Assembly: GCF_900167535.1 (NCBI RefSeq)
Contig: NZ_FUYE01000005.1
Coordinates: forward strand, 248,001 to 312,000
Origin: Prosthecobacter debontii
GTDB taxonomy: Bacteria; Verrucomicrobiota; Verrucomicrobiia; Verrucomicrobiales; Verrucomicrobiaceae
Length of the DNA: 64,000 nt
Direction: 5' to 3'
Shown here: piece after piece, positions 1-64,000 of the stretch
Layout: each line of letters starts with the position of its first letter
Position numbering within the stretch: position 1 is the stretch's first letter
Translations under genes and position numbers: made by a program
The notes under the pieces: generated by a model
The model's input: the letters and a program-made list of their open reading frames with translations, nothing else
Told to the model about the DNA's origin: nothing
The model's database searches: none

Positions 1-2530
1 GTTGATAAGGGCGCACGGGCGGGCCTCCCAAAGCGGGGTTCAACAGGCCTGAGACGGTGAGGGCGGCATCGCGTAACATCCAGCTAGGGAGTCGGAAACG
101 CGGTCCACGTGCGAGCAGACGATTCTGCGGATCCCGTTCGATGAGATCCGCACTGGTTGCTGAATCCTGGCGATACGTCTCACTGGTGACGATTTGCCGA
201 ATCAGATGCTTCACATCCCAGCCATGCTTCATGAAATCGACTGCGAGCCAATCCAATAACTCCGGATGGGTGGGGCGTTCTCCCTGCAAGCCGAAATCGT
301 CGGGTGTGCGCACCAGCCCATACCCGAAGAACATCTGCCACAAGTGATTGACGAAAACACGAGCGGTGAGGGGATTTTCCTTGGATGTGATCCAGCGGGC
401 AAGGCCTAACCGATTGCGTGATTCACCTGAGGGCCAGGCCGCGATGGCTGCTGGAACGTCTTGCTGAACCTTGTCGCCATGTTTGTCCCAGACACCACGG
501 ACTAGGATGTGGGTTTCACGCGGTTCTTTGCGTTCGGCTAAAACCATGACGCTGAGTTTGCCCGCGCCGGCTTTGACTTCCTGAAGCTGAGCGGTTGCGC
601 GCTCCAGGGCCGTTTTGGCTTCTTGATAAGGTGCGTAGTCCTCTAGGAACTGAGCGAAGAGGCGGTCATGCAAGGCTGGAGGAAGTTGGTCGAGGTCTTT
701 GATTCCTGCGCTGGCTAACTGTTCCAGAGGGGCTGGCTCCAGGCTATTCACGGCAGGGCCGGGTTGATCCGTGATGGAAAGACGAAAGCGCCCAATATTG
801 GCATCTCCCTGGGTGGAGCGATGCAGCATTTCAAAGATGAGCTCTTCCTCCGCATCCAGCGACAAAGGGGCGGCAAGCGCAAACACGGCCGTGTGAGGCT
901 GCGTTTGTTGGGCCCCACGAGTCGTCCAGCCATTGCGCGGATCATCATCCAGGGTGCCTTTGACACTGCCATACTCGCGGGCGGCCTTTTTATCGGTGGG
1001 AGTGAACTCGGCGTCGGCCACCGCATTCTTCACGGCGATGTCGCGGATCTGGGTGCTGCCTCGGCGGCGCACCTGAACTTTAATGTCTGTCAGGATGAAC
1101 TCTCCTGAAGCTCCTCGTGATAAACCTCCCTGAGTATGACTGGCGTGGGGAAACACTTCCAGCTTCAGGCCTGTGATGCGTGACTGTTTCACGGGCGCGA
1201 TGAGCCGATAGTCATCCTGCTTTCGATTCGGACCTGAGGCCTGCACGGTGCCGTCTTTTTCTTGTTTCAGGAGGGTGCCTTCCTCGGACTCCAATTGGCC
1301 GTGCAGCACCTGCCACGCTTTGTAACTGGGCTTGGTGCTTTGCCACCGATCTTGGAGCCAGTTCTTAAAAGGTGATTCAGCAGCGGCACGTGCTTGCTTT
1401 TCCAGAGGCGTCCGCTCAGCCACCAGCGCTTCCGCTTCGCGAACGGCTCGTTTGGAGAGGGGCGATTGATAGCTCAGGTAGGGCTTAGCATTCGTGCCTG
1501 CACGGCCATCTTCATCGATGCTATTGAAGAAAGCTGCGAGGCTGTAGTAGTCCGCATGAGTGATGGGATCAAACTTGTGCGTGTGACATTGCGTGCAACC
1601 TAACGTTAGGCCGAGCCAAACCGTGCCGGTGGTATTGACGCGATCAATCACATAATCTACCCGCGACTCCTCTTTATCCCGCCCTCCTTCACCATTGGTC
1701 ATGTGGTTGCGGTGAAAACACGTGGCGATCTTTTGTTCTGCGGTGGCATTGGGCAAGAGGTCGCCTGCGAATTGTTCCAGCGTGAATTGATCGAAGGGTT
1801 TGTTCTCGTTGAAGGACTGCACCACGTAGTCTCGCCAGGGCCAGTTGGTTCGGTTGGCATCCGCCTGGAATCCATCGGTGTCTGCATACCTGGCGGCATC
1901 CAGCCACCACATGGCCATGCGTTCACCGAAGTGTGGGGAGGCTAACAAGCGATCCACCGTTTCCTCAAACTGAGGGGGTGAAAAAGCGGCGACATCCGCA
2001 GGCGTCGGCGGAAGGCCCGTGAGGTCGAAGGAGAGCCGGCGCAGGAGCGTGTGTGGAGGTGCTTCTGGGGAAGGGGAGAGACCCTCTTTGGACAATCGAG
2101 CTCGAACCCAGTGATCCACGGGATGCCCTTTCACCGGTCGCTGAACAGGCTTCTCAAAGGCCCAATGCTTACCCCAGGGGGCTCCTTCTTGAATCCAGCG
2201 TTGGAGAGTCGCTGTTTGGTCTGCGGTGAGCCGAGGTTTATGGGACTTCGGCGGGGGCATCAGATCGTCGAGATTCTCGGTGAGAATCCGGCTGATGAAA
2301 TCACTGGCGTGGGGCTGGCCAGGCTTGATCACTGCGAGGGCTCCCTCACGAGTGTCGAGTCTCAAATCCGCTTTGCGATGCGCTTCATCTTGGCCATGGC
2401 AGCTCAGACAATTGTCAGAGAGAATGGGCAAGACGTCTCGACTAAAGCTCACCGGCTCCACTGCCACGATAAAGGCGGGCAGTGAAAGAAGGATGGACAG
2501 CAGCAGACGGGGGGACATGGAGTTAACCAT
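1..2530 (-). CDS. Secreted DUF1549/DUF1553 (PSD1-type) cytochrome, 3' end outside window
   Basis: The frame is open from an ATG at 2530 to the window edge, about 843 codons, so the C-terminus is missing. Residues 1-24 look like a signal peptide. A single c-type heme motif CLSCH lies at residues 41-45, followed by the planctomycete cytochrome C region, then DUF1549 (RRLSFDLTGLPPT motif and a second CTQCH in its core) and DUF1553 (MFFGYGLVRTPDDFG; HPELLDWLA; the last visible residues are GLLNPALGGPPVRPYQ). An in-frame ATG at 2518 is an alternative start. Members of this family are exported, usually lie next to DUF1501 proteins and are linked to polysaccharide or sulfatase metabolism in Planctomycetes and Verrucomicrobia; the enzymatic activity is not known. 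It starts 57 bp downstream of tgt on the same strand. Confidence 0.9.
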   Translation of the reverse strand, partial: MVNSMSPRLLLSILLSLPAFIVAVEPVSFSRDVLPILSDNCLSCHGQDEAHRKADLRLDTREGALAVIKPGQPHASDFISRILTENLDDLMPPPKSHKPRLTADQTATLQRWIQEGAPWGKHWAFEKPVQRPVKGHPVDHWVRARLSKEGLSPSPEAPPHTLLRRLSFDLTGLPPTPADVAAFSPPQFEETVDRLLASPHFGERMAMWWLDAARYADTDGFQADANRTNWPWRDYVVQSFNENKPFDQFTLEQFAGDLLPNATAEQKIATCFHRNHMTNGEGGRDKEESRVDYVIDRVNTTGTVWLGLTLGCTQCHTHKFDPITHADYYSLAAFFNSIDEDGRAGTNAKPYLSYQSPLSKRAVREAEALVAERTPLEKQARAAAESPFKNWLQDRWQSTKPSYKAWQVLHGQLESEEGTLLKQEKDGTVQASGPNRKQDDYRLIAPVKQSRITGLKLEVFPHASHTQGGLSRGASGEFILTDIKVQVRRRGSTQIRDIAVKNAVADAEFTPTDKKAAREYGSVKGTLDDDPRNGWTTRGAQQTQPHTAVFALAAPLSLDAEEELIFEMLHRSTQGDANIGRFRLSITDQPGPAVNSLEPAPLEQLASAGIKDLDQLPPALHDRLFAQFLEDYAPYQEAKTALERATAQLQEVKAGAGKLSVMVLAERKEPRETHILVRGVWDKHGDKVQQDVPAAIAAWPSGESRNRLGLARWITSKENPLTARVFVNHLWQMFFGYGLVRTPDDFGLQGERPTHPELLDWLAVDFMKHGWDVKHLIRQIVTSETYRQDSATSADLIERDPQNRLLARGPRFRLPSWMLRDAALTVSGLLNPALGGPPVRPYQ

Positions 2531-2587
2531 GCCATAAGGAACGGTCCGCACCATGCAGGGTGCAGGATTTGCCTTTGGATTATCCGG

Positions 2588-4303
2588 CTATGCTGAGGCG
2601 GTTGTGGAGATAGGCTCCGAAATCGTCTCCGGGAGGCCCAAAATCATCTCCGCAGGGCCGGGTGCTTGCGCCTGGATTGCTGCCAACGGTCCTTGCAAAA
2701 GCGTCCAGCTCAAACCCTCGCGATAGCGTGATTTCCAGTGTCCGCGACGCAGGACGGTATCCGCTGCGCCATGGCGAAGGTAGGCGAAATAACGCTTGTG
2801 ACTCAGCGCGAGACGAAGCGCGGAAACATCTTCTGTTAGGCTGACGAGATGCATGGGACGCACCGGGCCTTTGGAGGATTCCTCTTCATACACAAGGATG
2901 GCTGCAAGGGCTGAATCTGCCGCTCCCAGGTCCAGATCCCATATGATCAATGGGGTTGCCTCCTCCGGAGATTGATCGGCGGGTAAACGAAGATGAAGGG
3001 CCAGTTGAGCCGCTTGGGGCCATTGATGGATATCAGCCTCCGTGGGGACGGTTTTGCCCGAGGTGACATGCACAATGCGGGCGGGTTTGCCGGGATCGAG
3101 TTGGAGTTCGTAATCGCCGATTCGGTGACCGTGATCGGGACTGATGACGGGTGGGCGTTCCTGGGTAACAGGGAAGTCGAGATCTTCGGCCTGGAGGATC
3201 TGACGCTTTTCCTCATACAGCTTCAGAAAGCAATCCTCCAAGATGCTCTGACGGATCTCTCGCATCAGTTGATGGTAGAAATGAATGTTATGCTGGCCCA
3301 TGAGCTGCCAGCCCAAGGGTTCTTGAGTTTTGACCAAGTGATGCAGGTAAGCCCGGCTGTATTTCTGGCATGCTGAACAGGTGCAGGCGGGATCAAGCGG
3401 TCGATCCGAGAACTTATGCACGGTGCGACGGATCTGAACCATACCACGCGAAGTGAAAGCGGTGCCATGCTTAGCCACCTGCGTGGGGATGATGCAGTCA
3501 AACATATCCACTCCGCGATGCACTGCCTCCAGCACATCCAGAGGCGTGCCGACACCCATGAGGTAACGCGGACGATCCTCCGGCAGGAGTGCGGCGGTGA
3601 CTTCGCAGGTGTCTTCGCGCTCTTGTTTGGCCTCCCCGACCGCCAAGCCGCCGATGGCAAATCCATCAAAAGGAAGCTGCATCAGCCCCTCGGCACTCTC
3701 CTGCCGCAGGTGCGGATACAAGGCTCCCTGAACAATGCCGAACATGGATTGAGGCGAGTCCTTGCGCGCCGCCAGACTGCGCACGGCCCAGCGTTGGGTA
3801 ATTTGGAGCGCCGCCCGGGCTGCCTTTTCATCCGCTGTCGAGGGGATGCACTGATCCAGCACCATCATGATATCACTGCCGATGGCCATCTGAGTTTCGA
3901 TGCTCAGTTCAGGACTCAGCAGGATGCGGCGGCCATCTACATAACTCTGAAACACCGCGCCTTCTTCACGCATGGAACGGGAGTGAGGAAGCGAGAAGAT
4001 CTGATACCCGCCTGAATCCGTGAGCACGGAGCCCGGCCACTGCATGAAAGGATGGATGCCTCCCATCTTCTGAAACACCTCCGGACCGGGGCGTAGTAGC
4101 AGGTGATAGGTATTGGCCAGGAGGATTTGTGAACCCGACTCATGTAGGCTCTCGGGAAGCTGCGCCTTCACAGTCGCCTGGGTGCCGACCGGCATGAACA
4201 AAGGCGTGCGCACGGTGGTATGCAGCGTGCGGAAAGTGGCGGCACGAGCGCGCGAACCGCTGGCGCGGGCTTCTAGGCGAAAGTCGAGTCGGGAGGGGGA
4301 CAT
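2588..4303 (-). CDS. tgt: tRNA-guanine(34) transglycosylase with C-terminal MnmC-like extension
   Basis: Residues 1-380 are a complete bacterial TGT, which exchanges guanine 34 for preQ1 in tRNAs with GUN anticodons. DSGGYQIFSL holds the general-base Asp96, FDCIIPT holds the nucleophile Asp269, and Cys307, Cys309, Cys312 and His321/322 form the zinc site. The usual PTR after the nucleophile is PTQ (Gln275). Residues about 385-571 are extra: the stretch IIWDLDLGAADSALAAIL followed by LHLVSLT...LRLALSHKRYF resembles the SAM-binding core of MnmC/DUF752 tRNA methyltransferases, but the DPFSP-type motif expected near the end is absent and the protein stops at EMILGLPETISE. The start is supported by a rare good ribosome-binding sequence, GGAGAGGAG, just upstream. 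The transferase call is firm; the extension's activity is a guess. Confidence 0.92.
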   Translation of the reverse strand: MSPSRLDFRLEARASGSRARAATFRTLHTTVRTPLFMPVGTQATVKAQLPESLHESGSQILLANTYHLLLRPGPEVFQKMGGIHPFMQWPGSVLTDSGGYQIFSLPHSRSMREEGAVFQSYVDGRRILLSPELSIETQMAIGSDIMMVLDQCIPSTADEKAARAALQITQRWAVRSLAARKDSPQSMFGIVQGALYPHLRQESAEGLMQLPFDGFAIGGLAVGEAKQEREDTCEVTAALLPEDRPRYLMGVGTPLDVLEAVHRGVDMFDCIIPTQVAKHGTAFTSRGMVQIRRTVHKFSDRPLDPACTCSACQKYSRAYLHHLVKTQEPLGWQLMGQHNIHFYHQLMREIRQSILEDCFLKLYEEKRQILQAEDLDFPVTQERPPVISPDHGHRIGDYELQLDPGKPARIVHVTSGKTVPTEADIHQWPQAAQLALHLRLPADQSPEEATPLIIWDLDLGAADSALAAILVYEEESSKGPVRPMHLVSLTEDVSALRLALSHKRYFAYLRHGAADTVLRRGHWKSRYREGLSWTLLQGPLAAIQAQAPGPAEMILGLPETISEPISTTASA

Positions 4304-4366
4304 GAACTCCTCTCCCTATCGCTGATTCAGGCCACGTCGAGAGGCAATGATGGCGTGAGGCCCATG

Positions 4367-5578
4367 TTATCCGCGACGGATCTCTGATCCCTTGAACCGG
4401 ATGCCAAAGCGAAAGACCTTTTTCTTCCGGCACTGGATCTGACCGGTTTGGAGATCAAACTTCTCAGGGATCTCAATGTGATGGAGATCCACGGTTGCGT
4501 GGAAACCGCGCTCGGAGAAGACATCGATCAAAATCGCCAGGGCCTGAGGATCGTGAAAGAGAGCATCTTCCGAATTGATATCCGCCCGGCCTGAGATGGC
4601 GTGGCGAACGATGATGGGCATCATCTTTTCTTCGATGAAGGTCACCACGGCGTTCATCAGGTCAGGTTTCTCAACCTTGTAGCTATCCAACCGCCGCACC
4701 AGATCCTGGCGAGCATGACGGACGATCTCGCTGGCCAGCGGCAGCTTGCGCAGAAGGTCGAAGGTGCGGGGATCCAGTTCAAGGGAGCTCTGGTATTCGA
4801 GTTCGCGAACGATGTTTTCCTGCACCCGCTCCAGCGAGGCCTGGGCATTGATGAAGTGATAGTGGAAGATCTCCTTCAGGGAAACCAAGGCATCATAGGT
4901 CTTTTCTTTGAAGACCTTGTAACGATTCCGTGCCAGAGCGGGATCAAAGTCCGTCGCTCGTTCCTCCCAGAGTTCACCTAGACCGGAGCGGCGCACCTCT
5001 TCATTGTGAGCCAGCACTTCCTGACCGCGCTTGAGCTGTCGAGCGATGCTTTCGCTCTCATCCACGAACAGCACCATGATGTGAAAGATGGGCTGCTTGA
5101 AATGGAAGGCTTCGGGGGTTTCGGAGAAGTCGCGGCGCAGCCGCATCATTTCATCGAAGAGCAATTTCAGACACTCCACCTGAACCTTGGTGCGAGGGAA
5201 TCCATCCAGGATGGCACCATTCTGTTGCTCAGGTTCCAGCAGCTTGCGGATGAGAATGCTGACCACTTCTCGATCTCCCACCATGCCGCCTTGGGACTTG
5301 AGTTTTTTAGCCTCAGGGCTGTCGAGCAGCGCACTCACCACGATGGGTTCCGCCGTGATGCCTCGGAGTTTCCGAATGAAATCGGTGTTGGTCCCTTTCC
5401 CCGCGCCGGGGGCACCGCCGAGCAAAATGAGCTCTTTTGGGAAGCGCAGTTTCTCGCGTCCATATTCGTCCTCCAGCTCTTTCCAGACTTGGCTGAAGAT
5501 GATCTGAGCATCCTTGATTTCCAGATCCGCCGGAGCGGTGGATTTGACGGGTGAGGGTTCGGCAGGGGTGGGATGCAT
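4367..5578 (-). CDS. Adenylate-kinase-like nucleoside monophosphate kinase with long C-terminal domain
   Basis: The protein has 403 residues. A Walker A loop GAPGAGKGT lies at residues 55-63, and DGFPRT at 125-130 is the NMP-binding/CORE motif of adenylate kinases, so residues 45-230 should phosphorylate a nucleoside monophosphate. Ordinary adenylate kinases are about 215 residues; the N-terminal 45 residues and C-terminal 170 residues are extra and I recognise no domain in them. It lies 63 bp upstream of tgt on the same strand and may share its transcript. It could be a lineage-specific kinase rather than the housekeeping Adk. Confidence 0.75.
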   Translation of the reverse strand: MHPTPAEPSPVKSTAPADLEIKDAQIIFSQVWKELEDEYGREKLRFPKELILLGGAPGAGKGTNTDFIRKLRGITAEPIVVSALLDSPEAKKLKSQGGMVGDREVVSILIRKLLEPEQQNGAILDGFPRTKVQVECLKLLFDEMMRLRRDFSETPEAFHFKQPIFHIMVLFVDESESIARQLKRGQEVLAHNEEVRRSGLGELWEERATDFDPALARNRYKVFKEKTYDALVSLKEIFHYHFINAQASLERVQENIVRELEYQSSLELDPRTFDLLRKLPLASEIVRHARQDLVRRLDSYKVEKPDLMNAVVTFIEEKMMPIIVRHAISGRADINSEDALFHDPQALAILIDVFSERGFHATVDLHHIEIPEKFDLQTGQIQCRKKKVFRFGIRFKGSEIRRG

Positions 5579-5601
5579 GCCGTGGGATTATCCCAAGGGA
5601 A

Positions 5602-5709
5602 GGGACTTGCCAAGCGGATTCAAGGAGCGGCACTTGCCAAGTGCCGGGAATGATGAAGGGACTTGGCAAGTCCCTCTCCTTGGGCTGAGGCTGCAAGTCC
5701 CTCTCCTTG
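5602..5709. repeat. Cluster of short palindromes and a direct repeat
   Basis: The gap between the kinase and the heme protein holds two perfect hairpins with 8-bp arms and a 1-nt loop: GGCACTTG/CAAGTGCC at 5629-5645 and GGGACTTG/CAAGTCCC at 5658-5674. A partial copy GGGACTTGCCAAG lies at 5602-5614. The 17-mer GCAAGTCCCTCTCCTTG occurs at 5666-5682 and again at 5693-5709. It is a REP-like intergenic element; a role as a terminator between two minus-strand genes is possible but there is no T-run. Confidence 0.7.
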
Positions 5710-5714
5710 ATAAC

Positions 5715-8700
5715 CTAGCCCTTCAGCGTCATGAGATACGCTAACAAATCCGCCACTTGTTGGTCCTGTAGGCCATCCAGAAGTCCTTCGGGCATGAGGC
5801 TGCGGCGGATGAATTGGGTATGACGCACGCCGGTTTTAGGGATGCGACGATCTGCCATTCCAGGCTGACGCACCACATAGGCCTGGGTGTCTTCATTGAC
5901 GTAAAAGGCATCCAGCAGATCGCCATTGGTCATCTCCATTCGGAAGATGCGATAACCGGGTTCCATGGCCGCATTGGGGGTGAGGATATTGCGCAGCACC
6001 GCCTCCAGTCCCATGGCCCCAGCACCGCTGAGGTTGGGGCCGATCTGGCCTCCGGTGTTACCGATCTGATGGCAGGCTAGGCACAGGGCCGAGAGGGCCT
6101 TCCCAGCTTGGGCATTACCTTGAGTCGTAAGAGCGGAGTATTTGGCAAACTTCGTTTCCAAGGCCTGCGCTTGTTCTTCAGTCAGGAGGGGCGGTGTATC
6201 GAGCGTTTTGGCGAGGCGTGCACCGAGGCTAAAGCGACTCTTGGAGGTCGGATAAGCGATGTGGCCATCGTCAGCTTCGAGAGAGCGATCAAAGGTCGAT
6301 CGAATCTCGGTGGCACTTCGAGCCGACTTCCAAACGCGAAACTCAGTGATCACACCCGAGGTGCCTTGATGGGGGCCGCTCCAGCCGATCTTGCAGTTTT
6401 CGAAACGGCCGGTGTGCCGACGGGAACTGGTGGCATCCAATTCACCGTTTTGATAGAGGCGGAACACACCCTCCGCATCTCGAGTCACGGCTAGATGGGT
6501 CCAGAGATCGGGCGTCATCGGTTTCTTCGAGGTGACGATGTCGTTCACACCCCCTCCGATCCAGACCCGGAATTGGGAGCGGAAGAAATTGAGATCGATC
6601 TGTCCTTGGCTGCCCAGAAGGCTGTCTTCATTGCTGATGCCGGGGGACAAACGCACCCAGGCTTCGACGGTAAACGGGCCTTCAAGATGGATCTGGCTAT
6701 CCACCCAAGCGGTATCGCGACCATCCAGCAGCAAGACGTCCCGAAACACGCCGCCTAACTTCTTCTGCAACTGAGTCACGAGGGGATCATCTCCCAGCAC
6801 AATGGCCAGACGTTCAACCGTGGAACCCTCAAGGTCAGACTGAGGAAGTGTCTCGTCCAAGAGACCTTGAACCACGGTCTTCGCGCCCGATTTCGAACTG
6901 GAAAGCGCTTTGAGGGCACCTCGGCGTTGAGCAGGCGTTAACGCAGGATAGAGTGACAAAAATTGCGCACCTGCTTCTTCTGAACTAGAGGCCGCCAAGG
7001 CCTCGACGGCAGCGTCCCGAAGGGCGGAGTCTGGGGGCTCTTGAGCCAGCTTGGCAAACAGTTTGACTTCGGTGCTGCGAAGGTCTCTCAGCGTGTGGAG
7101 CAGGGGGACGTCAGGTGCGCTTTTGACCCAGGTGATCAATTCGTCTTCAAGCCCCTGAAGCTGAAAACCGCTGATGAGTTGAAGAGCTAAGGACCGAGCC
7201 TCTTTGGACTGGAGCATGGCGTGAGCGGCATCCGTCAAAAAAGGCGCGAGTTGAGAAGGGTCTAACTTGGTGCGTTGAGCCAGGAGTTTTTCAGCCACCA
7301 CTGCTTGCGATTTTGGCTGCGTGAGAAGTTGCCTCAAAGCCTGAGCCACCCCTTCCTCATGGGGAAATTGAGCGAGACGCAAGAGTTCTTCTTCATTGGG
7401 GGAACGATCCAAGAGCGGGAGGAGACGCGCAACGCGTGCAGCGCTGGCTTTGGGTTCAAGCGCTAACGCCGCAAGTAAACGTGCTTCAAGGGGGACTTTC
7501 GAAGCCGCCTCTGAGTCGAGAAACGCAGCGACGACATCCGGCTGTTTCTCCAAGAACATGCGGACAAGGAAACGTTCGAACTCCCGATCATAAGCCTCAC
7601 GGATGGGCAGTAACTGCTTGCTGCGTGAGGAGGGCGCTAAGGGGCCGGGGAGGCTAGGCTTGGCGAAGGCGAGAAGCTTGATCATGTTTTCCTCAGTAAG
7701 CTCGCCAGCATACTCTCGGATCTGACGTGTAGCGGCAGGAGCCGCATAGTCAGACACAGCCCAATGAGTGGCGGGCAATGCTTTTCGATCCGCTAACGTC
7801 TGCCAAGCCATGTGCATTCGACCAATGGGCTTTTGTCCGAGCATCGGGATGAGTGCATCGGTGCTGAGTTGAGTGAAGTCGGGGATGGGCCTTGAGGCTT
7901 TTTTCGGGACGATCCTCCAGATGCGGCCTCGGGTCTTGTCCCGGTCAGGGTGCGAGCGGGGAACTTCGTTGTGGGAGATGATTTTGTTATACCAATCCAC
8001 GATGTAGATGCAGCCATCGGGGCCGTTGGTGAGTCCCACGGGGCGGAAAAAGGGATCATCGCAGGTGATGAGGTCGGGGAGTTGTTCGAGCTTCCAATAC
8101 GCACCATCACGATGCATGGCGAGAGTTTGGACCTTGGAGGTGATCGGATTGGCCACGGCCATGATATGGGCGGCCTTGGCATCTCGGAGGGGACCGCTTT
8201 CAATCAGAGCTAGGCCACTCAGTCCAGTGCCGCCCATGCGGAACTCAGCTTGAGGGGGGAACGCTGGTTGGTAGCTCTTTTTGAGGGCTTCCATCCCACC
8301 TGGGTAATAGGCGTATTCATGGAAAGGCATGATGGGATAGCCATAGTCGTTGGCCTCCTGGATGAACGCTTCGCCTTCGCCAGTGATCGCTAAGCCCCAA
8401 ATGTTGTTAGGTCCCACGCTGGTGACTTCGAATTGGCTGCCGTCAGGTCGCATGCGGGCCATGCCGCACTTGGGGTAATCCACGATCTCATTGCTGCCGG
8501 GTTTATGGACCTGGCTGTTATTGAACAAGCCCTGAGCCATCCAGATCCAGCCACCTGGGGCGCGGGTGAATTGATGCGGGAAGAGATGGGAGTCTTGCAC
8601 CCCGAAACCTGTTAGGACCACCTCATGAGTGTCGGCTTGACCATCCCCATTCGTGTCTTTGAAGAGCTTGAGATCATGGCCGTGCTGGATGTAACACGTG

Positions 8701-9809
8701 TCCCCGTTCCCCCAGGGCAGAATGCCGAGCGGGATGGCGAGACCCTCGGCAAAGATCGTCGGATCGGTCAGTCCAGTTGAGGGAATCTTTTGGTTCAAGG
8801 CCTCACGTGGATAAACGAGGACTTTGTCCTTCCCGCGCCCCTCATAAACGGCTTCAGCAGCCGCTGGGTTTTCATTGGCATCCACGGGATACTCGAGGGC
8901 TGTCTGCGTCCACATCCGCCCACGTTGGTCAAAGTAAACACTGACGAATTTGCCCAGTCCGTCGCTCTCCTGAACAACCAGTTCGATGTCGTAACCTTCA
9001 GGGAGATGGAAGAGCTTCCGTTGTTCTTGGGCCGTTCTAGGGGTGCCTTGAATGTTGTTGTAACTGATGTCTCGTTTGGGCTGCGCGCTGCTGGCTTGCG
9101 GCTTTGGTGTTAGTGGTGGCGCGACCAGCTTGCGTGCGCCTTCAACCCCACCGAGGGATTTCCACGTGGGCGCTTGGGAAGTCGGTGGTAGTTCCTCCAG
9201 TGTGATGTCTTTCACCTGCACCAAACAGGCACCGCCACTATGAACCTGAGGACCGATCTGACCATCGAGAGCGATGTTCGAATCCGTTTCCGTGTAATCA
9301 ATGGCCGCCACATCATTGATCCAGACTTGGATGCGTGTGCCTTCCGCGCGGATGCGATATTCATTCCAGCCATAGACATCCACAGCCTTGTCCAAAGCGG
9401 CTTCATCGAGAGGTTCGGCAATGACTTTGTTTCGACGAAACTCATCGTAGATCTTGCCAAACCAGCCTTGGCCGCAGTCCACTTGATACCCACTCATGTG
9501 ATGCCCTCCTGGTACCCGCAGACTGCGGATCTGGATGCCGCTGTTGATCAGGCCCGTGGTTGGGTCACCACTGCATTTGATCTTCATTTTGAGATCGAAG
9601 TTTTGATAACTCCGGTTCGTGCAGATGAAGTAGTTCTGCTTGATCTTTTCCGTGGTGGACCCGCCTGTGATCATGCCATCTTCCACACGCCAGATGCTGG
9701 GGTCGTAATCCCAACCGTCGAGGGTTTTCCCATCAAAGAGAGAAACGCTCTCGGCTCTCACCATGGAGGCGAGAGTGATGAGCATGAAAAAAGAAGCGAT
9801 GAAGCGCAT
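5715..9809 (-). CDS. Secreted multidomain heme protein: DUF1080, PVC dehydrogenase, HEAT, LamG, cytochrome c
   Basis: The protein has 1364 residues with a signal peptide at 1-19. Domain order: DUF1080 (3-keto-disaccharide hydrolase-like, LamG fold) about 20-210; a PVC-type membrane-bound dehydrogenase beta-propeller about 265-650, recognised by FHLPEGYDIELV, SVYFDQRGRMW and GPDGCIYIVDWYN; HEAT-like alpha repeats about 700-1040; a second LamG-type domain about 1060-1215; and a C-terminal heme domain with CLACH (Cys1243, Cys1246, His1247) followed by the family's GYRIFRMEMTNGD and IPKTGVRHTQFIRRSLMPEGL blocks. Such proteins act outside the cytoplasmic membrane, probably passing electrons from sugar oxidation to a heme; the substrate is unknown. 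The gene stands alone with the palindromic repeat at its 3' side. Confidence 0.9.
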   Translation of the reverse strand: MRFIASFFMLITLASMVRAESVSLFDGKTLDGWDYDPSIWRVEDGMITGGSTTEKIKQNYFICTNRSYQNFDLKMKIKCSGDPTTGLINSGIQIRSLRVPGGHHMSGYQVDCGQGWFGKIYDEFRRNKVIAEPLDEAALDKAVDVYGWNEYRIRAEGTRIQVWINDVAAIDYTETDSNIALDGQIGPQVHSGGACLVQVKDITLEELPPTSQAPTWKSLGGVEGARKLVAPPLTPKPQASSAQPKRDISYNNIQGTPRTAQEQRKLFHLPEGYDIELVVQESDGLGKFVSVYFDQRGRMWTQTALEYPVDANENPAAAEAVYEGRGKDKVLVYPREALNQKIPSTGLTDPTIFAEGLAIPLGILPWGNGDTCYIQHGHDLKLFKDTNGDGQADTHEVVLTGFGVQDSHLFPHQFTRAPGGWIWMAQGLFNNSQVHKPGSNEIVDYPKCGMARMRPDGSQFEVTSVGPNNIWGLAITGEGEAFIQEANDYGYPIMPFHEYAYYPGGMEALKKSYQPAFPPQAEFRMGGTGLSGLALIESGPLRDAKAAHIMAVANPITSKVQTLAMHRDGAYWKLEQLPDLITCDDPFFRPVGLTNGPDGCIYIVDWYNKIISHNEVPRSHPDRDKTRGRIWRIVPKKASRPIPDFTQLSTDALIPMLGQKPIGRMHMAWQTLADRKALPATHWAVSDYAAPAATRQIREYAGELTEENMIKLLAFAKPSLPGPLAPSSRSKQLLPIREAYDREFERFLVRMFLEKQPDVVAAFLDSEAASKVPLEARLLAALALEPKASAARVARLLPLLDRSPNEEELLRLAQFPHEEGVAQALRQLLTQPKSQAVVAEKLLAQRTKLDPSQLAPFLTDAAHAMLQSKEARSLALQLISGFQLQGLEDELITWVKSAPDVPLLHTLRDLRSTEVKLFAKLAQEPPDSALRDAAVEALAASSSEEAGAQFLSLYPALTPAQRRGALKALSSSKSGAKTVVQGLLDETLPQSDLEGSTVERLAIVLGDDPLVTQLQKKLGGVFRDVLLLDGRDTAWVDSQIHLEGPFTVEAWVRLSPGISNEDSLLGSQGQIDLNFFRSQFRVWIGGGVNDIVTSKKPMTPDLWTHLAVTRDAEGVFRLYQNGELDATSSRRHTGRFENCKIGWSGPHQGTSGVITEFRVWKSARSATEIRSTFDRSLEADDGHIAYPTSKSRFSLGARLAKTLDTPPLLTEEQAQALETKFAKYSALTTQGNAQAGKALSALCLACHQIGNTGGQIGPNLSGAGAMGLEAVLRNILTPNAAMEPGYRIFRMEMTNGDLLDAFYVNEDTQAYVVRQPGMADRRIPKTGVRHTQFIRRSLMPEGLLDGLQDQQVADLLAYLMTLKG

Positions 9810-9983
9810 GGTGATAAGTCATTAACGCACATCATTTCATCAGATTCGCGATTGGGCGTCCACACCTAGGTGATTGAAATGCACCCGACCCCAGACCGCC
9901 AAAGAGACTGCGACCTCCGAATCCATAGGCAAAAGAAGGTCCGTTTGCCCTGAGCCAATGGCCTGATATTCCTTTGTGACCGC

Positions 9984-10706
9984 ATGATTGCTAAGCTTCC
10001 CTCTTTGTTACTGACTCAAATCAAACGATGGCATCAAGAGCCTCTCATCCCTGGGGCGTTGTTGCTCCTCGCGGCAGGGTCACTTGCCTTTATCGATCTG
10101 GCTGAGAGTGTCTGGGAAGAGGAACAGCATAGCTATGATCAAAAGATTCTCTTGGCCATGCGTGAGCCGGGTGATCCAGCCGACCCCATCGGCCCCAAAT
10201 GGCTGGAGGAGATGGGACGGGATGTCACGGCTTTGGGTGGGTTTGCTCTGCTCACAGGGCTAACCGTCGCCTCGGTGGGCCTGATGCTGCTGTTAGGAAG
10301 GGCTCGACTGGCACTGCTGACAGCCGTGGCCATCACCAGTGGCATGATGCTTTCCAGCGGCTTGAAAAACTTGTTTGATCGTCCGCGTCCAGACCTCGTT
10401 CCTCACGGTGTTTGGGTATCGAGCGCGAGCTTTCCCAGCGGTCATGCGATGATGTCAGCTCTCGTTTACCTGACGTTGGGGGTGCTGCTGGCACGGACAC
10501 AGTCTTCGGTTCGGGTGCGGCTTTATATCATCACATTATCGGTCGTCATCACCCTCGGGGTGGGGATCAGTCGCGTTTATCTCGGGGTACATTGGCCCAC
10601 GGATGTGCTGGCGGGTTGGATCGTGGGTGGTTTGTGGGCACTGACGTTTGGACTTCTCGCATTGCTGTTAAAACCCAAATCCAAAGAGTCTGAAAACCTC
10701 GAATGA
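9984..10706 (+). CDS. PAP2-family membrane phosphatase
   Basis: This 240-residue protein has about five hydrophobic helices and the complete three-part PAP2 signature: K128...R135-P136 (KNLFDRPRP), PSGH at 151-154 and SRVYLGVHWPTD at 196-207, with His154 and His203 as the catalytic pair. Family members remove phosphate from lipid phosphates such as undecaprenyl pyrophosphate or phosphatidic acid on the outer face of the membrane. Which lipid it uses cannot be read from the sequence. It converges with the lut regulator, with only 4 bp between the two stop codons. Confidence 0.9.
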   Translation: MIAKLPSLLLTQIKRWHQEPLIPGALLLLAAGSLAFIDLAESVWEEEQHSYDQKILLAMREPGDPADPIGPKWLEEMGRDVTALGGFALLTGLTVASVGLMLLLGRARLALLTAVAITSGMMLSSGLKNLFDRPRPDLVPHGVWVSSASFPSGHAMMSALVYLTLGVLLARTQSSVRVRLYIITLSVVITLGVGISRVYLGVHWPTDVLAGWIVGGLWALTFGLLALLLKPKSKESENLE

Positions 10707-10710
10707 GGGC

Positions 10711-11550
10711 TCAGCCTCGGTTGCGATAATCCGAAGGGAGACAGCCCGCCCAGCGACGAAAAGCCCGGGAGAAGGCGATGGGGCTGCGATAGCCAACCTG
10801 CTGAGCGATGACTTCCTGCTTGTCGTGGGTGTTGCTAAGCAGGTTCTGCGCGGAGCGAATGCGCAAGGCAGTGAGATGGGCCATGGGACTGCGACCGAGT
10901 TCTTTCCAGCAGAGCCGACGGAAGTGCTCTTCACTGACATGCGCAGCATGGGCCAGGGAGGCGAGGGTCCAGTCTTCTGCCAAGCGTGACTCCACCTCTT
11001 CCCAGAGTCGGCGCAGACGTTCATCGCGTCGCCAGGGTTCGGCCATGCGGCGGGTATGATGCTGGAGAAGTTCGAGCCAGTGGTGCAAGGCCTTCGCATC
11101 GCGTGTGCTTTCCCATTCGGTGCGTAAGCCTAACCAAATGCGCTCCAGTTGAGAGGCATCCAGCTTTAAGCGAACGGGAGATGCTGCACTGACTAAGGGG
11201 GTGACGAATGCTGGTTCCTCATACCGCACCCAGAGAAACTGCCAGACTTTGCCGGGCAGTGCCTGGAAGGCGTTGGGAACTCGTGGGGGAGCCATGCAGA
11301 CGGTGCCTGGGCCGATACGATGCCAGCGGCCATCCAGGAGGACCTGGGCGTGGCCGCGGAGGCAGATCATAATGAAGCTGCCGCTGGGATTGAGCCGCAC
11401 TCGAGTGTAAGGGGCCACGGCCTCGTCAATGCCAAGACGGGCAATGCGGTGCGTGCTCAGGGCAGGGTGATCGGCAGCCTCGAGGACCCAGCGTGTGGTC
11501 TTGGGACCATCGCAGGTGGTTTCGATCAAAGCTGGAGGGGGCGTGGTCAT
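10711..11550 (-). CDS. AraC-family regulator, translationally coupled to lutC
   Basis: I place the start at the ATG at 11550, which overlaps the lutC stop codon as TGATG; the frame stays open further upstream but only antisense to nothing useful and inside lutC. The 279-residue product has an N-terminal cupin-like sensor domain (residues about 25-130) and a C-terminal double helix-turn-helix (LASLAHAAHVSEEHFRR and EVIAQQVGYRSPIAFSRAF). As the last gene of the lut operon it is the obvious candidate to control it, in place of the GntR-type LutR of Bacillus. The effector is unknown. Confidence 0.88.
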   Translation of the reverse strand: MTTPPPALIETTCDGPKTTRWVLEAADHPALSTHRIARLGIDEAVAPYTRVRLNPSGSFIMICLRGHAQVLLDGRWHRIGPGTVCMAPPRVPNAFQALPGKVWQFLWVRYEEPAFVTPLVSAASPVRLKLDASQLERIWLGLRTEWESTRDAKALHHWLELLQHHTRRMAEPWRRDERLRRLWEEVESRLAEDWTLASLAHAAHVSEEHFRRLCWKELGRSPMAHLTALRIRSAQNLLSNTHDKQEVIAQQVGYRSPIAFSRAFRRWAGCLPSDYRNRG

Positions 11551-12149
11551 CAATCGAGGATGAAAACCGTGGCCCCGCGTGCGCCATGGGCACCGATGAC
11601 GAGGCATTGTTCGATATCGGCGGTCTTCGATGGACCTGCCAGGAACAGGCCGAAGCCCGTCTCGATGGAGCCGATGCGTTGGTAAGCTTGGTGCATGGTG
11701 GAAACAAGTTCCCGTGCCTTTAAAACAAGGAAGAGGTGCTCGGCGATGAAGGGGAGAACACGATGCGGGCCGAGCTCCGTTTCATCCAGCCAGACCGCTC
11801 CATTTTCACACACGCCAAAGCGTGCCGGGAGGATCGCCGTATGAATGCCATCCAGCAGGTGCGGATCGTGGATGGCAGAGAGATCCACGGTGCCGGGAAG
11901 CTCGACCACTCGTGAGGCGGTGGAGGCCTGCGCAGGCACGTTTTCACTCAGCCACGCGGCGGCTTCGGAGAAGCTGCGACCTCGGATGACTTGAGCGCCG
12001 ATCAGATCCAGTGTGGCGATGAATTCAGCTAAGGAGGGGGTAGTGTTGAGATCAAAGCTTGGAGTCGTCTTGACCTCATGAGGAGGATGGCGGTGTGCCC
12101 TCACATCTTGAGCCTGACGCACGGCATGGAGAATGGTGGTTCGACTCAT
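11550..12149 (-). CDS. lutC: L-lactate utilisation protein LutC (LUD domain)
   Basis: This 199-residue protein matches the LUD/YkgG family, the non-iron-sulfur subunit of the LutABC L-lactate oxidation complex. Typical blocks are VVELPGTVDLSAIHDPHLL, the region around NGAVWLDE, and GAHGARGATVFILD at the C-terminus. Its ATG overlaps the lutB stop codon (12146-12149), so the two are translated in coupled fashion. Together with lutA and lutB nearby this forms a complete cytoplasmic or membrane-associated lactate (or other 2-hydroxyacid) oxidase. Confidence 0.9.
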   Translation of the reverse strand: MSRTTILHAVRQAQDVRAHRHPPHEVKTTPSFDLNTTPSLAEFIATLDLIGAQVIRGRSFSEAAAWLSENVPAQASTASRVVELPGTVDLSAIHDPHLLDGIHTAILPARFGVCENGAVWLDETELGPHRVLPFIAEHLFLVLKARELVSTMHQAYQRIGSIETGFGLFLAGPSKTADIEQCLVIGAHGARGATVFILD

Positions 12150-13558
12150 GGGGTGGGCGTGGGTCCTTTTGGGACAGGATTAACACGATTTTCAGAATTA
12201 ACAGGAGTCTTGTTCGATTGGTTGTTATACCAGTGCCTGAAAGACTCTTGAGGTGGCTCGGGAAGATCTCGGTGTTGAGTCCAGGGGTCCAGCTTCAGCA
12301 GGTTGGCGAGCGGGAGTCCCTTGCGGGCTAGCCAGCCGCTGAAGCGGAAGAGAAGCGGGCGTTGGATGATCCACGCCATGACCTGCATGGACAGGGTTTT
12401 CCACGCAGGCTGGAGCCCGGCTTGGCTGATCTCCTGCCGCCATTTCAGGAGTTGCGTGTGGATGTCAATTTTGACCGGGCAGACATTCGAGCATGAACCG
12501 CAGAGGGTTGAGGCAAAGGGCATGCTGCTGTGGGCGGCTTTATCCACATTCGGCGCGAGGATGCTGCCGATCGGGCCGGCGATGAAGTAGCTGTAACTGT
12601 AACCGCCACTGCGCCGATACACCGGGCAGGTATTGAAACAAGCCGCACAACGAATGCAGGCCAGGGATTGGTGAAAGTCGGGGCGTGCGAGCTGTCGGCT
12701 GCGTCCGTTGTCCACCAGCACCAGATGCATTTCCTGACCCAGACGAGGCTTGAGGAAATGCGAACTGAAGACGGTGCTGGGTTGACCGGTGGCACTGCGT
12801 GCAAGCAGGCGGAGAAACACACCCAGGTCTTTTTGTTTGGGGATGATCTTTTCGATGCCCATGCAGGCGATGTGGACCGGGGCGAGATGCGCTCCCATAT
12901 CGGCATTGCCTTCATTGGTGCAGACCACAAAGCCGCCTGTTTCCGCCACGGCAAAGTTCACGCCCGTCAGCGCTGCATCGGCCGTGAGGAAGTGACTGCG
13001 CAAATGCTGGCGCGCGGCTTCGGTGAGTTGCTGGGCATCATCGAGGCCTGCGGAGGTGCCTAGATGCTCATGAAAAACTTCCCCTACCTCGGCCCGCTTC
13101 AAATGAATGGCGGGCATGACGATGTGGCTCGGTGATTTCTGCTGAAGCTGCACGATGCGCTCGCCCAGATCGGTATCAATCACCTCGATGCCATGCTGCT
13201 GAAGGTAGGGATTGAGGTGGCATTCCTCCGTGAGCATGGATTTGCTCTTCACGAGCTTGTTTACGTGGTGTCGCTTCAGGATGCTGTGGACGATGCGATT
13301 ATGCTCATCCCCATCCGCAGCCCAATGCACGTGAATGCCGTTGGCTTCGGCTTTGTCGGCAAACTCTTCCAAGTAATCCGCGAGATGAGCCAGCGTGTGT
13401 TTTTTGATCTGCGAGGCCGCTTCGCGGAGCTGCTCCCATTCTGGAACTCGCGCAGCCATGCGGTCACGCTTGCTCCGCACCATCCACAGCGTCTGATCAT
13501 GCCACGCCGCACGCTCAGGATCGCGCAGGAAATCTCGGGCTGCGGAAGGATGATTCAT
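12146..13558 (-). CDS. lutB: L-lactate utilisation iron-sulfur protein LutB
   Basis: The 470-residue protein has an N-terminal LUD domain (AETGGFVVCTNEGNADM at 205-221) and a ferredoxin-like region with CIRCAACFNTCP (Cys301, 304, 307, 311) and CGSCSNVCP (Cys353, 356, 360), which should bind two 4Fe-4S clusters. It follows the YkgF/LutB family along its whole length. In the complex it carries electrons from the hydroxyacid. It is preceded by a small membrane protein gene (17 bp gap), which is not a standard lut component and might anchor the complex. Confidence 0.93.
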   Translation of the reverse strand: MNHPSAARDFLRDPERAAWHDQTLWMVRSKRDRMAARVPEWEQLREAASQIKKHTLAHLADYLEEFADKAEANGIHVHWAADGDEHNRIVHSILKRHHVNKLVKSKSMLTEECHLNPYLQQHGIEVIDTDLGERIVQLQQKSPSHIVMPAIHLKRAEVGEVFHEHLGTSAGLDDAQQLTEAARQHLRSHFLTADAALTGVNFAVAETGGFVVCTNEGNADMGAHLAPVHIACMGIEKIIPKQKDLGVFLRLLARSATGQPSTVFSSHFLKPRLGQEMHLVLVDNGRSRQLARPDFHQSLACIRCAACFNTCPVYRRSGGYSYSYFIAGPIGSILAPNVDKAAHSSMPFASTLCGSCSNVCPVKIDIHTQLLKWRQEISQAGLQPAWKTLSMQVMAWIIQRPLLFRFSGWLARKGLPLANLLKLDPWTQHRDLPEPPQESFRHWYNNQSNKTPVNSENRVNPVPKGPTPTP

Positions 13559-13575
13559 GGGTGAAGCAAATATGA

Positions 13576-13953
13576 TTAGCTAATTAAAACGACCGCGATC
13601 GATGCCAATAAGAGGGCCAAAAAACCAGCCGAGGAGAAGGTGCTTATCCTTGAAAATCGCCTCATACGAGTGAGCTCGTTGATTGGAAGGTCTTCTGCGA
13701 CAAGATCGATCAATGGTCGATGAATCCATTGATTGTAAAGATTGGTTCGGGCGACTGAGCCGCTCACGGTTTTGAATGGCATCTTAGGTTGCCAAAAAAA
13801 TCCAATGGGTTTACCAAGCTTAATCCAGCGTTCGGGGTGGTGCTGGGCAAGCTTGCGTAGTGCTGAATCAAAGGCGAGAAAGCTCAGAACAACGAAGGCA
13901 AAGCCCACCGCCCCACTGACAAAGACACACTGAACGAGCAGTTTAATGTACAT
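13576..13953 (-). CDS. Small membrane protein inside the lut operon
   Basis: The 125-residue protein has two hydrophobic segments, residues about 5-28 and 103-124, separated by a basic soluble stretch with several Trp and Pro. I do not recognise the family. It sits between lutA (4 bp from its stop) and lutB (17 bp), so it belongs to the same transcript. A role in fixing the LutABC complex to the membrane, or handing electrons to quinone, fits the position but nothing in the sequence proves it; no heme or metal motif is visible. Confidence 0.7.
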   Translation of the reverse strand: MYIKLLVQCVFVSGAVGFAFVVLSFLAFDSALRKLAQHHPERWIKLGKPIGFFWQPKMPFKTVSGSVARTNLYNQWIHRPLIDLVAEDLPINELTRMRRFSRISTFSSAGFLALLLASIAVVLIS

Positions 13954-13957
13954 GGTG

Positions 13958-14710
13958 CTAAGAGAGGTGAGATAAGCATTCCGTGCCTGCCAAGATTTCC
14001 GCGATGTGCATCACTTTCACCTGTGGAGCTTCGCGGGCTAGCAGTCCACCGAGGTGCATGAGGCAGGACATGTCGGCACTGGTGATGACCTCGGCACCGT
14101 TGCGGATGTGATCGTGGATGCGGTCGCGGCCCATGGACGTAGAGACATCGCTTTCAAAGACTGAGAAAGTGCCGCCAAAGCCACAGCATTCATCGCAGCG
14201 ATCCAGCGGCACGAGTTCCAACTCAGACACCATTTGGAGAAGCTGTGCGGGTTTGGAGAAGGCAGGCACTATGCACTCACTGGCTCGCCCAAGCCCCAGC
14301 CCGCGCAGGCCATGGCAGCTCTGATGCAAACCAACCCGATGAGGAAAGCGTGTGGGTAGAGACTTCACTTGGACGATGTCATGCAGGAACTCACACAGCT
14401 CATGCACCCGATGAGCGAGGGGAGAGTGCTGCGCTTCCAGCCTCTCTTTGAGGTGCAGCACACAACTGCCCGATGGGCTGACGATGTGATCGAATCGAGC
14501 ATACTCCAGGGCGAAGTCCGTGACGCAGCCCGCCCCCAGGTGAGCATAGCCGGAGTTGGCCATCGGTTGCCCACAGCATGACGGGCGTTCTGGCACGGCC
14601 ACTTGATAACCGAGCTCCGTCAACAGCTTCCATGTGGCCTTACCCACTTGCGGGTAGAGTTGGTCAATGTAGCAGGGAATGAACAGGCCCAGAGTCATGC
14701 GATCAGACAT
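13958..14710 (-). CDS. lutA: L-lactate utilisation protein LutA (CCG-domain oxidoreductase)
   Basis: The 250-residue protein carries the two cysteine-rich CCG boxes of the GlpC/HdrD/LutA family: PSCCGQP at residues 44-50 and CDECCGFGG at 172-180, each with an upstream partner cysteine (Cys13, Cys132). The length matches LutA/YkgE. It would bind a noncubane iron-sulfur centre or otherwise take part in electron transfer in hydroxyacid oxidation. The ATG at 14710 gives the family's usual N-terminus (GLFIPCYIDQ). It is the second gene of the operon after an MFS transporter. Confidence 0.92.
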   Translation of the reverse strand: MSDRMTLGLFIPCYIDQLYPQVGKATWKLLTELGYQVAVPERPSCCGQPMANSGYAHLGAGCVTDFALEYARFDHIVSPSGSCVLHLKERLEAQHSPLAHRVHELCEFLHDIVQVKSLPTRFPHRVGLHQSCHGLRGLGLGRASECIVPAFSKPAQLLQMVSELELVPLDRCDECCGFGGTFSVFESDVSTSMGRDRIHDHIRNGAEVITSADMSCLMHLGGLLAREAPQVKVMHIAEILAGTECLSHLS

Positions 14711-14778
14711 TTACGCCAAAGCGTGCGTGAGCCTAGCAAGGCAGCACGCACGCTGTCATGACTGAAATGCACATGCAC

Positions 14779-15948
14779 TCAAGTTTGCTCTGAACGACCG
14801 GATCGGGAGATGAGCAGTGCGGCCGTGATGCCAAGACCTGCGGTGATGAACCAAAGCCAACCAGGATTGATTTCATAAAGCTGCATGGATAGCACCGAGG
14901 TGACGATGCCACCCGCTGACCACGCAAAGCTCAAGAAGCCCGCATACCGTCCCCGCATATCTTCAGGGGCGAGGCTGGCTGCATAAGCTTGCTGGCGGGA
15001 GAAGGAGCACATTTCCCCCAGCGTGAAGACGATCATCATGACGATGAAGATCAGTAAGCTGCCTCCCACCTGGAAAAACAGAAACGCGCCCCCCATGAGC
15101 ACATAGCCGAGGCCGAGCATCGTCTTCACGGGCCAGACTCGCGTGAAGGAGGCGAGAGGGATTTCCAGCAGACAGATCATGAGGCCATTCATGGCCAGCA
15201 CGAGCCCGCACCACGTCATGGGTAAACCGCTACGCTCAAAGTGCAGCGGGAAGCTGGTGGAGGTTTGTCTGAAGACCCACGCGACACAGAGGCACGCGGC
15301 GGCTAAGGCGAGAAAGGATGGATTTTGCCGAATGGAGACCAGGGCAGGTCTCCAGCCCGCCTTATGGGCTTCTGTGCGCCTACCACGAGGAAGGCTCGTC
15401 CAGGCGATCATGCCGAAGAAAGCCGAGGTGGCGGCATCCACGACGAAGAGCCAGAAAAACGAACTCTCGGCGAGTAAACCCGCCACAGCAGGGCCTACGG
15501 ACCAGCCGAGATTCACGGCGAAGCGATGCACAGCAAAGGCCAAAACGCGTTTGTCTGTGGGGACGAGGTCTTGAATCAAGGCACTACCCGCAGGTTGTCC
15601 GGATTCGCCGATGAGACCGGTGGCGAAAGCGATGACCGACAGCACCCTCCAATCGCTGGCTTGAGACAAGGTCATCATGCAGACGGCGCTGCCGAAGGAG
15701 GCTAAGGCGAGCGTGATGTTGCGCCCGAGACGGTCAGCCAGCCATCCTCCGAGAATAGCGGCCCCAAAAGAGCCGGTGGAGTAAGCCGCGACTGCTAGAC
15801 CCGCTTCGGTGGCGGTGTTGCCATTGCGGGTGATGAAGATGGTGAGGAAGGGCCAGACGAAAAGCCCGAACCGATTCACGAAGGTGGCCCCGATGAGAAT
15901 CCAAAAAGGCCTGGGTAAGGTGCGAAGTTGCGCGAGATAGGGGAACAT
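14779..15948 (-). CDS. MFS transporter, probable first gene of the lut operon
   Basis: I chose the ATG at 15948 (MFPYLAQLRTL); an in-frame ATG at 15972 would add eight residues. The protein has about 12 hydrophobic helices and the MFS loop 2-3 signature GGWLADRLGRN. It resembles drug/proton antiporter-type MFS members more than the LctP or LldP lactate permeases. Its position 68 bp upstream of lutA suggests that it moves the operon's substrate or a product, but this is inferred from context only. Confidence 0.85.
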   Translation of the reverse strand: MFPYLAQLRTLPRPFWILIGATFVNRFGLFVWPFLTIFITRNGNTATEAGLAVAAYSTGSFGAAILGGWLADRLGRNITLALASFGSAVCMMTLSQASDWRVLSVIAFATGLIGESGQPAGSALIQDLVPTDKRVLAFAVHRFAVNLGWSVGPAVAGLLAESSFFWLFVVDAATSAFFGMIAWTSLPRGRRTEAHKAGWRPALVSIRQNPSFLALAAACLCVAWVFRQTSTSFPLHFERSGLPMTWCGLVLAMNGLMICLLEIPLASFTRVWPVKTMLGLGYVLMGGAFLFFQVGGSLLIFIVMMIVFTLGEMCSFSRQQAYAASLAPEDMRGRYAGFLSFAWSAGGIVTSVLSMQLYEINPGWLWFITAGLGITAALLISRSGRSEQT

Positions 15949-16134
15949 GGTTGGTGCGCGTCGAGCAGGCACCGCACGCGCAGCGGTGGTCTAACAAACT
16001 AAGAAGGTGATGAAGGCGGTAACGGCGGGAGGGTGGAAAAGCCCTGTCGTTTGGTGGAGTTGGTATGGACGAGAGGATTGATGCGGAGTTTGTTAGTCAT
16101 GGGGGATGTGTTCATGGGATTGGAAGGGGGGAAT

Positions 16135-16274
16135 GGAGCGCAGGCGTCTCGCCTACTGTTTCCTGCATCCTCGCAGGAAACCGTTGAGTGAGGTGGATTT
16201 GAGAGTGGTTTCGGTGATTGATTGGACGGTCTTCGGCGGGACGCCAAAGACAGCACGCGAGACGCGTGCGCTCC
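16135..16274. mobile_element. 140-bp MITE-like element with 22-bp terminal inverted repeats
   Basis: The left end at 16135-16156 begins GGAGCGCA and the right end at 16253-16274 ends TGCGCTCC; the two 22-mers are reverse complements with three mismatches. Each end is also a hairpin by itself (GCACGCG-AGA-CGCGTGC at the right; GCAGGCG-TCT-CGCCTAC, one mismatch, at the left). No coding capacity is seen. A clear target-site duplication is not visible. It fills the gap between the MFS gene and the gapA terminator. Confidence 0.65.
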
Positions 16275-16280
16275 AAATAC

Positions 16281-16314
16281 AAAAAACGGGCCGGACTCTC
16301 GCGAGCCGGCCCGT
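16281..16314 (-). terminator. Rho-independent terminator of gapA
   Basis: Read on the minus strand there is a perfect 9-bp GC-rich stem, ACGGGCCGG/CCGGCCCGT (16306-16314 and 16286-16294), an 11-nt loop, then a run of T (16281-16286). It lies 35 bp past the gapA stop codon. Confidence 0.92.
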
Positions 16315-16348
16315 TGTGGGTTTGAAAGGGGTGCTGTGTTCTAAAGAA

Positions 16349-17518
<1,170 letters not shown>

Positions 17519-17576
17519 TAAAAATAGGCTGTTCCGATTGATCCTTTCTGGAGGAGAAATCCGCAGGAATGGGAGC

Positions 17577-17975
17577 ATGAACTTCATCGAATCACCGCCA
17601 TTGAATGAGATTGTGTTGGCCAGGATCTGTTTTGCTATGGCGATTGCCGTATGGGCCTTGTTCACCGTCGTGTGGGCGGCTTTGCTCTTTTTGTTTCGAG
17701 AGTTTGACCTTTACTTTGGCCTTTTTGCGGGCCTGGGTGGCATTTATACCCTGGGGTCTTTTTGGGTGCTGGGAGCCCGTTTTCCATCTGCACTGTTGGC
17801 TATGTTTGGTGGGGTTCTTAGCCTCCTAGGATGGTTAGCTGCTTTGCCGATGCTTCGTTTCCAAAATCCTGAGTGGCTAGTCGGACTTGGGTTTCTGAGC
17901 TTTGTCTGGGTGCGATCCGTATTTGCCGTTTATCGTGCTGAGAAAGCACGAGGGTTGAATTCGAAAGGGCACTGA
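17577..17975 (+). CDS. Small integral membrane protein
   Basis: I place the start at the ATG at 17577, where AGGA and GGGAG lie just upstream; earlier near-cognate starts in the frame would add only a polar leader. The 132-residue product has four hydrophobic segments and a basic C-terminal tail (YRAEKARGLNSKGH). I do not recognise a family. It is followed by another small membrane protein 45 bp downstream, so the two may be cotranscribed. Confidence 0.6.
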   Translation: MNFIESPPLNEIVLARICFAMAIAVWALFTVVWAALLFLFREFDLYFGLFAGLGGIYTLGSFWVLGARFPSALLAMFGGVLSLLGWLAALPMLRFQNPEWLVGLGFLSFVWVRSVFAVYRAEKARGLNSKGH

Positions 17976-18020
17976 GCGGCGGGAAAGATCAGATTTGACG
18001 GCTACGTTTGGTTTCCGGTC

Positions 18021-18272
18021 ATGAAAATGGAGCTTACTCGATACAAAAAACGGCTTCTAAGATATGAACTGGGCATTTACCGGAGTCGGACGCTGGCACT
18101 GGTGATCTTCATTTTGTCAGCGCTCGTTCTCTTGGCTCAGTTGTTGGAGGTGCAGGCGTTTGAGGGCAGCTCTATGACTCTGCCCATCGCAATCCTTTTT
18201 CTGTCCGTCTTTTCATATTCTTATCACTACGCTCAGGCTCAGCATCTGAAGAGATTGCAGAACCTGGAATGA
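18021..18272 (+). CDS. Small two-helix membrane protein
   Basis: The 83-residue protein has a basic N-terminus (MKMELTRYKKRLLRYELG) and two hydrophobic helices at about residues 27-45 and 52-70, leaving both ends in the cytoplasm. No family is recognised. Its TGA overlaps an ATG of the following frame (ATGA at 18269-18272), so it is probably in one operon with the thioredoxin-like gene. Confidence 0.55.
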   Translation: MKMELTRYKKRLLRYELGIYRSRTLALVIFILSALVLLAQLLEVQAFEGSSMTLPIAILFLSVFSYSYHYAQAQHLKRLQNLE

Positions 18273-18289
18273 TCCACCACACTCACCCA

Positions 18290-18868
18290 ATGCGATTCTT
18301 TCAAAACACACGGGTTGCCCTGGCGGTATTGTTTGTGACGAGTTTCCTCTCCCTTTCTGCCGCAGAACCCGCTCTGGAACTCCAAGGCACGGATGGTCAG
18401 ATGCACACGCCTCTAGTCGCCGGGGATAAAAAAGCTGTCGTCCTGTTTTTTGTCTCGCCCTTCTGCTCCACCACCCGCCCTTTCATGAAGGAGATCAATG
18501 CCATCGCGGCGGACTATGCGGATCGCGCGGCGGTTTCTCTGATCCATTCCGACAGTGAAATCACCGTCGAAGTCGCCCTCCAGCATGCGGACATGAACGA
18601 GGTGAAAGCCCCCGTGCTGGTGGATAAGGATCAAAAGCTCGCCAAACTGGTGAAAGCCACGATCACTCCCGAGGCGGTGGTGCTTTCACCCACGGGCGAG
18701 GTGCTTTATCAAGGTCGGATCAATGACCTCTATCTCGGCCCCACTAAGCGTCAGCGTGCCGCCACGACGAAAGATCTTCGCCATGCTCTGGATGCCATCC
18801 TGGCTGGTAACCCAGTGCCTCAGCCACAAATGGAGGCCCAGGGGTGTAAGATTGGTGGGTTAAAGTAA
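18290..18868 (+). CDS. Exported thioredoxin-fold (redoxin) protein
   Basis: I chose the ATG at 18290 (MRFFQNTRVALAVLFVTS...) because it begins a good signal peptide ending near SLSAAEP; an ATG at 18269 overlapping the previous stop adds seven residues. The 192-residue product follows the AhpC-TSA/redoxin pattern: VVLFFVSPFCSTTRPFMKEI has a single Cys in the usual active-site loop (CSTT, so no CxxC pair), then a cis-Pro region ITPEAVVLSPTGEVLYQGRIND. Similar PVC-group proteins take part in periplasmic thiol or peroxide chemistry. With one active-site Cys, a peroxiredoxin-like or reductant-independent role is as likely as disulfide reduction. Confidence 0.8.
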   Translation: MRFFQNTRVALAVLFVTSFLSLSAAEPALELQGTDGQMHTPLVAGDKKAVVLFFVSPFCSTTRPFMKEINAIAADYADRAAVSLIHSDSEITVEVALQHADMNEVKAPVLVDKDQKLAKLVKATITPEAVVLSPTGEVLYQGRINDLYLGPTKRQRAATTKDLRHALDAILAGNPVPQPQMEAQGCKIGGLK

Positions 18869-18904
18869 TCAGGTTTCTTCAGGGCTTCGTCCACATTGTC
18901 CGCT

Positions 18905-19297
18905 ATGACGCCCCTTCGTTTTCCAGAACACCGCACCTTGGGGGATGATGTAGGTGACCTCGCCAACGGTCCCAGCGGCGGTCGGGGGACGATGTATCTG
19001 GCCGGAATCGGACTGGCGCTGATTCCAGTGATTTACGGATGGGTCTGTCTGGAACGTGGCTGGACACCGCTTTTCGGTAGCCGCAGTCCCTCCATGCTTT
19101 TGCGTGGCGCGGAGGCTCAAGCTTTGGCCGTGGCCTACATCGCCCTTGGAGCTTTTGCCCACTTCCACTGGTTTTGGGCGCTTCACCCCCGCCTCTACCG
19201 CTACAGCCAGCCCCTGAAGAAACTAGCTCTCGTGGTCTTTCTGATTCCCTTTCTGTGGGTGATCTGGCAGGTCGTCAGTTGGTCTTTTCCTGCCTAG
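18905..19297 (+). CDS. Hypothetical membrane protein
   Basis: From the ATG at 18905 (a TTG at 18896 is in frame) the product has 130 residues with three to four hydrophobic helices and paired aromatic residues (FAHFHWFWALHPRLYRY). No family is recognised. It converges on the RclC-like gene with a 22-bp gap. Confidence 0.6.
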   Translation: MTPLRFPEHRTLGDDVGDLANGPSGGRGTMYLAGIGLALIPVIYGWVCLERGWTPLFGSRSPSMLLRGAEAQALAVAYIALGAFAHFHWFWALHPRLYRYSQPLKKLALVVFLIPFLWVIWQVVSWSFPA

Positions 19298-19319
19298 GCT
19301 CGGGTAGCCTTGACCGAGA

Positions 19320-19898
19320 TCAGATATTTTGACCACGCTTCTTGAGCCAAGCTTTGGCAGAGTCGGCCATGGTGACCATCGCGGCTCCCAGCATGATGGC
19401 ATCTTTGAGGACTAGGCGACCGCGTCCACTGAGATAAGGAAATCCATGTTCGCTATCGCCTAGCGCAGGCACCCAGGTCTCTGGGGTTGTGATTAGAAAA
19501 GACAGGGTGACCAAAGACATGATTACGACCAAGAAGCTGCCCAGAGTGGCGATTCCTGGCAGCCAGGGATGCAGGCAGAGCATCAAGCCATAAAGAACAA
19601 TGACTGCCCCCAGGCCATATGAGAAGGCATAAGTGCCGTTATCCTCGTGCCATTGCCGATTGGCCGGGACCAGTTGCCCTTCCGCATTCATATGGGTCTT
19701 GTATTCCGGCGCGGGATGCTTGTAAAGAAAGCTCATCAGCGGGCTATTGGCGACAAAAGGCACGATGCCATCGGCTTCATATTTATAGATCTTTAAACCG
19801 CCAATCCAGAGCAGAACGACAACCAACCCCAGCCGAGTGACTGCCATACCAAGACGATCTGTTTGAGCTGCCAGAGAGAAAATTTGGGTTTGATTCAT
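19320..19898 (-). CDS. DUF417/RclC-like membrane protein
   Basis: The 192-residue protein matches the DUF417 (YkgB/RclC) family: an N-terminal helix with LLWIGGLKIYKYEADGI, the conserved PFVANSPLMSFLY block, then three more hydrophobic helices and the closing block LSGRGRLVLKDAIMLGAA. RclC of Escherichia coli is part of the reactive-chlorine resistance operon controlled by the AraC-type RclR. Here an AraC-type regulator lies 47 bp upstream on the same strand, which supports a similar oxidant-response role, although rclA and rclB are not present. Confidence 0.85.
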   Translation of the reverse strand: MNQTQIFSLAAQTDRLGMAVTRLGLVVVLLWIGGLKIYKYEADGIVPFVANSPLMSFLYKHPAPEYKTHMNAEGQLVPANRQWHEDNGTYAFSYGLGAVIVLYGLMLCLHPWLPGIATLGSFLVVIMSLVTLSFLITTPETWVPALGDSEHGFPYLSGRGRLVLKDAIMLGAAMVTMADSAKAWLKKRGQNI

Positions 19899-19945
19899 AC
19901 TCGTCCCTACATTCGAATCGAATGCGATAAAATGGACGCAAGCCG

Positions 19946-20851
19946 TCAGTCCATGGACAGATTTCTCCCGCCACGGATGGCCGTTTCAAACTCTCGGAAG
20001 GCCTTGGGGGACAGACCTGTCTCTTGTTTGAAAACTCGGCTGAAATAGAGCTCGTCAGAAAATCCGGCTTCCGCTGCTACTTCCTTCACCGGACGCAGCG
20101 TGTGCAGGAGTTGCCACTTGGCATGCTGGAGTGTGCGTTCACGGATTAGATCCGTCAGTGTCTTGCCCAGATGTGTTTTCACCAGCTTGCCGAGGGCTTT
20201 CAAGGAGATGTGCAGCCTCTGGGCATAGTCTGCAGGGCCTAAACGCTCTTTGAAATGGCGTTCAATGAGGTCGGTCAGTTCCATCAAGAGGACAGGTTTT
20301 GAGGCGGGCTCAATCAAGTCTGTGGCCTGACGTTGCGACTCCAGTTTGAGCCGAGTCGCCTTGATCAGCAGGACCTTGAGATAAGAAACCAAAATCTCCG
20401 AATGGGCCAACCCGCTCACTTGCAGTTCCTGGCGCATCTGCTGGAGAAGGTTTTGGATCTCCATCGAGAAAGCCTCGTCAGGCTGGACCAGCGGGATGTT
20501 ATTGAGATCGTTAAAAAGCACCCCATTGCAGCCCACCTCATGATGGTAGGTCTCGATGCAAAAGAAATTGGCGTGGAAGAGGATCACCTGTCCCTCAAGC
20601 AGGGGGGAGGATTCGATGAAAAGCGTCTGATAGGGAGAGCCAAAAAGTAAAACAGGGCCCTCAAAGGCATATGAATCCAATCCCCGATGGAAAACACCTC
20701 GCCCTGCGGGAATCCAGAGGATGGTGAAACAATTGCTCCGGCTAGGGTGATGACGCTCCGGGGTCAGATCTCCCACCGATAGCGCCAGCTGCCCACGCGT
20801 GGGGTCAAACAAACGCAGGGGGATTTCGCCAGACAGCCTTTTTCGTCTCAT
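19946..20851 (-). CDS. AraC-family transcriptional regulator
   Basis: The 301-residue protein has an N-terminal AraC-type ligand domain (residues about 15-170; FTILWIPAGRGVFHRG, then LLFGSPYQTLFIES) and a C-terminal HTH_18 DNA-binding domain (LGPADYAQRLHISLKALGK, and VKEVAAEAGFSDELYFSRVF). It probably controls itself and the DUF417 gene that follows it. I see none of the conserved cysteine arrangement by which RclR senses hypochlorite, so the signal is open. Confidence 0.87.
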   Translation of the reverse strand: MRRKRLSGEIPLRLFDPTRGQLALSVGDLTPERHHPSRSNCFTILWIPAGRGVFHRGLDSYAFEGPVLLFGSPYQTLFIESSPLLEGQVILFHANFFCIETYHHEVGCNGVLFNDLNNIPLVQPDEAFSMEIQNLLQQMRQELQVSGLAHSEILVSYLKVLLIKATRLKLESQRQATDLIEPASKPVLLMELTDLIERHFKERLGPADYAQRLHISLKALGKLVKTHLGKTLTDLIRERTLQHAKWQLLHTLRPVKEVAAEAGFSDELYFSRVFKQETGLSPKAFREFETAIRGGRNLSMD

Positions 20852-20980
20852 GAAGTATCAAGGTAACTCGGTTGGAGGATTCACAGAGCCATCTTCCCAC
20901 TCCTCCCCATACGCGACATAGCCTTTGGATAGATGGAACGATCTTGACGTTTCTGCGTCTTTCCTGCGAAGCTTTGAGAT

Positions 20981-22519
20981 ATGCTTTTCCCCCGCCGCCG
21001 CTTTCTCGGTGTCACCGTTGCAGCCAGCACTGCGGCACTGGCGGGTTGTCGGCGTGAGTCGGCGATTGCGCCGGGGCAGAGTTTCACCGTGGCGGATCTG
21101 GTGGAGCAGATCGGTGCTGGGAATCTCAGCCCCAATCGAGTGGTGGAGCATTACCTCGCCCGCATCACTGCCATTGACCAATCCGGTCCGCGTCTGCGTG
21201 CCGTGATCGAGGTGAACCCTGCGGCTCGTGCGACACCCCAGCGCGGTCCGTTGCATGGGGTGCCCATTCTGATCAAGGACAACATCGAGACCGCCGATGC
21301 CATGGAGACGACGGCTGGTTCTTTGGCTTTGTTAGGCGCTGAGAAACCGGCGGTCGATGCCACGGTGGTTCAGCGTCTGCGGCTGGCGGGGGCGGTGATT
21401 TTGGGTAAAACGAACCTCAGTGAGTGGGCCAACATCCGCTCTCCCAACTCCACCAGCGGCTGGAGTGCTCGGGGTGGTTTGACCCTGAATCCGCACAATC
21501 TCGCTCACACCCCTAGCGGCTCCAGCAGCGGTTCTGCGGCTGCGGTCGCGGCGGGACTTTGCGCGGCCGCCATCGGCACGGAGACGAATGGGTCCATTGT
21601 CAGCCCGGCAGCCGCTTGTGGCATTGTGGGGCTCAAGCCGACGCTTGGCCTCATCAGTCGCGCGGGCATCATCCCCATCAGTCACTGGCAGGATACCCCC
21701 GGGCCGATGACCCAGACCGTCCGGGATGCGGCCCTTCTGCTGAACATCCTAGCTGGGACCGATGGGCGTGATCCGGCCACGGCCCAGGCGGCGAGTCACC
21801 TCGCGCGCGACTACGCCTTTCATCTCTCCCCTCAGGGTTTGAAGGGGAAACGACTGGGCATTCTGCGTTCTCCCAGCACCACGAATCGCGATGTGCTGAA
21901 GCTCTTTCAGGGGACCGTGAGCCTGCTCCGCGAAGCCGGGGCTGAGGTGGTGGATGAGGTGACTTTGCCGCATAACCGGGAGGCTTCCGCCGCCGCTTGG
22001 CGGGCTCTGCTCACCGAGTTTCGCCAGGACCTCAATGCCTACCTTGCAACTCGTCGAAGCGCAGTCACTTCGCTGGCCGATCTCATCGCTTACAATGAGG
22101 AACATCAGCAGCAGGAGATGCCGCACTTCAACCAAGAGTTCTTCATCGAGGCCGAAAGCCGCAATACCCCTGAACTCATCGCCGAAGCTGCTGAACTGCG
22201 TCAGCTCGCCCAGACCCTCGCCGGTCCCGAAGGTCTGGAAACCGCTTTCAAAAAGGACAAGCTCGATGCCCTCATCTGCCCTACCAACGACCCCGCAGGG
22301 CGCACCGACCTCGGTCTTGGCGATGCCCGTAGCCACGTCTTCAGCTCCGCCCCAGCCATCGCGGGATTCCCGCACCTCACCGTGCCGATGGGGCTGGTGA
22401 ATGATCTCCCCGTCGGTCTGTCGTTCGTCGGCCCTGCGTGGTCAGAGGGACTGCTGCTCCAGCTCGGCCATGCCTTCGAAAGCGTGCGGGTGTATCAGCC
22501 GACGGTGCTGTTTGGGTAA
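20981..22519 (+). CDS. Exported amidase-signature hydrolase, probable lipoprotein
   Basis: The 512-residue protein starts with [19 protein letters not shown], a twin-arginine-like leader with a lipobox ending at Cys23. The amidase-signature core follows: catalytic Lys99 (ILIKDN), the cis-Ser in PSGSSSGSA (179-185) and nucleophile Ser205 (TNGSIVSPA). Length and order match GatA-like and peptide amidases. Members of the secreted Verrucomicrobia/Planctomycetes subgroup hydrolyse unknown amides outside the cytoplasmic membrane. It is a single gene, divergent from the AraC regulator and convergent with the sugar-binding lipoprotein. Confidence 0.92.
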
Positions 22520-22543
22520 CCGCGAACCGCAAATGGAGTCGGC

Positions 22544-23557
22544 TTACAACTCAGGCAGGGCGGGCAGACCATTCCTATAGATGTCGTTCACGTCCTTGGG
22601 GAGGATGGTGCGGAAGGTCATCTCATAGCTCGGCTTGGGAATGAACTTGGGGTCCTGGGCTTTCTTTTTGAGAAGCAGCCAGGCGAAGTCCACCAGCATG
22701 GGCTGGTAAACGGTGGCGTCGATTTGCCCGTCGTCCACGAGGGTGGTGCCGCCTTGGGGACCGCGGAAACCGTTGATGCCGATGATCATCAGGTCGTTGC
22801 GCCGATCTTTTAAGGCCTCTGCGGCACCCAGCGCCATGAGATCATCTTGGGCGAAGACGATGTCAAAAGTGTGCTGGAGACGTAGGGCATCCTGGGCGCG
22901 TTCTTGACCGCCTTTTTGGGTCCAATCACCAGGGGCGTCGTGCACGAGAATGACTCCGGGGGCTGCTGTGAGCGCACTTTCGAAACCCTCATGCAGGTGT
23001 TGGCAGTCCGGCGTTTGTTCGTCCCCACGGATTTCAACCACGCGACCGACCGTCTCGGTTTGACCCGATTCCTGGGCTTTGGCCTGGAGGGCGGCGATGA
23101 CGAGTTCACCCACTTTTTGACCGAGCTTTTTTTGGTCGGTGTAAAGGTAGGTGCGGCAGTCCAGGTCGGCACTGTCTTGGCCCAAGCCGATCACCAAAAT
23201 CCCGGCCTCTTCAGCCATTCGGACTTGTCCTTGCAGATCCTTTGGCTGGAGCGGATCCAGCAAGATGGCAAAGGGCTTGGCAGCGATGGCCGCTTGGAGT
23301 TGGCCGCCCTGCAGAGCTGCATCCAACCCAGCGTCTTGAATATCGAGTTCAAAGCCAGCATTCCCTCCCATGAGCTGGGTCAGCAGCAGGCGCTGCCCGA
23401 TTTCAAAGGAGCGATTTCCGCGAGCAGAGAGGAAAACGACTTTCTCAGGTTCCTCAATGACGGTGTAGGAAGGGCCGGTGCGGTCACAGCCTGCCAGCAT
23501 GGCCAGGGTGGACAAGGCAAGGGCAGACCAGACACGACGAGAAACCTTCATCTTCAT
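22544..23557 (-). CDS. Periplasmic sugar-binding lipoprotein (Peripla_BP_4)
   Basis: The 337-residue product has a lipoprotein signal with lipobox LAGC ending at Cys24 and a two-lobed type 1 periplasmic-binding fold: AAIAAKPFAILLDPLQPKD, ILVIGLGQDSADLDC, VEIRGDEQTPDCQHLHEGF and DIVFAQDDLMALGAAEAL are typical ribose/galactose-binding-protein blocks. No ABC permease or ATPase genes lie beside it, so it may serve a transporter elsewhere or a sensor. The next gene upstream on the same strand, 22 bp away, encodes an LptF/LptG-type permease. Confidence 0.88.
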   Translation of the reverse strand: MKMKVSRRVWSALALSTLAMLAGCDRTGPSYTVIEEPEKVVFLSARGNRSFEIGQRLLLTQLMGGNAGFELDIQDAGLDAALQGGQLQAAIAAKPFAILLDPLQPKDLQGQVRMAEEAGILVIGLGQDSADLDCRTYLYTDQKKLGQKVGELVIAALQAKAQESGQTETVGRVVEIRGDEQTPDCQHLHEGFESALTAAPGVILVHDAPGDWTQKGGQERAQDALRLQHTFDIVFAQDDLMALGAAEALKDRRNDLMIIGINGFRGPQGGTTLVDDGQIDATVYQPMLVDFAWLLLKKKAQDPKFIPKPSYEMTFRTILPKDVNDIYRNGLPALPEL

Positions 23558-23579
23558 AGCAGATAGACAGGGCGAAAGA

Positions 23580-24710
23580 TCAACGGCGGCTCAGGCGATA
23601 GAACAACCAGCCCCCCATGCCCATGAAAAGGACATTGGGTGCCCACATGATGAGGTGAGGCATGGCAGAGGGTTTATCATTCAGCGTATCTGCCAAGATG
23701 ATGAAGACGAGGTAAACCGTCGCCGTGACGAGGCTGAGGGCAAAGCCTGTGGATGTCTCGCGGCGTTGGGCGGTGACGCCTAGCGGGATGCCGACGAGGG
23801 CAAAGGTGATGCAGGCCAGGGAAAAGCTGTAGCGCTTGCTCAGTTCCGTGAGGGAGCGGCTCATATCCTTCTCTTCCATCTTTTTACCCGTGGCTCCATC
23901 CACTCCGTCTGAGATCTCCTGCCAGAGCATGCCGGTGGATTTCATGCTGGCATTGACCTTCACAGTGTCTTCTTTCAGACGAGACAGGGGGAAGAGCATT
24001 GCAGTCTTGCCAGCATTGACGAACTCCACCTTATCCACCGTGCGTTCGGGGGTGTAGGTGATGTTTTCGATCTCTGCCCCTTCCAGGTGCATGATGATAT
24101 CCAGCACTCCCGGCTGCATCTCCAGGGTTGCGCGCTCGGCATGGATGATGCGTTTGGCGAGGCGGCCTTCCACTTCCACGATTTCCAGCCCGTGCAGAAC
24201 GTTGCCATCCCGCTTGGTGGTGTGGATGCGGAAACCGGGAACCTTATCCAGCACTCGGCCTTCCTGGAAAAGTGCGGAAGGATTGTCCAGAGCCACGGCG
24301 AAGAACATGCGCTTGATGCGGTCCTTGGCCATGGGGGAGACCGAGACGTTGACCCAATAGCAAATGGCAGATAGGGCAAAGGCTAGGGCAAAGACCGAGG
24401 CGCAGATGCGGGACATGGACCAGCCCGTCATCCTGAGAGAGACGAGCTCGTTATCCGCCGAGAGGCGACCAAAGACCAGCAGGATGCCCGTGAGAAACGC
24501 CCAGGGGATGGTGAAAATGAGCGAGAAGGGGATGACGAGAGAGATGAACTCCAGGATGAATCCCAGTGGCAACTGGGTGTCTCCCAAGAGCTCATCCAGC
24601 TTTTTATAGACGTTTCCCAGCACCATCACGCCGCTGAGCAGCAAGACGCCCATCAGCGTCGCCGAGAGAACCTGCTTGCCCAAATAACGGTCAAAAATTC
24701 GCACCACCAT
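23580..24710 (-). CDS. LptF/LptG-family lipopolysaccharide export permease
   Basis: The 376-residue protein has the YjgP/YjgQ layout: an N-terminal block IFDRYLGKQVLSATLMGVLL, three N-terminal helices, a periplasmic beta-jellyroll of about 150 residues, then three C-terminal helices. RRETSTGFALSLVTATVYLV is the usual C-terminal signature. LptF and LptG form the inner-membrane channel of the Lpt machine that pulls LPS to the LptA bridge. Only one of the two is here. I cannot tell LptF from LptG by eye. Confidence 0.9.
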   Translation of the reverse strand: MVVRIFDRYLGKQVLSATLMGVLLLSGVMVLGNVYKKLDELLGDTQLPLGFILEFISLVIPFSLIFTIPWAFLTGILLVFGRLSADNELVSLRMTGWSMSRICASVFALAFALSAICYWVNVSVSPMAKDRIKRMFFAVALDNPSALFQEGRVLDKVPGFRIHTTKRDGNVLHGLEIVEVEGRLAKRIIHAERATLEMQPGVLDIIMHLEGAEIENITYTPERTVDKVEFVNAGKTAMLFPLSRLKEDTVKVNASMKSTGMLWQEISDGVDGATGKKMEEKDMSRSLTELSKRYSFSLACITFALVGIPLGVTAQRRETSTGFALSLVTATVYLVFIILADTLNDKPSAMPHLIMWAPNVLFMGMGGWLFYRLSRR

Positions 24711-24763
24711 GTGGCTTGCAGACTAGCGGCCTTGCTGCATCAGGCAAGAAGTGAATCAGGGTC

Positions 24764-25894
24764 TCAGCGCAACTCTGAAAAGCCGCAGAATACCGACGAT
24801 TCGACGGGTGGACGGGCAGGCAGCGGGGTGTCATGGTCCAAAAACTCTCGGCACAGAGCAAAGAAATCCGGCTCAGTGGTGACGCGACGGATTCGATACT
24901 CCAGTTCTCCCTCTGCGATGCCCGTGGTGATGAAGACCATGTAACGCTTCATTTTCTGCACGTGCAGATCGGCTTGGAAATGAGGGTTAAAGGCTGCCGT
25001 CATGTCATAGAGGGCCTGGATATAGTCCAGCATGTCGCGCCCGGTTTTGGGTCGAGATTCTCTCCCTTCCCAGTGATTGCGTAGATGCTCAAAGAGCCAA
25101 GGGTGGCGGATGGCTCCCCGGCCCAGCATGAGACCTGCAGCCTCGGTTTGGCGGAGGTAGGCAAGTCCGGTCGGCACATCCACGACATTGCCATTGGCGA
25201 TCACAGGGCAGGGCATCGAGCGCACCGCCATGGCCACGCACTCGGGGTGAACCGGGGTTTTATAGGCATCTCGAACCGTCCGCCCATGGACCGTGAGGCC
25301 ATTGATTGAGTGCTTTTGGAAGACCTCCAAAAGGCGTGGGAACTCGGCCTTATCGGTGAAACCGATTCGGCATTTCACGGTAAATCGGCCCTGAATAGTG
25401 TCCCGAAGCGCGCGCAAAATTTCATCCACGCGCTCAGGTTGGCGGAGCAGACCACCTCCTGCGTCCTTGCGGCAGACGACTGGGGCCGGGCAGCCCAGAT
25501 TGAGATCGATGCCCGCTATAGGGAGCTTTTCGAGCAGCTTCGCATTTCTGACCAAGGCGGGAATGTCTTGGCCGATCATTTGGGCGATCACCGGAATCCC
25601 GGTATCGTTCTCCGTGATGGATTTGAGAATGAGCCCGTCTGGTTTGGAGTCTGGAGTGATGCGGAAATACTCCGTGACGAACCAATCTGGCCCACCATAC
25701 CGGGCGATCAGCCGCATGAAAGGCAGATCGGTCACATCCTGCATGGGAGCGAGGACGAGAGCTGGACGGTGAGAGGGAAGGAGATCGCGCACGAGGGGAA
25801 CGCCTTGCTCTGGGTCGTGCCGGGCGTCAAGTGGCGGAGGCGAGTTTGCGAAAGGGGAGGCTGACAAATGGAAATCCCGTCTTGCCAGGTTCAC
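24764..25894 (-). CDS. dus: tRNA-dihydrouridine synthase
   Basis: The 376-residue FMN enzyme reduces uridine to dihydrouridine in tRNA D-loops. LAPMQDVTDLPFMRLI at 48-63 is the flavin-binding start, NLGCPAPVVCRKDAGGG contains the catalytic Cys141, TVHGRT binds substrate and IANGNVVD and GLMLGRGAI hold the flavin phosphate. The likely start is GTG at 25894; there is no ATG before the catalytic core. It is divergent from the glycan island with a 59-bp gap, so that gap must contain promoters for both directions. Confidence 0.94.
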   Translation of the reverse strand: MNLARRDFHLSASPFANSPPPLDARHDPEQGVPLVRDLLPSHRPALVLAPMQDVTDLPFMRLIARYGGPDWFVTEYFRITPDSKPDGLILKSITENDTGIPVIAQMIGQDIPALVRNAKLLEKLPIAGIDLNLGCPAPVVCRKDAGGGLLRQPERVDEILRALRDTIQGRFTVKCRIGFTDKAEFPRLLEVFQKHSINGLTVHGRTVRDAYKTPVHPECVAMAVRSMPCPVIANGNVVDVPTGLAYLRQTEAAGLMLGRGAIRHPWLFEHLRNHWEGRESRPKTGRDMLDYIQALYDMTAAFNPHFQADLHVQKMKRYMVFITTGIAEGELEYRIRRVTTEPDFFALCREFLDHDTPLPARPPVESSVFCGFSELR

Positions 25895-25953
25895 CTGTCA
25901 GGACTTTACTCCGGGCTTCTTAAAGCCAGCACCAACCTCGGAATTTATTTATT

Positions 25954-26964
25954 GTGTCATCAGCCCGCTCGATTCTCGTCACCGGAGGCACCGGTTCTTT
26001 CGGTCAGAAATGCATCGCCACTTTGCTGGCCGATCCAGAAGTTAAGCGCATCGTCATTTATTCCCGTGACGAACTGAAGCAGTTCGAGATGAGCCAGAAG
26101 TTCACAGACCCACGTCTGCGTTTCTTTTTAGGTGATGTGCGTGACCGGGCTCGCCTCTGCCGTGCCTTGGAGGGCGTGGATACGGTGATTCATGCAGCGG
26201 CACTCAAGCAGGTGCCTGCAGCGGAATACAATCCGATGGAGTTCATCAAGACCAACGTCTTGGGTGCGGAAAATTTGATTGAGGCCTGTATGGATACGGG
26301 CGTTCGAAATGTCGTGGCTCTTTCGACCGATAAGGCGGCGGCTCCGATCAACCTCTACGGTGCCACCAAGCTCTGCTCGGATAAGCTTTTCATCGCAGCT
26401 AACAATGTTAAAGGCAGCCGGGATATCCGCTTCAGCGTGGTTCGCTATGGCAATGTGATGGGGTCTCGCGGTTCAGTCATCCCGTTCTTCTTGGATCGTC
26501 GTAAGACTGGAATCCTGCCAATCACGGATTTGGCGATGACCCGCTTTAACATTACTCTTCAGGAAGGCGTTGAATTGGTTCAGTATGCCTTGGAGCGCGC
26601 GCTCGGCGGCGAAATCTTCGTGCCTAAAATCCCCAGCTATCGCATCACGGATGTGGCTGAGGCGATCGGGCCAAACTGTGAAAAACCCGTCGTGGGTATC
26701 CGCCCTGGCGAGAAAATCCATGAGGAGATGGTGACTTCGACCGATGCTCTGCAAACGATCATGACGGATCGTCATTACATCATCGTGCCTAGTGGCAAGA
26801 TGGGCTTGGAGGCGACCTTGAAAAAATTCTCGGAGCATCACCAAGGCAGACCCGTGGCAGCAGACTTTGCCTATAATTCAGGCACAAATACGGAGTGGCT
26901 GACCGTGTCTGAAATCCGGACATTGATTCGTCAGCACGTCGATTCTTCCTTTGATTTGACCTGA
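25954..26964 (+). CDS. pseB: UDP-N-acetylglucosamine 4,6-dehydratase (inverting)
   Basis: The 336-residue extended SDR starts at GTG 25954. It has TGGTGSFGQK at 10-19 for NADP, STDKAAAP with Thr125, Asp126 and Lys127, and Tyr135/Lys139 (YGATK), the same set that performs C4 oxidation, C6 dehydration and C5 inversion in FlaA1/PseB. The product would be UDP-2-acetamido-2,6-dideoxy-L-arabino-hexos-4-ulose, the first intermediate of pseudaminic acid. It opens a 22-kb run of genes on the + strand, with pseC 13 bp downstream. Confidence 0.95.
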   Translation: MSSARSILVTGGTGSFGQKCIATLLADPEVKRIVIYSRDELKQFEMSQKFTDPRLRFFLGDVRDRARLCRALEGVDTVIHAAALKQVPAAEYNPMEFIKTNVLGAENLIEACMDTGVRNVVALSTDKAAAPINLYGATKLCSDKLFIAANNVKGSRDIRFSVVRYGNVMGSRGSVIPFFLDRRKTGILPITDLAMTRFNITLQEGVELVQYALERALGGEIFVPKIPSYRITDVAEAIGPNCEKPVVGIRPGEKIHEEMVTSTDALQTIMTDRHYIIVPSGKMGLEATLKKFSEHHQGRPVAADFAYNSGTNTEWLTVSEIRTLIRQHVDSSFDLT

Positions 26965-26977
26965 TCGAGTTGCGCTC

Positions 26978-28153
26978 ATGAGCACCCCGTTTCTTCCTTA
27001 TGGGCGTCAATCGCTGGACGAGGCAGACATCGCTGCCGTTGTTGAGGTTTTAAAGTCAGATTTTTTGACTCAAGGCCCGGCGATTTCCAGGTTTGAGCGT
27101 GCGGTAGCAGACTGGTGTGGTGCCAAGCACGGCATCGCTCTAGCGAATGGGACTGCAACCCTGCATTGTGCAGCGAAAGCCCTGGGACTTGGTCATGGTG
27201 ATGTGTTGTGGACCTCGCCGATCACCTTTGTGGCGTCGGCCAATGCTGGCCGTTACTGTGGTGCCAAGGTGGATTTTGTTGATGTGGATGCTGGCACTGC
27301 GTGCATGAGTGTGGAGCGGCTTGCAGAAAAATTGCGGCAGGCCGAGAAAAACGGCACGCTCCCTAAAGTCGTCGTGCCAGTGCATTTCGCCGGGCAATCT
27401 TGTGACATGCCTCAGATCCATGCGCTCGGGCAGAAATACGGCTTTCGTATCCTAGAAGACGCCGCCCATGCGTTAGGCGGTGATTACCTCGGTGAGCGCA
27501 TCGGTAATTGTCGTTGGTCAGATGCGGCGTCGCATAGCTTCCATCCGGTCAAAATCGTGACTAGCGGCGAAGGCGGGATGATCACGACCAATGATGATGA
27601 ATTGGCTTGGCGGATTGGCACGCTGCGAACGCATGGGATCACTCGCGATGCGGACCGAATGATCGGGGAAAGTGATGGCCCTTGGTATTATCAACAGCTT
27701 GAGTTGGGGTTTAACTATCGCATGACCGACATCCAGGCGGCTCTCGGGGCTAGTCAAATGGCTAAACTGGATGCCTTTGCCGTTCGTCGTCGGCAGATCG
27801 CTGATCTCTACGATCAGGCTCTGGCTGGCATGCCCCTGCGCCCCTTGGCTAGGGATACACAGGGAGTGAGCGGTTGGCACCTCTACATGATCCGGCTGAA
27901 TTTGGAGGAAATTCTCCCGCTGACCCGCAGGCAGGTGTTTGAGCGGTTACGGGGGCTGGGAATCGGAGTCAATGTTCATTACATACCTGTGCATCTTCAG
28001 CCGGACTACCTGAAGTTAGGGTTTAAGCAGGGTGATTTCCCTGAGGCGGAAAAATACTACGAAGAATGCATCACGCTTCCCATGTTCCCTGCCATGAACG
28101 ATGCTGACGTTGCTCGTGTCAGAGATGCACTGGCAAAAGCCCTGAATCTGTAA
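26978..28153 (+). CDS. pseC: UDP-4-amino-4,6-dideoxy-N-acetyl-altrosamine transaminase
   Basis: This 391-residue DegT/DnrJ/EryC1-family PLP enzyme transfers an amino group to C4 of the PseB product. The PLP lysine is Lys192 in FHPVKIVTSGEGG, with EDAAHALGG (160-168) holding the cofactor, and TQGPAISRFE is the usual PseC N-terminal block. Its place right after pseB confirms the assignment. The next expected gene, an N-acetyltransferase pseH, is not found; an unrecognised gene follows instead. Confidence 0.95.
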   Translation: MSTPFLPYGRQSLDEADIAAVVEVLKSDFLTQGPAISRFERAVADWCGAKHGIALANGTATLHCAAKALGLGHGDVLWTSPITFVASANAGRYCGAKVDFVDVDAGTACMSVERLAEKLRQAEKNGTLPKVVVPVHFAGQSCDMPQIHALGQKYGFRILEDAAHALGGDYLGERIGNCRWSDAASHSFHPVKIVTSGEGGMITTNDDELAWRIGTLRTHGITRDADRMIGESDGPWYYQQLELGFNYRMTDIQAALGASQMAKLDAFAVRRRQIADLYDQALAGMPLRPLARDTQGVSGWHLYMIRLNLEEILPLTRRQVFERLRGLGIGVNVHYIPVHLQPDYLKLGFKQGDFPEAEKYYEECITLPMFPAMNDADVARVRDALAKALNL

Positions 28154-28241
28154 TGTTAGGTGATTGCTTCACCTTGCGGAGGGGCAGTGCAGCACGGTTG
28201 ACAAGGTATCAGCCCTCCCAGAGTAGTGGCCACTGGATTTC

Positions 28242-28853
28242 ATGATGTCACGCTACCCGCTTGAGTTACCCTTTCGAGGCGAACGTTCTTACTTACATGG
28301 CACAGACCTCTATCAAAGTGTGGTTGGTGCTGTGGGAGACGATCTTCCTCAGGGGCCTTTTTCCATGATGTTCCATTCATTGCTGCGGCAGGCTCCGGAT
28401 CTCATTTGCTCGCGGGAGAGCTTGCGCCAATGGCGTGAGGATCCTGCTTTTCGTGGGGAACTTCGCTTCGGCAGTGCCGAGAACACGCTGCATGCTGTTT
28501 TACTGGAGAGCGACCGTCCCGTCACTGAGCGCAAGCTCTGCAATGAGAATGAGGTGGCCGCTGCTGCCGAGGTGGATGAGTCGGCTAAAACCGCGAAACT
28601 ACTTCATCCGAGAATCGGGGTGCCAATCGAGCAAGTGGTCTTTCTCAACAAGCATCTCCATCTGAAACTGTTGCCGCACCTGAGTCCGAAGTGGCTTTTT
28701 GCAAGGTTGGAGCTCGAGTCAAGCTTGCCCCCAGTCTGCGCTGACTCGCTCGAAGTGGTGCTCAAGCAAGTCTTGGGGAACCGCTTTACGCGCAGTGATA
28801 TTTTGCTGGACGGTAAACGCTACGGCACCATTTCCTTTTCCACCCCTCAATGA
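28242..28853 (+). CDS. Unrecognised protein in the PseH position of the nonulosonate operon
   Basis: The 203-residue soluble protein has no signal peptide, membrane helix or motif I know; in particular no GNAT-type acetyl-CoA loop (Q/RxxGxG/A). Conserved-looking blocks are FHSLLRQAPDLICSRESLR, HPRIGVPIEQVVFLNKHLH and ILLDGKRYGTISFS. Its stop overlaps the start of the KAS III gene (ATGA at 28850-28853), and pseC ends 88 bp upstream. By position between PseC and a KAS III/ACP pair it could be the N-acyltransferase that acylates the PseC product, taking the acyl chain from the ACP; this is inference from context alone. A dehydratase or a scaffold for the ACP enzymes is also possible. Confidence 0.6.
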   Translation: MMSRYPLELPFRGERSYLHGTDLYQSVVGAVGDDLPQGPFSMMFHSLLRQAPDLICSRESLRQWREDPAFRGELRFGSAENTLHAVLLESDRPVTERKLCNENEVAAAAEVDESAKTAKLLHPRIGVPIEQVVFLNKHLHLKLLPHLSPKWLFARLELESSLPPVCADSLEVVLKQVLGNRFTRSDILLDGKRYGTISFSTPQ

Positions 28854-29785
28854 GTTCTTCCGTTCGTCTCACTCAAATCGCCTCTTATATTCCTGAAGGA
28901 CGTGTGGACACGCGAGATCGGGGGAAGCGCTTTGATTATGGAGATGATTTTTTAGAGGGGAAGCTGGGCACGACATCCCTCGCCGCTAAGGCACCTGATG
29001 AACAGGCTTCCGACCTTTGTGTCAAAGCTGCACGAGCCCTCGAAGGTCAAGGTGGAATGATTGAGGGAGTCGGGGTTGTGATTGTATGCACTCAGACCCC
29101 AGATCATCACGGGATTCCTCATACGTCCGCTGTAGTCCATGCCAAGTTAGGGCTGCCGGATAACTGTGCTTGTTTCGATATCTCTCTCGGTTGCTCCGGC
29201 TATGTTTACGGACTGTCCGTGGCCATCTCCTTCATGCAGGCTCATGGGATCCAACGAGGCCTATTTTTCACGAGTGACCCTTATTCAGTGATCATTGATC
29301 CAGCGGATCAAGCCACCTCATTGCTGTTCGGAGATGCTGCGACGGTGAGCCTCTTGGAGGCGGGGCAGGGTGGCTGGGAAGTCCGAGATGTGCTTTTTGG
29401 AACTCAAGGTAAAGGAGGGGCGGCGATCAATAACCGCGAAGGCAAATTGGCTATGAATGGGCGTGATGTGTTTAACTTTGCCATGTTGACGGTGCCGAAA
29501 CAGATCAGCGCCCTCCTGGCGCGGCAAGAATTGACCTTGGATGCTGTGGATCGCGTGGTTTTGCACCAGGGCAGTCGATACATCGTCGATAAGCTGAGGG
29601 AGCGTCTGAAATTGCCTGAAGAGAAAGTCCCAGTGCATCTTTCAGGAATCGGAAATACGGTTTCTTCCGCTATTCCGTTAACGCTAGAAGCAGTATTGAA
29701 AAGCCACCAAGATCAGCGCATTTTGATTTCTGGCTTTGGTGTCGGCCTTTCTTACGCTACAGCCTTGTTGGAGCGTTGCTCCTGA
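28850..29785 (+). CDS. 3-oxoacyl-ACP synthase III-like enzyme of the glycan island
   Basis: The 311-residue thiolase-fold protein has the full FabH triad: Cys115 (LGCSGYVYG), His239 (VVLHQGSRYI) and Asn269 (GIGNTVSS). KAS III condenses an acyl-CoA starter with malonyl-ACP. Its position between an orphan gene (4-bp overlap) and a dedicated ACP gene (14 bp downstream), inside a nonulosonate operon, says it makes a short acyl group for a sugar rather than membrane lipid. Family relatives in secondary metabolism also act as acyltransferases, which is an alternative here. Confidence 0.88.
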   Translation: MSSSVRLTQIASYIPEGRVDTRDRGKRFDYGDDFLEGKLGTTSLAAKAPDEQASDLCVKAARALEGQGGMIEGVGVVIVCTQTPDHHGIPHTSAVVHAKLGLPDNCACFDISLGCSGYVYGLSVAISFMQAHGIQRGLFFTSDPYSVIIDPADQATSLLFGDAATVSLLEAGQGGWEVRDVLFGTQGKGGAAINNREGKLAMNGRDVFNFAMLTVPKQISALLARQELTLDAVDRVVLHQGSRYIVDKLRERLKLPEEKVPVHLSGIGNTVSSAIPLTLEAVLKSHQDQRILISGFGVGLSYATALLERCS

Positions 29786-29799
29786 CTTTTCTTTTTTCC

Positions 29800-30027
29800 A
29801 TGAGTGATACTCTGAATTCTGTTGTAGCCATCATCCGCGAAGCTGTTCCTGGTGCTGAAATCAATCCGGAAGCGGATGGAGATCGGTCGTTCAAAGAGCT
29901 TGGGATCGATTCTCTCGATAAAATGTCCTTGCTCCTTGGGATTCAGGAAAAATGGAACCTCGAATTTACGGAGCAGGAAATTGCCGAACTGAACAGTATC
30001 AACGACATTTGCCGCAAGGTAGGATGA
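29800..30027 (+). CDS. Dedicated acyl carrier protein
   Basis: I chose the ATG at 29800, giving 75 residues; the frame extends upstream into the KAS III gene. It is acidic, four-helix in pattern, with the phosphopantetheine site GIDSLDKMS at Ser38. The sequence departs from housekeeping AcpP (no DSLDTVEL), as in ACPs serving special pathways. It probably holds the acyl group made by the adjacent KAS III. Confidence 0.88.
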   Translation: MSDTLNSVVAIIREAVPGAEINPEADGDRSFKELGIDSLDKMSLLLGIQEKWNLEFTEQEIAELNSINDICRKVG

Positions 30028-30119
30028 CTCGGGGAGTTGGAGGGTTGAAGAGTCCAGGTTTTAGCTTTTTTGTGAGTATTGATGTTCAGCGGCCTACGGG
30101 CTCATTCTAGTTTGCCACC

Positions 30120-30962
30120 ATGTTTATCGCCGAAGTTTCAAGCAATCATCATCAGGATCTCGAACGTTGTCTTCAATTCGTAGATTGTGCCGCTCAAGTC
30201 GGATGCTCTTCAGCGAAATTCCAGCTTTTCAAGATTGATGAGCTTTTCACTGCCGATGTGTTAGCGACTCGGCCAGGGCACCGTGAGCGGCGGAAGTGGG
30301 AGTTGCCCGTCTCCTTTTTGAAACCTTTAGCGGATCGAAGCCACGAACTTGGGATCCAATTTTCGGCGACGCCTTTTTACCTCAAAGCTGTCGAAGAATT
30401 AGAACCCTACGTGGACTTCTACAAAGTAGCTTCCTACGAATTGCTGTGGTCGGATTTGCTGGCTGAATGTGCCCGTACGGGTAAGCCGGTCATCTTATCG
30501 ACAGGTATGGCGACCATGAATGAAATTGCGGTGGCTGTCGAGGTATTGCGTGGCAATGGCTGTAAGGATCTTACCTTGCTCCACTGCACTTCGAGTTATC
30601 CGACACCTCCTGCTGAATGCAATCTGGCAGCCATTCAGACCATGCGAGATACCTTTGGCTGCCAAGTCGGTTGGTCAGATCATACCGTCAATCCTGGGGT
30701 GATCTCGCGGGCGATTCATCGTTGGGGAGCGACGGCTGTCGAATTCCATCTGGATCTGGATGGCAAAGGGGCCGAGTATGCCGCCGGGCATTGCTGGCTG
30801 CCGGAGCAAATCAAAGCCGTGATTCGTGACACCAAGGACGCCTTCATTGCGGATGGAAGTGGCGTGAAGGAACCTGCTGCTATCGAACTGGTCGAGCGGG
30901 ATTGGCGTGCTGATCCGAGTGATGGGCTGCGCCCCACAGTGAAGATTCGAGGTCTCGTTTAA
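30120..30962 (+). CDS. PseI/NeuB-family nonulosonate synthase lacking the SAF domain
   Basis: The 280-residue protein is a NeuB-type TIM barrel: MFIAEVSSNHHQDLERC at the N-terminus, KFQLFK, FYKVASYELLW, ILSTGMATMNEI, LLHCTSSYPTPP, GWSDHT and EFHLDLDGKGAEYA are the metal- and PEP-site blocks. It would condense phosphoenolpyruvate with the 6-deoxy-altrose derivative to make the nine-carbon acid. NeuB and PseI are normally about 335-350 residues because of a C-terminal SAF (antifreeze-like) domain, which is absent here. It is followed at 16 bp by the activating enzyme. I avoid the symbol because its precise product is not certain. Confidence 0.88.
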   Translation: MFIAEVSSNHHQDLERCLQFVDCAAQVGCSSAKFQLFKIDELFTADVLATRPGHRERRKWELPVSFLKPLADRSHELGIQFSATPFYLKAVEELEPYVDFYKVASYELLWSDLLAECARTGKPVILSTGMATMNEIAVAVEVLRGNGCKDLTLLHCTSSYPTPPAECNLAAIQTMRDTFGCQVGWSDHTVNPGVISRAIHRWGATAVEFHLDLDGKGAEYAAGHCWLPEQIKAVIRDTKDAFIADGSGVKEPAAIELVERDWRADPSDGLRPTVKIRGLV

Positions 30963-30978
30963 CTGTTGTTACAGCTTT

Positions 30979-32775
30979 ATGTCTGACTCACGTCGTGCCG
31001 TTGCGATCATCCAGGCCCGCATGGGCTCGGCTCGTTTTCCACGTAAAGTGCTGGCTGATTTGCACGGCCAGCCCGTCATCTGGCATCTCATTCACAGAAT
31101 TGGCCAATGCCGTGAGATTGATGAAATCGTGGTGGCTACCTCAGACCAGTCAGGTGACGATGATTTGGCTGCTTATGTGAGCAATCTGGGCATTCGGGTC
31201 GTCAGAGGCTCAGAGACAAATGTGCTCGAGCGTCTCCTCAAAGCTGCCGAAGAATCTGAGGCGGATATCATCGTGCGCGTGACCGGAGATGCTCCATTGG
31301 TAGATCCTCAATCGCTGGACGATCAAGTGTCCGTCATGGTGGCTGCCCACGCGGACTTTTGTGTTTCTGAGCCTGAAGTGCCGAATATCAACGAAGGCTT
31401 CGAGGCGTTTACGATGGCTGCCTTAACGAAGCTTCAAATTGAAGCTGGGGACGATCCCATCGCCAAAGAGCACACCTGCACCTATTTCAAAAAGAACCCG
31501 GGTTTTGTGCAGGTCGTTTATGCGCAGGTGCCTGAAGAATTGCAATATCGCGGAGCGCGAATCTCTGTGGATACACCGCCAGATCTCGCTTTTCTTAATT
31601 TGCTGCATGAGCGACTCGATGTTGCACCAGGTGAATTGGATATCCGCGAGGTGGTGCAGCTTCTTCGCCGCGAACCTCAGCTCACTCAGATCAATGCAGG
31701 TGTGGTCCAAAAAACTGCCGGAGCTGTCTCAAGGACCGCGATTTTTCGTTGTGATGCCTCTGCTCAAATCGGTTTTGGCCATCTGATCCGTTGCCTAGCG
31801 CTTGCCGAAGTTTTGCGCGATGAGCAGAGCTTGGGGATTACCTTTGTGACACGGCCATCCGAAGCGGCTTCCCGATTGATCTCGCAGCAACGTCATCGGC
31901 ATTGGATTTTAGATGAAAATCTGGATGCCTGGGATCAACTCGAAGCCAAGGTCAGCCAGGATAAGGCCGACGTTTTGGTGCTCGATGTACGTGATGGGGT
32001 GAGTCCACCACGGCTTGAATCGCTACAAAGAAAAACGGGTGCTCTCCTGGTCGATATTGATGATCCCGAAGATAAACGCCTAGTTTGCGATCTTTTGTTT
32101 TATCCACCCGTACCTCAACTCGATCACATGGATTGGGCCGGACTCAAGGGGACAAAACATGCCGGGTGGGATTGGCTGCTTTTGAGAAAGCAATTTCATG
32201 AGGCGCATCAACGGCGGGTTGCGGTGCCTTTGGTCTCTCAGGACAGACCGGTCATCCTCGTGACGATGGGCGGTAGCGATCCGGCGGGCCTGACGCTGAA
32301 AGCTAGTGCGGCGCTGGCGAACGTTCCGGGCTGCTTTCATGTCCTGTTTGTTTTAGGAGGGGCCTTCTGTCACGACGAAGCGTTTGAGGAGCAGTTGAGC
32401 AAAGTTTCATATTCTTATGAAATCCTACGGTCTGTGGATGCGATGGCGGACCTCATGCTGAGGGTGGATCTGGCCGTGGCTTGCTTCTCCGTGACGGCCT
32501 ATGAATTGGCCACTGTAGGCGTTCCTTCCATTTTTCTTTCACTTACAGCAGACCATTACGAGTCCTCATTGCCTTTTGTGCTCGATGGCTTGGCTCTGAG
32601 TTTGGGGGTGCATGATCAGGTGAAAGGCGAAACTCTCACGGCTGCCATTTCCGAGATTCTCGTTGACACTCCTCGCCGCCTTCTCATGTCTCAAGCCGCG
32701 CTTACGAAGACGGACGGACTCGGAGCTCGACGCATCGCCCAAACAATTACCAACCACCTGACCAAGCGCATATGA
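30979..32775 (+). CDS. Fusion of a SpsF/PseF-type cytidylyltransferase and a PseG-type UDP-sugar hydrolase
   Basis: The protein has 598 residues. Residues 1-240 are a nucleotidyltransferase (IIQARMGSARFPRKV at 10-24, TGDAPLVDP at 102-110, then the ISVDTPPDL block at 195-203), which should load the nonulosonic acid onto CMP. Residues 252-598 are PseG-like, a GT-B fold: RCDASAQIGFGHLIRCLALA (257-276) contains the catalytic-base region with His268, followed by DVLVLDV, ILVTMGGSDPAG and AVACFSVTAYELATVGVPS. PseG removes UDP from the 2,4-diamido sugar. The fusion joins steps before and after the synthase in one chain. Its stop overlaps the next gene (ATGA). Confidence 0.9.
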   Translation: MSDSRRAVAIIQARMGSARFPRKVLADLHGQPVIWHLIHRIGQCREIDEIVVATSDQSGDDDLAAYVSNLGIRVVRGSETNVLERLLKAAEESEADIIVRVTGDAPLVDPQSLDDQVSVMVAAHADFCVSEPEVPNINEGFEAFTMAALTKLQIEAGDDPIAKEHTCTYFKKNPGFVQVVYAQVPEELQYRGARISVDTPPDLAFLNLLHERLDVAPGELDIREVVQLLRREPQLTQINAGVVQKTAGAVSRTAIFRCDASAQIGFGHLIRCLALAEVLRDEQSLGITFVTRPSEAASRLISQQRHRHWILDENLDAWDQLEAKVSQDKADVLVLDVRDGVSPPRLESLQRKTGALLVDIDDPEDKRLVCDLLFYPPVPQLDHMDWAGLKGTKHAGWDWLLLRKQFHEAHQRRVAVPLVSQDRPVILVTMGGSDPAGLTLKASAALANVPGCFHVLFVLGGAFCHDEAFEEQLSKVSYSYEILRSVDAMADLMLRVDLAVACFSVTAYELATVGVPSIFLSLTADHYESSLPFVLDGLALSLGVHDQVKGETLTAAISEILVDTPRRLLMSQAALTKTDGLGARRIAQTITNHLTKRI

Positions 32776-33692
32776 GCGAATCTCAAACCAAGGAATGGAA
32801 TGGCCACCACGGCTCAGTTCAGGCCTCAGCCAACGGTTTTGATATCATTGATTGCCAGGCTCAGGGGTTCAAACATGCGATTCCGGTGCCCACTGCGGAG
32901 GAACTCACCAATGCTTATAAGCACGAGTATTACTCGTCTGAGAAGCCCCTCTACCTTGAGCGGCATCGAGAGGACTTGGAATGGTGGAACATGGTGTATG
33001 CAGAGCGCTATGAGACGCTTGAAGCCCATTTGCCTCAAGGCAGACGCCGCCTTCTCGATGTCGGCTCTGGCCCAGGTTTCTTCTTGCTGCATGGAAAAGG
33101 ACGGGGATGGGATGTGATGGGTATCGAGCCCTCAGTACAAGCCTTCGAACACAGTCAAGGTCTGGGTTTGAACGTGACTAACCAGTTTTTGAGCGCTGAA
33201 AACGCGGCGTCCTTTGGCAAATTCGACGCAGTTAATATGAGTGAAGTTCTGGAGCACATTCCAGATCCTGAATCTTTTTTGAAGCTGATTCATGGCATGT
33301 TGGCGGAAGATGGCTTGATTAGCATCGCTGTGCCCAATGACTTCAATAGCTTCCAAAAAGCGGCTGTCGAACAGCAGGCTTTGCCGACCTGGTGGGTTGC
33401 ACCTCCGCATCATTTGAATTATTTTGACCATGCCTCTCTGGCGCAGTTGGTTGAGCGTTGTGGATACGAGGTCGTTTACCAAGAGGCAACGTTCCCCATT
33501 GAGATGTTTTTGTTGATGGGAGATCTTTACATCGGCAACGATACCTTAGGCCGCGCCTGTCACGGCAGACGAAAAAACTTTGAGCTCAACCTTCAGCGCT
33601 CTGGAATGGGGAGCTTAAAACGGCAGATGTATCAAAAGTTGGCTGAATTAGGTCTAGGTCGCGAGGTGGTTATCTTTGCGCGTAAGAAATAA
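32772..33692 (+). CDS. Class I SAM-dependent methyltransferase (Methyltransf_23)
   Basis: The 306-residue protein carries motif I RLLDVGSGPGFFLL at about residues 92-105, an acidic motif II end (MGIEPS) and MSEVLEHIPDPESFL, typical of sugar or lipid O-methyltransferases. The N-terminal 90 residues include YSSEKPLYLERHREDLEWW, found in surface-glycan methyltransferases of this type. It overlaps the preceding gene by 4 bp, so it likely methylates the nonulosonate or its glycan. Confidence 0.82.
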   Translation: MSESQTKEWNGHHGSVQASANGFDIIDCQAQGFKHAIPVPTAEELTNAYKHEYYSSEKPLYLERHREDLEWWNMVYAERYETLEAHLPQGRRRLLDVGSGPGFFLLHGKGRGWDVMGIEPSVQAFEHSQGLGLNVTNQFLSAENAASFGKFDAVNMSEVLEHIPDPESFLKLIHGMLAEDGLISIAVPNDFNSFQKAAVEQQALPTWWVAPPHHLNYFDHASLAQLVERCGYEVVYQEATFPIEMFLLMGDLYIGNDTLGRACHGRRKNFELNLQRSGMGSLKRQMYQKLAELGLGREVVIFARKK

Positions 33693-34088
33693 CGGGCGCT
33701 TCAAGAGATGATGCGAGGTAGGGATTAAGGAATCTCCTTCGCTTTCAATTCTTTCGGATTGGGCGTTGAGCATTTTGCAGTGATTTTGCACTGGCCAACA
33801 AAAAGTGGTATCGGTTTCTCGACGGTGTCAAAACCATGCTTTTTGCTCGATTGAGTGACGGATTCGTTGCTCAATTGTTAGTTAGGTTAATGTCGCGGTT
33901 AAGCCGCGCTTGTGAATTCTTTAGGGGGATGGGAGCCCGGCCTAAAAGTGAGTGGCCAGTTGCTTGCGAAGCTGGCGAAAGCAGGAAAAGACGATGTTTG
34001 CGTGAGGAATTATTTGCCGTTTTCAGAAGACTCTGAGACGGGGATCATAAGGGTTCGTTCATTGTCGAACTACGAGTTATGGCGTAGT

Positions 34089-34132
34089 GTTGGATTGTGA
34101 CTGTCTTGTGGTTTGACCACTCAAAATCCAAC
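34089..34132 (+). promoter_or_regulatory. Compound hairpin in the leader of the DXS-like gene
   Basis: An outer 8-bp stem GTTGGATT/AATCCAAC (34089-34096 with 34125-34132) encloses an inner 5-bp stem GTGGT-TTG-ACCAC (34108-34120). No T-run follows, so it is not a standard terminator. It ends 71 bp before the start codon at 34204 and could be an mRNA leader structure. Confidence 0.45.
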
Positions 34133-34194
34133 CCATTAACTGGAGGGGCGTTCGTTGGGGCTCCGGCTTCTTACGGACTGCATTTGCTGTTCTT

Positions 34195-34203
34195 CCCCCC
34201 CCC
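34195..34203 (+). repeat. Run of nine C directly before a start codon
   Basis: The ATG at 34204 is preceded with no spacer by nine C residues, where a ribosome-binding site would normally be. Homopolymer runs of this length are prone to slippage. Confidence 0.8.
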
Positions 34204-36012
34204 ATGAACTCTGATCTCCACCAGCTGTCCCCTGATTATCTGAAAAAACTGTCCGTCGATGAGCTGACCGCCTTGGCGGCTGATATTCGTCAATATTTGA
34301 TTGGTGCCATCTCCACGACTGGAGGGCATATCGGTGCGAATCTAGGTGTCGTCGAGCTGACTCTGGCGGTTCATGCGGTATTCGACTCTCCTCAAGACGC
34401 GATCATTTTTGACACCGGACATCAAGGCTACATTCATAAGTTGATCACCGGTCGGCAGGAACACTTCTCGACCTTAAACACATGGGGCGGGATGAGCCGT
34501 TTTGTATCGCGTCATGAAAGCGAGCATGACACGATTGATGCATCTCATGCGGGCACATCCATCAGTATCGCCAGCGGGATGGCGTGGTCTTTTAAGGTGT
34601 CAGCTTCCCCTCAAAAGGTGGTGGCCATCATTGGAGATGGTTCCATGGTTGAGGGCATGGCTTTCGAGGGATTGAACTTCGTTGCTGGCTCTGAATTACC
34701 TCTGGTGATCGTTTTGAATGACAACGAAATGGCCATCGCTCCTAACATTGGTGGAATTCGTAATCTGACAACAGGTCAGGATTGGCAGGAGAAAAGCAGG
34801 GCTTTTTTTGAAGGGTTGGGTTTGTCCTATCTGGCTGTAGAAGATGGACATGACTTGGCATCCCTGGTTTCTGCGATGCGTGAAGCGCATCAAAGCTCGC
34901 ACCCAGTGCTGGTGCATGTGAAAACTGAAAAGGGACGTGGCTTGTCGTGTGCGGATGGTCATCCCTATAAGATGCATTTTTCGATGCCGTTTGATCCTGT
35001 GACTGGTAAAGGTGCCAATCCGACTGTGGCAGGAAAGACAATGGCCTTGGTAGCGGCGCAGGAGTTGGAGGAGATTTTACAAGAGGATCCTGATGTGGTA
35101 TTGATTACCCCGGCGACACCTTATGCATCCTATTTAGATCGACTCATCAGCCGGTTCCCTGACCGAGTCATCGATGTGGGAATGGCTGAGCAACAAGCGG
35201 TGGGAATGGCAGTAGGAATGGCATTGCGCGGTAAAAAACCCGTGGTGTGCATCCAGACCACCTTCATGCAGCGCGCCTACGATCAGTTGCTCCATGACGT
35301 CTGTTACATGGATGTGCCTGTCACCATTCTGGGCGTGCGATCAGGCTTCTCGGGCTATGACTCACCCACCCACCATGGCATTTTTGATATCCCTTATCTG
35401 AGGTCATTCCCAAACATGCAGATCATTTATCCGACGGATAGCCATGACATGCGGGCTTTGCTGCGTAGAAGAATGGCATCCCCGAACGGGCCGATGACTA
35501 TTCTGCATCCCTACGAGCCGATTGAGGAACCAGAATTGCGTTCGGAGTTGGAGGAGTGCGAAGATGTCTATCTGGTCGAACACGGTAAAGACGGGCTTAT
35601 TTTAACGCTTCCCAACCGATCTAAAGCGGCGATTGAGCTTCAGGCTGCCTTGAAAGTGGAAACGGGGCTTTCATATGGCGTGGCGGTGATCCGTCAAATC
35701 AAGCCCTTCCCAGTGCAGCAAGTGCTCGATCTCTGCCAAACGTTAGAGCGCGTCATCACTTTAGAGGAGAGTGCTCTAGCGGGTGGGTTTGGCTCATTGA
35801 TCGCCGAAACCTTTGCGGATTTTGGGGTGCAAGTGCCGTTGATGCGATTTGGGGTCAATGATCAGTTTGTCGCACCGGGGACCAAAGAGGAGTGCTCTCG
35901 TGATACGGGGCTGGATACCCAAAGCATTGTGCAAACGGTGGTGAAAAAATGGGCTGCTCCATCCTTACGCGCTGCGTTGGCTCCGACTCAGGCCTTGGCT
36001 AAAGCTTGCTAG
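34204..36012 (+). CDS. DXS-like thiamine diphosphate enzyme of the glycan island
   Basis: The 602-residue protein follows 1-deoxy-D-xylulose-5-phosphate synthase from end to end: GGHIGANLGVVELT at 40-53, FDTGHQGYIHK at 69-79, the ThDP site GDGSMVEGMAFEGLN (144-158) with NDNEM (172-176), and VIDVGMAEQQAVG with the catalytic glutamate. Two substrate-site motifs differ: DRAG reads VRSG, and YPRG, whose Arg holds the glyceraldehyde-3-phosphate phosphate, reads HPYE. So the acceptor may not be glyceraldehyde-3-phosphate. It lies inside a sugar locus, near a split transketolase. A plain housekeeping DXS is the alternative but the lost Arg speaks against it. Confidence 0.85.
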   Translation: MNSDLHQLSPDYLKKLSVDELTALAADIRQYLIGAISTTGGHIGANLGVVELTLAVHAVFDSPQDAIIFDTGHQGYIHKLITGRQEHFSTLNTWGGMSRFVSRHESEHDTIDASHAGTSISIASGMAWSFKVSASPQKVVAIIGDGSMVEGMAFEGLNFVAGSELPLVIVLNDNEMAIAPNIGGIRNLTTGQDWQEKSRAFFEGLGLSYLAVEDGHDLASLVSAMREAHQSSHPVLVHVKTEKGRGLSCADGHPYKMHFSMPFDPVTGKGANPTVAGKTMALVAAQELEEILQEDPDVVLITPATPYASYLDRLISRFPDRVIDVGMAEQQAVGMAVGMALRGKKPVVCIQTTFMQRAYDQLLHDVCYMDVPVTILGVRSGFSGYDSPTHHGIFDIPYLRSFPNMQIIYPTDSHDMRALLRRRMASPNGPMTILHPYEPIEEPELRSELEECEDVYLVEHGKDGLILTLPNRSKAAIELQAALKVETGLSYGVAVIRQIKPFPVQQVLDLCQTLERVITLEESALAGGFGSLIAETFADFGVQVPLMRFGVNDQFVAPGTKEECSRDTGLDTQSIVQTVVKKWAAPSLRAALAPTQALAKAC

Positions 36013-36048
36013 AGGGCTCAGAGATCAAATCGGTCGTTTGACTTCGGA

Positions 36049-36083
36049 TTTTGGGGGTGACGAATAGCGCGTCATCCCCAAAA
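36049..36083. terminator. Long 14-bp hairpin after the DXS-like gene
   Basis: TTTTGGGGGTGACG (36049-36062) pairs completely with CGTCATCCCCAAAA (36070-36083), one G-U pair, 7-nt loop, 37 bp past the stop codon. The T-run precedes and the A-run follows the stem on both strands, so it lacks the usual 3' U-tail; it may still stop transcription or protect the mRNA end. The rest of the gap to 36263 shows no gene. Confidence 0.55.
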
Positions 36084-36262
36084 ACTCATTGCTAATCAGC
36101 CCAGTAAATTCACACTGGGATTGATTTTCGATCCATGATGGCGCCCTCTTTAAACTTCCAGGACCTTTCAGATGGGGGCACGGTTGTTTCAGTACTCTCA
36201 TTACAGCAGAGGGCGGGCGGCATGAGATCGTGTGAGCAACGATACAGGTCGGACGTTTAAAC

Positions 36263-37498
36263 ATGCCCTTTCAAATTTTATTCGACGGTGCCTACGGTAT
36301 TCGCAGTTTTGGAGATGATGCTCCTCTCATCGTCCTAGCGGAGACCTTGCGGAAAAAGCTCGGTGCTGTCGAATGCGTGGTGGTAAGCCGACATGCTGCT
36401 GAGGCTCAGTATGAGAGCTATGGCATTCGGGCTATCGAAGGAGTCGAATACGCGACCAAGGCCGAAAGCTTGGGGCGCTGGTTTCGGGGATTCAATCCCG
36501 ATGATGAACGCGCAGACCTATGCCGTCTGTATGATGAAATCGCCGCTAGCGACCTCGTGGTTTTAGGGGCAGGGAATTTCTTGATCGATATCACGATTGA
36601 TGTCCTCAAAGGGCCTGTTCCTCGATTTCTTCTCATGTCGCTCATGGCACGTATGACAGGGACTCCTGTGCTGTGGTATGGGATTTCGGTGGGACCGCTC
36701 AAAACGCGTCTAGGAAGAGACATGAGCCGCTTAGCTGCATCACTCGCCAGCCGAATCACGGTGAGGGACGAGAAGAGTTTGCGGGAGTTGAAGTCGCTTG
36801 AAATTCATTCACCTGCGATACATCTCCCTGATCCTGTGCTGGGGCTAGAGTTGGCTCCACGTGGAACGGCAGCCAGCAATCCCGTGTGGCAGGCTGCTCA
36901 TTCAGAAGGAAAGTCGGTAATAGCGGTGTCAGTCAGGGCCGTGCCTACCAGTAGTGGGCTTACGATGGACGAATATCTAACAATCCTGGCGTCTGCCTTG
37001 GATAAATTGGTCGTCCTCCATGATGCGAATGTGCTTTTGATTCCGCAATGTATCTACGCTCACGCAACCCCCGATCAAGATGACCGGTTTACGGCTAGGC
37101 AGTTGATGTCCAGAATGAAGGAAGTACAGCGTTGCTTTTCGGTGGAGAATGAACTGGATGTTTATCAGTGCGCGGCCTTGTACGAGGGGGCGAAGCTTGC
37201 CCTCTGCACGAGGCTGCACGGTTGTGTATTTGCGGTGATGAACGGCATTCCCACCTTGGCTCTTTGCTACCACCCGAAAGTGTCAGAGTTCATGAGTTGG
37301 ATTGGGTTCCCTGAGTTTGCCTTTGCAATGCAGGATTTATCTGTGGAGACGCTTTTGGAGGGGGCTGTCGCAGTGTTGGACCCTCAAAAGCAGTTTGTCG
37401 CTCAATCGACGAGAGCCATCCAGGCTGGGCGGCAGAACTTGGAAGAATACTCGAATATTGCGATTGAAGCCATGCGGGAAAAAGTCCATTTCTCGTGA
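36263..37498 (+). CDS. Polysaccharide pyruvyl transferase family protein
   Basis: The 411-residue protein has the WcaK/PS_pyruv_trans pattern: LVVLGAGNFLIDI, GTPVLWYGISVGPLKT, RITVRDEKSLRELKSL in the N-terminal half and the acceptor-site block LALCTRLHGCVFAVMNG IPTLALCYHPKVSEFM in the C-terminal half. Enzymes of the family add a pyruvate ketal from PEP to a glycan sugar, but many members have diverged. It should decorate the island's polysaccharide. The next frame begins within its stop codon. Confidence 0.87.
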   Translation: MPFQILFDGAYGIRSFGDDAPLIVLAETLRKKLGAVECVVVSRHAAEAQYESYGIRAIEGVEYATKAESLGRWFRGFNPDDERADLCRLYDEIAASDLVVLGAGNFLIDITIDVLKGPVPRFLLMSLMARMTGTPVLWYGISVGPLKTRLGRDMSRLAASLASRITVRDEKSLRELKSLEIHSPAIHLPDPVLGLELAPRGTAASNPVWQAAHSEGKSVIAVSVRAVPTSSGLTMDEYLTILASALDKLVVLHDANVLLIPQCIYAHATPDQDDRFTARQLMSRMKEVQRCFSVENELDVYQCAALYEGAKLALCTRLHGCVFAVMNGIPTLALCYHPKVSEFMSWIGFPEFAFAMQDLSVETLLEGAVAVLDPQKQFVAQSTRAIQAGRQNLEEYSNIAIEAMREKVHFS

Positions 37499-38190
37499 AT
37501 GGCTCGGCCCTAGGCAGTCAGTTTCTTTCGATCCAATCTACGGAATCCCTTTCTTATATGATAAATAAAATCCGCCCACACCGCATTTTTGACCTCGTTC
37601 CAGCAGAGGAAAAAAGCGCCGTGATCTGTCTGCCTCAAAAGAAGTCTCTTACCTCCATGCTTGAGCGCGGTATTCTGCTTTCCTTGGCGAAGGCTGTGAA
37701 GCCGCAGCGAATCTTTGAATTTGGCACCTACCTTGGGGAGACCACTTTCATGCTGGCGGAGAATACTGAAGCGGAGGTCTTCACGCTAGATTTGGGTGAG
37801 TCATATGATTCCCCCCAGCTTGATAACTTTGAGAAAAACAACCTTGCTCAGCATCGCTCGAATCAGAAGCAATGGGAAATCCGTGAATGCGGGAAGCGTG
37901 TCACTCAGCTTTTGGGAGATAGCACCCTCTTTGATTTTTCCAGCTACCATGGCAGCATTCAGTTCGTTTTGATCGATGGTGGGCACCAGACCGAAGTTGT
38001 GATCAAAGATACGGAAAATGCTCTGGCGCTCTTGGATCGCTCGAAGCCGGGCTGCGTGATTTGGCACGATTATAACAATCCGCATTACGAGATCACCCAG
38101 TATCTAGACGGCCTCTCGGAGAGCCTGAAGTTGTTTTACATCGAGGAAACGAAATACGTGGTCTATTTCAACGAGCACTTTCCATTTTGA
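37495..38190 (+). CDS. Class I SAM-dependent methyltransferase (Methyltransf_24)
   Basis: A GTG at 37495 overlaps the previous stop (GTGA) and gives 231 residues; an ATG at 37558 (MINKIRPHRIFDLVPAEEK) gives 210 and may be the true start. The Rossmann block FEFGTYLGETTFMLAEN is motif I, VFTLDLGE motif II, and FVLIDGGHQTEVVIKDTENAL the acidic post-motif with His, as in the cephalosporin-hydroxylase/methyltransferase 24 family. Such enzymes methylate sugars in surface-glycan loci. The acceptor is unknown. Confidence 0.8.
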   Translation: MNGSALGSQFLSIQSTESLSYMINKIRPHRIFDLVPAEEKSAVICLPQKKSLTSMLERGILLSLAKAVKPQRIFEFGTYLGETTFMLAENTEAEVFTLDLGESYDSPQLDNFEKNNLAQHRSNQKQWEIRECGKRVTQLLGDSTLFDFSSYHGSIQFVLIDGGHQTEVVIKDTENALALLDRSKPGCVIWHDYNNPHYEITQYLDGLSESLKLFYIEETKYVVYFNEHFPF

Positions 38191-38236
38191 TTTCCCTGAC
38201 CACAGCCGTTCAACGCTTCACGATTCGCATTCCCGT

Positions 38237-39049
38237 ATGAGTCAGAAATCCCTTCAGGACTGGGCTAAAACTATTCGTATCGAGTCATTGAAAATGATTC
38301 ACCACAGCCCGGCGGGCCATCCGGGGGGCAGCTTATCCGTCGCGGATATCATTGCTGTTCTCTACTTTTCAGAGTTGCGTTTGAAACCTGAAGAACCTCG
38401 CTGGTTGGATCGTGACCGTTGCATTTTGTCTAAAGGGCATGCCTGTGCGGCTGTTTATGCTGCCCTTGGCCTGTTAGGTTATTTCGATCAAAAGGAGTTT
38501 CTGAGATTTCGCCGCATTGATGGTTTGCTAGAAGGGCATCCGTCCGTTGCGATTCCAGGCATTGATGCACCTTCAGGCTCACTCGGAATGGGGCTGTCAC
38601 AAGGCCTGGGCATGGCTCTGGGCGCTCGTTTTGGTAAACGTGACTTCCGCACCTATGTGGTGCTGGGGGAAGGCGATCTCCAAGAAGGTAGTACTTGGGA
38701 AGCCATCATGGCCGCTGGACATCACAAGGTGAGTTCACTCTGCGCGATTTTAGATCTCAATGGAGTGCAGCAGGATGGCCGGGTGGAAGACACCATGAAT
38801 ATTGCCCCGATTGCTGACAAGCTGGAGGCTTTTCACTGGGCGGTGCAAGAAGTCGATGGGCATGACTGTGACCAGATCGCTGAAGCTCTAAAGAGAGCCC
38901 GGTCAGAGACGGGTAAACCCACACTGATTGTCGCCCGCACGATCAAAGGCAAAGGTGTTTCCTTCATGGAACATCAGGTCAGATGGCACGGCAGTACTCC
39001 CCTATCTGCGGAGCAGTTGGAGGCTTCCTTAGCTGAGCTCAATTGCTGA
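38237..39049 (+). CDS. Transketolase N-terminal subunit
   Basis: The 270-residue protein is the ThDP-binding half of a split transketolase: HHSPAGHPGGSLSVADI at the N-terminus, LSKGHACAAVYAALG, SGSLGMGLSQGLGMALG and the ThDP motif GEGDLQEGSTWEAIM...DLNG. The partner C-terminal subunit follows 48 bp downstream. Split transketolases in glycan loci are thought to move two-carbon ketol units in making unusual sugars; the donor and acceptor here are unknown. Confidence 0.92.
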   Translation: MSQKSLQDWAKTIRIESLKMIHHSPAGHPGGSLSVADIIAVLYFSELRLKPEEPRWLDRDRCILSKGHACAAVYAALGLLGYFDQKEFLRFRRIDGLLEGHPSVAIPGIDAPSGSLGMGLSQGLGMALGARFGKRDFRTYVVLGEGDLQEGSTWEAIMAAGHHKVSSLCAILDLNGVQQDGRVEDTMNIAPIADKLEAFHWAVQEVDGHDCDQIAEALKRARSETGKPTLIVARTIKGKGVSFMEHQVRWHGSTPLSAEQLEASLAELNC

Positions 39050-39097
39050 GCATATCTCTTACCGTATCAAACGATCGCCAGTCAGTCGCAAAATATC

Positions 39098-40066
39098 ATG
39101 AGTTCAGATTTTCAATTTTTCAAAAAGGGCGAGAGCATTTCTCTGCGGGAAGGCTTCGGGCGTGCGATGGTCACGTTGGGCCATCAGCGCCAGGACTTCT
39201 TTCATTTTGACGCCGATGTCCGAGGTGGCACGGGTGCCAAAGCCTTTTCGGATGCCTTCCCAGATCGCATCGTTCAGTTCGGGATCGCGGAGCAGAATAT
39301 GATGGCGGCGTCGGCTGGGTTTGCTGATACAGGCCTGATTCCGGTGGTGGTTGGATTCAGCGCTTTCACCATCATGCGCGCCCATGAGATGCTGCGGACA
39401 GCCGTGTGTTACGGGAAGCGGAACGTCAAGGTCTGTTGCAGTCACCTCGGTGTGGATACCGGCCCTGATGGGGCGACAGCTCAGATGATTGAGGATCTTG
39501 GCACCTGCCGCACCATTCCTGGCCTGAAGATCATGGTGCCTTCTTGCGCCAATGAGATCCAGCCCATGTTTGAAGCGGTGCTCAATGAGCCTGGCCCCGT
39601 TTATATGCGCATCGGCCGTAGTCCGACGCCCATTCTCTATGAAAATCCCGGTCCCATTCAGATCGGTAAAGGCGATCTATTGAGAGAAGGCACAGATGTC
39701 ACCATCATTGCTTGTGGTTCCCGTGTCTACGCGTCTCTTGATGCGGCCGTGAAATTGCAAGAGCAGGGGATCTCCGCTGCTGTTGTGAACATGCGCAGTA
39801 TCAAGCCTCTGGATATTGAGTTGATTACCCGACTTGCTGCTCAGACTGGTGCCTTTGTGACGGTCGAGGACCACAGTATCCACGGCGGTTTGGGCGGGGC
39901 TGTGGCAGAAGCCTTGGCTCAGTATTGCCCTGCACCTCTCGAAATCTTGGGAATCCAGGATAAATTTGGTCGCAGTGGAGAGCATCATGAGCTCTTTGCT
40001 CTTTATGGCATTTCTGAAGCTGACATCATTGAGGCTGCGCAGCGTGTTTTGAAACGCAAAAAGTAA
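39098..40066 (+). CDS. Transketolase C-terminal subunit
   Basis: The 322-residue protein supplies the pyrimidine-binding and C-terminal domains: DADVRGGTGAKAF, FGIAEQNMMAASAGFAD with the catalytic glutamate in AEQN, GVDTGPDGATAQMIEDL and GPVYMRIGRSPTP. Length and order match archaeal-type and split bacterial transketolase beta subunits. It pairs with the gene just upstream to form an active heterodimer. Confidence 0.92.
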   Translation: MSSDFQFFKKGESISLREGFGRAMVTLGHQRQDFFHFDADVRGGTGAKAFSDAFPDRIVQFGIAEQNMMAASAGFADTGLIPVVVGFSAFTIMRAHEMLRTAVCYGKRNVKVCCSHLGVDTGPDGATAQMIEDLGTCRTIPGLKIMVPSCANEIQPMFEAVLNEPGPVYMRIGRSPTPILYENPGPIQIGKGDLLREGTDVTIIACGSRVYASLDAAVKLQEQGISAAVVNMRSIKPLDIELITRLAAQTGAFVTVEDHSIHGGLGGAVAEALAQYCPAPLEILGIQDKFGRSGEHHELFALYGISEADIIEAAQRVLKRKK

Positions 40067-40082
40067 CATTCATTCATTCATT
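40067..40082 (+). repeat. (CATT)4 tetranucleotide repeat before the SDR gene
   Basis: Four perfect CATT units occupy most of the 32-bp gap between the transketolase stop and the SDR start at 40099, within a pyrimidine-rich leader that lacks a Shine-Dalgarno sequence. Confidence 0.7.
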
Positions 40083-40098
40083 CTCTCTTTCATCGTTC

Positions 40099-40848
40099 AT
40101 GAGACTCCAGGATAAAGTCGCCGTTATCACCGGTGCTGGCCGAGGTATCGGCAAAGAAATCGCAAAAACTTTTGCGGCTGAAGGTGCAAAGATCGTTGTC
40201 AATTACGTCAACAACAGAGCGGCTGCGGAAGCGACTCTCGCTGAACTGACCGAAGCAGGTGCGGATGCGGTTTTGATCCAGGCCAATGTGGCCGTGCGTG
40301 AAGAGGTGAAACGTCTCTTCAAGGAAGCCCATGAGCGTTACGGAAGAATCGATATCTTGGTCAACAATGCCGGTATCAACAAGCGTGGCTGGTTCGAAGA
40401 AGCTACGGATGAAGACTGGGACATGATCATGGGCGTCAATCTGAAAGGGCCCTTCATTTGCAGCCAGGAGGTGTTTCCCTACATGAAGGAACAGAAGGGG
40501 GGGCGCATCATCAATATCTCCTCTGTAGCTGGGCAGTATCACGGGCCAAAGACCGTTCACTATGCGGTCTCCAAAGCGGGATTGAATAGCCTCACCAAGG
40601 TGGTAGCCCGCTACGGAGCTGAGCATAACATCTTGGTGAATGCCGTGGCTCCGGGGATCATGTGGACAGAACAGACGGCAGATGAACTGGCGAGCCCCGG
40701 TGGTCAGGTGATTGTCAATATGACCTTGGTGAAGCGGCCTGGCCAGTTGAGTGATGTATCCAGCACCTGTGTCCTCTTGGCTTCGGATGAGCAGAGCTAC
40801 ATCACGGGACAAGTGATCAGCGTCAGCGGAGGAGCTTATCTGGCCTGA
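40099..40848 (+). CDS. FabG-like short-chain dehydrogenase
   Basis: The 249-residue classical SDR has TGAGRGIGKEI (11-21), NNAGIN (89-94), catalytic Ser141/142, Tyr155 and Lys159 (YAVSK) and the closing VISVSGGAYLA. It looks like a 3-oxoacyl-ACP reductase. In this island it could reduce an acetoacetyl-ACP made by the KAS III, or act on the keto sugar from the transketolase pair directly upstream. The sequence does not decide between these. Confidence 0.9.
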   Translation: MRLQDKVAVITGAGRGIGKEIAKTFAAEGAKIVVNYVNNRAAAEATLAELTEAGADAVLIQANVAVREEVKRLFKEAHERYGRIDILVNNAGINKRGWFEEATDEDWDMIMGVNLKGPFICSQEVFPYMKEQKGGRIINISSVAGQYHGPKTVHYAVSKAGLNSLTKVVARYGAEHNILVNAVAPGIMWTEQTADELASPGGQVIVNMTLVKRPGQLSDVSSTCVLLASDEQSYITGQVISVSGGAYLA

Positions 40849-40851
40849 CCT

Positions 40852-42084
40852 ATGAGTAGTGCGCCTGATTCAGCGGTCCTATTACTCGGTGCCAGTGTCG
40901 ATCAGCTTTTTGCGATCCGGACGGCCAAACAAATGGGACTCTACACCGTCGTAGTCGATGGGAATGTCCAGTCTCCAGGCTTTCTTGAAGCCGACTATCA
41001 TGAGCCTGTCAGCACCCGAGATGCAGAGGCTCTCAAGGCGTTTGTGGATCGCTACCATGCTCAAGGTGATCTCCCGCGCATTCGTGGGGTGTTTGTCATG
41101 GGCAGCGATATCCCCTTCATCGTTGCTGAACTGGCTCAATATCTAGGCACTCCAGGGATCTCGGCAGAGACGGCCCGAGTCGCCACGGATAAATACCTGA
41201 TGAAGCAGCGCTTTAAAGAACGTGGCGTGCCGATCCCGTGGTTTGCCTTACTGTCCTCGGCGGAGGATCTCGCCGAGCCACTGCGTCAATACAAAACCCT
41301 GGTGATCAAACCCGTGGACCGCTCTGGAGCCCGCGGGGTGTTCCGCATCACCGAGGAGTCGGACTACCGGCGTCTGTTTGAAGAATCTCTCAAGCTCTCG
41401 TTTTGCGGTCAGGTTTTGGCTGAGGCCTATATTCCCGGACTCCAGATCAGCACGGAAACGATCATGCACCAGGGGCGTGGTGTCACCCCAGGTTTTGCGG
41501 ACCGAAACTATGAAATGATTGATGCCTTCGCGCCGAATATCATCGAGAACGGAGGTTGGGTGCCTTCATGTGTCTCTCCGGAGATGAAAAAACAAGTGGA
41601 AGACTTGGTGGAAAAAGCTGCGCTTGCTCTGGGGGTCACGGATGGCATTGCTAAAGGCGACGTGGTGGTGGGTTCCGATGGCCCGATGATGATCGAGATG
41701 GCGGCGCGTGCCTCTGGAGGTGACTTTGCGGAAAGTCTGGTGCCCATCGGCTGCGGGGTGAATTTGATCGAGGCAGGCATTAACATTGCCATCGGCCGCG
41801 TTCCCGACTTTGAAAAGCTCCAGCCACGGTGGCGCCGAGGGGTGGTGAATCGTTATTTCTTTCCCAAACCTGGCGTGCTGAAAAGCATCGAAGGTGCTGA
41901 TGAAATCCGCAAACAACCCTGGATTCGCAAATTCGAACTCTGGTATAAGGAGGGAGATATTGTTCCACAAGTGCGCAGCCATGCCGACCGGTTTGGGGTT
42001 TTCATTGCGGAAGGAGCTGACCGGGCTGAAGCGGAAAATCGAGCCGAATGGGTTTACAAAACATTGAAGATCGTCACTGAATAA
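40852..42084 (+). CDS. ATP-grasp carboxylate-amine/thiol ligase
   Basis: The 410-residue protein has a PreATP-grasp Rossmann start (VLLLGASVDQLFAIRTAKQMG), the ATP-grasp lysine block LVIKPVDRSGARGVFRI, and metal-binding MIEMAARASGGDF. The architecture is that of the carbamoyl-phosphate synthase/PurT/D-alanine ligase superfamily. In sugar loci such ligases join amino acids or other acids to amino groups or carboxylates of the glycan. It starts 3 bp after the SDR. Confidence 0.88.
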   Translation: MSSAPDSAVLLLGASVDQLFAIRTAKQMGLYTVVVDGNVQSPGFLEADYHEPVSTRDAEALKAFVDRYHAQGDLPRIRGVFVMGSDIPFIVAELAQYLGTPGISAETARVATDKYLMKQRFKERGVPIPWFALLSSAEDLAEPLRQYKTLVIKPVDRSGARGVFRITEESDYRRLFEESLKLSFCGQVLAEAYIPGLQISTETIMHQGRGVTPGFADRNYEMIDAFAPNIIENGGWVPSCVSPEMKKQVEDLVEKAALALGVTDGIAKGDVVVGSDGPMMIEMAARASGGDFAESLVPIGCGVNLIEAGINIAIGRVPDFEKLQPRWRRGVVNRYFFPKPGVLKSIEGADEIRKQPWIRKFELWYKEGDIVPQVRSHADRFGVFIAEGADRAEAENRAEWVYKTLKIVTE

Positions 42085-42099
42085 TTTGAGTGGCACAAT

Positions 42100-44088
42100 G
42101 TGCTGTCCCCAATCACGCTTCACGTGAAAGCCTTCCAAATCTACCATCTCAATCTGGCCTTCTCTTCCATTCCGGCCAAGAGCAGGCCCGAGGTCATCCA
42201 GCGCTGCTACTGGCCGCTTTTGAAGATGGCCGAAGATCTGTGCATTCCGATCGGCGTCGAACTGACAGGTTGGACTTTGGATCAAATTCGCCAGATCGAT
42301 CCTTCGTGGGTGGAGCATTTCAAACAAATGCTCCATGCTCAACAGTGTGAGTTGATCGGCAGCGGGTGGACTCAGATGATCGGCCCGTTGGCGGCACCAG
42401 AGGCCAATCACTGGAATCAGAAGCTCGGTGTGGAGGCTTATGAGAAACTTCTGGGCCTGCGCCCGCGTCTCGTGTTGGTCAATGAGATGGCTTACTCCAC
42501 GAGTATGGTGGATCTCTATCTGTCGGCGGGATATGAAGGCATGATCATGGATCGAGACAATGTGCGGCTGGCTTTGGATCTCGATCATCAGCCTGCCTCC
42601 CGAGTCCCGACCCACGCCTTGGGGCTACAGAAACAGGTGTTTCCGGTTCTCTGGTCAGATTCGATTTTGTTTCAACGGCTGCAGCGCGTGGTCCATGGCG
42701 ATATTCCGGTGTCCGAATATCTAGACTACGTGCGCAAGCGTGCTTCCGAAGATTGCCAAGTTCTCCCGGCTTATTGCAATGATGTGGAGATCTTTGACTT
42801 CCGACCTGGCCGTTTTACCACAGAAGCCAAACTGCATACCGAGGGCGAGTGGACCCGAATGCGAAGGGTTTATACGGCTGTAGCGACCGATTTAGGGATT
42901 CAGTGGGTGTCTCCGAGTGATGCTCTACACGCTCAGAATGAAGGCCGTAAAGTTAAGCCGAGGATACTTTCCTCCGTCGCTCACCCGATCCCAGTCAAAA
43001 AGCAGGCGAAATATAACATCAATCGTTGGGCCTTGACGGGAAGGAATGATCTCTGGCTGAACACGACCTGCCATGAGATTTGCCAACGTCTCGTGCGTGA
43101 AGGTTCAGCCAAGGCTGAACAATGGCGTGAGCTTTGTGAATTTTGGGCCAGTGATCTCAGGACTCACATCACCGAGGATCGCTGGCTAGATATTCTAGCC
43201 CGTATCGACAGCTTCAGAGAAAGTCTTCCGCCCTATCCTTGCAAGCATGACGCTGAAGCACGGGTGCCTGCCAGTAGTCATCTACCTGAGTGTAAGATCG
43301 AGCGAGGTGAGGATGATATCTTGTGGTCCTTTGACACTGCGCACACTCATTTAGTGCTGAATGCTCGGCGCGGTTTGACCATTAAATCGCTCGCTTTCAA
43401 GTCACAAGGATTCAAGCCTCTGTTGGGCACGATACCTCAAGGTTTTTTCGATTCGATTGAACTGGGGGCTGATTACTATTCAGGCGGGGTTTTGATTGAG
43501 ATCCCGGGCGAGCGCGTCCGGCTGACGGACCTAGAATGGGTTCGCCCTGAAATCGTGCATACGGACCACAGTGTGCAGATCGTTGGCGTGCTTCCACTAG
43601 CCAAAGGGAAGCTGAAAAAGACGATCATTATCGACTTAGAATCGGAGGCGATCCGAATGACCTACGAGTTTCAGGACTTTCCAAGGCCCCTGGGTATCGT
43701 ACGTGTCGGGGTGCTGACATTGATCCCTGGGTTCATGGGGCTGCCACTTTCTTTGCATTGTCAAAATGGCGGGACTGAGACGGAGCATTTTCTGGTCAGT
43801 AGTGACGTCAATCACGGCCAGCCTGCTTCCCAATTCGTTTCTAGCACTTCGGCCATGGGCGCTACCGATGGTCAGGTGATGCTCCTTGATAATACTGGGC
43901 GCGGCTTCAAGGTCGAATGGGAACCGGCCGCTTGCGCTGCGGTGCCTTTGCTCAAGCATTTGAGAACACCGCATTCCCATCTGACCCGGCTTTCATTTTC
44001 ATTGAGTGAATTGGACGACACCTCGCGGCCTGGTGGAAAACTATTGCCTTTCGACGTGGTCTTGGCACCCGTAGGTGGAGAAAGCTGA
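42100..44088 (+). CDS. Glycoside hydrolase family 57-like protein
   Basis: The 662-residue protein starts at GTG 42100 or a GTG a few codons later; no ATG is available. The N-terminal (beta/alpha)7 barrel region reads IYHLNLAFSSIPAKSRPEVI, then GVELTGWTLDQI, LIGSGWTQMIGPL and LVNEMAYSTSMVDLY, as in the GH57-like proteins of polysaccharide loci. The C-terminal 250 residues are beta-rich, like the domain that follows GH57/GH38 barrels. It has no signal peptide, so it acts in the cytoplasm, perhaps trimming or transferring sugar from a glycan precursor. I could not confirm the two catalytic acids. Confidence 0.78.
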   Translation: MLSPITLHVKAFQIYHLNLAFSSIPAKSRPEVIQRCYWPLLKMAEDLCIPIGVELTGWTLDQIRQIDPSWVEHFKQMLHAQQCELIGSGWTQMIGPLAAPEANHWNQKLGVEAYEKLLGLRPRLVLVNEMAYSTSMVDLYLSAGYEGMIMDRDNVRLALDLDHQPASRVPTHALGLQKQVFPVLWSDSILFQRLQRVVHGDIPVSEYLDYVRKRASEDCQVLPAYCNDVEIFDFRPGRFTTEAKLHTEGEWTRMRRVYTAVATDLGIQWVSPSDALHAQNEGRKVKPRILSSVAHPIPVKKQAKYNINRWALTGRNDLWLNTTCHEICQRLVREGSAKAEQWRELCEFWASDLRTHITEDRWLDILARIDSFRESLPPYPCKHDAEARVPASSHLPECKIERGEDDILWSFDTAHTHLVLNARRGLTIKSLAFKSQGFKPLLGTIPQGFFDSIELGADYYSGGVLIEIPGERVRLTDLEWVRPEIVHTDHSVQIVGVLPLAKGKLKKTIIIDLESEAIRMTYEFQDFPRPLGIVRVGVLTLIPGFMGLPLSLHCQNGGTETEHFLVSSDVNHGQPASQFVSSTSAMGATDGQVMLLDNTGRGFKVEWEPAACAAVPLLKHLRTPHSHLTRLSFSLSELDDTSRPGGKLLPFDVVLAPVGGES

Positions 44089-44108
44089 TTTGGTTAGCTC
44101 TTGAAGTA

Positions 44109-45866
44109 ATGGCTAGACGTCAAACGCTATTAGTTGCCGGCTCGTTGGCGCCGAATGCTCTGAGTCGCTATCTCAAAGAGGCGGATCTGGTTCTGGAAAT
44201 CGACACTCAACTGGAGCGATCCCGCTACCCCCAAATTAAAAATTGGTTGGCCTACAGCGATATCATCGGGAGTGATCAGGTCACTGAAGTTCATCAGGAA
44301 CTTGATCAGGTGCTGACCTATTTTTTAGAGCATCACCTGCCGTTAGGTGACCTTCCTGTGCATCGTGCCTTTCGTGTGGGGTGTTTGTCGATGGATGCTA
44401 AACGGTTGGTGCTTGCCCATATCGTCGGGCGCATCGCGGCACTTCGAGTGTTAAAATCAGACTCGATTGCTCGTATCGTGGCGATTGCGGGAAACGGTGT
44501 CCAATTCTCTGCTTGGCTGGAAGTGGCTAGTGAGATGGAGATCCCCGTCACCTGTATTGACCCGGAGCCGACGCCTTTCAATGCGTGGCGGCTGTTGAAA
44601 AAGTGGTGGTATAAAAGGCAACAACGATCTGTCGCGACGAATCAGCCAGTGCTGGAGTTTGAGTCGGCCGACAGCCAACAGATTGAAGATGCCATTCTTT
44701 GCTCGAGTGAGCGGGTGGCACGATTTCTTGCCAAAGACCCATCCGCTACCGCCCTGAACATCAAACTGGCTCCAACAAAGAATATCGCAGGTGGCCAGGA
44801 CCTCAACCACTACACAAAGCTTTACGATGAATGGTGGAAAGCTTGGCAACAACGTTTTTTAAACGAAGGTCCGGTGCATCAGGCTCTTGCCCCCCACTGC
44901 CTTCGTATCCTCCGTGATTTGGGGGCAATGGTCGTAAAAAACAGCTGTCCAAAATTAGCCATCTCTTATCTGAGAGCCAAAAGCTATTTGGCTGACAACC
45001 GCCCTAAGCTTCTGCTGTGTGATACCCAGGTGGATACCACTGAGCGAATGTGGGCTTTGGCAGCCCAAGAGGCGGGTATTCCTGTGGCCGCCTATGTTTA
45101 CGATCACCTGCCGGATCCTAAGCAGTCTTTCATTCCTAATTTTCTCTTCTGTGATAGCGGTCGGACTATCCGCGTAGTCACAGAACGCGGCTTCTCCAAG
45201 GACATCTTGATCCCTGTTCGCTCGCATCGTCAAGCCAACCTCTCACGATCTTTGATCCCGACTCGCCGTCCCTTGGTGGTTTTTGCAGATAGCTATTATG
45301 CCGGCGTGCGTGCGGATATTTCACCGCGTTATTGGTTTCCCTGTTATGAGATGATCGTCCAAGCGGCCAGAGCCTTGCCTGAACTGGACTTTGCGATCAA
45401 GCTCCATCCCTTGAGAGGAAAGCGTGAAGCCTCTTTCGGATTCACTGCCTTTGATGAAAAAGATGTTCTTGGTCGGCAAGAGTTTTTCCGACAATTACAT
45501 CCACCGCGTAATGTCAAATTGATCGATCCTGAGGTGAACTTGAGTCAGATGTTAAATCGCACCTCGATTCTTTTGCATGTCGGCTCGACGGCTTCGATTG
45601 AAGCCTTCGAGATGGGAATTGCGGTGATCTTTCTCAAAGATCCTCCGCCAGATGCGCCTTCCTACATTGGCATTAAAGAGTTCGATGCCTGTAGACTCGC
45701 TCTAGATGCACCAACATTAATTCAGCACATCCGTGATCTGGTGTCCCGCTCCGATGTACGACAAGAACTGGTTGATAACCAGCGCCGGTTTCTCAAAACG
45801 GTTTACTGGCCGCCGGGGCCCTCCTTGGTGGAAGGTATCCAATCCTGTCTGAATAAACTGGGGTGA
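44109..45866 (+). CDS. Putative surface-glycan glycosyltransferase (GT-B-like C-terminus)
   Basis: The 585-residue soluble protein is not clearly in one family. The C-terminal half has LVVFADSYYAG, AIKLHPLRGKRE, VKLIDPEVNLSQMLNRTSI and LLHVGSTASIEAFEMGIAVIFL, a pattern shared by CDP-glycerol/capsule-type GT-B transferases. The N-terminal half (SLAPNALSRYLKEADLVLEID...) resembles proteins of lipopolysaccharide loci whose roles are unknown. It follows the GH57-like gene by 20 bp. Confidence 0.6.
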   Translation: MARRQTLLVAGSLAPNALSRYLKEADLVLEIDTQLERSRYPQIKNWLAYSDIIGSDQVTEVHQELDQVLTYFLEHHLPLGDLPVHRAFRVGCLSMDAKRLVLAHIVGRIAALRVLKSDSIARIVAIAGNGVQFSAWLEVASEMEIPVTCIDPEPTPFNAWRLLKKWWYKRQQRSVATNQPVLEFESADSQQIEDAILCSSERVARFLAKDPSATALNIKLAPTKNIAGGQDLNHYTKLYDEWWKAWQQRFLNEGPVHQALAPHCLRILRDLGAMVVKNSCPKLAISYLRAKSYLADNRPKLLLCDTQVDTTERMWALAAQEAGIPVAAYVYDHLPDPKQSFIPNFLFCDSGRTIRVVTERGFSKDILIPVRSHRQANLSRSLIPTRRPLVVFADSYYAGVRADISPRYWFPCYEMIVQAARALPELDFAIKLHPLRGKREASFGFTAFDEKDVLGRQEFFRQLHPPRNVKLIDPEVNLSQMLNRTSILLHVGSTASIEAFEMGIAVIFLKDPPPDAPSYIGIKEFDACRLALDAPTLIQHIRDLVSRSDVRQELVDNQRRFLKTVYWPPGPSLVEGIQSCLNKLG

Positions 45867-45953
45867 GGCAATCCGCCGTCTTGGAAGGCATGTCATTGCT
45901 TTAAGAGTTGATAAGGTTGCCAGCCCTTCGTATCGGCTCGACCTACGAACTAA

Positions 45954-47240
45954 ATGACATCCACAGAATCCATGCACGGCCTCATGAGTCGGCTGTTTCC
46001 CATTTGCAGGAGCCTTACGGGAGAGGGCGTGCGCACGACATTAAAGATCTTACAGGAGCATATGCCGGGCCTTACGATTCACGAAGTCCCCAGTGGGACG
46101 ACGTGTTTGGATTGGCAGGTGCCGGACGAATGGAATATCCGCTCCGCGCGCTTGACTAATCCGGATGGGGAAGTCATCGCCGATTTTGATACGCACAACC
46201 TGCATGTGGTGGGTTACTCAGAGCCTGTCGATGTGAAACTTGAACTGGAGGAACTCCAAAAGCATCTCTACTCCAGTGCCAAAATGCCGGAGGCAATTCC
46301 TTATGTGACAAGCTACTACAAGCGTACGTGGGGATTCTGCATTTCCGAAAAGCAACGACAAACACTCAAACCCGGGCGTTATCATGCCCACATTGATTCG
46401 TCGCTGACTCCTGGCAGCCTAACCTATGGTGAGTTGATCTTACCGGGGGAATCGAAAGATGAAATCTTCTTGTCTACCTATGTTTGTCATCCGTCGATGG
46501 CTAACAATGAGTTGTCAGGCCCTGTCGTTGCCACTTGGCTGGCCAAGCACCTCCAAGCTCTCCCTAAACGGCGGCACACATACCGCATCGTTTTCATCCC
46601 GGAAACGATCGGTAGTATCGTTTACTTGGCCCGCCACATGGACCATCTCAAACAGCATGTGAAGGCGGGGTTTGTGCTGTCATGCGTGGGGGATGATCGT
46701 GCCTACTCCTACCTGCCCTCCCGTTGCGGGGGGACACTGGCAGACAAAGCGGCGTTGCATGTGTTAGACCATCTGCATCCGGGGTATCAAAAGTTCAGTT
46801 ATCTTCAGCGTGGTAGTGATGAACGCAATTATTGTTGGCCGGGTATCGATCTACCCATGTGCTCGATTATGCGCAGTAAATATGCGACCTTCCCTGAATA
46901 CCATACTTCTGCGGATGACTTGACCTTTGTCACTGAATCCGGCTTGCAAGGAGCATATCAAGCGCTGCTAATGACCATCGACTGCTTGGAGAAAAACAAG
47001 ACCTACATAACAACGGTCTTAGGCGAACCTCAGATGGGTAAACGTGATCTCTATCCGACGATTGCGATGAATGGAAACGTCAGCAAGGGGCGAGCGAGAT
47101 TGCTGGTGGATATCTTGGCGTATTGTGATGGTACGAATGACCTTTTTGATCTCGCTCATATTCTGAACCGACCAGCGTGGGAGCTCTTTGAACTCATGGA
47201 TGTGTTGTTGCATCACGGACTGATTCGAGAAAAGAACTGA
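45954..47240 (+). CDS. DUF4910 aminopeptidase-like protein
   Basis: The 428-residue protein matches the DUF2172/DUF4910 architecture: an N-terminal aminopeptidase-like domain with ICRSLTGEGVRTTL, metal-type residues in YHAHIDSS, STYVCHPSMANNELSG and FIPETIGS, then GSDERNYCWPGIDLP, and a C-terminal winged-helix-like segment (NDLFDLAHILNRPAWELFELMDVLLHHGLI). The fold is that of M28 zinc peptidases. In O-antigen loci these proteins often accompany amide-linked sugar substituents, so it may form or cleave such an amide. Its AAC(3)-type neighbour lies 3 bp downstream. Confidence 0.85.
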   Translation: MTSTESMHGLMSRLFPICRSLTGEGVRTTLKILQEHMPGLTIHEVPSGTTCLDWQVPDEWNIRSARLTNPDGEVIADFDTHNLHVVGYSEPVDVKLELEELQKHLYSSAKMPEAIPYVTSYYKRTWGFCISEKQRQTLKPGRYHAHIDSSLTPGSLTYGELILPGESKDEIFLSTYVCHPSMANNELSGPVVATWLAKHLQALPKRRHTYRIVFIPETIGSIVYLARHMDHLKQHVKAGFVLSCVGDDRAYSYLPSRCGGTLADKAALHVLDHLHPGYQKFSYLQRGSDERNYCWPGIDLPMCSIMRSKYATFPEYHTSADDLTFVTESGLQGAYQALLMTIDCLEKNKTYITTVLGEPQMGKRDLYPTIAMNGNVSKGRARLLVDILAYCDGTNDLFDLAHILNRPAWELFELMDVLLHHGLIREKN

Positions 47241-47243
47241 CGT

Positions 47244-48050
47244 ATGACCTCACGCACCCATTATACGACGGAGGATATCAAAACAGCCCTATGCGAATTA
47301 GGGGTCGCTTCGGGCGATGATGTTTATGTTTCTGGTAACTTTGGATCGCTTGGGTTTCATGAATCAAAATCGAAAACCGGTACACTCGAAGCCCATCACG
47401 AGGCCATAAGGGCTGTCATCGGCCCCGAAGGTACGCTCGTGGTTCCGACGCATTCATTTGACCTCTGCAATACGGAGATCGTGTTTGATTCCAAGGTGAC
47501 GCCTAGCCAACGAGGACCGTTCACAGAATTCATACGGCAGATGCCGGGAGCTGTGCGTCAGTTTCATCCATTTGGTTCGGTGACGGCTTTGGGTGCATCT
47601 GCCGGCTTGATTTGTGAAAAAACAACCCGGCATGCCTATGGGCCGAATACGCCTTATGAGCGCCTCCTTCACCGAGATGCGTGGAGCCTCAGCGTGGGGA
47701 TGCCGCCTCAGACCACTTGCAGTCTGGTTCATCACTTGGAGATGACGATGGCCGTGCCCTATCGCTACACGAAGGAGTTTCTTCATCCGGTCAAGCGCAG
47801 CGAAGAAGTGGTGATCGAGCCTTTCTACCTCTTTGTTACTTACCAAGGCATCGAGCTTGAGCGCGACCGTAATGCGAAGTTCTTTGCTCATCCTCTGATG
47901 GTGCAGCATGTCCGTCAGGTGCGTATCGGTATGAATCAGGTGTGGGCTTACAAGATGCGCGTCTTCGAGCAAGTGGTGCGGGAGTGCATGACCGAAGATA
48001 TTTACGCTTGGTTGCGCCACCCGCCTGAGATACGGCCGTTTCAGAAATGA
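47244..48050 (+). CDS. AAC(3)-family N-acetyltransferase of the glycan island
   Basis: The 268-residue protein has the Antibiotic_NAT fold signatures TLVVPTHSFDLCNTE, FHPFGSVTALGASA and CSLVHHLEMTMAVPYRYTKEF. Although the family is named for aminoglycoside 3-N-acetyltransferases, members in polysaccharide loci acylate amino sugars with acyl-CoA. It could supply the N-acyl step on a glycan sugar and is the second candidate, besides the orphan at 28242, for the missing PseH activity. Its stop faces the next gene with a 6-bp gap. Confidence 0.87.
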   Translation: MTSRTHYTTEDIKTALCELGVASGDDVYVSGNFGSLGFHESKSKTGTLEAHHEAIRAVIGPEGTLVVPTHSFDLCNTEIVFDSKVTPSQRGPFTEFIRQMPGAVRQFHPFGSVTALGASAGLICEKTTRHAYGPNTPYERLLHRDAWSLSVGMPPQTTCSLVHHLEMTMAVPYRYTKEFLHPVKRSEEVVIEPFYLFVTYQGIELERDRNAKFFAHPLMVQHVRQVRIGMNQVWAYKMRVFEQVVRECMTEDIYAWLRHPPEIRPFQK

Positions 48051-48056
48051 TCTCTA

Positions 48057-48998
48057 TTACACGGCGGTCTGTGACGTTTGGCGCACCGCGTCGAAACTCT
48101 TGAGTACAGCCTCAACGGGGATGGCTGATGTTGGTCCCGGCTGGTTTGTGCCATTGAAATCTCTGGCTGCTAAGACCGCATTCCTTGGAGTGGGCCAGTG
48201 CCATTTGCCTTCATGAGTTGGGCCAAAGAGAGTCACCGTAGGAAGACCAAAAGCCTGGGCTAAGTGAGAGGCAGCACCATCGATGCAAACCACCACACGA
48301 GCTCTGGCCAACAGATGTAAGTATTGCTGCATGGACGTCTGACCAGCGAGATTGAGTGTCGGAACCGCAGCGCCTTGCGTGATGGTCAGACAATGGTTTT
48401 TTTCTCGCTCAGAACCTCCGCCTGCGATGACGATGGGGAGGGCGGTTTTGTTCGACATCTCCGAGAGTGCTTCGGCCCATTGCGGTTCGCTCCAAAACTT
48501 TCTCGACCAAGCTGCCGTGGGATTGATAAGAATGTAGGGCTCTTGAGGTGCCTGCGAATGCCGCCAACTTTCAGGAGGGGAAAGCAGACGAGGCGGCATA
48601 AATTGCTCGCCTGGAAGGCCGCTGACGGCACGCCAAAAGTAGCGAGCCCAATACTCGGCACTTGGGGGTTCGAGCCTGATTTCATGGAAAAGTAGGCGAT
48701 ACCACCAGCGGATATGGCGAGGTTTGTTGACGATGAGTCTGCGCTGCCGGGTGCGTAATTTGAAGGCCTGCCAAACAGCGCGGGAACTCCAACTGGTCGT
48801 CCAAATAGAGCTAAATTTTTTGCCCGCATCAGGTCCCCATTGGCAATCAGGCATCAGCTCAATGAGTGGGCGGAAGGCATCACGAACAAACAATGCGGTT
48901 GGTGTGCCTGTCTGACTCGCCAGATAGGCAGCGCTAGGCTGGAGCAGTAGCACATCTCCCAGCTGTTTATCGCTTACGATGGCAGCGGAGTCACTCAT
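48057..48998 (-). CDS. Glycosyltransferase family 9 (heptosyltransferase-like)
   Basis: The 313-residue GT-B protein has the GT9 blocks ILINPTAAWSRKFWSEPQWAEAL and VVCIDGAASHLAQAFGLPTVTLFGPTHEGKWHW; the Asp in CIDG corresponds to the family's DxGPMHLA region. It should transfer a sugar, classically L-glycero-D-manno-heptose, to LPS core. Its start overlaps the stop of the GT4 gene upstream (48995-48998). Confidence 0.9.
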   Translation of the reverse strand: MSDSAAIVSDKQLGDVLLLQPSAAYLASQTGTPTALFVRDAFRPLIELMPDCQWGPDAGKKFSSIWTTSWSSRAVWQAFKLRTRQRRLIVNKPRHIRWWYRLLFHEIRLEPPSAEYWARYFWRAVSGLPGEQFMPPRLLSPPESWRHSQAPQEPYILINPTAAWSRKFWSEPQWAEALSEMSNKTALPIVIAGGGSEREKNHCLTITQGAAVPTLNLAGQTSMQQYLHLLARARVVVCIDGAASHLAQAFGLPTVTLFGPTHEGKWHWPTPRNAVLAARDFNGTNQPGPTSAIPVEAVLKSFDAVRQTSQTAV

Positions 48999-50113
48999 GA
49001 TCCAGAGGCAGTGTGCTCGCGGTAAATGACCTTCAATTTGCGCACCGTCTCCGGTGTGGAGAACCGCTCACGGATGATCTGATGAGCTTCCGTAAAGCCG
49101 AACGCACTCTGAATCTCTGGCATTGTCAGCGAAAGAAGGGATGCCAGCTTAGAAGCCAATTCATCCGAAGCCTCGGGCTGAAAGAGGAACGAATCGCGCG
49201 GGATAAATTCAGGGATCAATCCGGTAGCGGCTGCCAGCAGCGGCACCCCCGCAGCTACACACTCAAGAGCGGCCATACCAAAACTCTCATCACGCGAGGG
49301 ATGAATCGCTAAGGCATATTGTCTCAGTCGTTTCCGATAATTGGGATCTACTCCCAGGAAGTTTAGCTTGAAGCGACTGAGTCGTTGGGTGTGTAGAGTC
49401 GTGGATGCGTCTTGCTGTAAGAGGTCCCCCAGGAAATGAATTTCTGGAACCGGGCCTGGAGGGACGATGGCCTCCAACCGCTGAAGGGCTGCGATGAGAT
49501 CCTGCCAGCCTTTCCGGGGAATGATTGATCCTAGTACCAGCACATGCTCCAAGGCATGAGATGGCTGAGATGGAGGGGGCAGAATTTCATCTTCCGTGAT
49601 GCCATTATGGACGAGCGTCAGAGGCGGTTGGCCAGCGATCCAGGGACGGACTTTTTGGAACAGTTGATCTCCCACCGCGATCAGATGTTTGTGCTTCGAG
49701 CAGTGATACTTTTCAAAATCACGCTGACTCATTCCCGGCGTGCGTAGCGTCATGATGGGAATGGCCGCGAGTTCATGTGCGACTGCTTGGCCTAACAAAC
49801 TATCAGGGTGATCATTTGTATGTACCACAATTGGCCGACGTGGATCGAGAAGGGACTTCAGTCTCTTCGCGGCTTGTTTCGCAAACTGGTGATTTTTAAA
49901 CAGTCGCCCGCCCAGACTTCGGGAAGCCGGGAAGGGCAACTGAACCCAAGGCACCTGATTCGCATCACAAAAGCCCGTTAACCATCCCACTTGGCCGGTC
50001 AGTAAGCACGGCGCATGGTCCTGCAAGCTAGGCGCGGAGAGAAGCCGCGAAAGAGATTTCTGAGCTCCCGCCAGATGGACTGAGTTTTGGACGAAAACGA
50101 TTTGAGGAAGCAT
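48995..50113 (-). CDS. Glycosyltransferase family 4
   Basis: I place the start at the ATG at 50113 (MLPQIVFVQNSVHLAGAQKSL), which is after the stop of the upstream gene; an earlier start at 50170 would overlap it. The 372-residue product has VVHTNDHPDSLLG and the C-terminal donor site LGSIIPRKGWQDLIAAL, AIHPSRDESFGMAALECVAAGVP with the EX7E pair. It should use a nucleotide sugar with retention of configuration. With the GT9 and FkbM genes it forms a three-gene minus-strand operon. Confidence 0.9.
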   Translation of the reverse strand: MLPQIVFVQNSVHLAGAQKSLSRLLSAPSLQDHAPCLLTGQVGWLTGFCDANQVPWVQLPFPASRSLGGRLFKNHQFAKQAAKRLKSLLDPRRPIVVHTNDHPDSLLGQAVAHELAAIPIMTLRTPGMSQRDFEKYHCSKHKHLIAVGDQLFQKVRPWIAGQPPLTLVHNGITEDEILPPPSQPSHALEHVLVLGSIIPRKGWQDLIAALQRLEAIVPPGPVPEIHFLGDLLQQDASTTLHTQRLSRFKLNFLGVDPNYRKRLRQYALAIHPSRDESFGMAALECVAAGVPLLAAATGLIPEFIPRDSFLFQPEASDELASKLASLLSLTMPEIQSAFGFTEAHQIIRERFSTPETVRKLKVIYREHTASGS

Positions 50114-50130
50114 AGGTCGCTCCTCGAAAA

Positions 50131-51081
50131 CTAGGCAAAGTTCTTTTGCAACGTTTTCATCAAACGCCAAGCTAGCCTGCGGGTCAAAGTGACCTCGGCT
50201 TGAGACATGCGCTCAACGGCTTTGAACGGATCGATTTTCCATTGATCCTGGCACAGCTGCCGCACATAAGGTCGCGCAAATGCGGCCATCGCGTGGTCAT
50301 AATGCTGATAGCACGAAGCGACCAAACCTAAACGCACCAAGCGGCGCAAGGATTTTTCGTCGTTTGTCGGCAACGCCTCGGGATGGAGCAAATAGAGGAC
50401 ATCGGCATGCATCAATTGTCCGCGTGAGAACGGTAGAGGGCCATCGGCCATCGAATAAGGTTTTTTTCCAGTGGCACGCCTCCATTCATGGTTTTCAAGC
50501 CAGCGCATCGGAACAAACCCATCTTGGCGGACTCGCTGATCGATCTCAGCAAACAGCGGTTGTTCTTCATACATTGGGAAGAAAGAAACTTCGGTGCGAA
50601 TCCCAACGAGATCTTCTTTGAGTGTGCGTGGAGCGCCATTGAAAACTTCCACCTCCATGCTTTGAACATCGATTTTCATGAAGGCAGGTTCAAGGATCCC
50701 TTCTTTATGAAGAACGTCGTCCAAACGAGAGCAGGGCACTTTGACAATTTGATCCAGATTGTAGAACTCTCCTCGGCAAAAAAGTTTTCCCAGATCTTGG
50801 CGGGCTCTGTACTTGGATGAGCAGCCTCGCTTCGAATAAAGGTTGAGATCGAAAGTCCCCTCATAATCGGCCAGAGCGACAGGGACGAACTGAACCTGCT
50901 TCCATCCTCCTCCGATACCTGCATTCTGTAGCCTTGCGCATTCTACGGCGTCCGGCTCAAATCCCACGTATTTCGTTGCCTCAGCCACTGGGCCTAGATC
51001 TGTATTCACTCCTCCCCTGGCTCCTACGTCCAAGGCTGTGAGTCCGATATTTTGGGCTAAGGCGAGCAGGGCGTGATCCAT
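50131..51081 (-). CDS. FkbM-family methyltransferase
   Basis: The 316-residue protein shows the FkbM pattern: ALDVGARGGVNTDLG as SAM motif I, YVGFEPDAVECARL as motif II, KIDVQSMEVEVFNGA as the VDVEGxE-type block, and IRTEVSFFPMY. FkbM enzymes methylate sugar hydroxyls. It is the first gene of the GT operon and starts 55 bp before the bactofilin gene's 3' end on the same strand, so transcription from the bactofilin side could run into it. Confidence 0.88.
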   Translation of the reverse strand: MDHALLALAQNIGLTALDVGARGGVNTDLGPVAEATKYVGFEPDAVECARLQNAGIGGGWKQVQFVPVALADYEGTFDLNLYSKRGCSSKYRARQDLGKLFCRGEFYNLDQIVKVPCSRLDDVLHKEGILEPAFMKIDVQSMEVEVFNGAPRTLKEDLVGIRTEVSFFPMYEEQPLFAEIDQRVRQDGFVPMRWLENHEWRRATGKKPYSMADGPLPFSRGQLMHADVLYLLHPEALPTNDEKSLRRLVRLGLVASCYQHYDHAMAAFARPYVRQLCQDQWKIDPFKAVERMSQAEVTLTRRLAWRLMKTLQKNFA

Positions 51082-51136
51082 CGAGAAAGTGATATTGGGA
51101 GAAAAACACGCTGCAATCAGCGCTCGGTTAAAAACT

Positions 51137-52456
51137 TTAGACTTCAGAAATCGGTGGTGGGAGCGTCTTACTCCGCACGATGTTCATCGCACCGTTGAGT
51201 TCACCCCCGGGTTCGATGGAGACGGAGCGGGCGGTGACATCGCCATTCACGGAGCCATTGATACCGATGACGAGGGGACCGCTTGAGAAAAGGGTGCCTG
51301 TGATCTTGGCTTGCACTTCCACTTCTTCCGCATGGATCTCATTGAGGAAGACGACATCAGAGCCTTTTTCGATGATGAAGCGGCGGCAATGGATCTCACC
51401 GATCATGGTGCCAGTGGCACGGAAGATGGCGTCACCTGATGCGGTGACATTCGCTTCCAGGATACCCTGGCAACGGAAGTCTTTGCACTCGATGCGTTCG
51501 GCGGATACCTGGCCGCGTTTTCGAATGAGGACATCTCCACGCGTGCGGATGGACTCCCCAGTCGGCATATTCACCTCCACATCATCCAGCGGGATTGTGG
51601 CACTGCAGTTAGGGCAGGTGGTTGACCGAGCCGAGCGGCTCACCTTGAACTTATGGCCGCATTCAAAGCACTCAGCGTCTTTGAAATACTGGTTCCGATA
51701 CATACCTTCACTCTTCATTTTCTGAAGAGTGCTGGCGCTCATCGGAGCAGGGGCCGGGGTGGGCGGCGGGGAATTGGATTGAGGCCGGCGGGATGCCAGA
51801 AACGATTTGGGCTTCACATCGCCCGTGCTAGGAGCCTCCGTTTCGGAGAGGTTTTCGTTGTCTTCCTCAGATGTGGATTCTTGGGCCTCATTTTCTGTGC
51901 CTTCCTCTTGGGGCTCAGGTTCGCCAAATGAAGCTGCTTGTTCCGCAGGGGCGTCGTCTTTCGTGAGATCTACCGGCTTTTCATCTTCCTGTGGAGTCTC
52001 TGGAATAGGAGCTTTCTCACTGGCGCTTGGGCCTGTCCCTTGAGTGGCTTGCTGTTTGAGGAAGACGCCAAATCCGCCCTCGGCTGCTTCTTCTTCGGAA
52101 ACAGGCAGCTGCATCTCTGCAACGAGTGGATCGGCTGCTGCGGGCTGTGCGCTGGGCTCTGGTGTCGAGCCCGTCGGTGCCGTGTCCTCCTCTTGCTGCG
52201 AAGATGGGATGTCGGCAGGAGGCTTGGGTTTAGAATCTGCCCATGGATCAGGCATGCCCATGCCTGAGCGGGTGACGGTGGACGCAGTGACCTTCTTGCG
52301 ATGAATGGTCAGGTGCACACCGCACTTTTTGCAGAATGTGGACACAACAAGACGCGGCTCGTATTGAGCCGCGCCACAGGCCGGGCACACCACCTCAATT
52401 TGGTTCTTGGGTGGGCCCGGTTTGTCGCTACTAGAGCCGAAGAAACTTCGGAACAC
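51137..52456 (-). CDS. Bactofilin with two zinc ribbons and an acidic linker
   Basis: The 439-residue protein starts at GTG 52456. Zinc ribbon 1 uses Cys24, Cys27, Cys42 and Cys45; a second ribbon (CFECGHKFKV...CPNCSATI) sits at about 258-285. Between them is a long Pro/Glu/Ser-rich disordered linker. Residues about 295-425 form the bactofilin (DUF583) right-handed beta-helix, with repeated short strands such as GDVLIRKRGQV, GDAIFRATGTMIGE and GSVNGDVTARSVSI. Bactofilins polymerise into filaments that place cell-wall or stalk machinery. The partner bactofilin gene is 18 bp upstream. Confidence 0.9.
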   Translation of the reverse strand: MFRSFFGSSSDKPGPPKNQIEVVCPACGAAQYEPRLVVSTFCKKCGVHLTIHRKKVTASTVTRSGMGMPDPWADSKPKPPADIPSSQQEEDTAPTGSTPEPSAQPAAADPLVAEMQLPVSEEEAAEGGFGVFLKQQATQGTGPSASEKAPIPETPQEDEKPVDLTKDDAPAEQAASFGEPEPQEEGTENEAQESTSEEDNENLSETEAPSTGDVKPKSFLASRRPQSNSPPPTPAPAPMSASTLQKMKSEGMYRNQYFKDAECFECGHKFKVSRSARSTTCPNCSATIPLDDVEVNMPTGESIRTRGDVLIRKRGQVSAERIECKDFRCQGILEANVTASGDAIFRATGTMIGEIHCRRFIIEKGSDVVFLNEIHAEEVEVQAKITGTLFSSGPLVIGINGSVNGDVTARSVSIEPGGELNGAMNIVRSKTLPPPISEV

Positions 52457-52474
52457 TTCGACGTGTGAATCAGT

Positions 52475-53005
52475 TTAAGGTTGCGCAGGAGCGGCAGGAC
52501 GGCCCCCCAGAGGAGCTGGCTTGGCAGGCTCTGGCTTGCGACCCACTTTGGAGGCACCCATAAAGGTGGCGCCTTCTTCGATGGACAATGTGCCAGCTTC
52601 GATGTCACCGACGAGGATGGCATTGCTCTTCAGCTCGCAACGCTCAGTGACGGTGATGTTACCTTCGACTTTGCCGAAAATAATGACGGAACGGGTGCGG
52701 ATCTCACCCTTGATCAGCGCATTTTCACCCACGGTCAGGCTGCCGTCGGAGTGCACTTCACCTTCGATTTTACCATCGATGATGAGGTCATGAGAAAATT
52801 TGATGGAGCCTTTGATCTCGACGTCGTTGGCGAGAACGTTTTTGCTGGAGGTCATGTTATATGAGGATGCGCGTTGTGGTTGTGCAGCAGGAGCTGGAGC
52901 GGTGAAGCTGGGGCCACGATCCGCGAATGAGACCGGTGCGGGGGCCTCAACACGGCCTGTTTCCTTTTGCCCTTCAGAGGGTTGTCCGATGATTTGCCTG
53001 AGCAT
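52475..53005 (-). CDS. Bactofilin
   Basis: The 176-residue protein has a disordered N-terminus (about 55 residues), a beta-helical DUF583 core (VLANDVEIKGSIKFSHDL, IDGKIEGEVHSDGSLTVGE, ALIKGEIRTRSVIIFGKVEG) and a Pro/Ala-rich tail. This is the standard length and layout of a bactofilin. It is transcribed with the zinc-ribbon bactofilin, and the two may copolymerise. Confidence 0.95.
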   Translation of the reverse strand: MLRQIIGQPSEGQKETGRVEAPAPVSFADRGPSFTAPAPAAQPQRASSYNMTSSKNVLANDVEIKGSIKFSHDLIIDGKIEGEVHSDGSLTVGENALIKGEIRTRSVIIFGKVEGNITVTERCELKSNAILVGDIEAGTLSIEEGATFMGASKVGRKPEPAKPAPLGGRPAAPAQP

Positions 53006-53363
53006 GAATTACTATAGGTTGGCTGCGACTTGAGTGTCAACGTTGTGCTGTGTTTTTTTCAGTGACAGACCCGCCTTGAAAGAACAAACCGGCTCCGGCA
53101 AACTGAGATGGTTTCTGGATGCAGAAGGCATGCCATGGCCACCGTTGTTTTTATTTACAACTACATCTCTGAAACCCTGTCGAGCCAGAAATCTTACAAG
53201 AGCCTGTCAGATTACTGCCGTTTTACACTTTGGACACGCACTGTCCGACGCCTTGCTCAACGCTAGGGGTATCCAACGAGTGGCGATTGAGCCTCGTTGA
53301 TGCACTCTCGGTTAAGCGAGATGGCCTTGCTACAGTATGTACATGCGTTGCACTTGACGGGGT
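53006..53363. other. 358-bp gap without a supported gene
   Basis: No complete gene is seen. On the minus strand short broken frames contain CNACTYC (near 53350) and CPKCK (near 53230) in different phases, which could be the remains of a small zinc-binding protein or chance. A small TCTCG-GTTAAG-CGAGA hairpin lies at 53306-53321. The bactofilin promoter should be at the 53006 end, but I cannot place it. Confidence 0.4.
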
Positions 53364-54170
53364 CTATTCAGAAGGCTCCCGCATCAAGTTGAGCAATTCT
53401 TGACGATTCACCTTGGGTTCCGGTTTGGCTGCAGGCTTAGTCGGTGTTGTCGGCTTCGGCGCCGACGCTGCCGGTGGCTTCGGTTTTGGCGTTGCGGAAA
53501 GGGTGGGCTTCTGCTCTGGCTTGGTCTGAGGCCCGGGTTTTGTCTCTTTTGGCTTGGTCGCTACGACTGGAGCAGGCGCGGGTTTAACCGTGGGTTTCTC
53601 AGCGATAGGCTTGCTAGGCGGGGCTTTTTTGACCTCGGTTTTAGCTGGCTTCTCAGGGACACTTGGTGCGGGCAGGGGGGCGGCTACACCCACCATCTTT
53701 GTTTTTTCGCTGCCTAGGTCTTGAATGCTGTGAGGTCCCTCGACTTTGACCTGGGTGCCATCGATGACAAACTCGGTGCTCTCGGCTTCGGCTTTGTAGA
53801 GTTGTCCTGCTTTCTTAACCATGGCTTGCCGACCTTTCAGAATGGCGGCATCCGGAGTGACGAGAATTTCTTCGGCTTGAGCCCAGATGGGTGAATCCAT
53901 GCGCTTTTCCAAGAGAGCGCCGCCTGAAGCGATGTATTCTAGCTGATCGGCTGAGCCTTGATAAGCACGGCTAGTGATACGGGCACCGGATAGTTCCACC
54001 ACGCCAATCTTCTGCACTTTCGGAAAACGAGCACGCTTCACGGAAGGAGAAGCGTCAAAGACTTTCGAGTCCGAGACATACGGACTTGAGGTGCATGCAG
54101 CCATCGCCAAGGCGGTCAGTCCGAGCATGGTCCTCGAAAGGACCCCGAAATCAGCAAAAGAGAAATTCAT
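53364..54170 (-). CDS. Lipoprotein-like protein with Pro/Lys-rich C-terminal half
   Basis: The 268-residue product has a hydrophobic leader ending in ALAMAACTSS, a possible lipobox with Cys at about 27. Residues 45-165 form a soluble domain with QLEYIASGGALLEKR and ATEFVIDGTQ-like strands, loosely resembling the LptA/LptC (OstA) beta-jellyroll. Residues 170-260 are low-complexity KP/AP repeats, of the kind that bind or cross the cell wall. The start codon is directly preceded by seven C (54171-54177 as G on the + strand), like the DXS-like gene. No firm family. Confidence 0.65.
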   Translation of the reverse strand: MNFSFADFGVLSRTMLGLTALAMAACTSSPYVSDSKVFDASPSVKRARFPKVQKIGVVELSGARITSRAYQGSADQLEYIASGGALLEKRMDSPIWAQAEEILVTPDAAILKGRQAMVKKAGQLYKAEAESTEFVIDGTQVKVEGPHSIQDLGSEKTKMVGVAAPLPAPSVPEKPAKTEVKKAPPSKPIAEKPTVKPAPAPVVATKPKETKPGPQTKPEQKPTLSATPKPKPPAASAPKPTTPTKPAAKPEPKVNRQELLNLMREPSE

Positions 54171-54227
54171 GGGGGGGAAATACGATTTTCATCTTAAACA
54201 ACCTTTTTTGGCAACAACGAAATCGGT

Positions 54228-55115
54228 CTAGCATGGGGTGCTGGGCACTAAGCGGGCTAATTCCTGGGGTAGCGCCGATTCAAAAACCATCTCGGCATCA
54301 TCATCAGGGTGGAGTATTTTTAAGCGACAGGCATGGAGGGCGATGCGCTTTGCAGGGTCTGTGCTGGCTCCATATTTAGCATCTCCCACGATGGGGCACC
54401 CTGCGGCGGCCAATTGAGCGCGGATCTGATGGCGGCGCCCCGTATCGAGGGTCACTTCGAGTAAACTGCGGCCGAAGCCCTGACCGAGGCGACGGTAGTG
54501 GGTGATCGCCTCGCGAGTAGTCGAGGTCGCCCGCTGAGTCACATACACTCGATGGGGTTGGGTTTCATCCAGGTGGTTTTGGAGTGTCCCAGATGTGGCC
54601 GAGGGGCTGCCTTCGACGATGGCTAGATAGGTCTTCTCCATCCGTGCCCAGTTTTCCTGCATCCAGGTTTTCGCTTCCTCGGTTTTGGCTAAAACAAGCA
54701 GGCCAGAGGTTTCCCGATCTAGACGGTGGATGATCCACAGGCGCTCTTGACGGCCGCGTGACGTCTCTCTCAGATAGTCGGTCATGACGCGGAACGCAGT
54801 GCGAGTGCGCTCGGTCTCTGTGGCGATGGTGAGCAGGCCTGCTGGTTTTTGGATCACGAGAAGCGCCGCGTCTTCATGGATGATGCTCAGGCCTTTCGGA
54901 AGGGGCACGGTGACTGGAGGCGGCGCTTTTTGCGGATGGATGCTGACGACATCCCCGGGCTGAAGGGGGTGATCATGCTTGTGGACGGGATGGCCATTGA
55001 CCTGGATGCCGCTGAAGCGCAGCCATTGTTTCAGCTTGGTGCGTTTAACTTCTGGCCATTGAGTGGTCAGAAAAGCAAAGAGGGGGGTGGGTTCGCGGAC
55101 AGTTTGTGGGGTCAT
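54228..55115 (-). CDS. RluA-family 23S rRNA/tRNA pseudouridine synthase
   Basis: The 295-residue enzyme has an N-terminal S4 RNA-binding domain (RTKLKQWLRFSGIQVNGH, VVSIHPQKAPP) and the RluA catalytic motif HRLDRETSGLLVLAKT with the nucleophile Asp. The block GRRHQIRAQLAAAGCPIVGDAKYG completes the family signature. Which uridines it modifies cannot be read from the sequence. It overlaps the upstream PAS-AraC gene by 4 bp, an unusual pairing. Confidence 0.93.
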   Translation of the reverse strand: MTPQTVREPTPLFAFLTTQWPEVKRTKLKQWLRFSGIQVNGHPVHKHDHPLQPGDVVSIHPQKAPPPVTVPLPKGLSIIHEDAALLVIQKPAGLLTIATETERTRTAFRVMTDYLRETSRGRQERLWIIHRLDRETSGLLVLAKTEEAKTWMQENWARMEKTYLAIVEGSPSATSGTLQNHLDETQPHRVYVTQRATSTTREAITHYRRLGQGFGRSLLEVTLDTGRRHQIRAQLAAAGCPIVGDAKYGASTDPAKRIALHACRLKILHPDDDAEMVFESALPQELARLVPSTPC

Positions 55116-55879
55116 TCTCCAGTTTTTCTAACCAAGCGGAATTGGCGCTGATATTTTAAAGGCGTGATGCCGACGTGGCGGTGAAAGTGCTGAGTGAAAC
55201 TGCTCTGATCGCAGAATCCCATCTCGGTGGCAACGATGCCAATTTGGGCATCTTCATGCTGGAGCGCATCGCACGCGGCTTGGATGCGCAGCTTCATGAT
55301 GAAGGTCTGAGGACTGACTCCGAACGTCTCGACAAACTTCCGATGGAGCTGACGTGTGGAGATATGAACCATGCCTGCCAGTTCCTCCACCGTGATGCGC
55401 TCGCGAAAGTGCTGCCGGATGTAGGTGAGCGCTTTTTCGATCTGTTGATAGGGATGCACTGTCTGAGCGGCATGGCTGTAGCTCTGGGTGGTGCCCATGA
55501 TGCCGATCACTTTGCCTTTGCGATCTCTCACTGGGAGCTTGTTGGTGATGAACCAGTCTGGGATTCCCTGCGGATTGAAAAATAACTCGACGAGATTCAG
55601 ACGCGCTTCACCTGTCGTCAGCACTTGCTCATCATCGCGGCGGAAGTTCTCCGCAAGTCGGGTGGGGAAGATATCGAAATCCTCTTTTCCAATGAGGTCC
55701 AGTTCGGTTTTATAACCGAGGCTTTCCACGAAGTGCTGATTGGCACAGACGATCTGAAAACGGCTGTTTTTGGCAAAAAAGGAGATGCCCGGCAGGTGGT
55801 CTAACACCCGGTAAAATTGGCTCTCCGGGGCCAAGGCACGCAGGAAGCGCTCACGGAGTTGGGTGGAGTTAGGAGCCAT
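55112..55879 (-). CDS. PAS-domain AraC-family regulator
   Basis: The 255-residue protein has an N-terminal PAS domain (residues about 20-135; ISFFAKNSRFQIVCANQHFVE, IGKEDFDIFPTRLAENF, IMGTTQSYS) and a C-terminal AraC HTH pair (ITVEELAGMVHISTRQLHRKF, GIVATEMGFCDQSSFTQHF). The PAS domain could sense a small ligand or redox state. Its 3' end overlaps the RluA start (ATGA), so both are made from one mRNA. Targets are unknown. Confidence 0.9.
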   Translation of the reverse strand: MAPNSTQLRERFLRALAPESQFYRVLDHLPGISFFAKNSRFQIVCANQHFVESLGYKTELDLIGKEDFDIFPTRLAENFRRDDEQVLTTGEARLNLVELFFNPQGIPDWFITNKLPVRDRKGKVIGIMGTTQSYSHAAQTVHPYQQIEKALTYIRQHFRERITVEELAGMVHISTRQLHRKFVETFGVSPQTFIMKLRIQAACDALQHEDAQIGIVATEMGFCDQSSFTQHFHRHVGITPLKYQRQFRLVRKTGE

Positions 55880-55929
55880 TGATCATATCCGATCTGCATG
55901 CGCTGGAGCGCCAACATTGCACCGACGCC

Positions 55930-56772
55930 TTAGTCTTCCATCAATTTCACCGCGAGGTTTCGCATCACTTGGCGACTGGTGAAGTTATCGATGCGATCAA
56001 AGGCCTCATCCAGATTTCGTAGGATGCGGAGGAGGATCGCGTCTGTGCTAGCTGCTGTGCGGATCACATCTTCGATGGACGGATTTGCCGCTGGGTGATG
56101 CCGGGCGACATCGGTGGAGAGCATGAAGCGGCCGCGATTGAAGCAATCCACCAGCCAGGTGCGCTCAGCGTGCTCCACCTGAGCCAGAAAGTGACCGGGA
56201 AAGTTACAGCCGTAGATGTCGAGGCCGAATCTTTGGCCTAACAGGCGATAAAGGCAGCAGAGGCTGATGGGATTGCCCAGACCGGTTTCCAACACCCAAA
56301 AGAGGTTGCTGTTGTGAGGCGTGTAATAGTCTTTGCTGTTCCCTCGGAAGCGCGCGGTGCCATTGACGGGGGAGAAGAGCCAATCGCTCAGCTCGCGGGC
56401 ATCCATCCGGCCTTGGTCACGAAAGGCTTCTTCAGCTAAGGCGTCCAGCTTTTGAGACAGCTCGCCGGGCTGTGTGCGCCAGCTATGCAGATAGGCGGAA
56501 ATCTGGGCAATGCCCTCCTCAAGCTGTGTCGTGGGATGATCCAGCCAGCGCCAGCGCATCCAGCGTTCCTCCAGTTCCGCTCGGCGGGCAGGCTCTAGCA
56601 GGCGGCCCATCCGCTGTTCCTCTTCTTCGGTCAGAGGCCGGTCCATCAGCCGCAGTCGCTCAGGCAACTCTTGGCGCATGCTCAGCAGCTCTTTTTGAAT
56701 CGCTTCCTGGACGACCTGGGAGTCATCGTCCAGGAGGGAGATGAGATGATCGAGTTTGGCGAGGCCGGACAT
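55930..56772 (-). CDS. SirB1/transglutaminase-like protein (Transglut_core2)
   Basis: The 280-residue protein matches the SirB1 family: the block NLFWVLETGLGNPISLCCLYRLLGQRFG, then YGCNFPGHFLAQV and TWLVDCFNRGRFM, which carry the Cys-His-Asp positions of the transglutaminase fold. The N-terminal 110 residues are helical (HEAT-like in other members). The biochemical role of SirB1 proteins is unknown. It is a single gene, divergent from the cell-wall amidase. Confidence 0.85.
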   Translation of the reverse strand: MSGLAKLDHLISLLDDDSQVVQEAIQKELLSMRQELPERLRLMDRPLTEEEEQRMGRLLEPARRAELEERWMRWRWLDHPTTQLEEGIAQISAYLHSWRTQPGELSQKLDALAEEAFRDQGRMDARELSDWLFSPVNGTARFRGNSKDYYTPHNSNLFWVLETGLGNPISLCCLYRLLGQRFGLDIYGCNFPGHFLAQVEHAERTWLVDCFNRGRFMLSTDVARHHPAANPSIEDVIRTAASTDAILLRILRNLDEAFDRIDNFTSRQVMRNLAVKLMED

Positions 56773-56887
56773 GAGATCGTTTTTAGCAGAGGCTGGCGGC
56801 TAACAAAGGTGAAAATTTGCTCTCTTTTGGTAAAAGCTCCGCCTTTTTTGAGTTTCGTTTTTCTTGAATTCTTAGTAGTTTTAATAA

Positions 56888-57496
56888 ATGAACCGTTTTC
56901 CGCTGCTCCGTCTCGGCTTGATCTGGCTCATCATGGCTGGCTTTGGGCTCAGTGCTGCCCAGGCGTTGACGTTCAGCACGGTCATTCTGGATGCCGGGCA
57001 TGGAGGTCATGATGGCGGCGCGGCGTGGCACGGTCTGGTGGAAAAACGGCTCTGTCTGGATGTGGCCCAGCGCGTGGAGCGGATCTTGAAGGCCAAGGGC
57101 GTGCGGGTGGTGATGACCCGTCGGAGCGACGTGTTTGTTGAACTGGATAACCGCGCTCGCATCGCCAACCGCTACTTGAAGTCGGTCTTCGTCAGCATTC
57201 ATTTCAATGCCAACCGCAAGACCAGCATCACGGGCATGGAGGGTTACTACCGGAGCAGCCGAGGGAAAATCTTGGCGGCCAGCATCCTGCGGTCCATGGA
57301 TCGTCGCGTGACGGGGACGAATCGGGGCGTGTTCAACCGCAACTTCAAGGTCCTCCGCTCCACGCTCATGCCGGCGGCAGTCATCGAATGTGGCTATCTC
57401 AGCAATCGCACCGAGGCCAAACGCTGTGCCAGCCCCAGTCATCGACAAGCGATTGCAGAAGGCATCGCTGCGGGCATCTTGGCGACTCGTGGATAA
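56888..57496 (+). CDS. N-acetylmuramoyl-L-alanine amidase (AmiC/CwlD type)
   Basis: The 202-residue secreted enzyme has a signal peptide (1-25, ending SAAQA) and the Amidase_3 zinc core: VILDAGHGGHDGGA with the first His, a Glu in GLVEKRL, the second His in VSIHFNAN, and AAVIECGYLSN with the catalytic Glu. It cleaves the amide between MurNAc and the stem peptide in peptidoglycan. The DUF167 gene begins at the base after its stop codon. Confidence 0.93.
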   Translation: MNRFPLLRLGLIWLIMAGFGLSAAQALTFSTVILDAGHGGHDGGAAWHGLVEKRLCLDVAQRVERILKAKGVRVVMTRRSDVFVELDNRARIANRYLKSVFVSIHFNANRKTSITGMEGYYRSSRGKILAASILRSMDRRVTGTNRGVFNRNFKVLRSTLMPAAVIECGYLSNRTEAKRCASPSHRQAIAEGIAAGILATRG

Positions 57497-57781
57497 ATGA
57501 ATGCTGAAAACCTGACCCAGTTGGTGGTGCGTGTGACGCCCAATGCGCGGAAGTCCGAGATCCTGAATTGGGGCATGGATGAAAAAGGCCGCTCGGTTCT
57601 CCTCCTGAAGCTCGGCGCACCGCCGGTGGACGGGAAGGCGAACACAGAGCTCATTCAGTTCCTCGCCAAAACCCTGGGCTGTTCCAAAAGCCAGATCACC
57701 CTCCTGCGCGGAGAGGGCAGTCGGCAGAAGGTACTGGAACTGCCGCAGTCGGCCTATGACAAGTTGCCTGCGGTGAAGTAA
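57497..57781 (+). CDS. DUF167 (YggU) family protein
   Basis: The 94-residue protein shows the YggU pattern: LVVRVTPNARKSEIL at the N-terminus, then LLLKLGAPPVDGKANTELIQFLAKTLG and ITLLRGEGSRQKVLELP. The fold is small alpha/beta and the function unknown. It is translated together with the amidase upstream (no spacer). Confidence 0.93.
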   Translation: MNAENLTQLVVRVTPNARKSEILNWGMDEKGRSVLLLKLGAPPVDGKANTELIQFLAKTLGCSKSQITLLRGEGSRQKVLELPQSAYDKLPAVK

Positions 57782-57804
57782 CCCCTGAGCTGGAACGGCG
57801 GAGT

Positions 57805-58446
57805 TCATTCGATGATCTTCACCCCGACATCTTTGGCGCGAATGACCGGTATCCTGCGGTAGAGAAACTCCAGGTCATCGAAGTGCCACCACTCTCCGGG
57901 CAGAGGTTTGAAACCAGCCTCGGTCATGGCTTCGTGCAGGAGGGTGAGATTGCGCCGGATCTCAGGGTCCTTCGGTTGCTGATGACTGGAAGCCTGGTGA
58001 AGGTCTTCGTCAAAGGCGGTGGGCATGCGTTGCTCACGACCCTGCAGATCCACCAAGGTCGCATCTATGGAGATGCCACCGCAGTGCCGTGACCAGCCAT
58101 GGATGGGATCCAGAAACATACCTGAACTGTCCGCTTGCCCAAAGAGCAACTGGTGCGCTTCCGGGGGGCGCCAGGCATCCCAGATCTTGATCCCGTAGCC
58201 CTGTCGCTTCAGTTGAGTCTGGGCTTTCTTCAGCTTCTTCGCCGTGGAGGCTCTCAGCAGGCAGGGCATGTTCGGCGGGTAAACGGGACGCCCGAGGACA
58301 TTCTGCGTGGTGCTGTAGCGCAGATCTACCATCACTCCAGGCACCCGTTTTCTGACCTCGACGAGCCCTTTGTTCTTCTTGGCTGCGGAGCAGGCTAGGG
58401 GGAGAGCCAGGAGGCTGATGAGCAGAATCTGGAGGAGTGAGCGCAT
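57805..58446 (-). CDS. Exported D-Ala-D-Ala dipeptidase (VanX/M15D-like)
   Basis: I place the start at the ATG at 58446, which opens a signal peptide (MRSLLQILLISLLALPLACSA). The open frame continues far upstream but only antisense to the prepilin peptidase gene. The 213-residue product has DLRYSTTQNVLGRPVY, SRHCGGISIDATLVD (the SxHxxGxAxD zinc motif, with His and Asp) and EWWHFDD (Glu and His), the full VanX-type metal set. Secretion and lack of vanH/vanA genes point to peptidoglycan turnover or a general dipeptidase, not vancomycin resistance. Confidence 0.9.
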   Translation of the reverse strand: MRSLLQILLISLLALPLACSAAKKNKGLVEVRKRVPGVMVDLRYSTTQNVLGRPVYPPNMPCLLRASTAKKLKKAQTQLKRQGYGIKIWDAWRPPEAHQLLFGQADSSGMFLDPIHGWSRHCGGISIDATLVDLQGREQRMPTAFDEDLHQASSHQQPKDPEIRRNLTLLHEAMTEAGFKPLPGEWWHFDDLEFLYRRIPVIRAKDVGVKIIE

Positions 58447-58506
58447 CCGATGATTTTTTGCTTCCTCTGTCCCACAGGGCGAGGCAAGTTTCCAGTCTTC
58501 TTGCCC

Positions 58507-59670
58507 ATGACCCGTTACCAGATTCTCAATGCCCTTCTGCACTTCCTCTTTTTCTTCGTCGGGGCGGGCATTGGCTCCTTTTTGAATGTGGTCATCTACC
58601 GCCTGCCGCGGGATCTCTCCGTGAATGAACCGCGGCGTTCCTTTTGCCCGAGCTGCAAATATCAGATCCCCTGGTATCACAACATCCCCATCGTGAGCTG
58701 GCTGCTGCTGCGGGGACGGTGCGCCAATTGTGGGGTGTCGATTTCTCCGCGTTATCTTGGGGTCGAGCTTTTCACCGGGTTGGTCTTTTACGCCGTGCTT
58801 TGGTGCTTCGGTGGTGACTGGGCCGAGATTGTCATTTGGGGACCTAAAGTGGTTTGCCTGTGGGTCTTCATGAGCCTGCTCATTGCTGGCACCTTCATTG
58901 ATATCGAGCACTACCTGCTGCCCGCCGAGATTACACGGAATGGCACCATTGCCGGCATCTTGGCCTCGCTCTGGGTGCCTGCTTTTCAGGATCAGGACGT
59001 GTGGTGGCGTGGCGGGCTCATGGCCATCGCCAGTGCTGCGGTCGGTTTTGGCGGGCTGCGCATCGTGGTCGAGCTTGGCAAACTCGCCTTTGGGCGCAAA
59101 CGCCTGAAGTTTGCTCAGGCCGAAGCCTGGAGCGTGACCCAGCCGGATGAAAACGAGCCGCCCATCGTGACGGTGGGAGAGGATAAGATCGAGTGGGTGG
59201 ACCTCTTTGGCATGCAGCGGCCCACGGATCGCCTCGTCGTCACATGCCCCGTCCTGCGGGTCAATGACCAAACGTTCTCCGACATCATCGCTGAGCTGTA
59301 TGTGGAGACGCTCAAGATCAAAGATAGCACCGGCAAGGAAGAGACCTTTGATCTGGAGAAGGTGACCTTGCTGGAAGGGAAGGCCACCGAGGTCATGATC
59401 CCGCGCGAGGCCATGGGCCTGGGCGATGTCCACTTCATGATGATGATCGGCGCCTTCGTAGGGTGGAAAGCCGTGCTCTTCACCATCTTTGCCGCCTCCA
59501 TTCTGGGTACCCTCATCTCCACCCTCACCCGTGTGACCGGGCGTGCCGAGTGGGGGAGCAAACTGCCCTTCGGCCCCTACCTCGCTGCCGGGGCTGGTCT
59601 GTGGGTGTTTTATGGTCCGCAGGTCGTGGATTGGTACATGAACAAGGTCACCGGCGGCCACGATTTCTGA
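58507..59670 (+). CDS. Prepilin peptidase with a 100-residue insert
   Basis: I chose the ATG at 58507 (MTRYQILNALLHF); an earlier start would add a polar leader. The 387-residue product has the GxxLNVxIYRLP start (IGSFLNVVIYRLP at 22-34), the zinc pairs Cys47/Cys50 and Cys72/Cys75, the first catalytic Asp132 (FIDIEHYLLP) and the second Asp307 in GLGD. Between the helix ending near 190 and Asp307 lies a soluble insert (about residues 200-300) not found in common PilD proteins. It cleaves and may N-methylate type IV or type II-secretion prepilins at the inner membrane. Confidence 0.92.
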   Translation: MTRYQILNALLHFLFFFVGAGIGSFLNVVIYRLPRDLSVNEPRRSFCPSCKYQIPWYHNIPIVSWLLLRGRCANCGVSISPRYLGVELFTGLVFYAVLWCFGGDWAEIVIWGPKVVCLWVFMSLLIAGTFIDIEHYLLPAEITRNGTIAGILASLWVPAFQDQDVWWRGGLMAIASAAVGFGGLRIVVELGKLAFGRKRLKFAQAEAWSVTQPDENEPPIVTVGEDKIEWVDLFGMQRPTDRLVVTCPVLRVNDQTFSDIIAELYVETLKIKDSTGKEETFDLEKVTLLEGKATEVMIPREAMGLGDVHFMMMIGAFVGWKAVLFTIFAASILGTLISTLTRVTGRAEWGSKLPFGPYLAAGAGLWVFYGPQVVDWYMNKVTGGHDF

Positions 59671-59901
59671 CGTGGTCACGCTGGCCACTCATCGGCTCCC
59701 ATCCCACGGGCTCATTTCAAAAGATGATGAAGCGTATTGCCGTCATCATCGACTATGATATTGCTTATCGTTGGTATTTGGGCTTAAAGAGACATCCATG
59801 GGAACTGAGTTAGTACTCAGACAAAATTGTTGTCCGTAACGCTATTGACGCACTCAACAAAATTGGTTCTCATTAAATAGACTAAAAGAACCTCACAAGC
59901 A

Positions 59902-60555
59902 ATGAGACCAGCCGCCAAGTTTAGCATGATAGTAACCACCGTTACGATATTCATCACTTGGTTTTCCTTGACGGTAATTGTTCCAGAAATGCGATCACGA
60001 TGGTCGGCTCCCCTTGCTGCTATACTCTCATCCATAGCTATATATCGAGTTTTTGCGTGGTTTCTTGGCTGGCTAATTGAGCGTTGGCTCTGGCTGAAGT
60101 CTTTTGTATTTGGCCCTTATTTCATGCAGGGGACGTGGGTTGGGCACTTTACTGGGAGGGCTGGAGATATTCGTTATATCGTCGAGCACTTTGAACAGAC
60201 TATTGATGGGTTGACCATTCGTGGTCAATCGTTCACTGAAACAGGATCGAGTCATGCCAATTGGACTACCGAAGCCGCAACCATTGATGCTGAACGAGGT
60301 AGGTTAATTTACACGTATAGTTGTGATATTCTGACTCGCGGAGTTGTATTACAGGGGGTGGGAGTTTTCCACTTCGACCGAGTTGATCAGTTTTCGCAGG
60401 CCAGAACTATTGAAGGGCATGTAGCAGATTTGATTGATGGCATCCGCCTGCATTCCCTCGAGACAAAGATAAGCGACCGTCTCATCACCATAACAGACGC
60501 GCTATCCCAAGCAAAATCTGCTACAAAAGAACTTCGTGAAAAGCGAGCCAAATAA
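59902..60555 (+). CDS. Cassette protein: two membrane helices plus beta-rich domain (Cap15-like layout)
   Basis: The 217-residue protein has two N-terminal hydrophobic helices (about 7-27 and 37-60) followed by a cytosolic domain of alternating beta strands: GPYFMQGTWVGHFTGR, HFEQTIDGLTIRGQS, then GRLIYTYSC and GVVLQGVGVFHFD. This layout, including the Gly-x-Trp entry strand, recalls the S-2TMbeta/Cap15 effectors of CBASS anti-phage systems, but no CD-NTase gene is present and identity is only by pattern. It is the first recognisable cassette gene and ends 10 bp before an attC site. AT-rich relative to the chromosome. Confidence 0.7.
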   Translation: MRPAAKFSMIVTTVTIFITWFSLTVIVPEMRSRWSAPLAAILSSIAIYRVFAWFLGWLIERWLWLKSFVFGPYFMQGTWVGHFTGRAGDIRYIVEHFEQTIDGLTIRGQSFTETGSSHANWTTEAATIDAERGRLIYTYSCDILTRGVVLQGVGVFHFDRVDQFSQARTIEGHVADLIDGIRLHSLETKISDRLITITDALSQAKSATKELREKRAK

Positions 60556-60565
60556 AACCAACCAA

Positions 60566-60654
60566 TCCGAACAAATGGATTCAGGATGCAGGCAACAGCT
60601 CGTAGCTGTCTGTCGCATAAACAGAGTCTTGCTCGCCGTCGCCACAGGTTAGAC
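60566..60654 (+). repeat. attC-like recombination site 1
   Basis: It runs 89 bp from left core TCCGAAC (60566-60572) to right core GTTAGAC (60648-60654). Inner arms GGCAACAGC (60591-60599) and GCCGTCGCC (60635-60643) pair at 7 of 9 positions; the two A-C mismatches become G-T pairs on the bottom strand, the strand integrases use. Confidence 0.8.
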
Positions 60655-60666
60655 ATTCGCCTAGAA

Positions 60667-61179
60667 ATGCGCATTCAGACTCCACATGATCCCGAGTATG
60701 CTACGTGTCACTATACTCACGCGTGGCTCCGAATCATGTCGGATGATATGGACCTTGAGGAGGTGACGTCACTGGTCAAGGCCGAGCCAACAGAAACCCA
60801 GAAGAAGGGGGATTTACGGTCGGCTTCAAGGCAGCAGGCCTACAATAAGACAGGATGGTGGATTTCGTCAAAGGGATTGATATCGTCGAAAGACTCGCGA
60901 GATCACATTGACTTCATTCTCTCCAAGCTTGCTGATTCAGATGCTGGTTTTAGCGTGCTTCATAGCCGTGGATATCTGGTAGATCTTTGTGTTCGCTGGG
61001 ATTCCGTATCCGGCCACGGTGGACCTACTCTCTCACCCATTCAGATGTCACGTCTTGCTGCGCTCGACATTGAAGTATGGTTCGATATCTACTTTCATGG
61101 GGACGATTTCGCATTTGAAGGAGAGACTCCGCCACCGAAGCCACCAAGTGGCGAACAAGACTTCCCTCCTAACGTCTGA
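60667..61179 (+). CDS. DUF4279 cassette protein
   Basis: I place the start at ATG 60667, 13 bp past the attC right core; the frame is open through the attC site but that part is not protein-like. The 170-residue product has CHYTHAWLRIMSDDMDLEEV, TGWWISSKGLISSKDSRDHIDFIL and VDLCVRWDSVSGHGGPTLS, the DUF4279 pattern. Its function is unknown; the domain is frequent in integron cassettes and beside toxins. The stop codon lies within the next attC-like site, a common cassette layout. Confidence 0.82.
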   Translation: MRIQTPHDPEYATCHYTHAWLRIMSDDMDLEEVTSLVKAEPTETQKKGDLRSASRQQAYNKTGWWISSKGLISSKDSRDHIDFILSKLADSDAGFSVLHSRGYLVDLCVRWDSVSGHGGPTLSPIQMSRLAALDIEVWFDIYFHGDDFAFEGETPPPKPPSGEQDFPPNV

Positions 61180-61264
61180 CCTGTCCTCAGTTGCAGTCTT
61201 CATCACCTCAAGCCGCAGTCGAAGCCTCGTCCCTGGTCCGGCGTGGAAGGACTCGAAGTTAAGC
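61150..61264 (+). repeat. Probable attC-like site 2
   Basis: Left core GGCGAAC (61150-61156; TCCTAAC at 61166 is an alternative) and right core GTTAAGC (61258-61264) bound 99-115 bp that overlap the DUF4279 stop. Internal pairing is weaker than in sites 1, 3 and 4. Confidence 0.5.
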
Positions 61265-61295
61265 CGTTAATTAACGAAGAATACCCTCGCTTCCA

Positions 61296-61682
61296 ATGCA
61301 ATCCATCATCGAGTCCAATGCTGCTTCACTTCGTGAGCTCCACCAGGCGATACATGAGACATTTCGACATCGCTCCGAGGGGCCGGAAGCTCTCGTAGCT
61401 TGGGAGCGGGCGTGCAGGGAGTTTCACCAGCGGTGGGATGAGCTTGCTTTTCCGGGCGGCTTGCAGTCGGGGCTTCGCAGAATCGAGGCTGGGGACATGC
61501 AGGCAATTGAGACCGCCATTCGATACTTGGAACTGCGTCCGTTCTACTTCCGAGCCCAATACACGCGAGACATGTTTACCCGACGACTCAAGAGGCAGGC
61601 ACTGCCAGCCAGACTTCAGCAGCGATTTGATGCCACCCGAGAACGTCTTCGTGCTTGGCGAGAGGCCCGACGTCCTTCATAG
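61296..61682 (+). CDS. Hypothetical cassette protein
   Basis: The 128-residue protein is helical and very Arg-rich at the end (LPARLQQRFDATRERLRAWREARRPS), with no signal peptide or known motif. Its N-terminal 60 residues look like a pair of amphipathic helices (LRELHQAIHETFRHRSEGPEAL). The start lies 32 bp after the right core of attC site 2. No family recognised. Confidence 0.6.
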   Translation: MQSIIESNAASLRELHQAIHETFRHRSEGPEALVAWERACREFHQRWDELAFPGGLQSGLRRIEAGDMQAIETAIRYLELRPFYFRAQYTRDMFTRRLKRQALPARLQQRFDATRERLRAWREARRPS

Positions 61683-61775
61683 TCTTCCTCGCATGATCGC
61701 GACGCAGCAGACCATGGGCCAAACGGGGCTGCAGTCATAGAGTCTTGGCCACCCAACACACTCCAACATCACTTC
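61683..61775 (+). repeat. Possible decayed attC site
   Basis: The gap between two cassette genes contains ATAGAGTCTTGGCC, close to the AGAGTCTTG(C)CTCGCCG block of sites 1 and 4, but no GTTRRRY core. It may be a site that lost its right end, fixing two genes in one cassette. Confidence 0.3.
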
Positions 61776-62417
61776 ATGGGACTTGACTGGATACCGATCG
61801 ACATCGCTAAACCTGGCTTCGAGGGCGAGAGAGCGAAGCTCCGTCAGCGCATCAGGTGGAATCTCCCCTACTTCACCGCTCGATGGCGGAAGCGATACAA
61901 TGAGATTGTGATTCCTGCGCACGCTAGTGTTGGAGCTCCGAGGGTGGGCGTTGACCGGGTGGCAGACGAGTGGGCTCGCGCACGTTACGCCAAGAAGGCC
62001 CACAAGGATTGTAGTGAGGAAGAGTTTCTTCAAAGAATGCACGGTTACGACGTGCTGCAGTTGGTAAAGTCTCCCGGATTGCCCCAGTTCACTCATGGGG
62101 GCCTCTACGCCGGAGCGGACCCGACGAGCTATCGGGGGCAGTTTGTGATGGACTCCAAGGATCTCATTACCGATGAGATCGCCAACCGCGGGTATCGATC
62201 ATTCACAGCAGAAGAAGCCGTGGATTACGGAAGACAGCTTCTTGAGCGAGCCCGTGAGGCAGCTCGACAGCACAGCCTAGATGTTGCGACGGTCGCAGTA
62301 TCGCCAGATGATGACCCTTTGGATTCCATCGCTGGCCAAGTCGAGATTTTTCGGACTGCTGGCGAGTGGTTTCAGTTCTGGGGAGGGAAGGGGCACTCTA
62401 TCGAGCCTTGGGCATGA
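61776..62417 (+). CDS. Hypothetical cassette protein
   Basis: The 213-residue soluble protein is acidic, with Trp-rich ends (MGLDWIPIDIAKPGFEGE; GEWFQFWGGKGHSIEPWA) and a central block LPQFTHGGLYAGADPTSYRGQFVMDS. I do not recognise a domain; the length, lack of neighbours of like function and position before an attC site are typical of cassette genes. It ends 22 bp before attC site 3. Confidence 0.7.
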   Translation: MGLDWIPIDIAKPGFEGERAKLRQRIRWNLPYFTARWRKRYNEIVIPAHASVGAPRVGVDRVADEWARARYAKKAHKDCSEEEFLQRMHGYDVLQLVKSPGLPQFTHGGLYAGADPTSYRGQFVMDSKDLITDEIANRGYRSFTAEEAVDYGRQLLERAREAARQHSLDVATVAVSPDDDPLDSIAGQVEIFRTAGEWFQFWGGKGHSIEPWA

Positions 62418-62439
62418 GCGGCACACATCCAACAACACG

Positions 62440-62523
62440 GGCGAACAAAACGGATGCAATCAACGCTGAATGGCATCAGTCGTGTCATCGACGCTGCCCG
62501 CTCGCCGTTGTTGTCGTTTAGAC
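62440..62523 (+). repeat. attC-like recombination site 3
   Basis: Left core GGCGAAC (62440-62446) followed by AAAACGG; right end CTCGCCGTTGTTGTCG then GTTTAGAC (62516-62523), one T longer than the GTTRRRY consensus. CCGTTGTTGTC pairs with the left AACAAAACGG with a one-base bulge. It is 84 bp long. Confidence 0.65.
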
Positions 62524-62585
62524 GTTCTGCCAACTTCGATGCGTCACTCGTTTTCAACAAAACCAATCTAACCGAAAATACATTT

Positions 62586-63011
62586 ATGGGAGCATGGGGC
62601 ATCAAGACTTTTGAAAACGATGGCGCGTTGGATTGGCTGGGGGACTTTCGAGATGCTCCGTCTGAGGCGAAGTTTCGCCAGACATTTGCACCTCAGCCTC
62701 CGAAGGGCTTCCTCTCTAAGTTATTTGGCGGTGGTTCGAGCGCTTCACCTCCTGAACTCGATGGTGAAGACGTATTGGCCGCTGCAGAGATCCTCGCTAC
62801 ACTTCGAGGCCATCCAGCCGTTGATGCGATGGAAGATTTAGCGGATTTGCCAGACATCAAGGTCACAGACGAGATCGTCGCACTGGCGATCCAGGCTATC
62901 GATTCAGTGATGACTTCCTCGGATCTGAAGGATTGTTGGGAGGACACGGATGATTTTGAATCATGGGTTGAAACGGTGAAGGACATCAGAGCCAGACTAT
63001 CCAGAGCATGA
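62586..63011 (+). CDS. DUF4259 cassette protein
   Basis: From ATG 62586 the 141-residue product begins MGAWGIKTFENDGALDWLGDF, the standard DUF4259 start (MGxWGxxxFxNDxALDW). Conserved Asp, Trp and Leu positions follow (EDVLAAAEILATLRGHPAVDAM; DDFESWVETVKDIRARL). An upstream ATG in frame lies in the attC site and is not used. Function unknown; DUF4259 proteins are common in cassettes and toxin-immunity settings. It has no partner gene that looks like a toxin. Confidence 0.87.
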   Translation: MGAWGIKTFENDGALDWLGDFRDAPSEAKFRQTFAPQPPKGFLSKLFGGGSSASPPELDGEDVLAAAEILATLRGHPAVDAMEDLADLPDIKVTDEIVALAIQAIDSVMTSSDLKDCWEDTDDFESWVETVKDIRARLSRA

Positions 63012-63025
63012 GACATCATTACCCT

Positions 63026-63098
63026 CAACCAAAGGAAAACTAACGGAGGCAGGTCATTCCACTGATCTGTTGTTTGTTCATAGCTTTTCCTTGGTTCG
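63026..63098 (+). repeat. Imperfect inverted repeat between cassette genes
   Basis: CAACCAAAGGAAAACTA (63026-63042) and TAGCTTTTCCTTGGTTCG (63081-63098) form a hairpin of about 16 bp with bulges. It has the size of an attC site but no GTTRRRY core. GGCAGGTCAT occurs at 63048-63057 and again at 63127-63136. Confidence 0.4.
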
Positions 63099-63145
63099 AA
63101 ACCTTTTCCATGCTCGCCTAACACTGGCAGGTCATCTATCGTCTT

Positions 63146-63553
63146 ATGAAGCACCACACTCTGGAGATCTCTTCAACGGCTCGGCCGCAGTTGCCTTGGA
63201 TTCTACGTGTGACACCGGAGAAGCATCGAGAGTTGATTCAGCGTATCGGGATCATTGTCGGATTCATCTGCCAGATCGTATGGATGTTGGGTGCATTTGC
63301 GGGACTTTTTCTCGGTCCTCTGCTTTTTGCCATCTGGCGACCCACCGCTCCCATTTCTCAGCCCGTCTTCTGGCTTTTGAGGACTTCAGGGCCGGAGTGG
63401 TCTTTGATCATCTACACATTTGTCATGTGGATATGCATCGGGCTCGTCCGCGTTGGCTGCTCTTTTTTCGAATATGTCACCGCAACCCAGTCTTATCTCA
63501 AAGATAAGACACAGGAGGAAGCCGAACAAAATGCTGGTGACAACGGCTCGTAG
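63146..63553 (+). CDS. Cassette membrane protein
   Basis: The 135-residue protein has a basic N-terminal soluble segment, two hydrophobic helices (about 36-60 and 80-104) and a charged tail. No family recognised. Its TAG stop at 63551-63553 lies inside attC site 4, in the middle of a perfect 7-bp hairpin, so the last residues are encoded by the recombination site itself, as happens in integron cassettes. Confidence 0.7.
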   Translation: MKHHTLEISSTARPQLPWILRVTPEKHRELIQRIGIIVGFICQIVWMLGAFAGLFLGPLLFAIWRPTAPISQPVFWLLRTSGPEWSLIIYTFVMWICIGLVRVGCSFFEYVTATQSYLKDKTQEEAEQNAGDNGS

Positions 63554-63611
63554 CCGTTGGTCATCTCAGCGGAGTCTTGCGCTCGCCGCCGCCACCGCTT
63601 AGTCGTTAGGT
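63521..63611 (+). repeat. attC-like recombination site 4
   Basis: It runs 91 bp from GCCGAAC (63521-63527) to GTTAGGT (63605-63611). Inner arms GGTGACAACGGC (63536-63547) and GCCGCCGCCACC (63585-63596) pair at 9 of 12 positions on the top strand and at all 12 on the bottom strand with G-T pairs. This is the clearest of the four sites. Confidence 0.83.
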
Positions 63612-63622
63612 CTCCATCTCGT

Positions 63623-64000
63623 ATGAACGCGTGGCGAACCCCTATCGATGCGAAGGCAAAAGCAAAGTGGATGTGGACCGTTTGGGTGTTGTCTGCTCTT
63701 GCGAGTGTCAGCATGGTTATGGCAGTGCCTCAGATTGACAAGCACCCGATGGGCTTTGCTTTTGCGGTCTCATGGGTTGTTAGTGGATTTGTCGGACTCT
63801 TCACTCAAAACACGCTCCTTCGCAGGAACCCTTGGCATTTTCGTTTTGCGTCATGGGAACGCTCTGGCCAGGTTTACCGCTGGGTTGGCGTTGAGGCATT
63901 CTGTTGGTTGTTGCGGCATAGCCCGCTGGGTTGGCTTAATCCTGCCATCCGGCTGACAGGCCAGAGATCGGGCCTCGAAAACCTGCTGAGACAAATGAAT
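63623..64000 (+). CDS. Cassette membrane protein, 3' end outside window
   Basis: The frame is open from ATG 63623, 12 bp past attC site 4, to the window edge (126 codons). Two hydrophobic helices (about 17-35 and 43-62) are followed by NPWHFRFASWERSGQVYRWV and LGWLNPAIRLTGQRSGLENL. The second part resembles the glycosyl-4,4'-diaponeurosporenoate acyltransferase (CrtO)-type family of small membrane proteins, but this rests on memory of the pattern and the protein is incomplete. It belongs to a fifth cassette whose attC site lies beyond the window. Confidence 0.7.
   Translation, partial: MNAWRTPIDAKAKAKWMWTVWVLSALASVSMVMAVPQIDKHPMGFAFAVSWVVSGFVGLFTQNTLLRRNPWHFRFASWERSGQVYRWVGVEAFCWLLRHSPLGWLNPAIRLTGQRSGLENLLRQMN

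Follow-up and report, generated by a model that had tools for sequence, protein, structure and literature searches.

Gene context of a conserved triad of a predicted double hot-dog protein, a KAS III and an acyl carrier protein in a pseudaminic acid cluster of Prosthecobacter debontii suggests a role in N-acylation of amino sugars

N-acyl groups are a main source of variety among nonulosonates and other surface amino sugars, and how groups other than acetyl are supplied is largely open. This question is raised by a window of 64,000 nucleotides from Prosthecobacter debontii, in which genes for the biosynthesis of pseudaminic acid (Pse) enclose an orphan gene, a KAS III gene and a gene for an acyl carrier protein (ACP). 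A preliminary description of the window reported that PseH, the acetyltransferase acting on the 4-amino group, is missing and that the three enclosed genes could provide an ACP-borne acyl group in its place.

The coordinates given there are correct (Table 1). Genes were assigned with the curated NCBIfam cut-offs (PseB 407.75, PseC 423.5, PseI 340.25, PseF 205.7, PseG 153.55 and PseH 93.1 bits), and both PseB and PseC of the window exceed theirs, as in a canonical Pse pathway. The PseI-like synthase of 280 aa belongs to the NeuB family and is the sole gene of this family detected by profile search in the window's genome; with 179 bits it misses the cut-offs of both PseI and NeuB (400), and the PseI model aligns over its residues 2-253, reaching model position 265 of 327. 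The 598-aa fusion scores 133 bits with the PseG model and 29 bits with the PseF model, and since both values lie under the cut-offs while the domain families are the right ones, its PseF-like and PseG functions, which had been counted as present, are judged from the sequence to be likely rather than proven; the remaining gene set stands as described. The absence of PseH was borne out for the whole genome (99.6% complete), in which the best profile match reaches 23 bits, so that no pseH above the cut-off lies elsewhere in the assembly. Two generic Acetyltransf_3 GNATs are encoded 0.8 to 2.7 kb beyond the window end and far from the cluster; one matches PseH at 23 bits, the other gives no match at E<=1, and both weakly resemble RimJ/SpeG-type enzymes.

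Table 1. Positions of the Pse genes, the triad and further genes of the cluster within the window
Feature	Position	Strand	Evidence
pseB, UDP-GlcNAc 4,6-dehydratase (inverting)	25954..26964	+	TIGR03589 508 bits, cut-off 407.75
pseC, UDP-4-amino-4,6-dideoxy-AltNAc aminotransferase	26978..28153	+	TIGR03588 532 bits, cut-off 423.5
Orphan, predicted double hot-dog protein, triad gene 1	28242..28853	+	AlphaFold2 pLDDT 88.7, pTM 0.84
Triad KAS III	28850..29785	+	PF08541/PF08545; intact Cys-His-Asn
Dedicated ACP, 75 aa	29800..30027	+	PF00550 (PP-binding); GIDSLD site
Short PseI/NeuB-like synthase	30120..30962	+	PF03102 203 bits; C-terminal (SAF) part absent
Cytidylyltransferase joined to PseG-like domain	30979..32775	+	PF02348 at 8-187; TIGR03590 at 254-523, under cut-off
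FabG-type SDR, probably outside triad	40099..40848	+	no homologue in other triad loci covered
DUF4910/DUF2172 aminopeptidase-like protein, proposed sugar N-deacylase	45954..47240	+	PF16254 353 bits, PF09940, PF16221
AAC(3)-like N-acyltransferase, proposed acyl-ACP user	47244..48050	+	PF02522 100 bits, cut-off 25

The three genes of the triad are tightly joined, as had been noticed: the orphan and the KAS III overlap by 4 bases, and the ACP most likely starts at the ATG at 29800, 14 bases past the KAS III end, its longest frame beginning at TTG 29776. The description of a complete KAS III and a dedicated ACP also holds, as the KAS III contains both ACP_syn_III domains with the catalytic residues C115, H239 and N269 and the ACP its PP-binding domain with the DSLD site. 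Scoring 175 bits against the fabH model (cut-off 292), this KAS III falls short of a housekeeping FabH; the triad KAS III enzymes group in a single clade, separate from housekeeping FabH (11 of 11 rows, support 100/100); an HQGS signature is specific to this clade, Cys-His-Asn is retained throughout it, and an extra FabH above the cut-off is encoded besides the triad enzyme in 11 of 11 genomes.

For the orphan no Pfam or NCBIfam match was obtained, and none of six family members matched a curated hot-dog family at E<=10 within HMMER's filters. Its structural model shows a double hot-dog fold; about 172 of the 203 residues align with TesB (VIA Z score 11.3) and with a PKS dehydratase (11.2). 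In the alignment, where identity to the window copy falls to 25%, H45 and E130 are invariant and H19 is replaced by Q in three of six rows; the motif expected in PKS dehydratase/TesB-like double hot-dog proteins places the catalytic His ahead of the first long helix. As the orphan belongs to no recognisable family, its step is a guess, for which the model makes action on an ACP-bound chain, most likely at the beta position, the most likely choice.

The order orphan-KAS III-ACP is the same in all 12 loci found with the orphan (a weak match in the genome G060 was left out, and the orphan of G840, recognisable only as pieces, was counted), and the three-gene block is therefore more than chance. 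The loci are spread over Verrucomicrobiota, Metabacillus, a 'Deltaproteobacteria' MAG and Gammaproteobacteria, and the neighbours of the triad are amino-sugar or nonulosonate genes encoding DegT-type aminotransferases, PseG, PseI and FdtA. The tie is not restricted to Pse, as clusters without pse genes also hold the triad. The clearest case for an ACP-borne acyl group on amino sugars is the genome G595 of gammaproteobacterial class, in which PseB (520.6 bits), PseC (517.7), PseF (262.3), PseG (199.6) and PseI (433.7) all exceed their cut-offs, PseH reaches 46 bits at best, and PseF-PseG-orphan-KASIII-ACP-NeuD-like-PseI follow consecutively. In G013 and G188, which belong to the window's genus, an LpxD-like gene directly follows the ACP, with PseB above and PseH below the cut-off; in G013 a cytidylyltransferase and then PseI (477.7 bits) come next. 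Locus L020 reads orphan-KASIII-ACP-DUF4910-AAC(3), and L040 reads orphan piece-KASIII-ACP-AAC(3)-DUF4910-pseC-pseF-methyltransferase-like-pseG-pseH-pseI. The gene context thus points to an ACP-borne acyl group for amino sugars, as had been suspected. Among the triad genomes, PseH above the cut-off was found in one of the nine with PseB above the cut-off. This one is G840, which has the module and a true PseH (143 bits) in the same locus, and hence the module is not simply a replacement of PseH.

A separate acyltransferase-type gene lies at most two genes from the triad in all 11 other loci. It is AAC(3)-like in L019, L020, L025 and L040, LpxD-like in L018, L019, L022, L024, L027 and L028, NeuD-like in L039 and another hexapeptide transferase in L026, the latter resembling an O-acetyltransferase more (WbbJ/WcaF-type matches). 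Among three LpxD-like proteins tested, that of L027 passed one of two LpxD models (PRK00892, 216.6 vs 207), and those of L018 and L022 scored under the LpxD cut-offs; the window's genome encodes no LpxD-like protein at E<=1e-8. Because of these separate genes, the orphan probably does not take the place of PseH, the role for which it had been put forward; its fold, its occurrence in clusters without pse genes and the true PseH of G840 also speak against this role.

In the window, a DUF4910 gene and an AAC(3)-like gene of the same cluster had not been taken into account. They are not adjacent to the ACP but separated from it by 15.9 kb. Among PDB entries, the DUF4910 protein matches 3k9t, a 'putative peptidase' (E 2e-100). 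Its partner, the AAC(3)-like protein, is the single match of its kind in the genome, has homologues in four other triad loci, finds AAC(3) enzymes and FrbF in the PDB and scores 79 bits against the AAC_3 resistance model (cut-off 270). The classical donor of AAC(3) enzymes is acetyl-CoA, and this, like the distance from the ACP, speaks against the protein as a user of the acyl-ACP. The SDR, previously counted with the triad, is a real gene, but it lies 10 kb off among transketolase and ATP-grasp genes, and homologues were found neither in the covered stretches of 10 other triad loci nor in L022, for which reason no reductase was assigned.

Cj1295 of Campylobacter jejuni, which we take to be a DUF4910 protein, stands in a locus (Cj1293-Cj1299) that presumably also holds a KAS III. 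Cj1295 is annotated as 'aminopeptidase' and Cj1296/Cj1297 as 'aminoglycoside N3'-acetyltransferase', Cj1297 being given in another paper as putative efflux component, and Cj1299 is listed as AcpP2, the ACP of the O-linked glycosylation locus. In the available part of the published accounts, the Pse genes Cj1293-1294 lie directly upstream of Cj1295. Knock-out and complementation connect Cj1295 with 5-(2,3-di-O-methylglyceroyl)amino-Pse; it is the only gene assigned there to the di-O-methylglyceroyl group and was hypothesized by the authors to cleave at C5. Speaking against the parallel, a paper of 2026 on the genes for flagella modification in C. jejuni does not mention the ACP, fabH, Cj1297 or Cj1298. 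At the level of domains and annotations, the window shares with this locus the combination of Pse genes, an aminopeptidase-like gene, an AAC(3)-type gene and an ACP. In contrast to the window, C. jejuni possesses the whole Pse pathway. A non-acetyl N-acyl group is found on its Pse and is proposed for that of the window.

On balance we lean toward a scheme in which hot-dog protein, KAS III and ACP constitute a portable module that supplies acyl-ACP to a sugar N-acyltransferase. The KAS III would condense an acyl-CoA with malonyl carried by the dedicated ACP, as suggested by its intact Cys-His-Asn, the product would possibly be reduced by a reductase recruited from the rest of the cell, and the ACP-bound chain would then be processed by the hot-dog protein, judging from its fold. 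The separate N-acyltransferase, in the window the AAC(3)-like protein, would move the finished short acyl group from the ACP onto an amino group of its substrate, a nucleotide-activated sugar or a nonulosonate, and the DUF4910 protein may act beforehand by stripping off an acetyl, the step proposed for Cj1295. The end product would be Pse with a non-acetyl N-acyl group, placed either at C7, replacing PseH, or at C5, by exchange. A 3-hydroxybutyryl product, one of those suggested earlier, and its attachment at N-7 are not readable from the sequence, and the C. jejuni counterpart is at C5. A thioesterase activity of the hot-dog protein would run counter to the scheme.

More tentatively, at somewhat less than even confidence, the new double hot-dog family, the separate KAS III clade and their own ACP might represent an undescribed multi-phylum cassette that makes a special acyl-ACP and is plugged into differing activated amino-sugar pathways via interchangeable LpxD-like, AAC(3)-like or NeuD-like N-acyltransferases, replacing the acetyl-CoA-dependent PseH step in several Pse pathways. 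A compact cassette of this kind, recurring together with acyltransferases of several types, would answer the question of acyl supply in a general way that is open to testing. It would explain how some bacteria decorate such sugars with groups other than acetate, and it would add a new family of hot-dog enzymes as well as a genomic marker predicting non-acetyl N-acyl sugars in distant phyla.

The site of attachment separates two readings. It is quite conceivable, if short of probable, that ordinary Pse is made with C7 acetylated by an unlinked GNAT, whereupon the C5 acetyl is taken off by the DUF4910 protein and replaced with the triad acyl by the AAC(3)-like enzyme; the missing PseH would then be unrelated to the triad. 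The Cj1295 data and the C5 cleavage hypothesis, as far as available from that account, are consistent with this, as are the DUF4910 genes that the window, L019, L020 and L040 each have paired with an AAC(3)-like gene, the co-occurrence of such a pair with PseH in G840 and the arrangement in G161, where PseG carries a GNAT domain matching PseH at 40 bits and DUF4910 adjoins pseB, the triad with AAC(3) lying on another contig. The two GNATs beyond the window end would be at hand for C7, but their poor PseH matches and their distance from the cluster weaken this, and no DUF4910 gene is present in the covered stretches of L018, L022, L024, L025, L026, L027, L028 and L039. The gene content of G840 argues conversely against a direct replacement of PseH, a reading we regard as possible rather than probable, in which UDP-4-amino-4,6-dideoxy-AltNAc receives the acyl group of the ACP through the AAC(3)-like enzyme, yielding 7-N-acyl Pse. 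This product is that of the preliminary description, made by a different transferase. The rarity of PseH beside the triad and its absence above the cut-off in the window's genome (G000) favor it, although PseH is a divergent family and the count of one in nine covers triad genomes only; G595, with a NeuD-like gene and the triad between PseG and PseI, and G013, with its LpxD-like gene and no PseH above the cut-off, are its best cases, but they use NeuD- or LpxD-like enzymes and not AAC(3). In Acinetobacter baumannii psaABCGHF (Pse5Ac7Hb), the available part of the account assigns 7-N-3-hydroxybutanoyl Pse to an acylation gene swap, psaG/H for psaD/E, which supports direct replacement, and names no dedicated KAS III or ACP.

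That the triad serves another sugar or lipid of the cell, its position among pse genes being incidental, seems unlikely: the triad stretches of L020, L022, L025, L026, L027 and L028 lack PseG- or PseI-type genes, but in the window the triad is tightly spaced, with an overlap, inside the series from pseBC to the PseI-like gene, and a PseG above or near the cut-off lies beside it in L018, L019, L024, L039 and L040. Acyltransferase relatives of KAS III such as CerJ and ChlB6 exist, and an HQGS signature marks off the triad clade; transfer to the sugar by the KAS III itself is very improbable, however, as all 11 triad enzymes keep the Cys-His-Asn residues used in condensation with decarboxylation, and each of the 11 other loci has another acyltransferase-type gene close by.

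Partial likenesses are found in further systems. According to the available part of the account, group II polar flagellum glycosylation islands of Aeromonas hold an ACP, a 3-oxoacyl-ACP reductase and an AMP-dependent synthetase between pseBC and pseFGHI; in contrast to the window, pseH is present, the other acyl-handling enzymes differ and the triad is not named. Shewanella oneidensis sfmABCDE can be likened by description to the window at 34204-42084, with a PseI-like protein, a TPP enzyme, a FabG-like SDR, a methyltransferase and an ATP-grasp protein, but no KAS III or ACP gene is named for this five-gene cluster in the part available. LpxD of lipid A biosynthesis is an acyl-ACP dependent N-acyltransferase of a UDP-sugar, and the LpxD-like genes adjoining several triads suggest, by analogy, the same acyl-ACP to amino-sugar chemistry in those loci.

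The glycan cluster of the window belongs to a source genome of 6.29 Mb with a completeness of 99.6%, and its layout is given in the table together with the other loci compared. PseB and PseC score above curated cut-offs, while PseG, PseF and PseI have the correct domains with scores below the cut-offs, so that the pseudaminic acid (Pse) set of the preliminary description holds in full for pseB and pseC and on the level of domains for the PseI-, PseF- and PseG-like proteins. The short synthase is the single match to the NeuB family in the window genome, in which no second NeuB-family gene was found; a solved sialic acid synthetase of 290 amino acids exists (6ncs). PseH, the GNAT acetylating the 4-amino sugar intermediate, had been described as missing, and this was confirmed genome-wide: no protein of the whole genome scores over the cut-off, and a hidden PseH was rejected, as the seven matches are all sub-threshold with the best at 23 of 93.1 bits.

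Features of the window and loci of the compared genomes (G, genome; L, locus; triad, orphan gene-KAS III-ACP; partner, acyltransferase-type gene at most two genes away)
Feature	Position	Strand	Remark
Glycan cluster	25954-48050	+	All genes on one strand, in the order below
pseB		+
pseC		+
Orphan gene	28242-28853	+	203 residues
KAS III	28850-29785	+
ACP	29800-30027	+
Short NeuB-like (PseI/NeuB-like) synthase	30120-30962	+	280 aa, without C-terminal SAF part
Cytidylyltransferase with PseG-like domain		+
Methyltransferase	at 32772	+
DXS-like protein		+
Pyruvyltransferase		+
Methyltransferase		+
Two transketolase halves		+
SDR (FabG type)	at 40099	+
ATP-grasp protein (LAL_C2)		+
GH57-like protein	42100-44088	+
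Glycosyltransferase-like protein		+
DUF4910 protein	45954-47240	+
AAC(3)-like protein	47244-48050	+
Triad locus L018 (G013)			LpxD-like partner
Triad locus L019 (G008)			AAC(3)-like and LpxD-like partners
ACP genes of L019	13578-13898, 9845-10081
Triad locus L020 (G025)			AAC(3)-like partner
Triad locus L022 (G092)			LpxD-like partner
Triad locus L024 (G188, genus of the window)			LpxD-like partner
Triad locus L025 (G161, Verrucomicrobiales MAG)			AAC(3)-like partner
Triad locus L026 (G532, Deltaproteobacteria MAG)			Hexapeptide transferase
Triad locus L027 (G533, Metabacillus bambusae)	10001-12753		LpxD-like partner
Triad locus L028 (G534, Gammaproteobacteria MAG)			LpxD-like partner
Triad locus L039 (G595)			NeuD-like partner
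Triad locus L040 (G840)			AAC(3)-like partner
PseG protein of G161	L057:3426-4961		511 aa; adjoins pseB, pseC and DUF4910
Methyltransferase homologue of G532	L060:16718-17632

The window shares its order of orphan gene, KAS III and ACP with 11 further loci. Only two pieces of the orphan can be recognized in G840, one on L040 (model positions 80-198) and the other on a second contig, L059 (10-46, 19 bits); in L018, L019 and L024 the ACP genes lie under opposite-strand reading frames. The ACP site reads DSL in 11 of the 12 triads and QSL in L022. The orphan family is rare and was found in 8/189 genomes of the order (the own genome and a weak match in G060 counted), in 3/387 genomes of the phylum sample (own genome included), in 3/321 of the class of G534 (G534 included) and in 1/80 of the family of G533, namely G533 itself. 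G060 was dropped as a carrier, its match covering 49 residues at E 8.9e-4, and the search found no orphan copies on plasmids. A tree was built from 28 KAS III proteins, and a branch with a support of 100/100 separates the 11 triad members in it from the rest; the row G000_hk from the window genome is only 19% filled, owing to the cutting of a fused reading frame. All 11 keep Cys-His-Asn and have HQGS in common, whereas the 10 readable housekeeping FabH rows show HQAN. A FabH over the cut-off is additionally present in 11/11 triad genomes tested; G092, the genome of L022, is outside the PseH, PseB, FabH and tree sets. Among the open-licence PMC matches listed, no paper on this triad was found by titles and abstract starts.

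The orphan of the window has no match in Pfam or NCBIfam, none of six members matched a hot-dog family at E≤10 within the HMMER filters, and the sequence profile gave only chance-level matches against the PDB. TIGR00715 (precorrin-6A reductase) matched one of the six members (9.4e-5), which was taken as spurious because no other member has it and the fold differs. The AlphaFold2 model built from six sequences (pLDDT 88.7, pTM 0.84) suggests an element order of two halves, each with a long helix and a sheet. Foldseek and VIA-align found TesB thioesterases, polyketide synthase dehydratases and acyl-ACP thioesterases as neighbors of this model, with Z scores reaching 11.3 for alignments of about 172 of its 203 residues. 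Because of these neighbors, the orphan is most probably to be counted among the double hot-dog proteins that act on acyl thioesters. The predicted hot-dog family of the triad is new. Among the residues invariant across the six aligned rows are D22, H45, E89, E102, E130, K137, W151, E157 and R181; the presumed position of the usual dehydratase histidine, as judged by its motif, is glutamine in 3/6 rows. An AfsA-type butenolide synthase was also considered as a possible identity of the orphan, and Pfam gave no match.

The preliminary description had sought the PseH function in the orphan, which is probably the wrong enzyme. A further acyltransferase-type gene lies at most two genes from the triad in 11/11 other loci, and because of this the orphan was rejected as PseH substitute and the function is placed elsewhere. 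The LpxD-like protein of L027 scores over the cut-off of one LpxD model and those of L018 and L022 over none, the NeuD-like protein of L039 reaches 141 of 160.8 bits, and the hexapeptide transferase of L026, more O-acetyltransferase-like, is the weakest case of the 11. The window genome has no LpxD-like protein at E≤1e-8 and a single AAC(3)-like gene, directly 3' of the DUF4910 gene; this AAC(3)-like gene, the better candidate for the acyl transfer, lies outside the stretch to which the pathway had been assigned. The DUF4910 and AAC(3)-like pair also occurs in L019, L020 and L040, in L020 directly after the ACP. A VHHxE segment is common to the five AAC(3)-like proteins, and in the solved AAC(3) 7lap the corresponding stretch can be aligned with the protein from the window. 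The segments CHPS, PETIG, GSDER and EYHTS occur in all five DUF4910 proteins and are found almost unchanged in 3k9t (YHTS there). As a general idea, the ACP-borne acyl group proposed earlier is still the best reading of the block, with another enzyme than the orphan probably transferring it.

PseB is over the cut-off in 9/11 triad genomes tested and PseH in 2/11, in G840 within the triad locus and in G533 in a separate locus. The suggestion that the block goes with loss of PseH fits the count of one PseH over the cut-off among the nine PseB genomes, but this count comes from triad genomes alone and PseH is a divergent family. In another of the nine, G161, the C-terminal part of a PseG protein (189 bits) matches PseH at 40 bits. 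The cleanest case is G595, in which PseB, PseC, PseF, PseG and PseI are over the cut-offs and PseH is not, with the gene order PseF-PseG-orphan-KASIII-ACP-NeuD-like-PseI. The triad also stands away from PseG- and PseI-type genes (L020, L022, L025, L026, L027, L028), in L028 with dTDP-sugar genes including an RmlC-FdtA fusion. In L027 the triad and the LpxD-like gene lie amid flagellar genes (FlgK, flagellin), which suggests an acylated sugar on flagella.

The acyl group of the window may sit either on C7, in place of the PseH step, or on C5, by exchange. Cj1295 of Campylobacter jejuni is presumably a DUF4910 protein, and its locus, as we assume, also contains a KAS III. Hitchen et al. (2010; PMC3068675) place Cj1295 immediately 3' of the Pse genes Cj1293 and Cj1294. 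Their knock-out and complementation experiments tie it to 7-acetamido-5-(2,3-di-O-methylglyceroyl)amino-Pse, and they propose that the C5 acetamido group is cleaved by its aminopeptidase-like domain. The mass arithmetic agrees (m/z 317 - acetyl (42) + dimethylglyceroyl (116) = 391). Cj1296/Cj1297 are listed as aminoglycoside N3'-acetyltransferase in an excerpt of PMC3025981; an excerpt of PMC3749442 instead gives Cj1297 as putative efflux component, and assigns Cj1299 (AcpP2) to the O-linked glycosylation locus as its ACP. The terms ACP, fabH, Cj1297, Cj1298 and Cj1303 do not occur in PMC13130089. Aeromonas Pse islands, as excerpted from PMC7874193, also have ACP-type genes, together with pseH, and Pse5Ac7Hb of A. 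baumannii is assigned to psaG/H replacing psaD/E (PMC6586298, excerpt).

The FabG-type SDR, formerly proposed as a partner of the triad, was rejected as reductase of the module, as it has no homologue near other triads: none at E≤1e-4 in stretches of 5-21 kb of 10 other triad loci and one pseB contig, and none in L022 at E≤1e-2. Its more probable role is in building a different part of the glycan. At domain level, the stretch 34204-42084 (DXS-like protein, two-gene transketolase, SDR, ATP-grasp protein, methyltransferases) resembles the flagellin-modification set sfm of Shewanella, which in the excerpt of PMC3765264 comprises a PseI-like protein, a TPP enzyme, a 3-oxoacyl-ACP-reductase-like SDR, a methyltransferase and an ATP-grasp protein.

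The methyltransferase at 32772 has a 50% identical counterpart in G532, located in a separate cluster that also contains pseB, pseC and NeuB-like genes. In L019, one of the two ACP genes adjoins the LpxD-like gene and one follows the KAS III, with the DUF4910 and AAC(3)-like genes further on.
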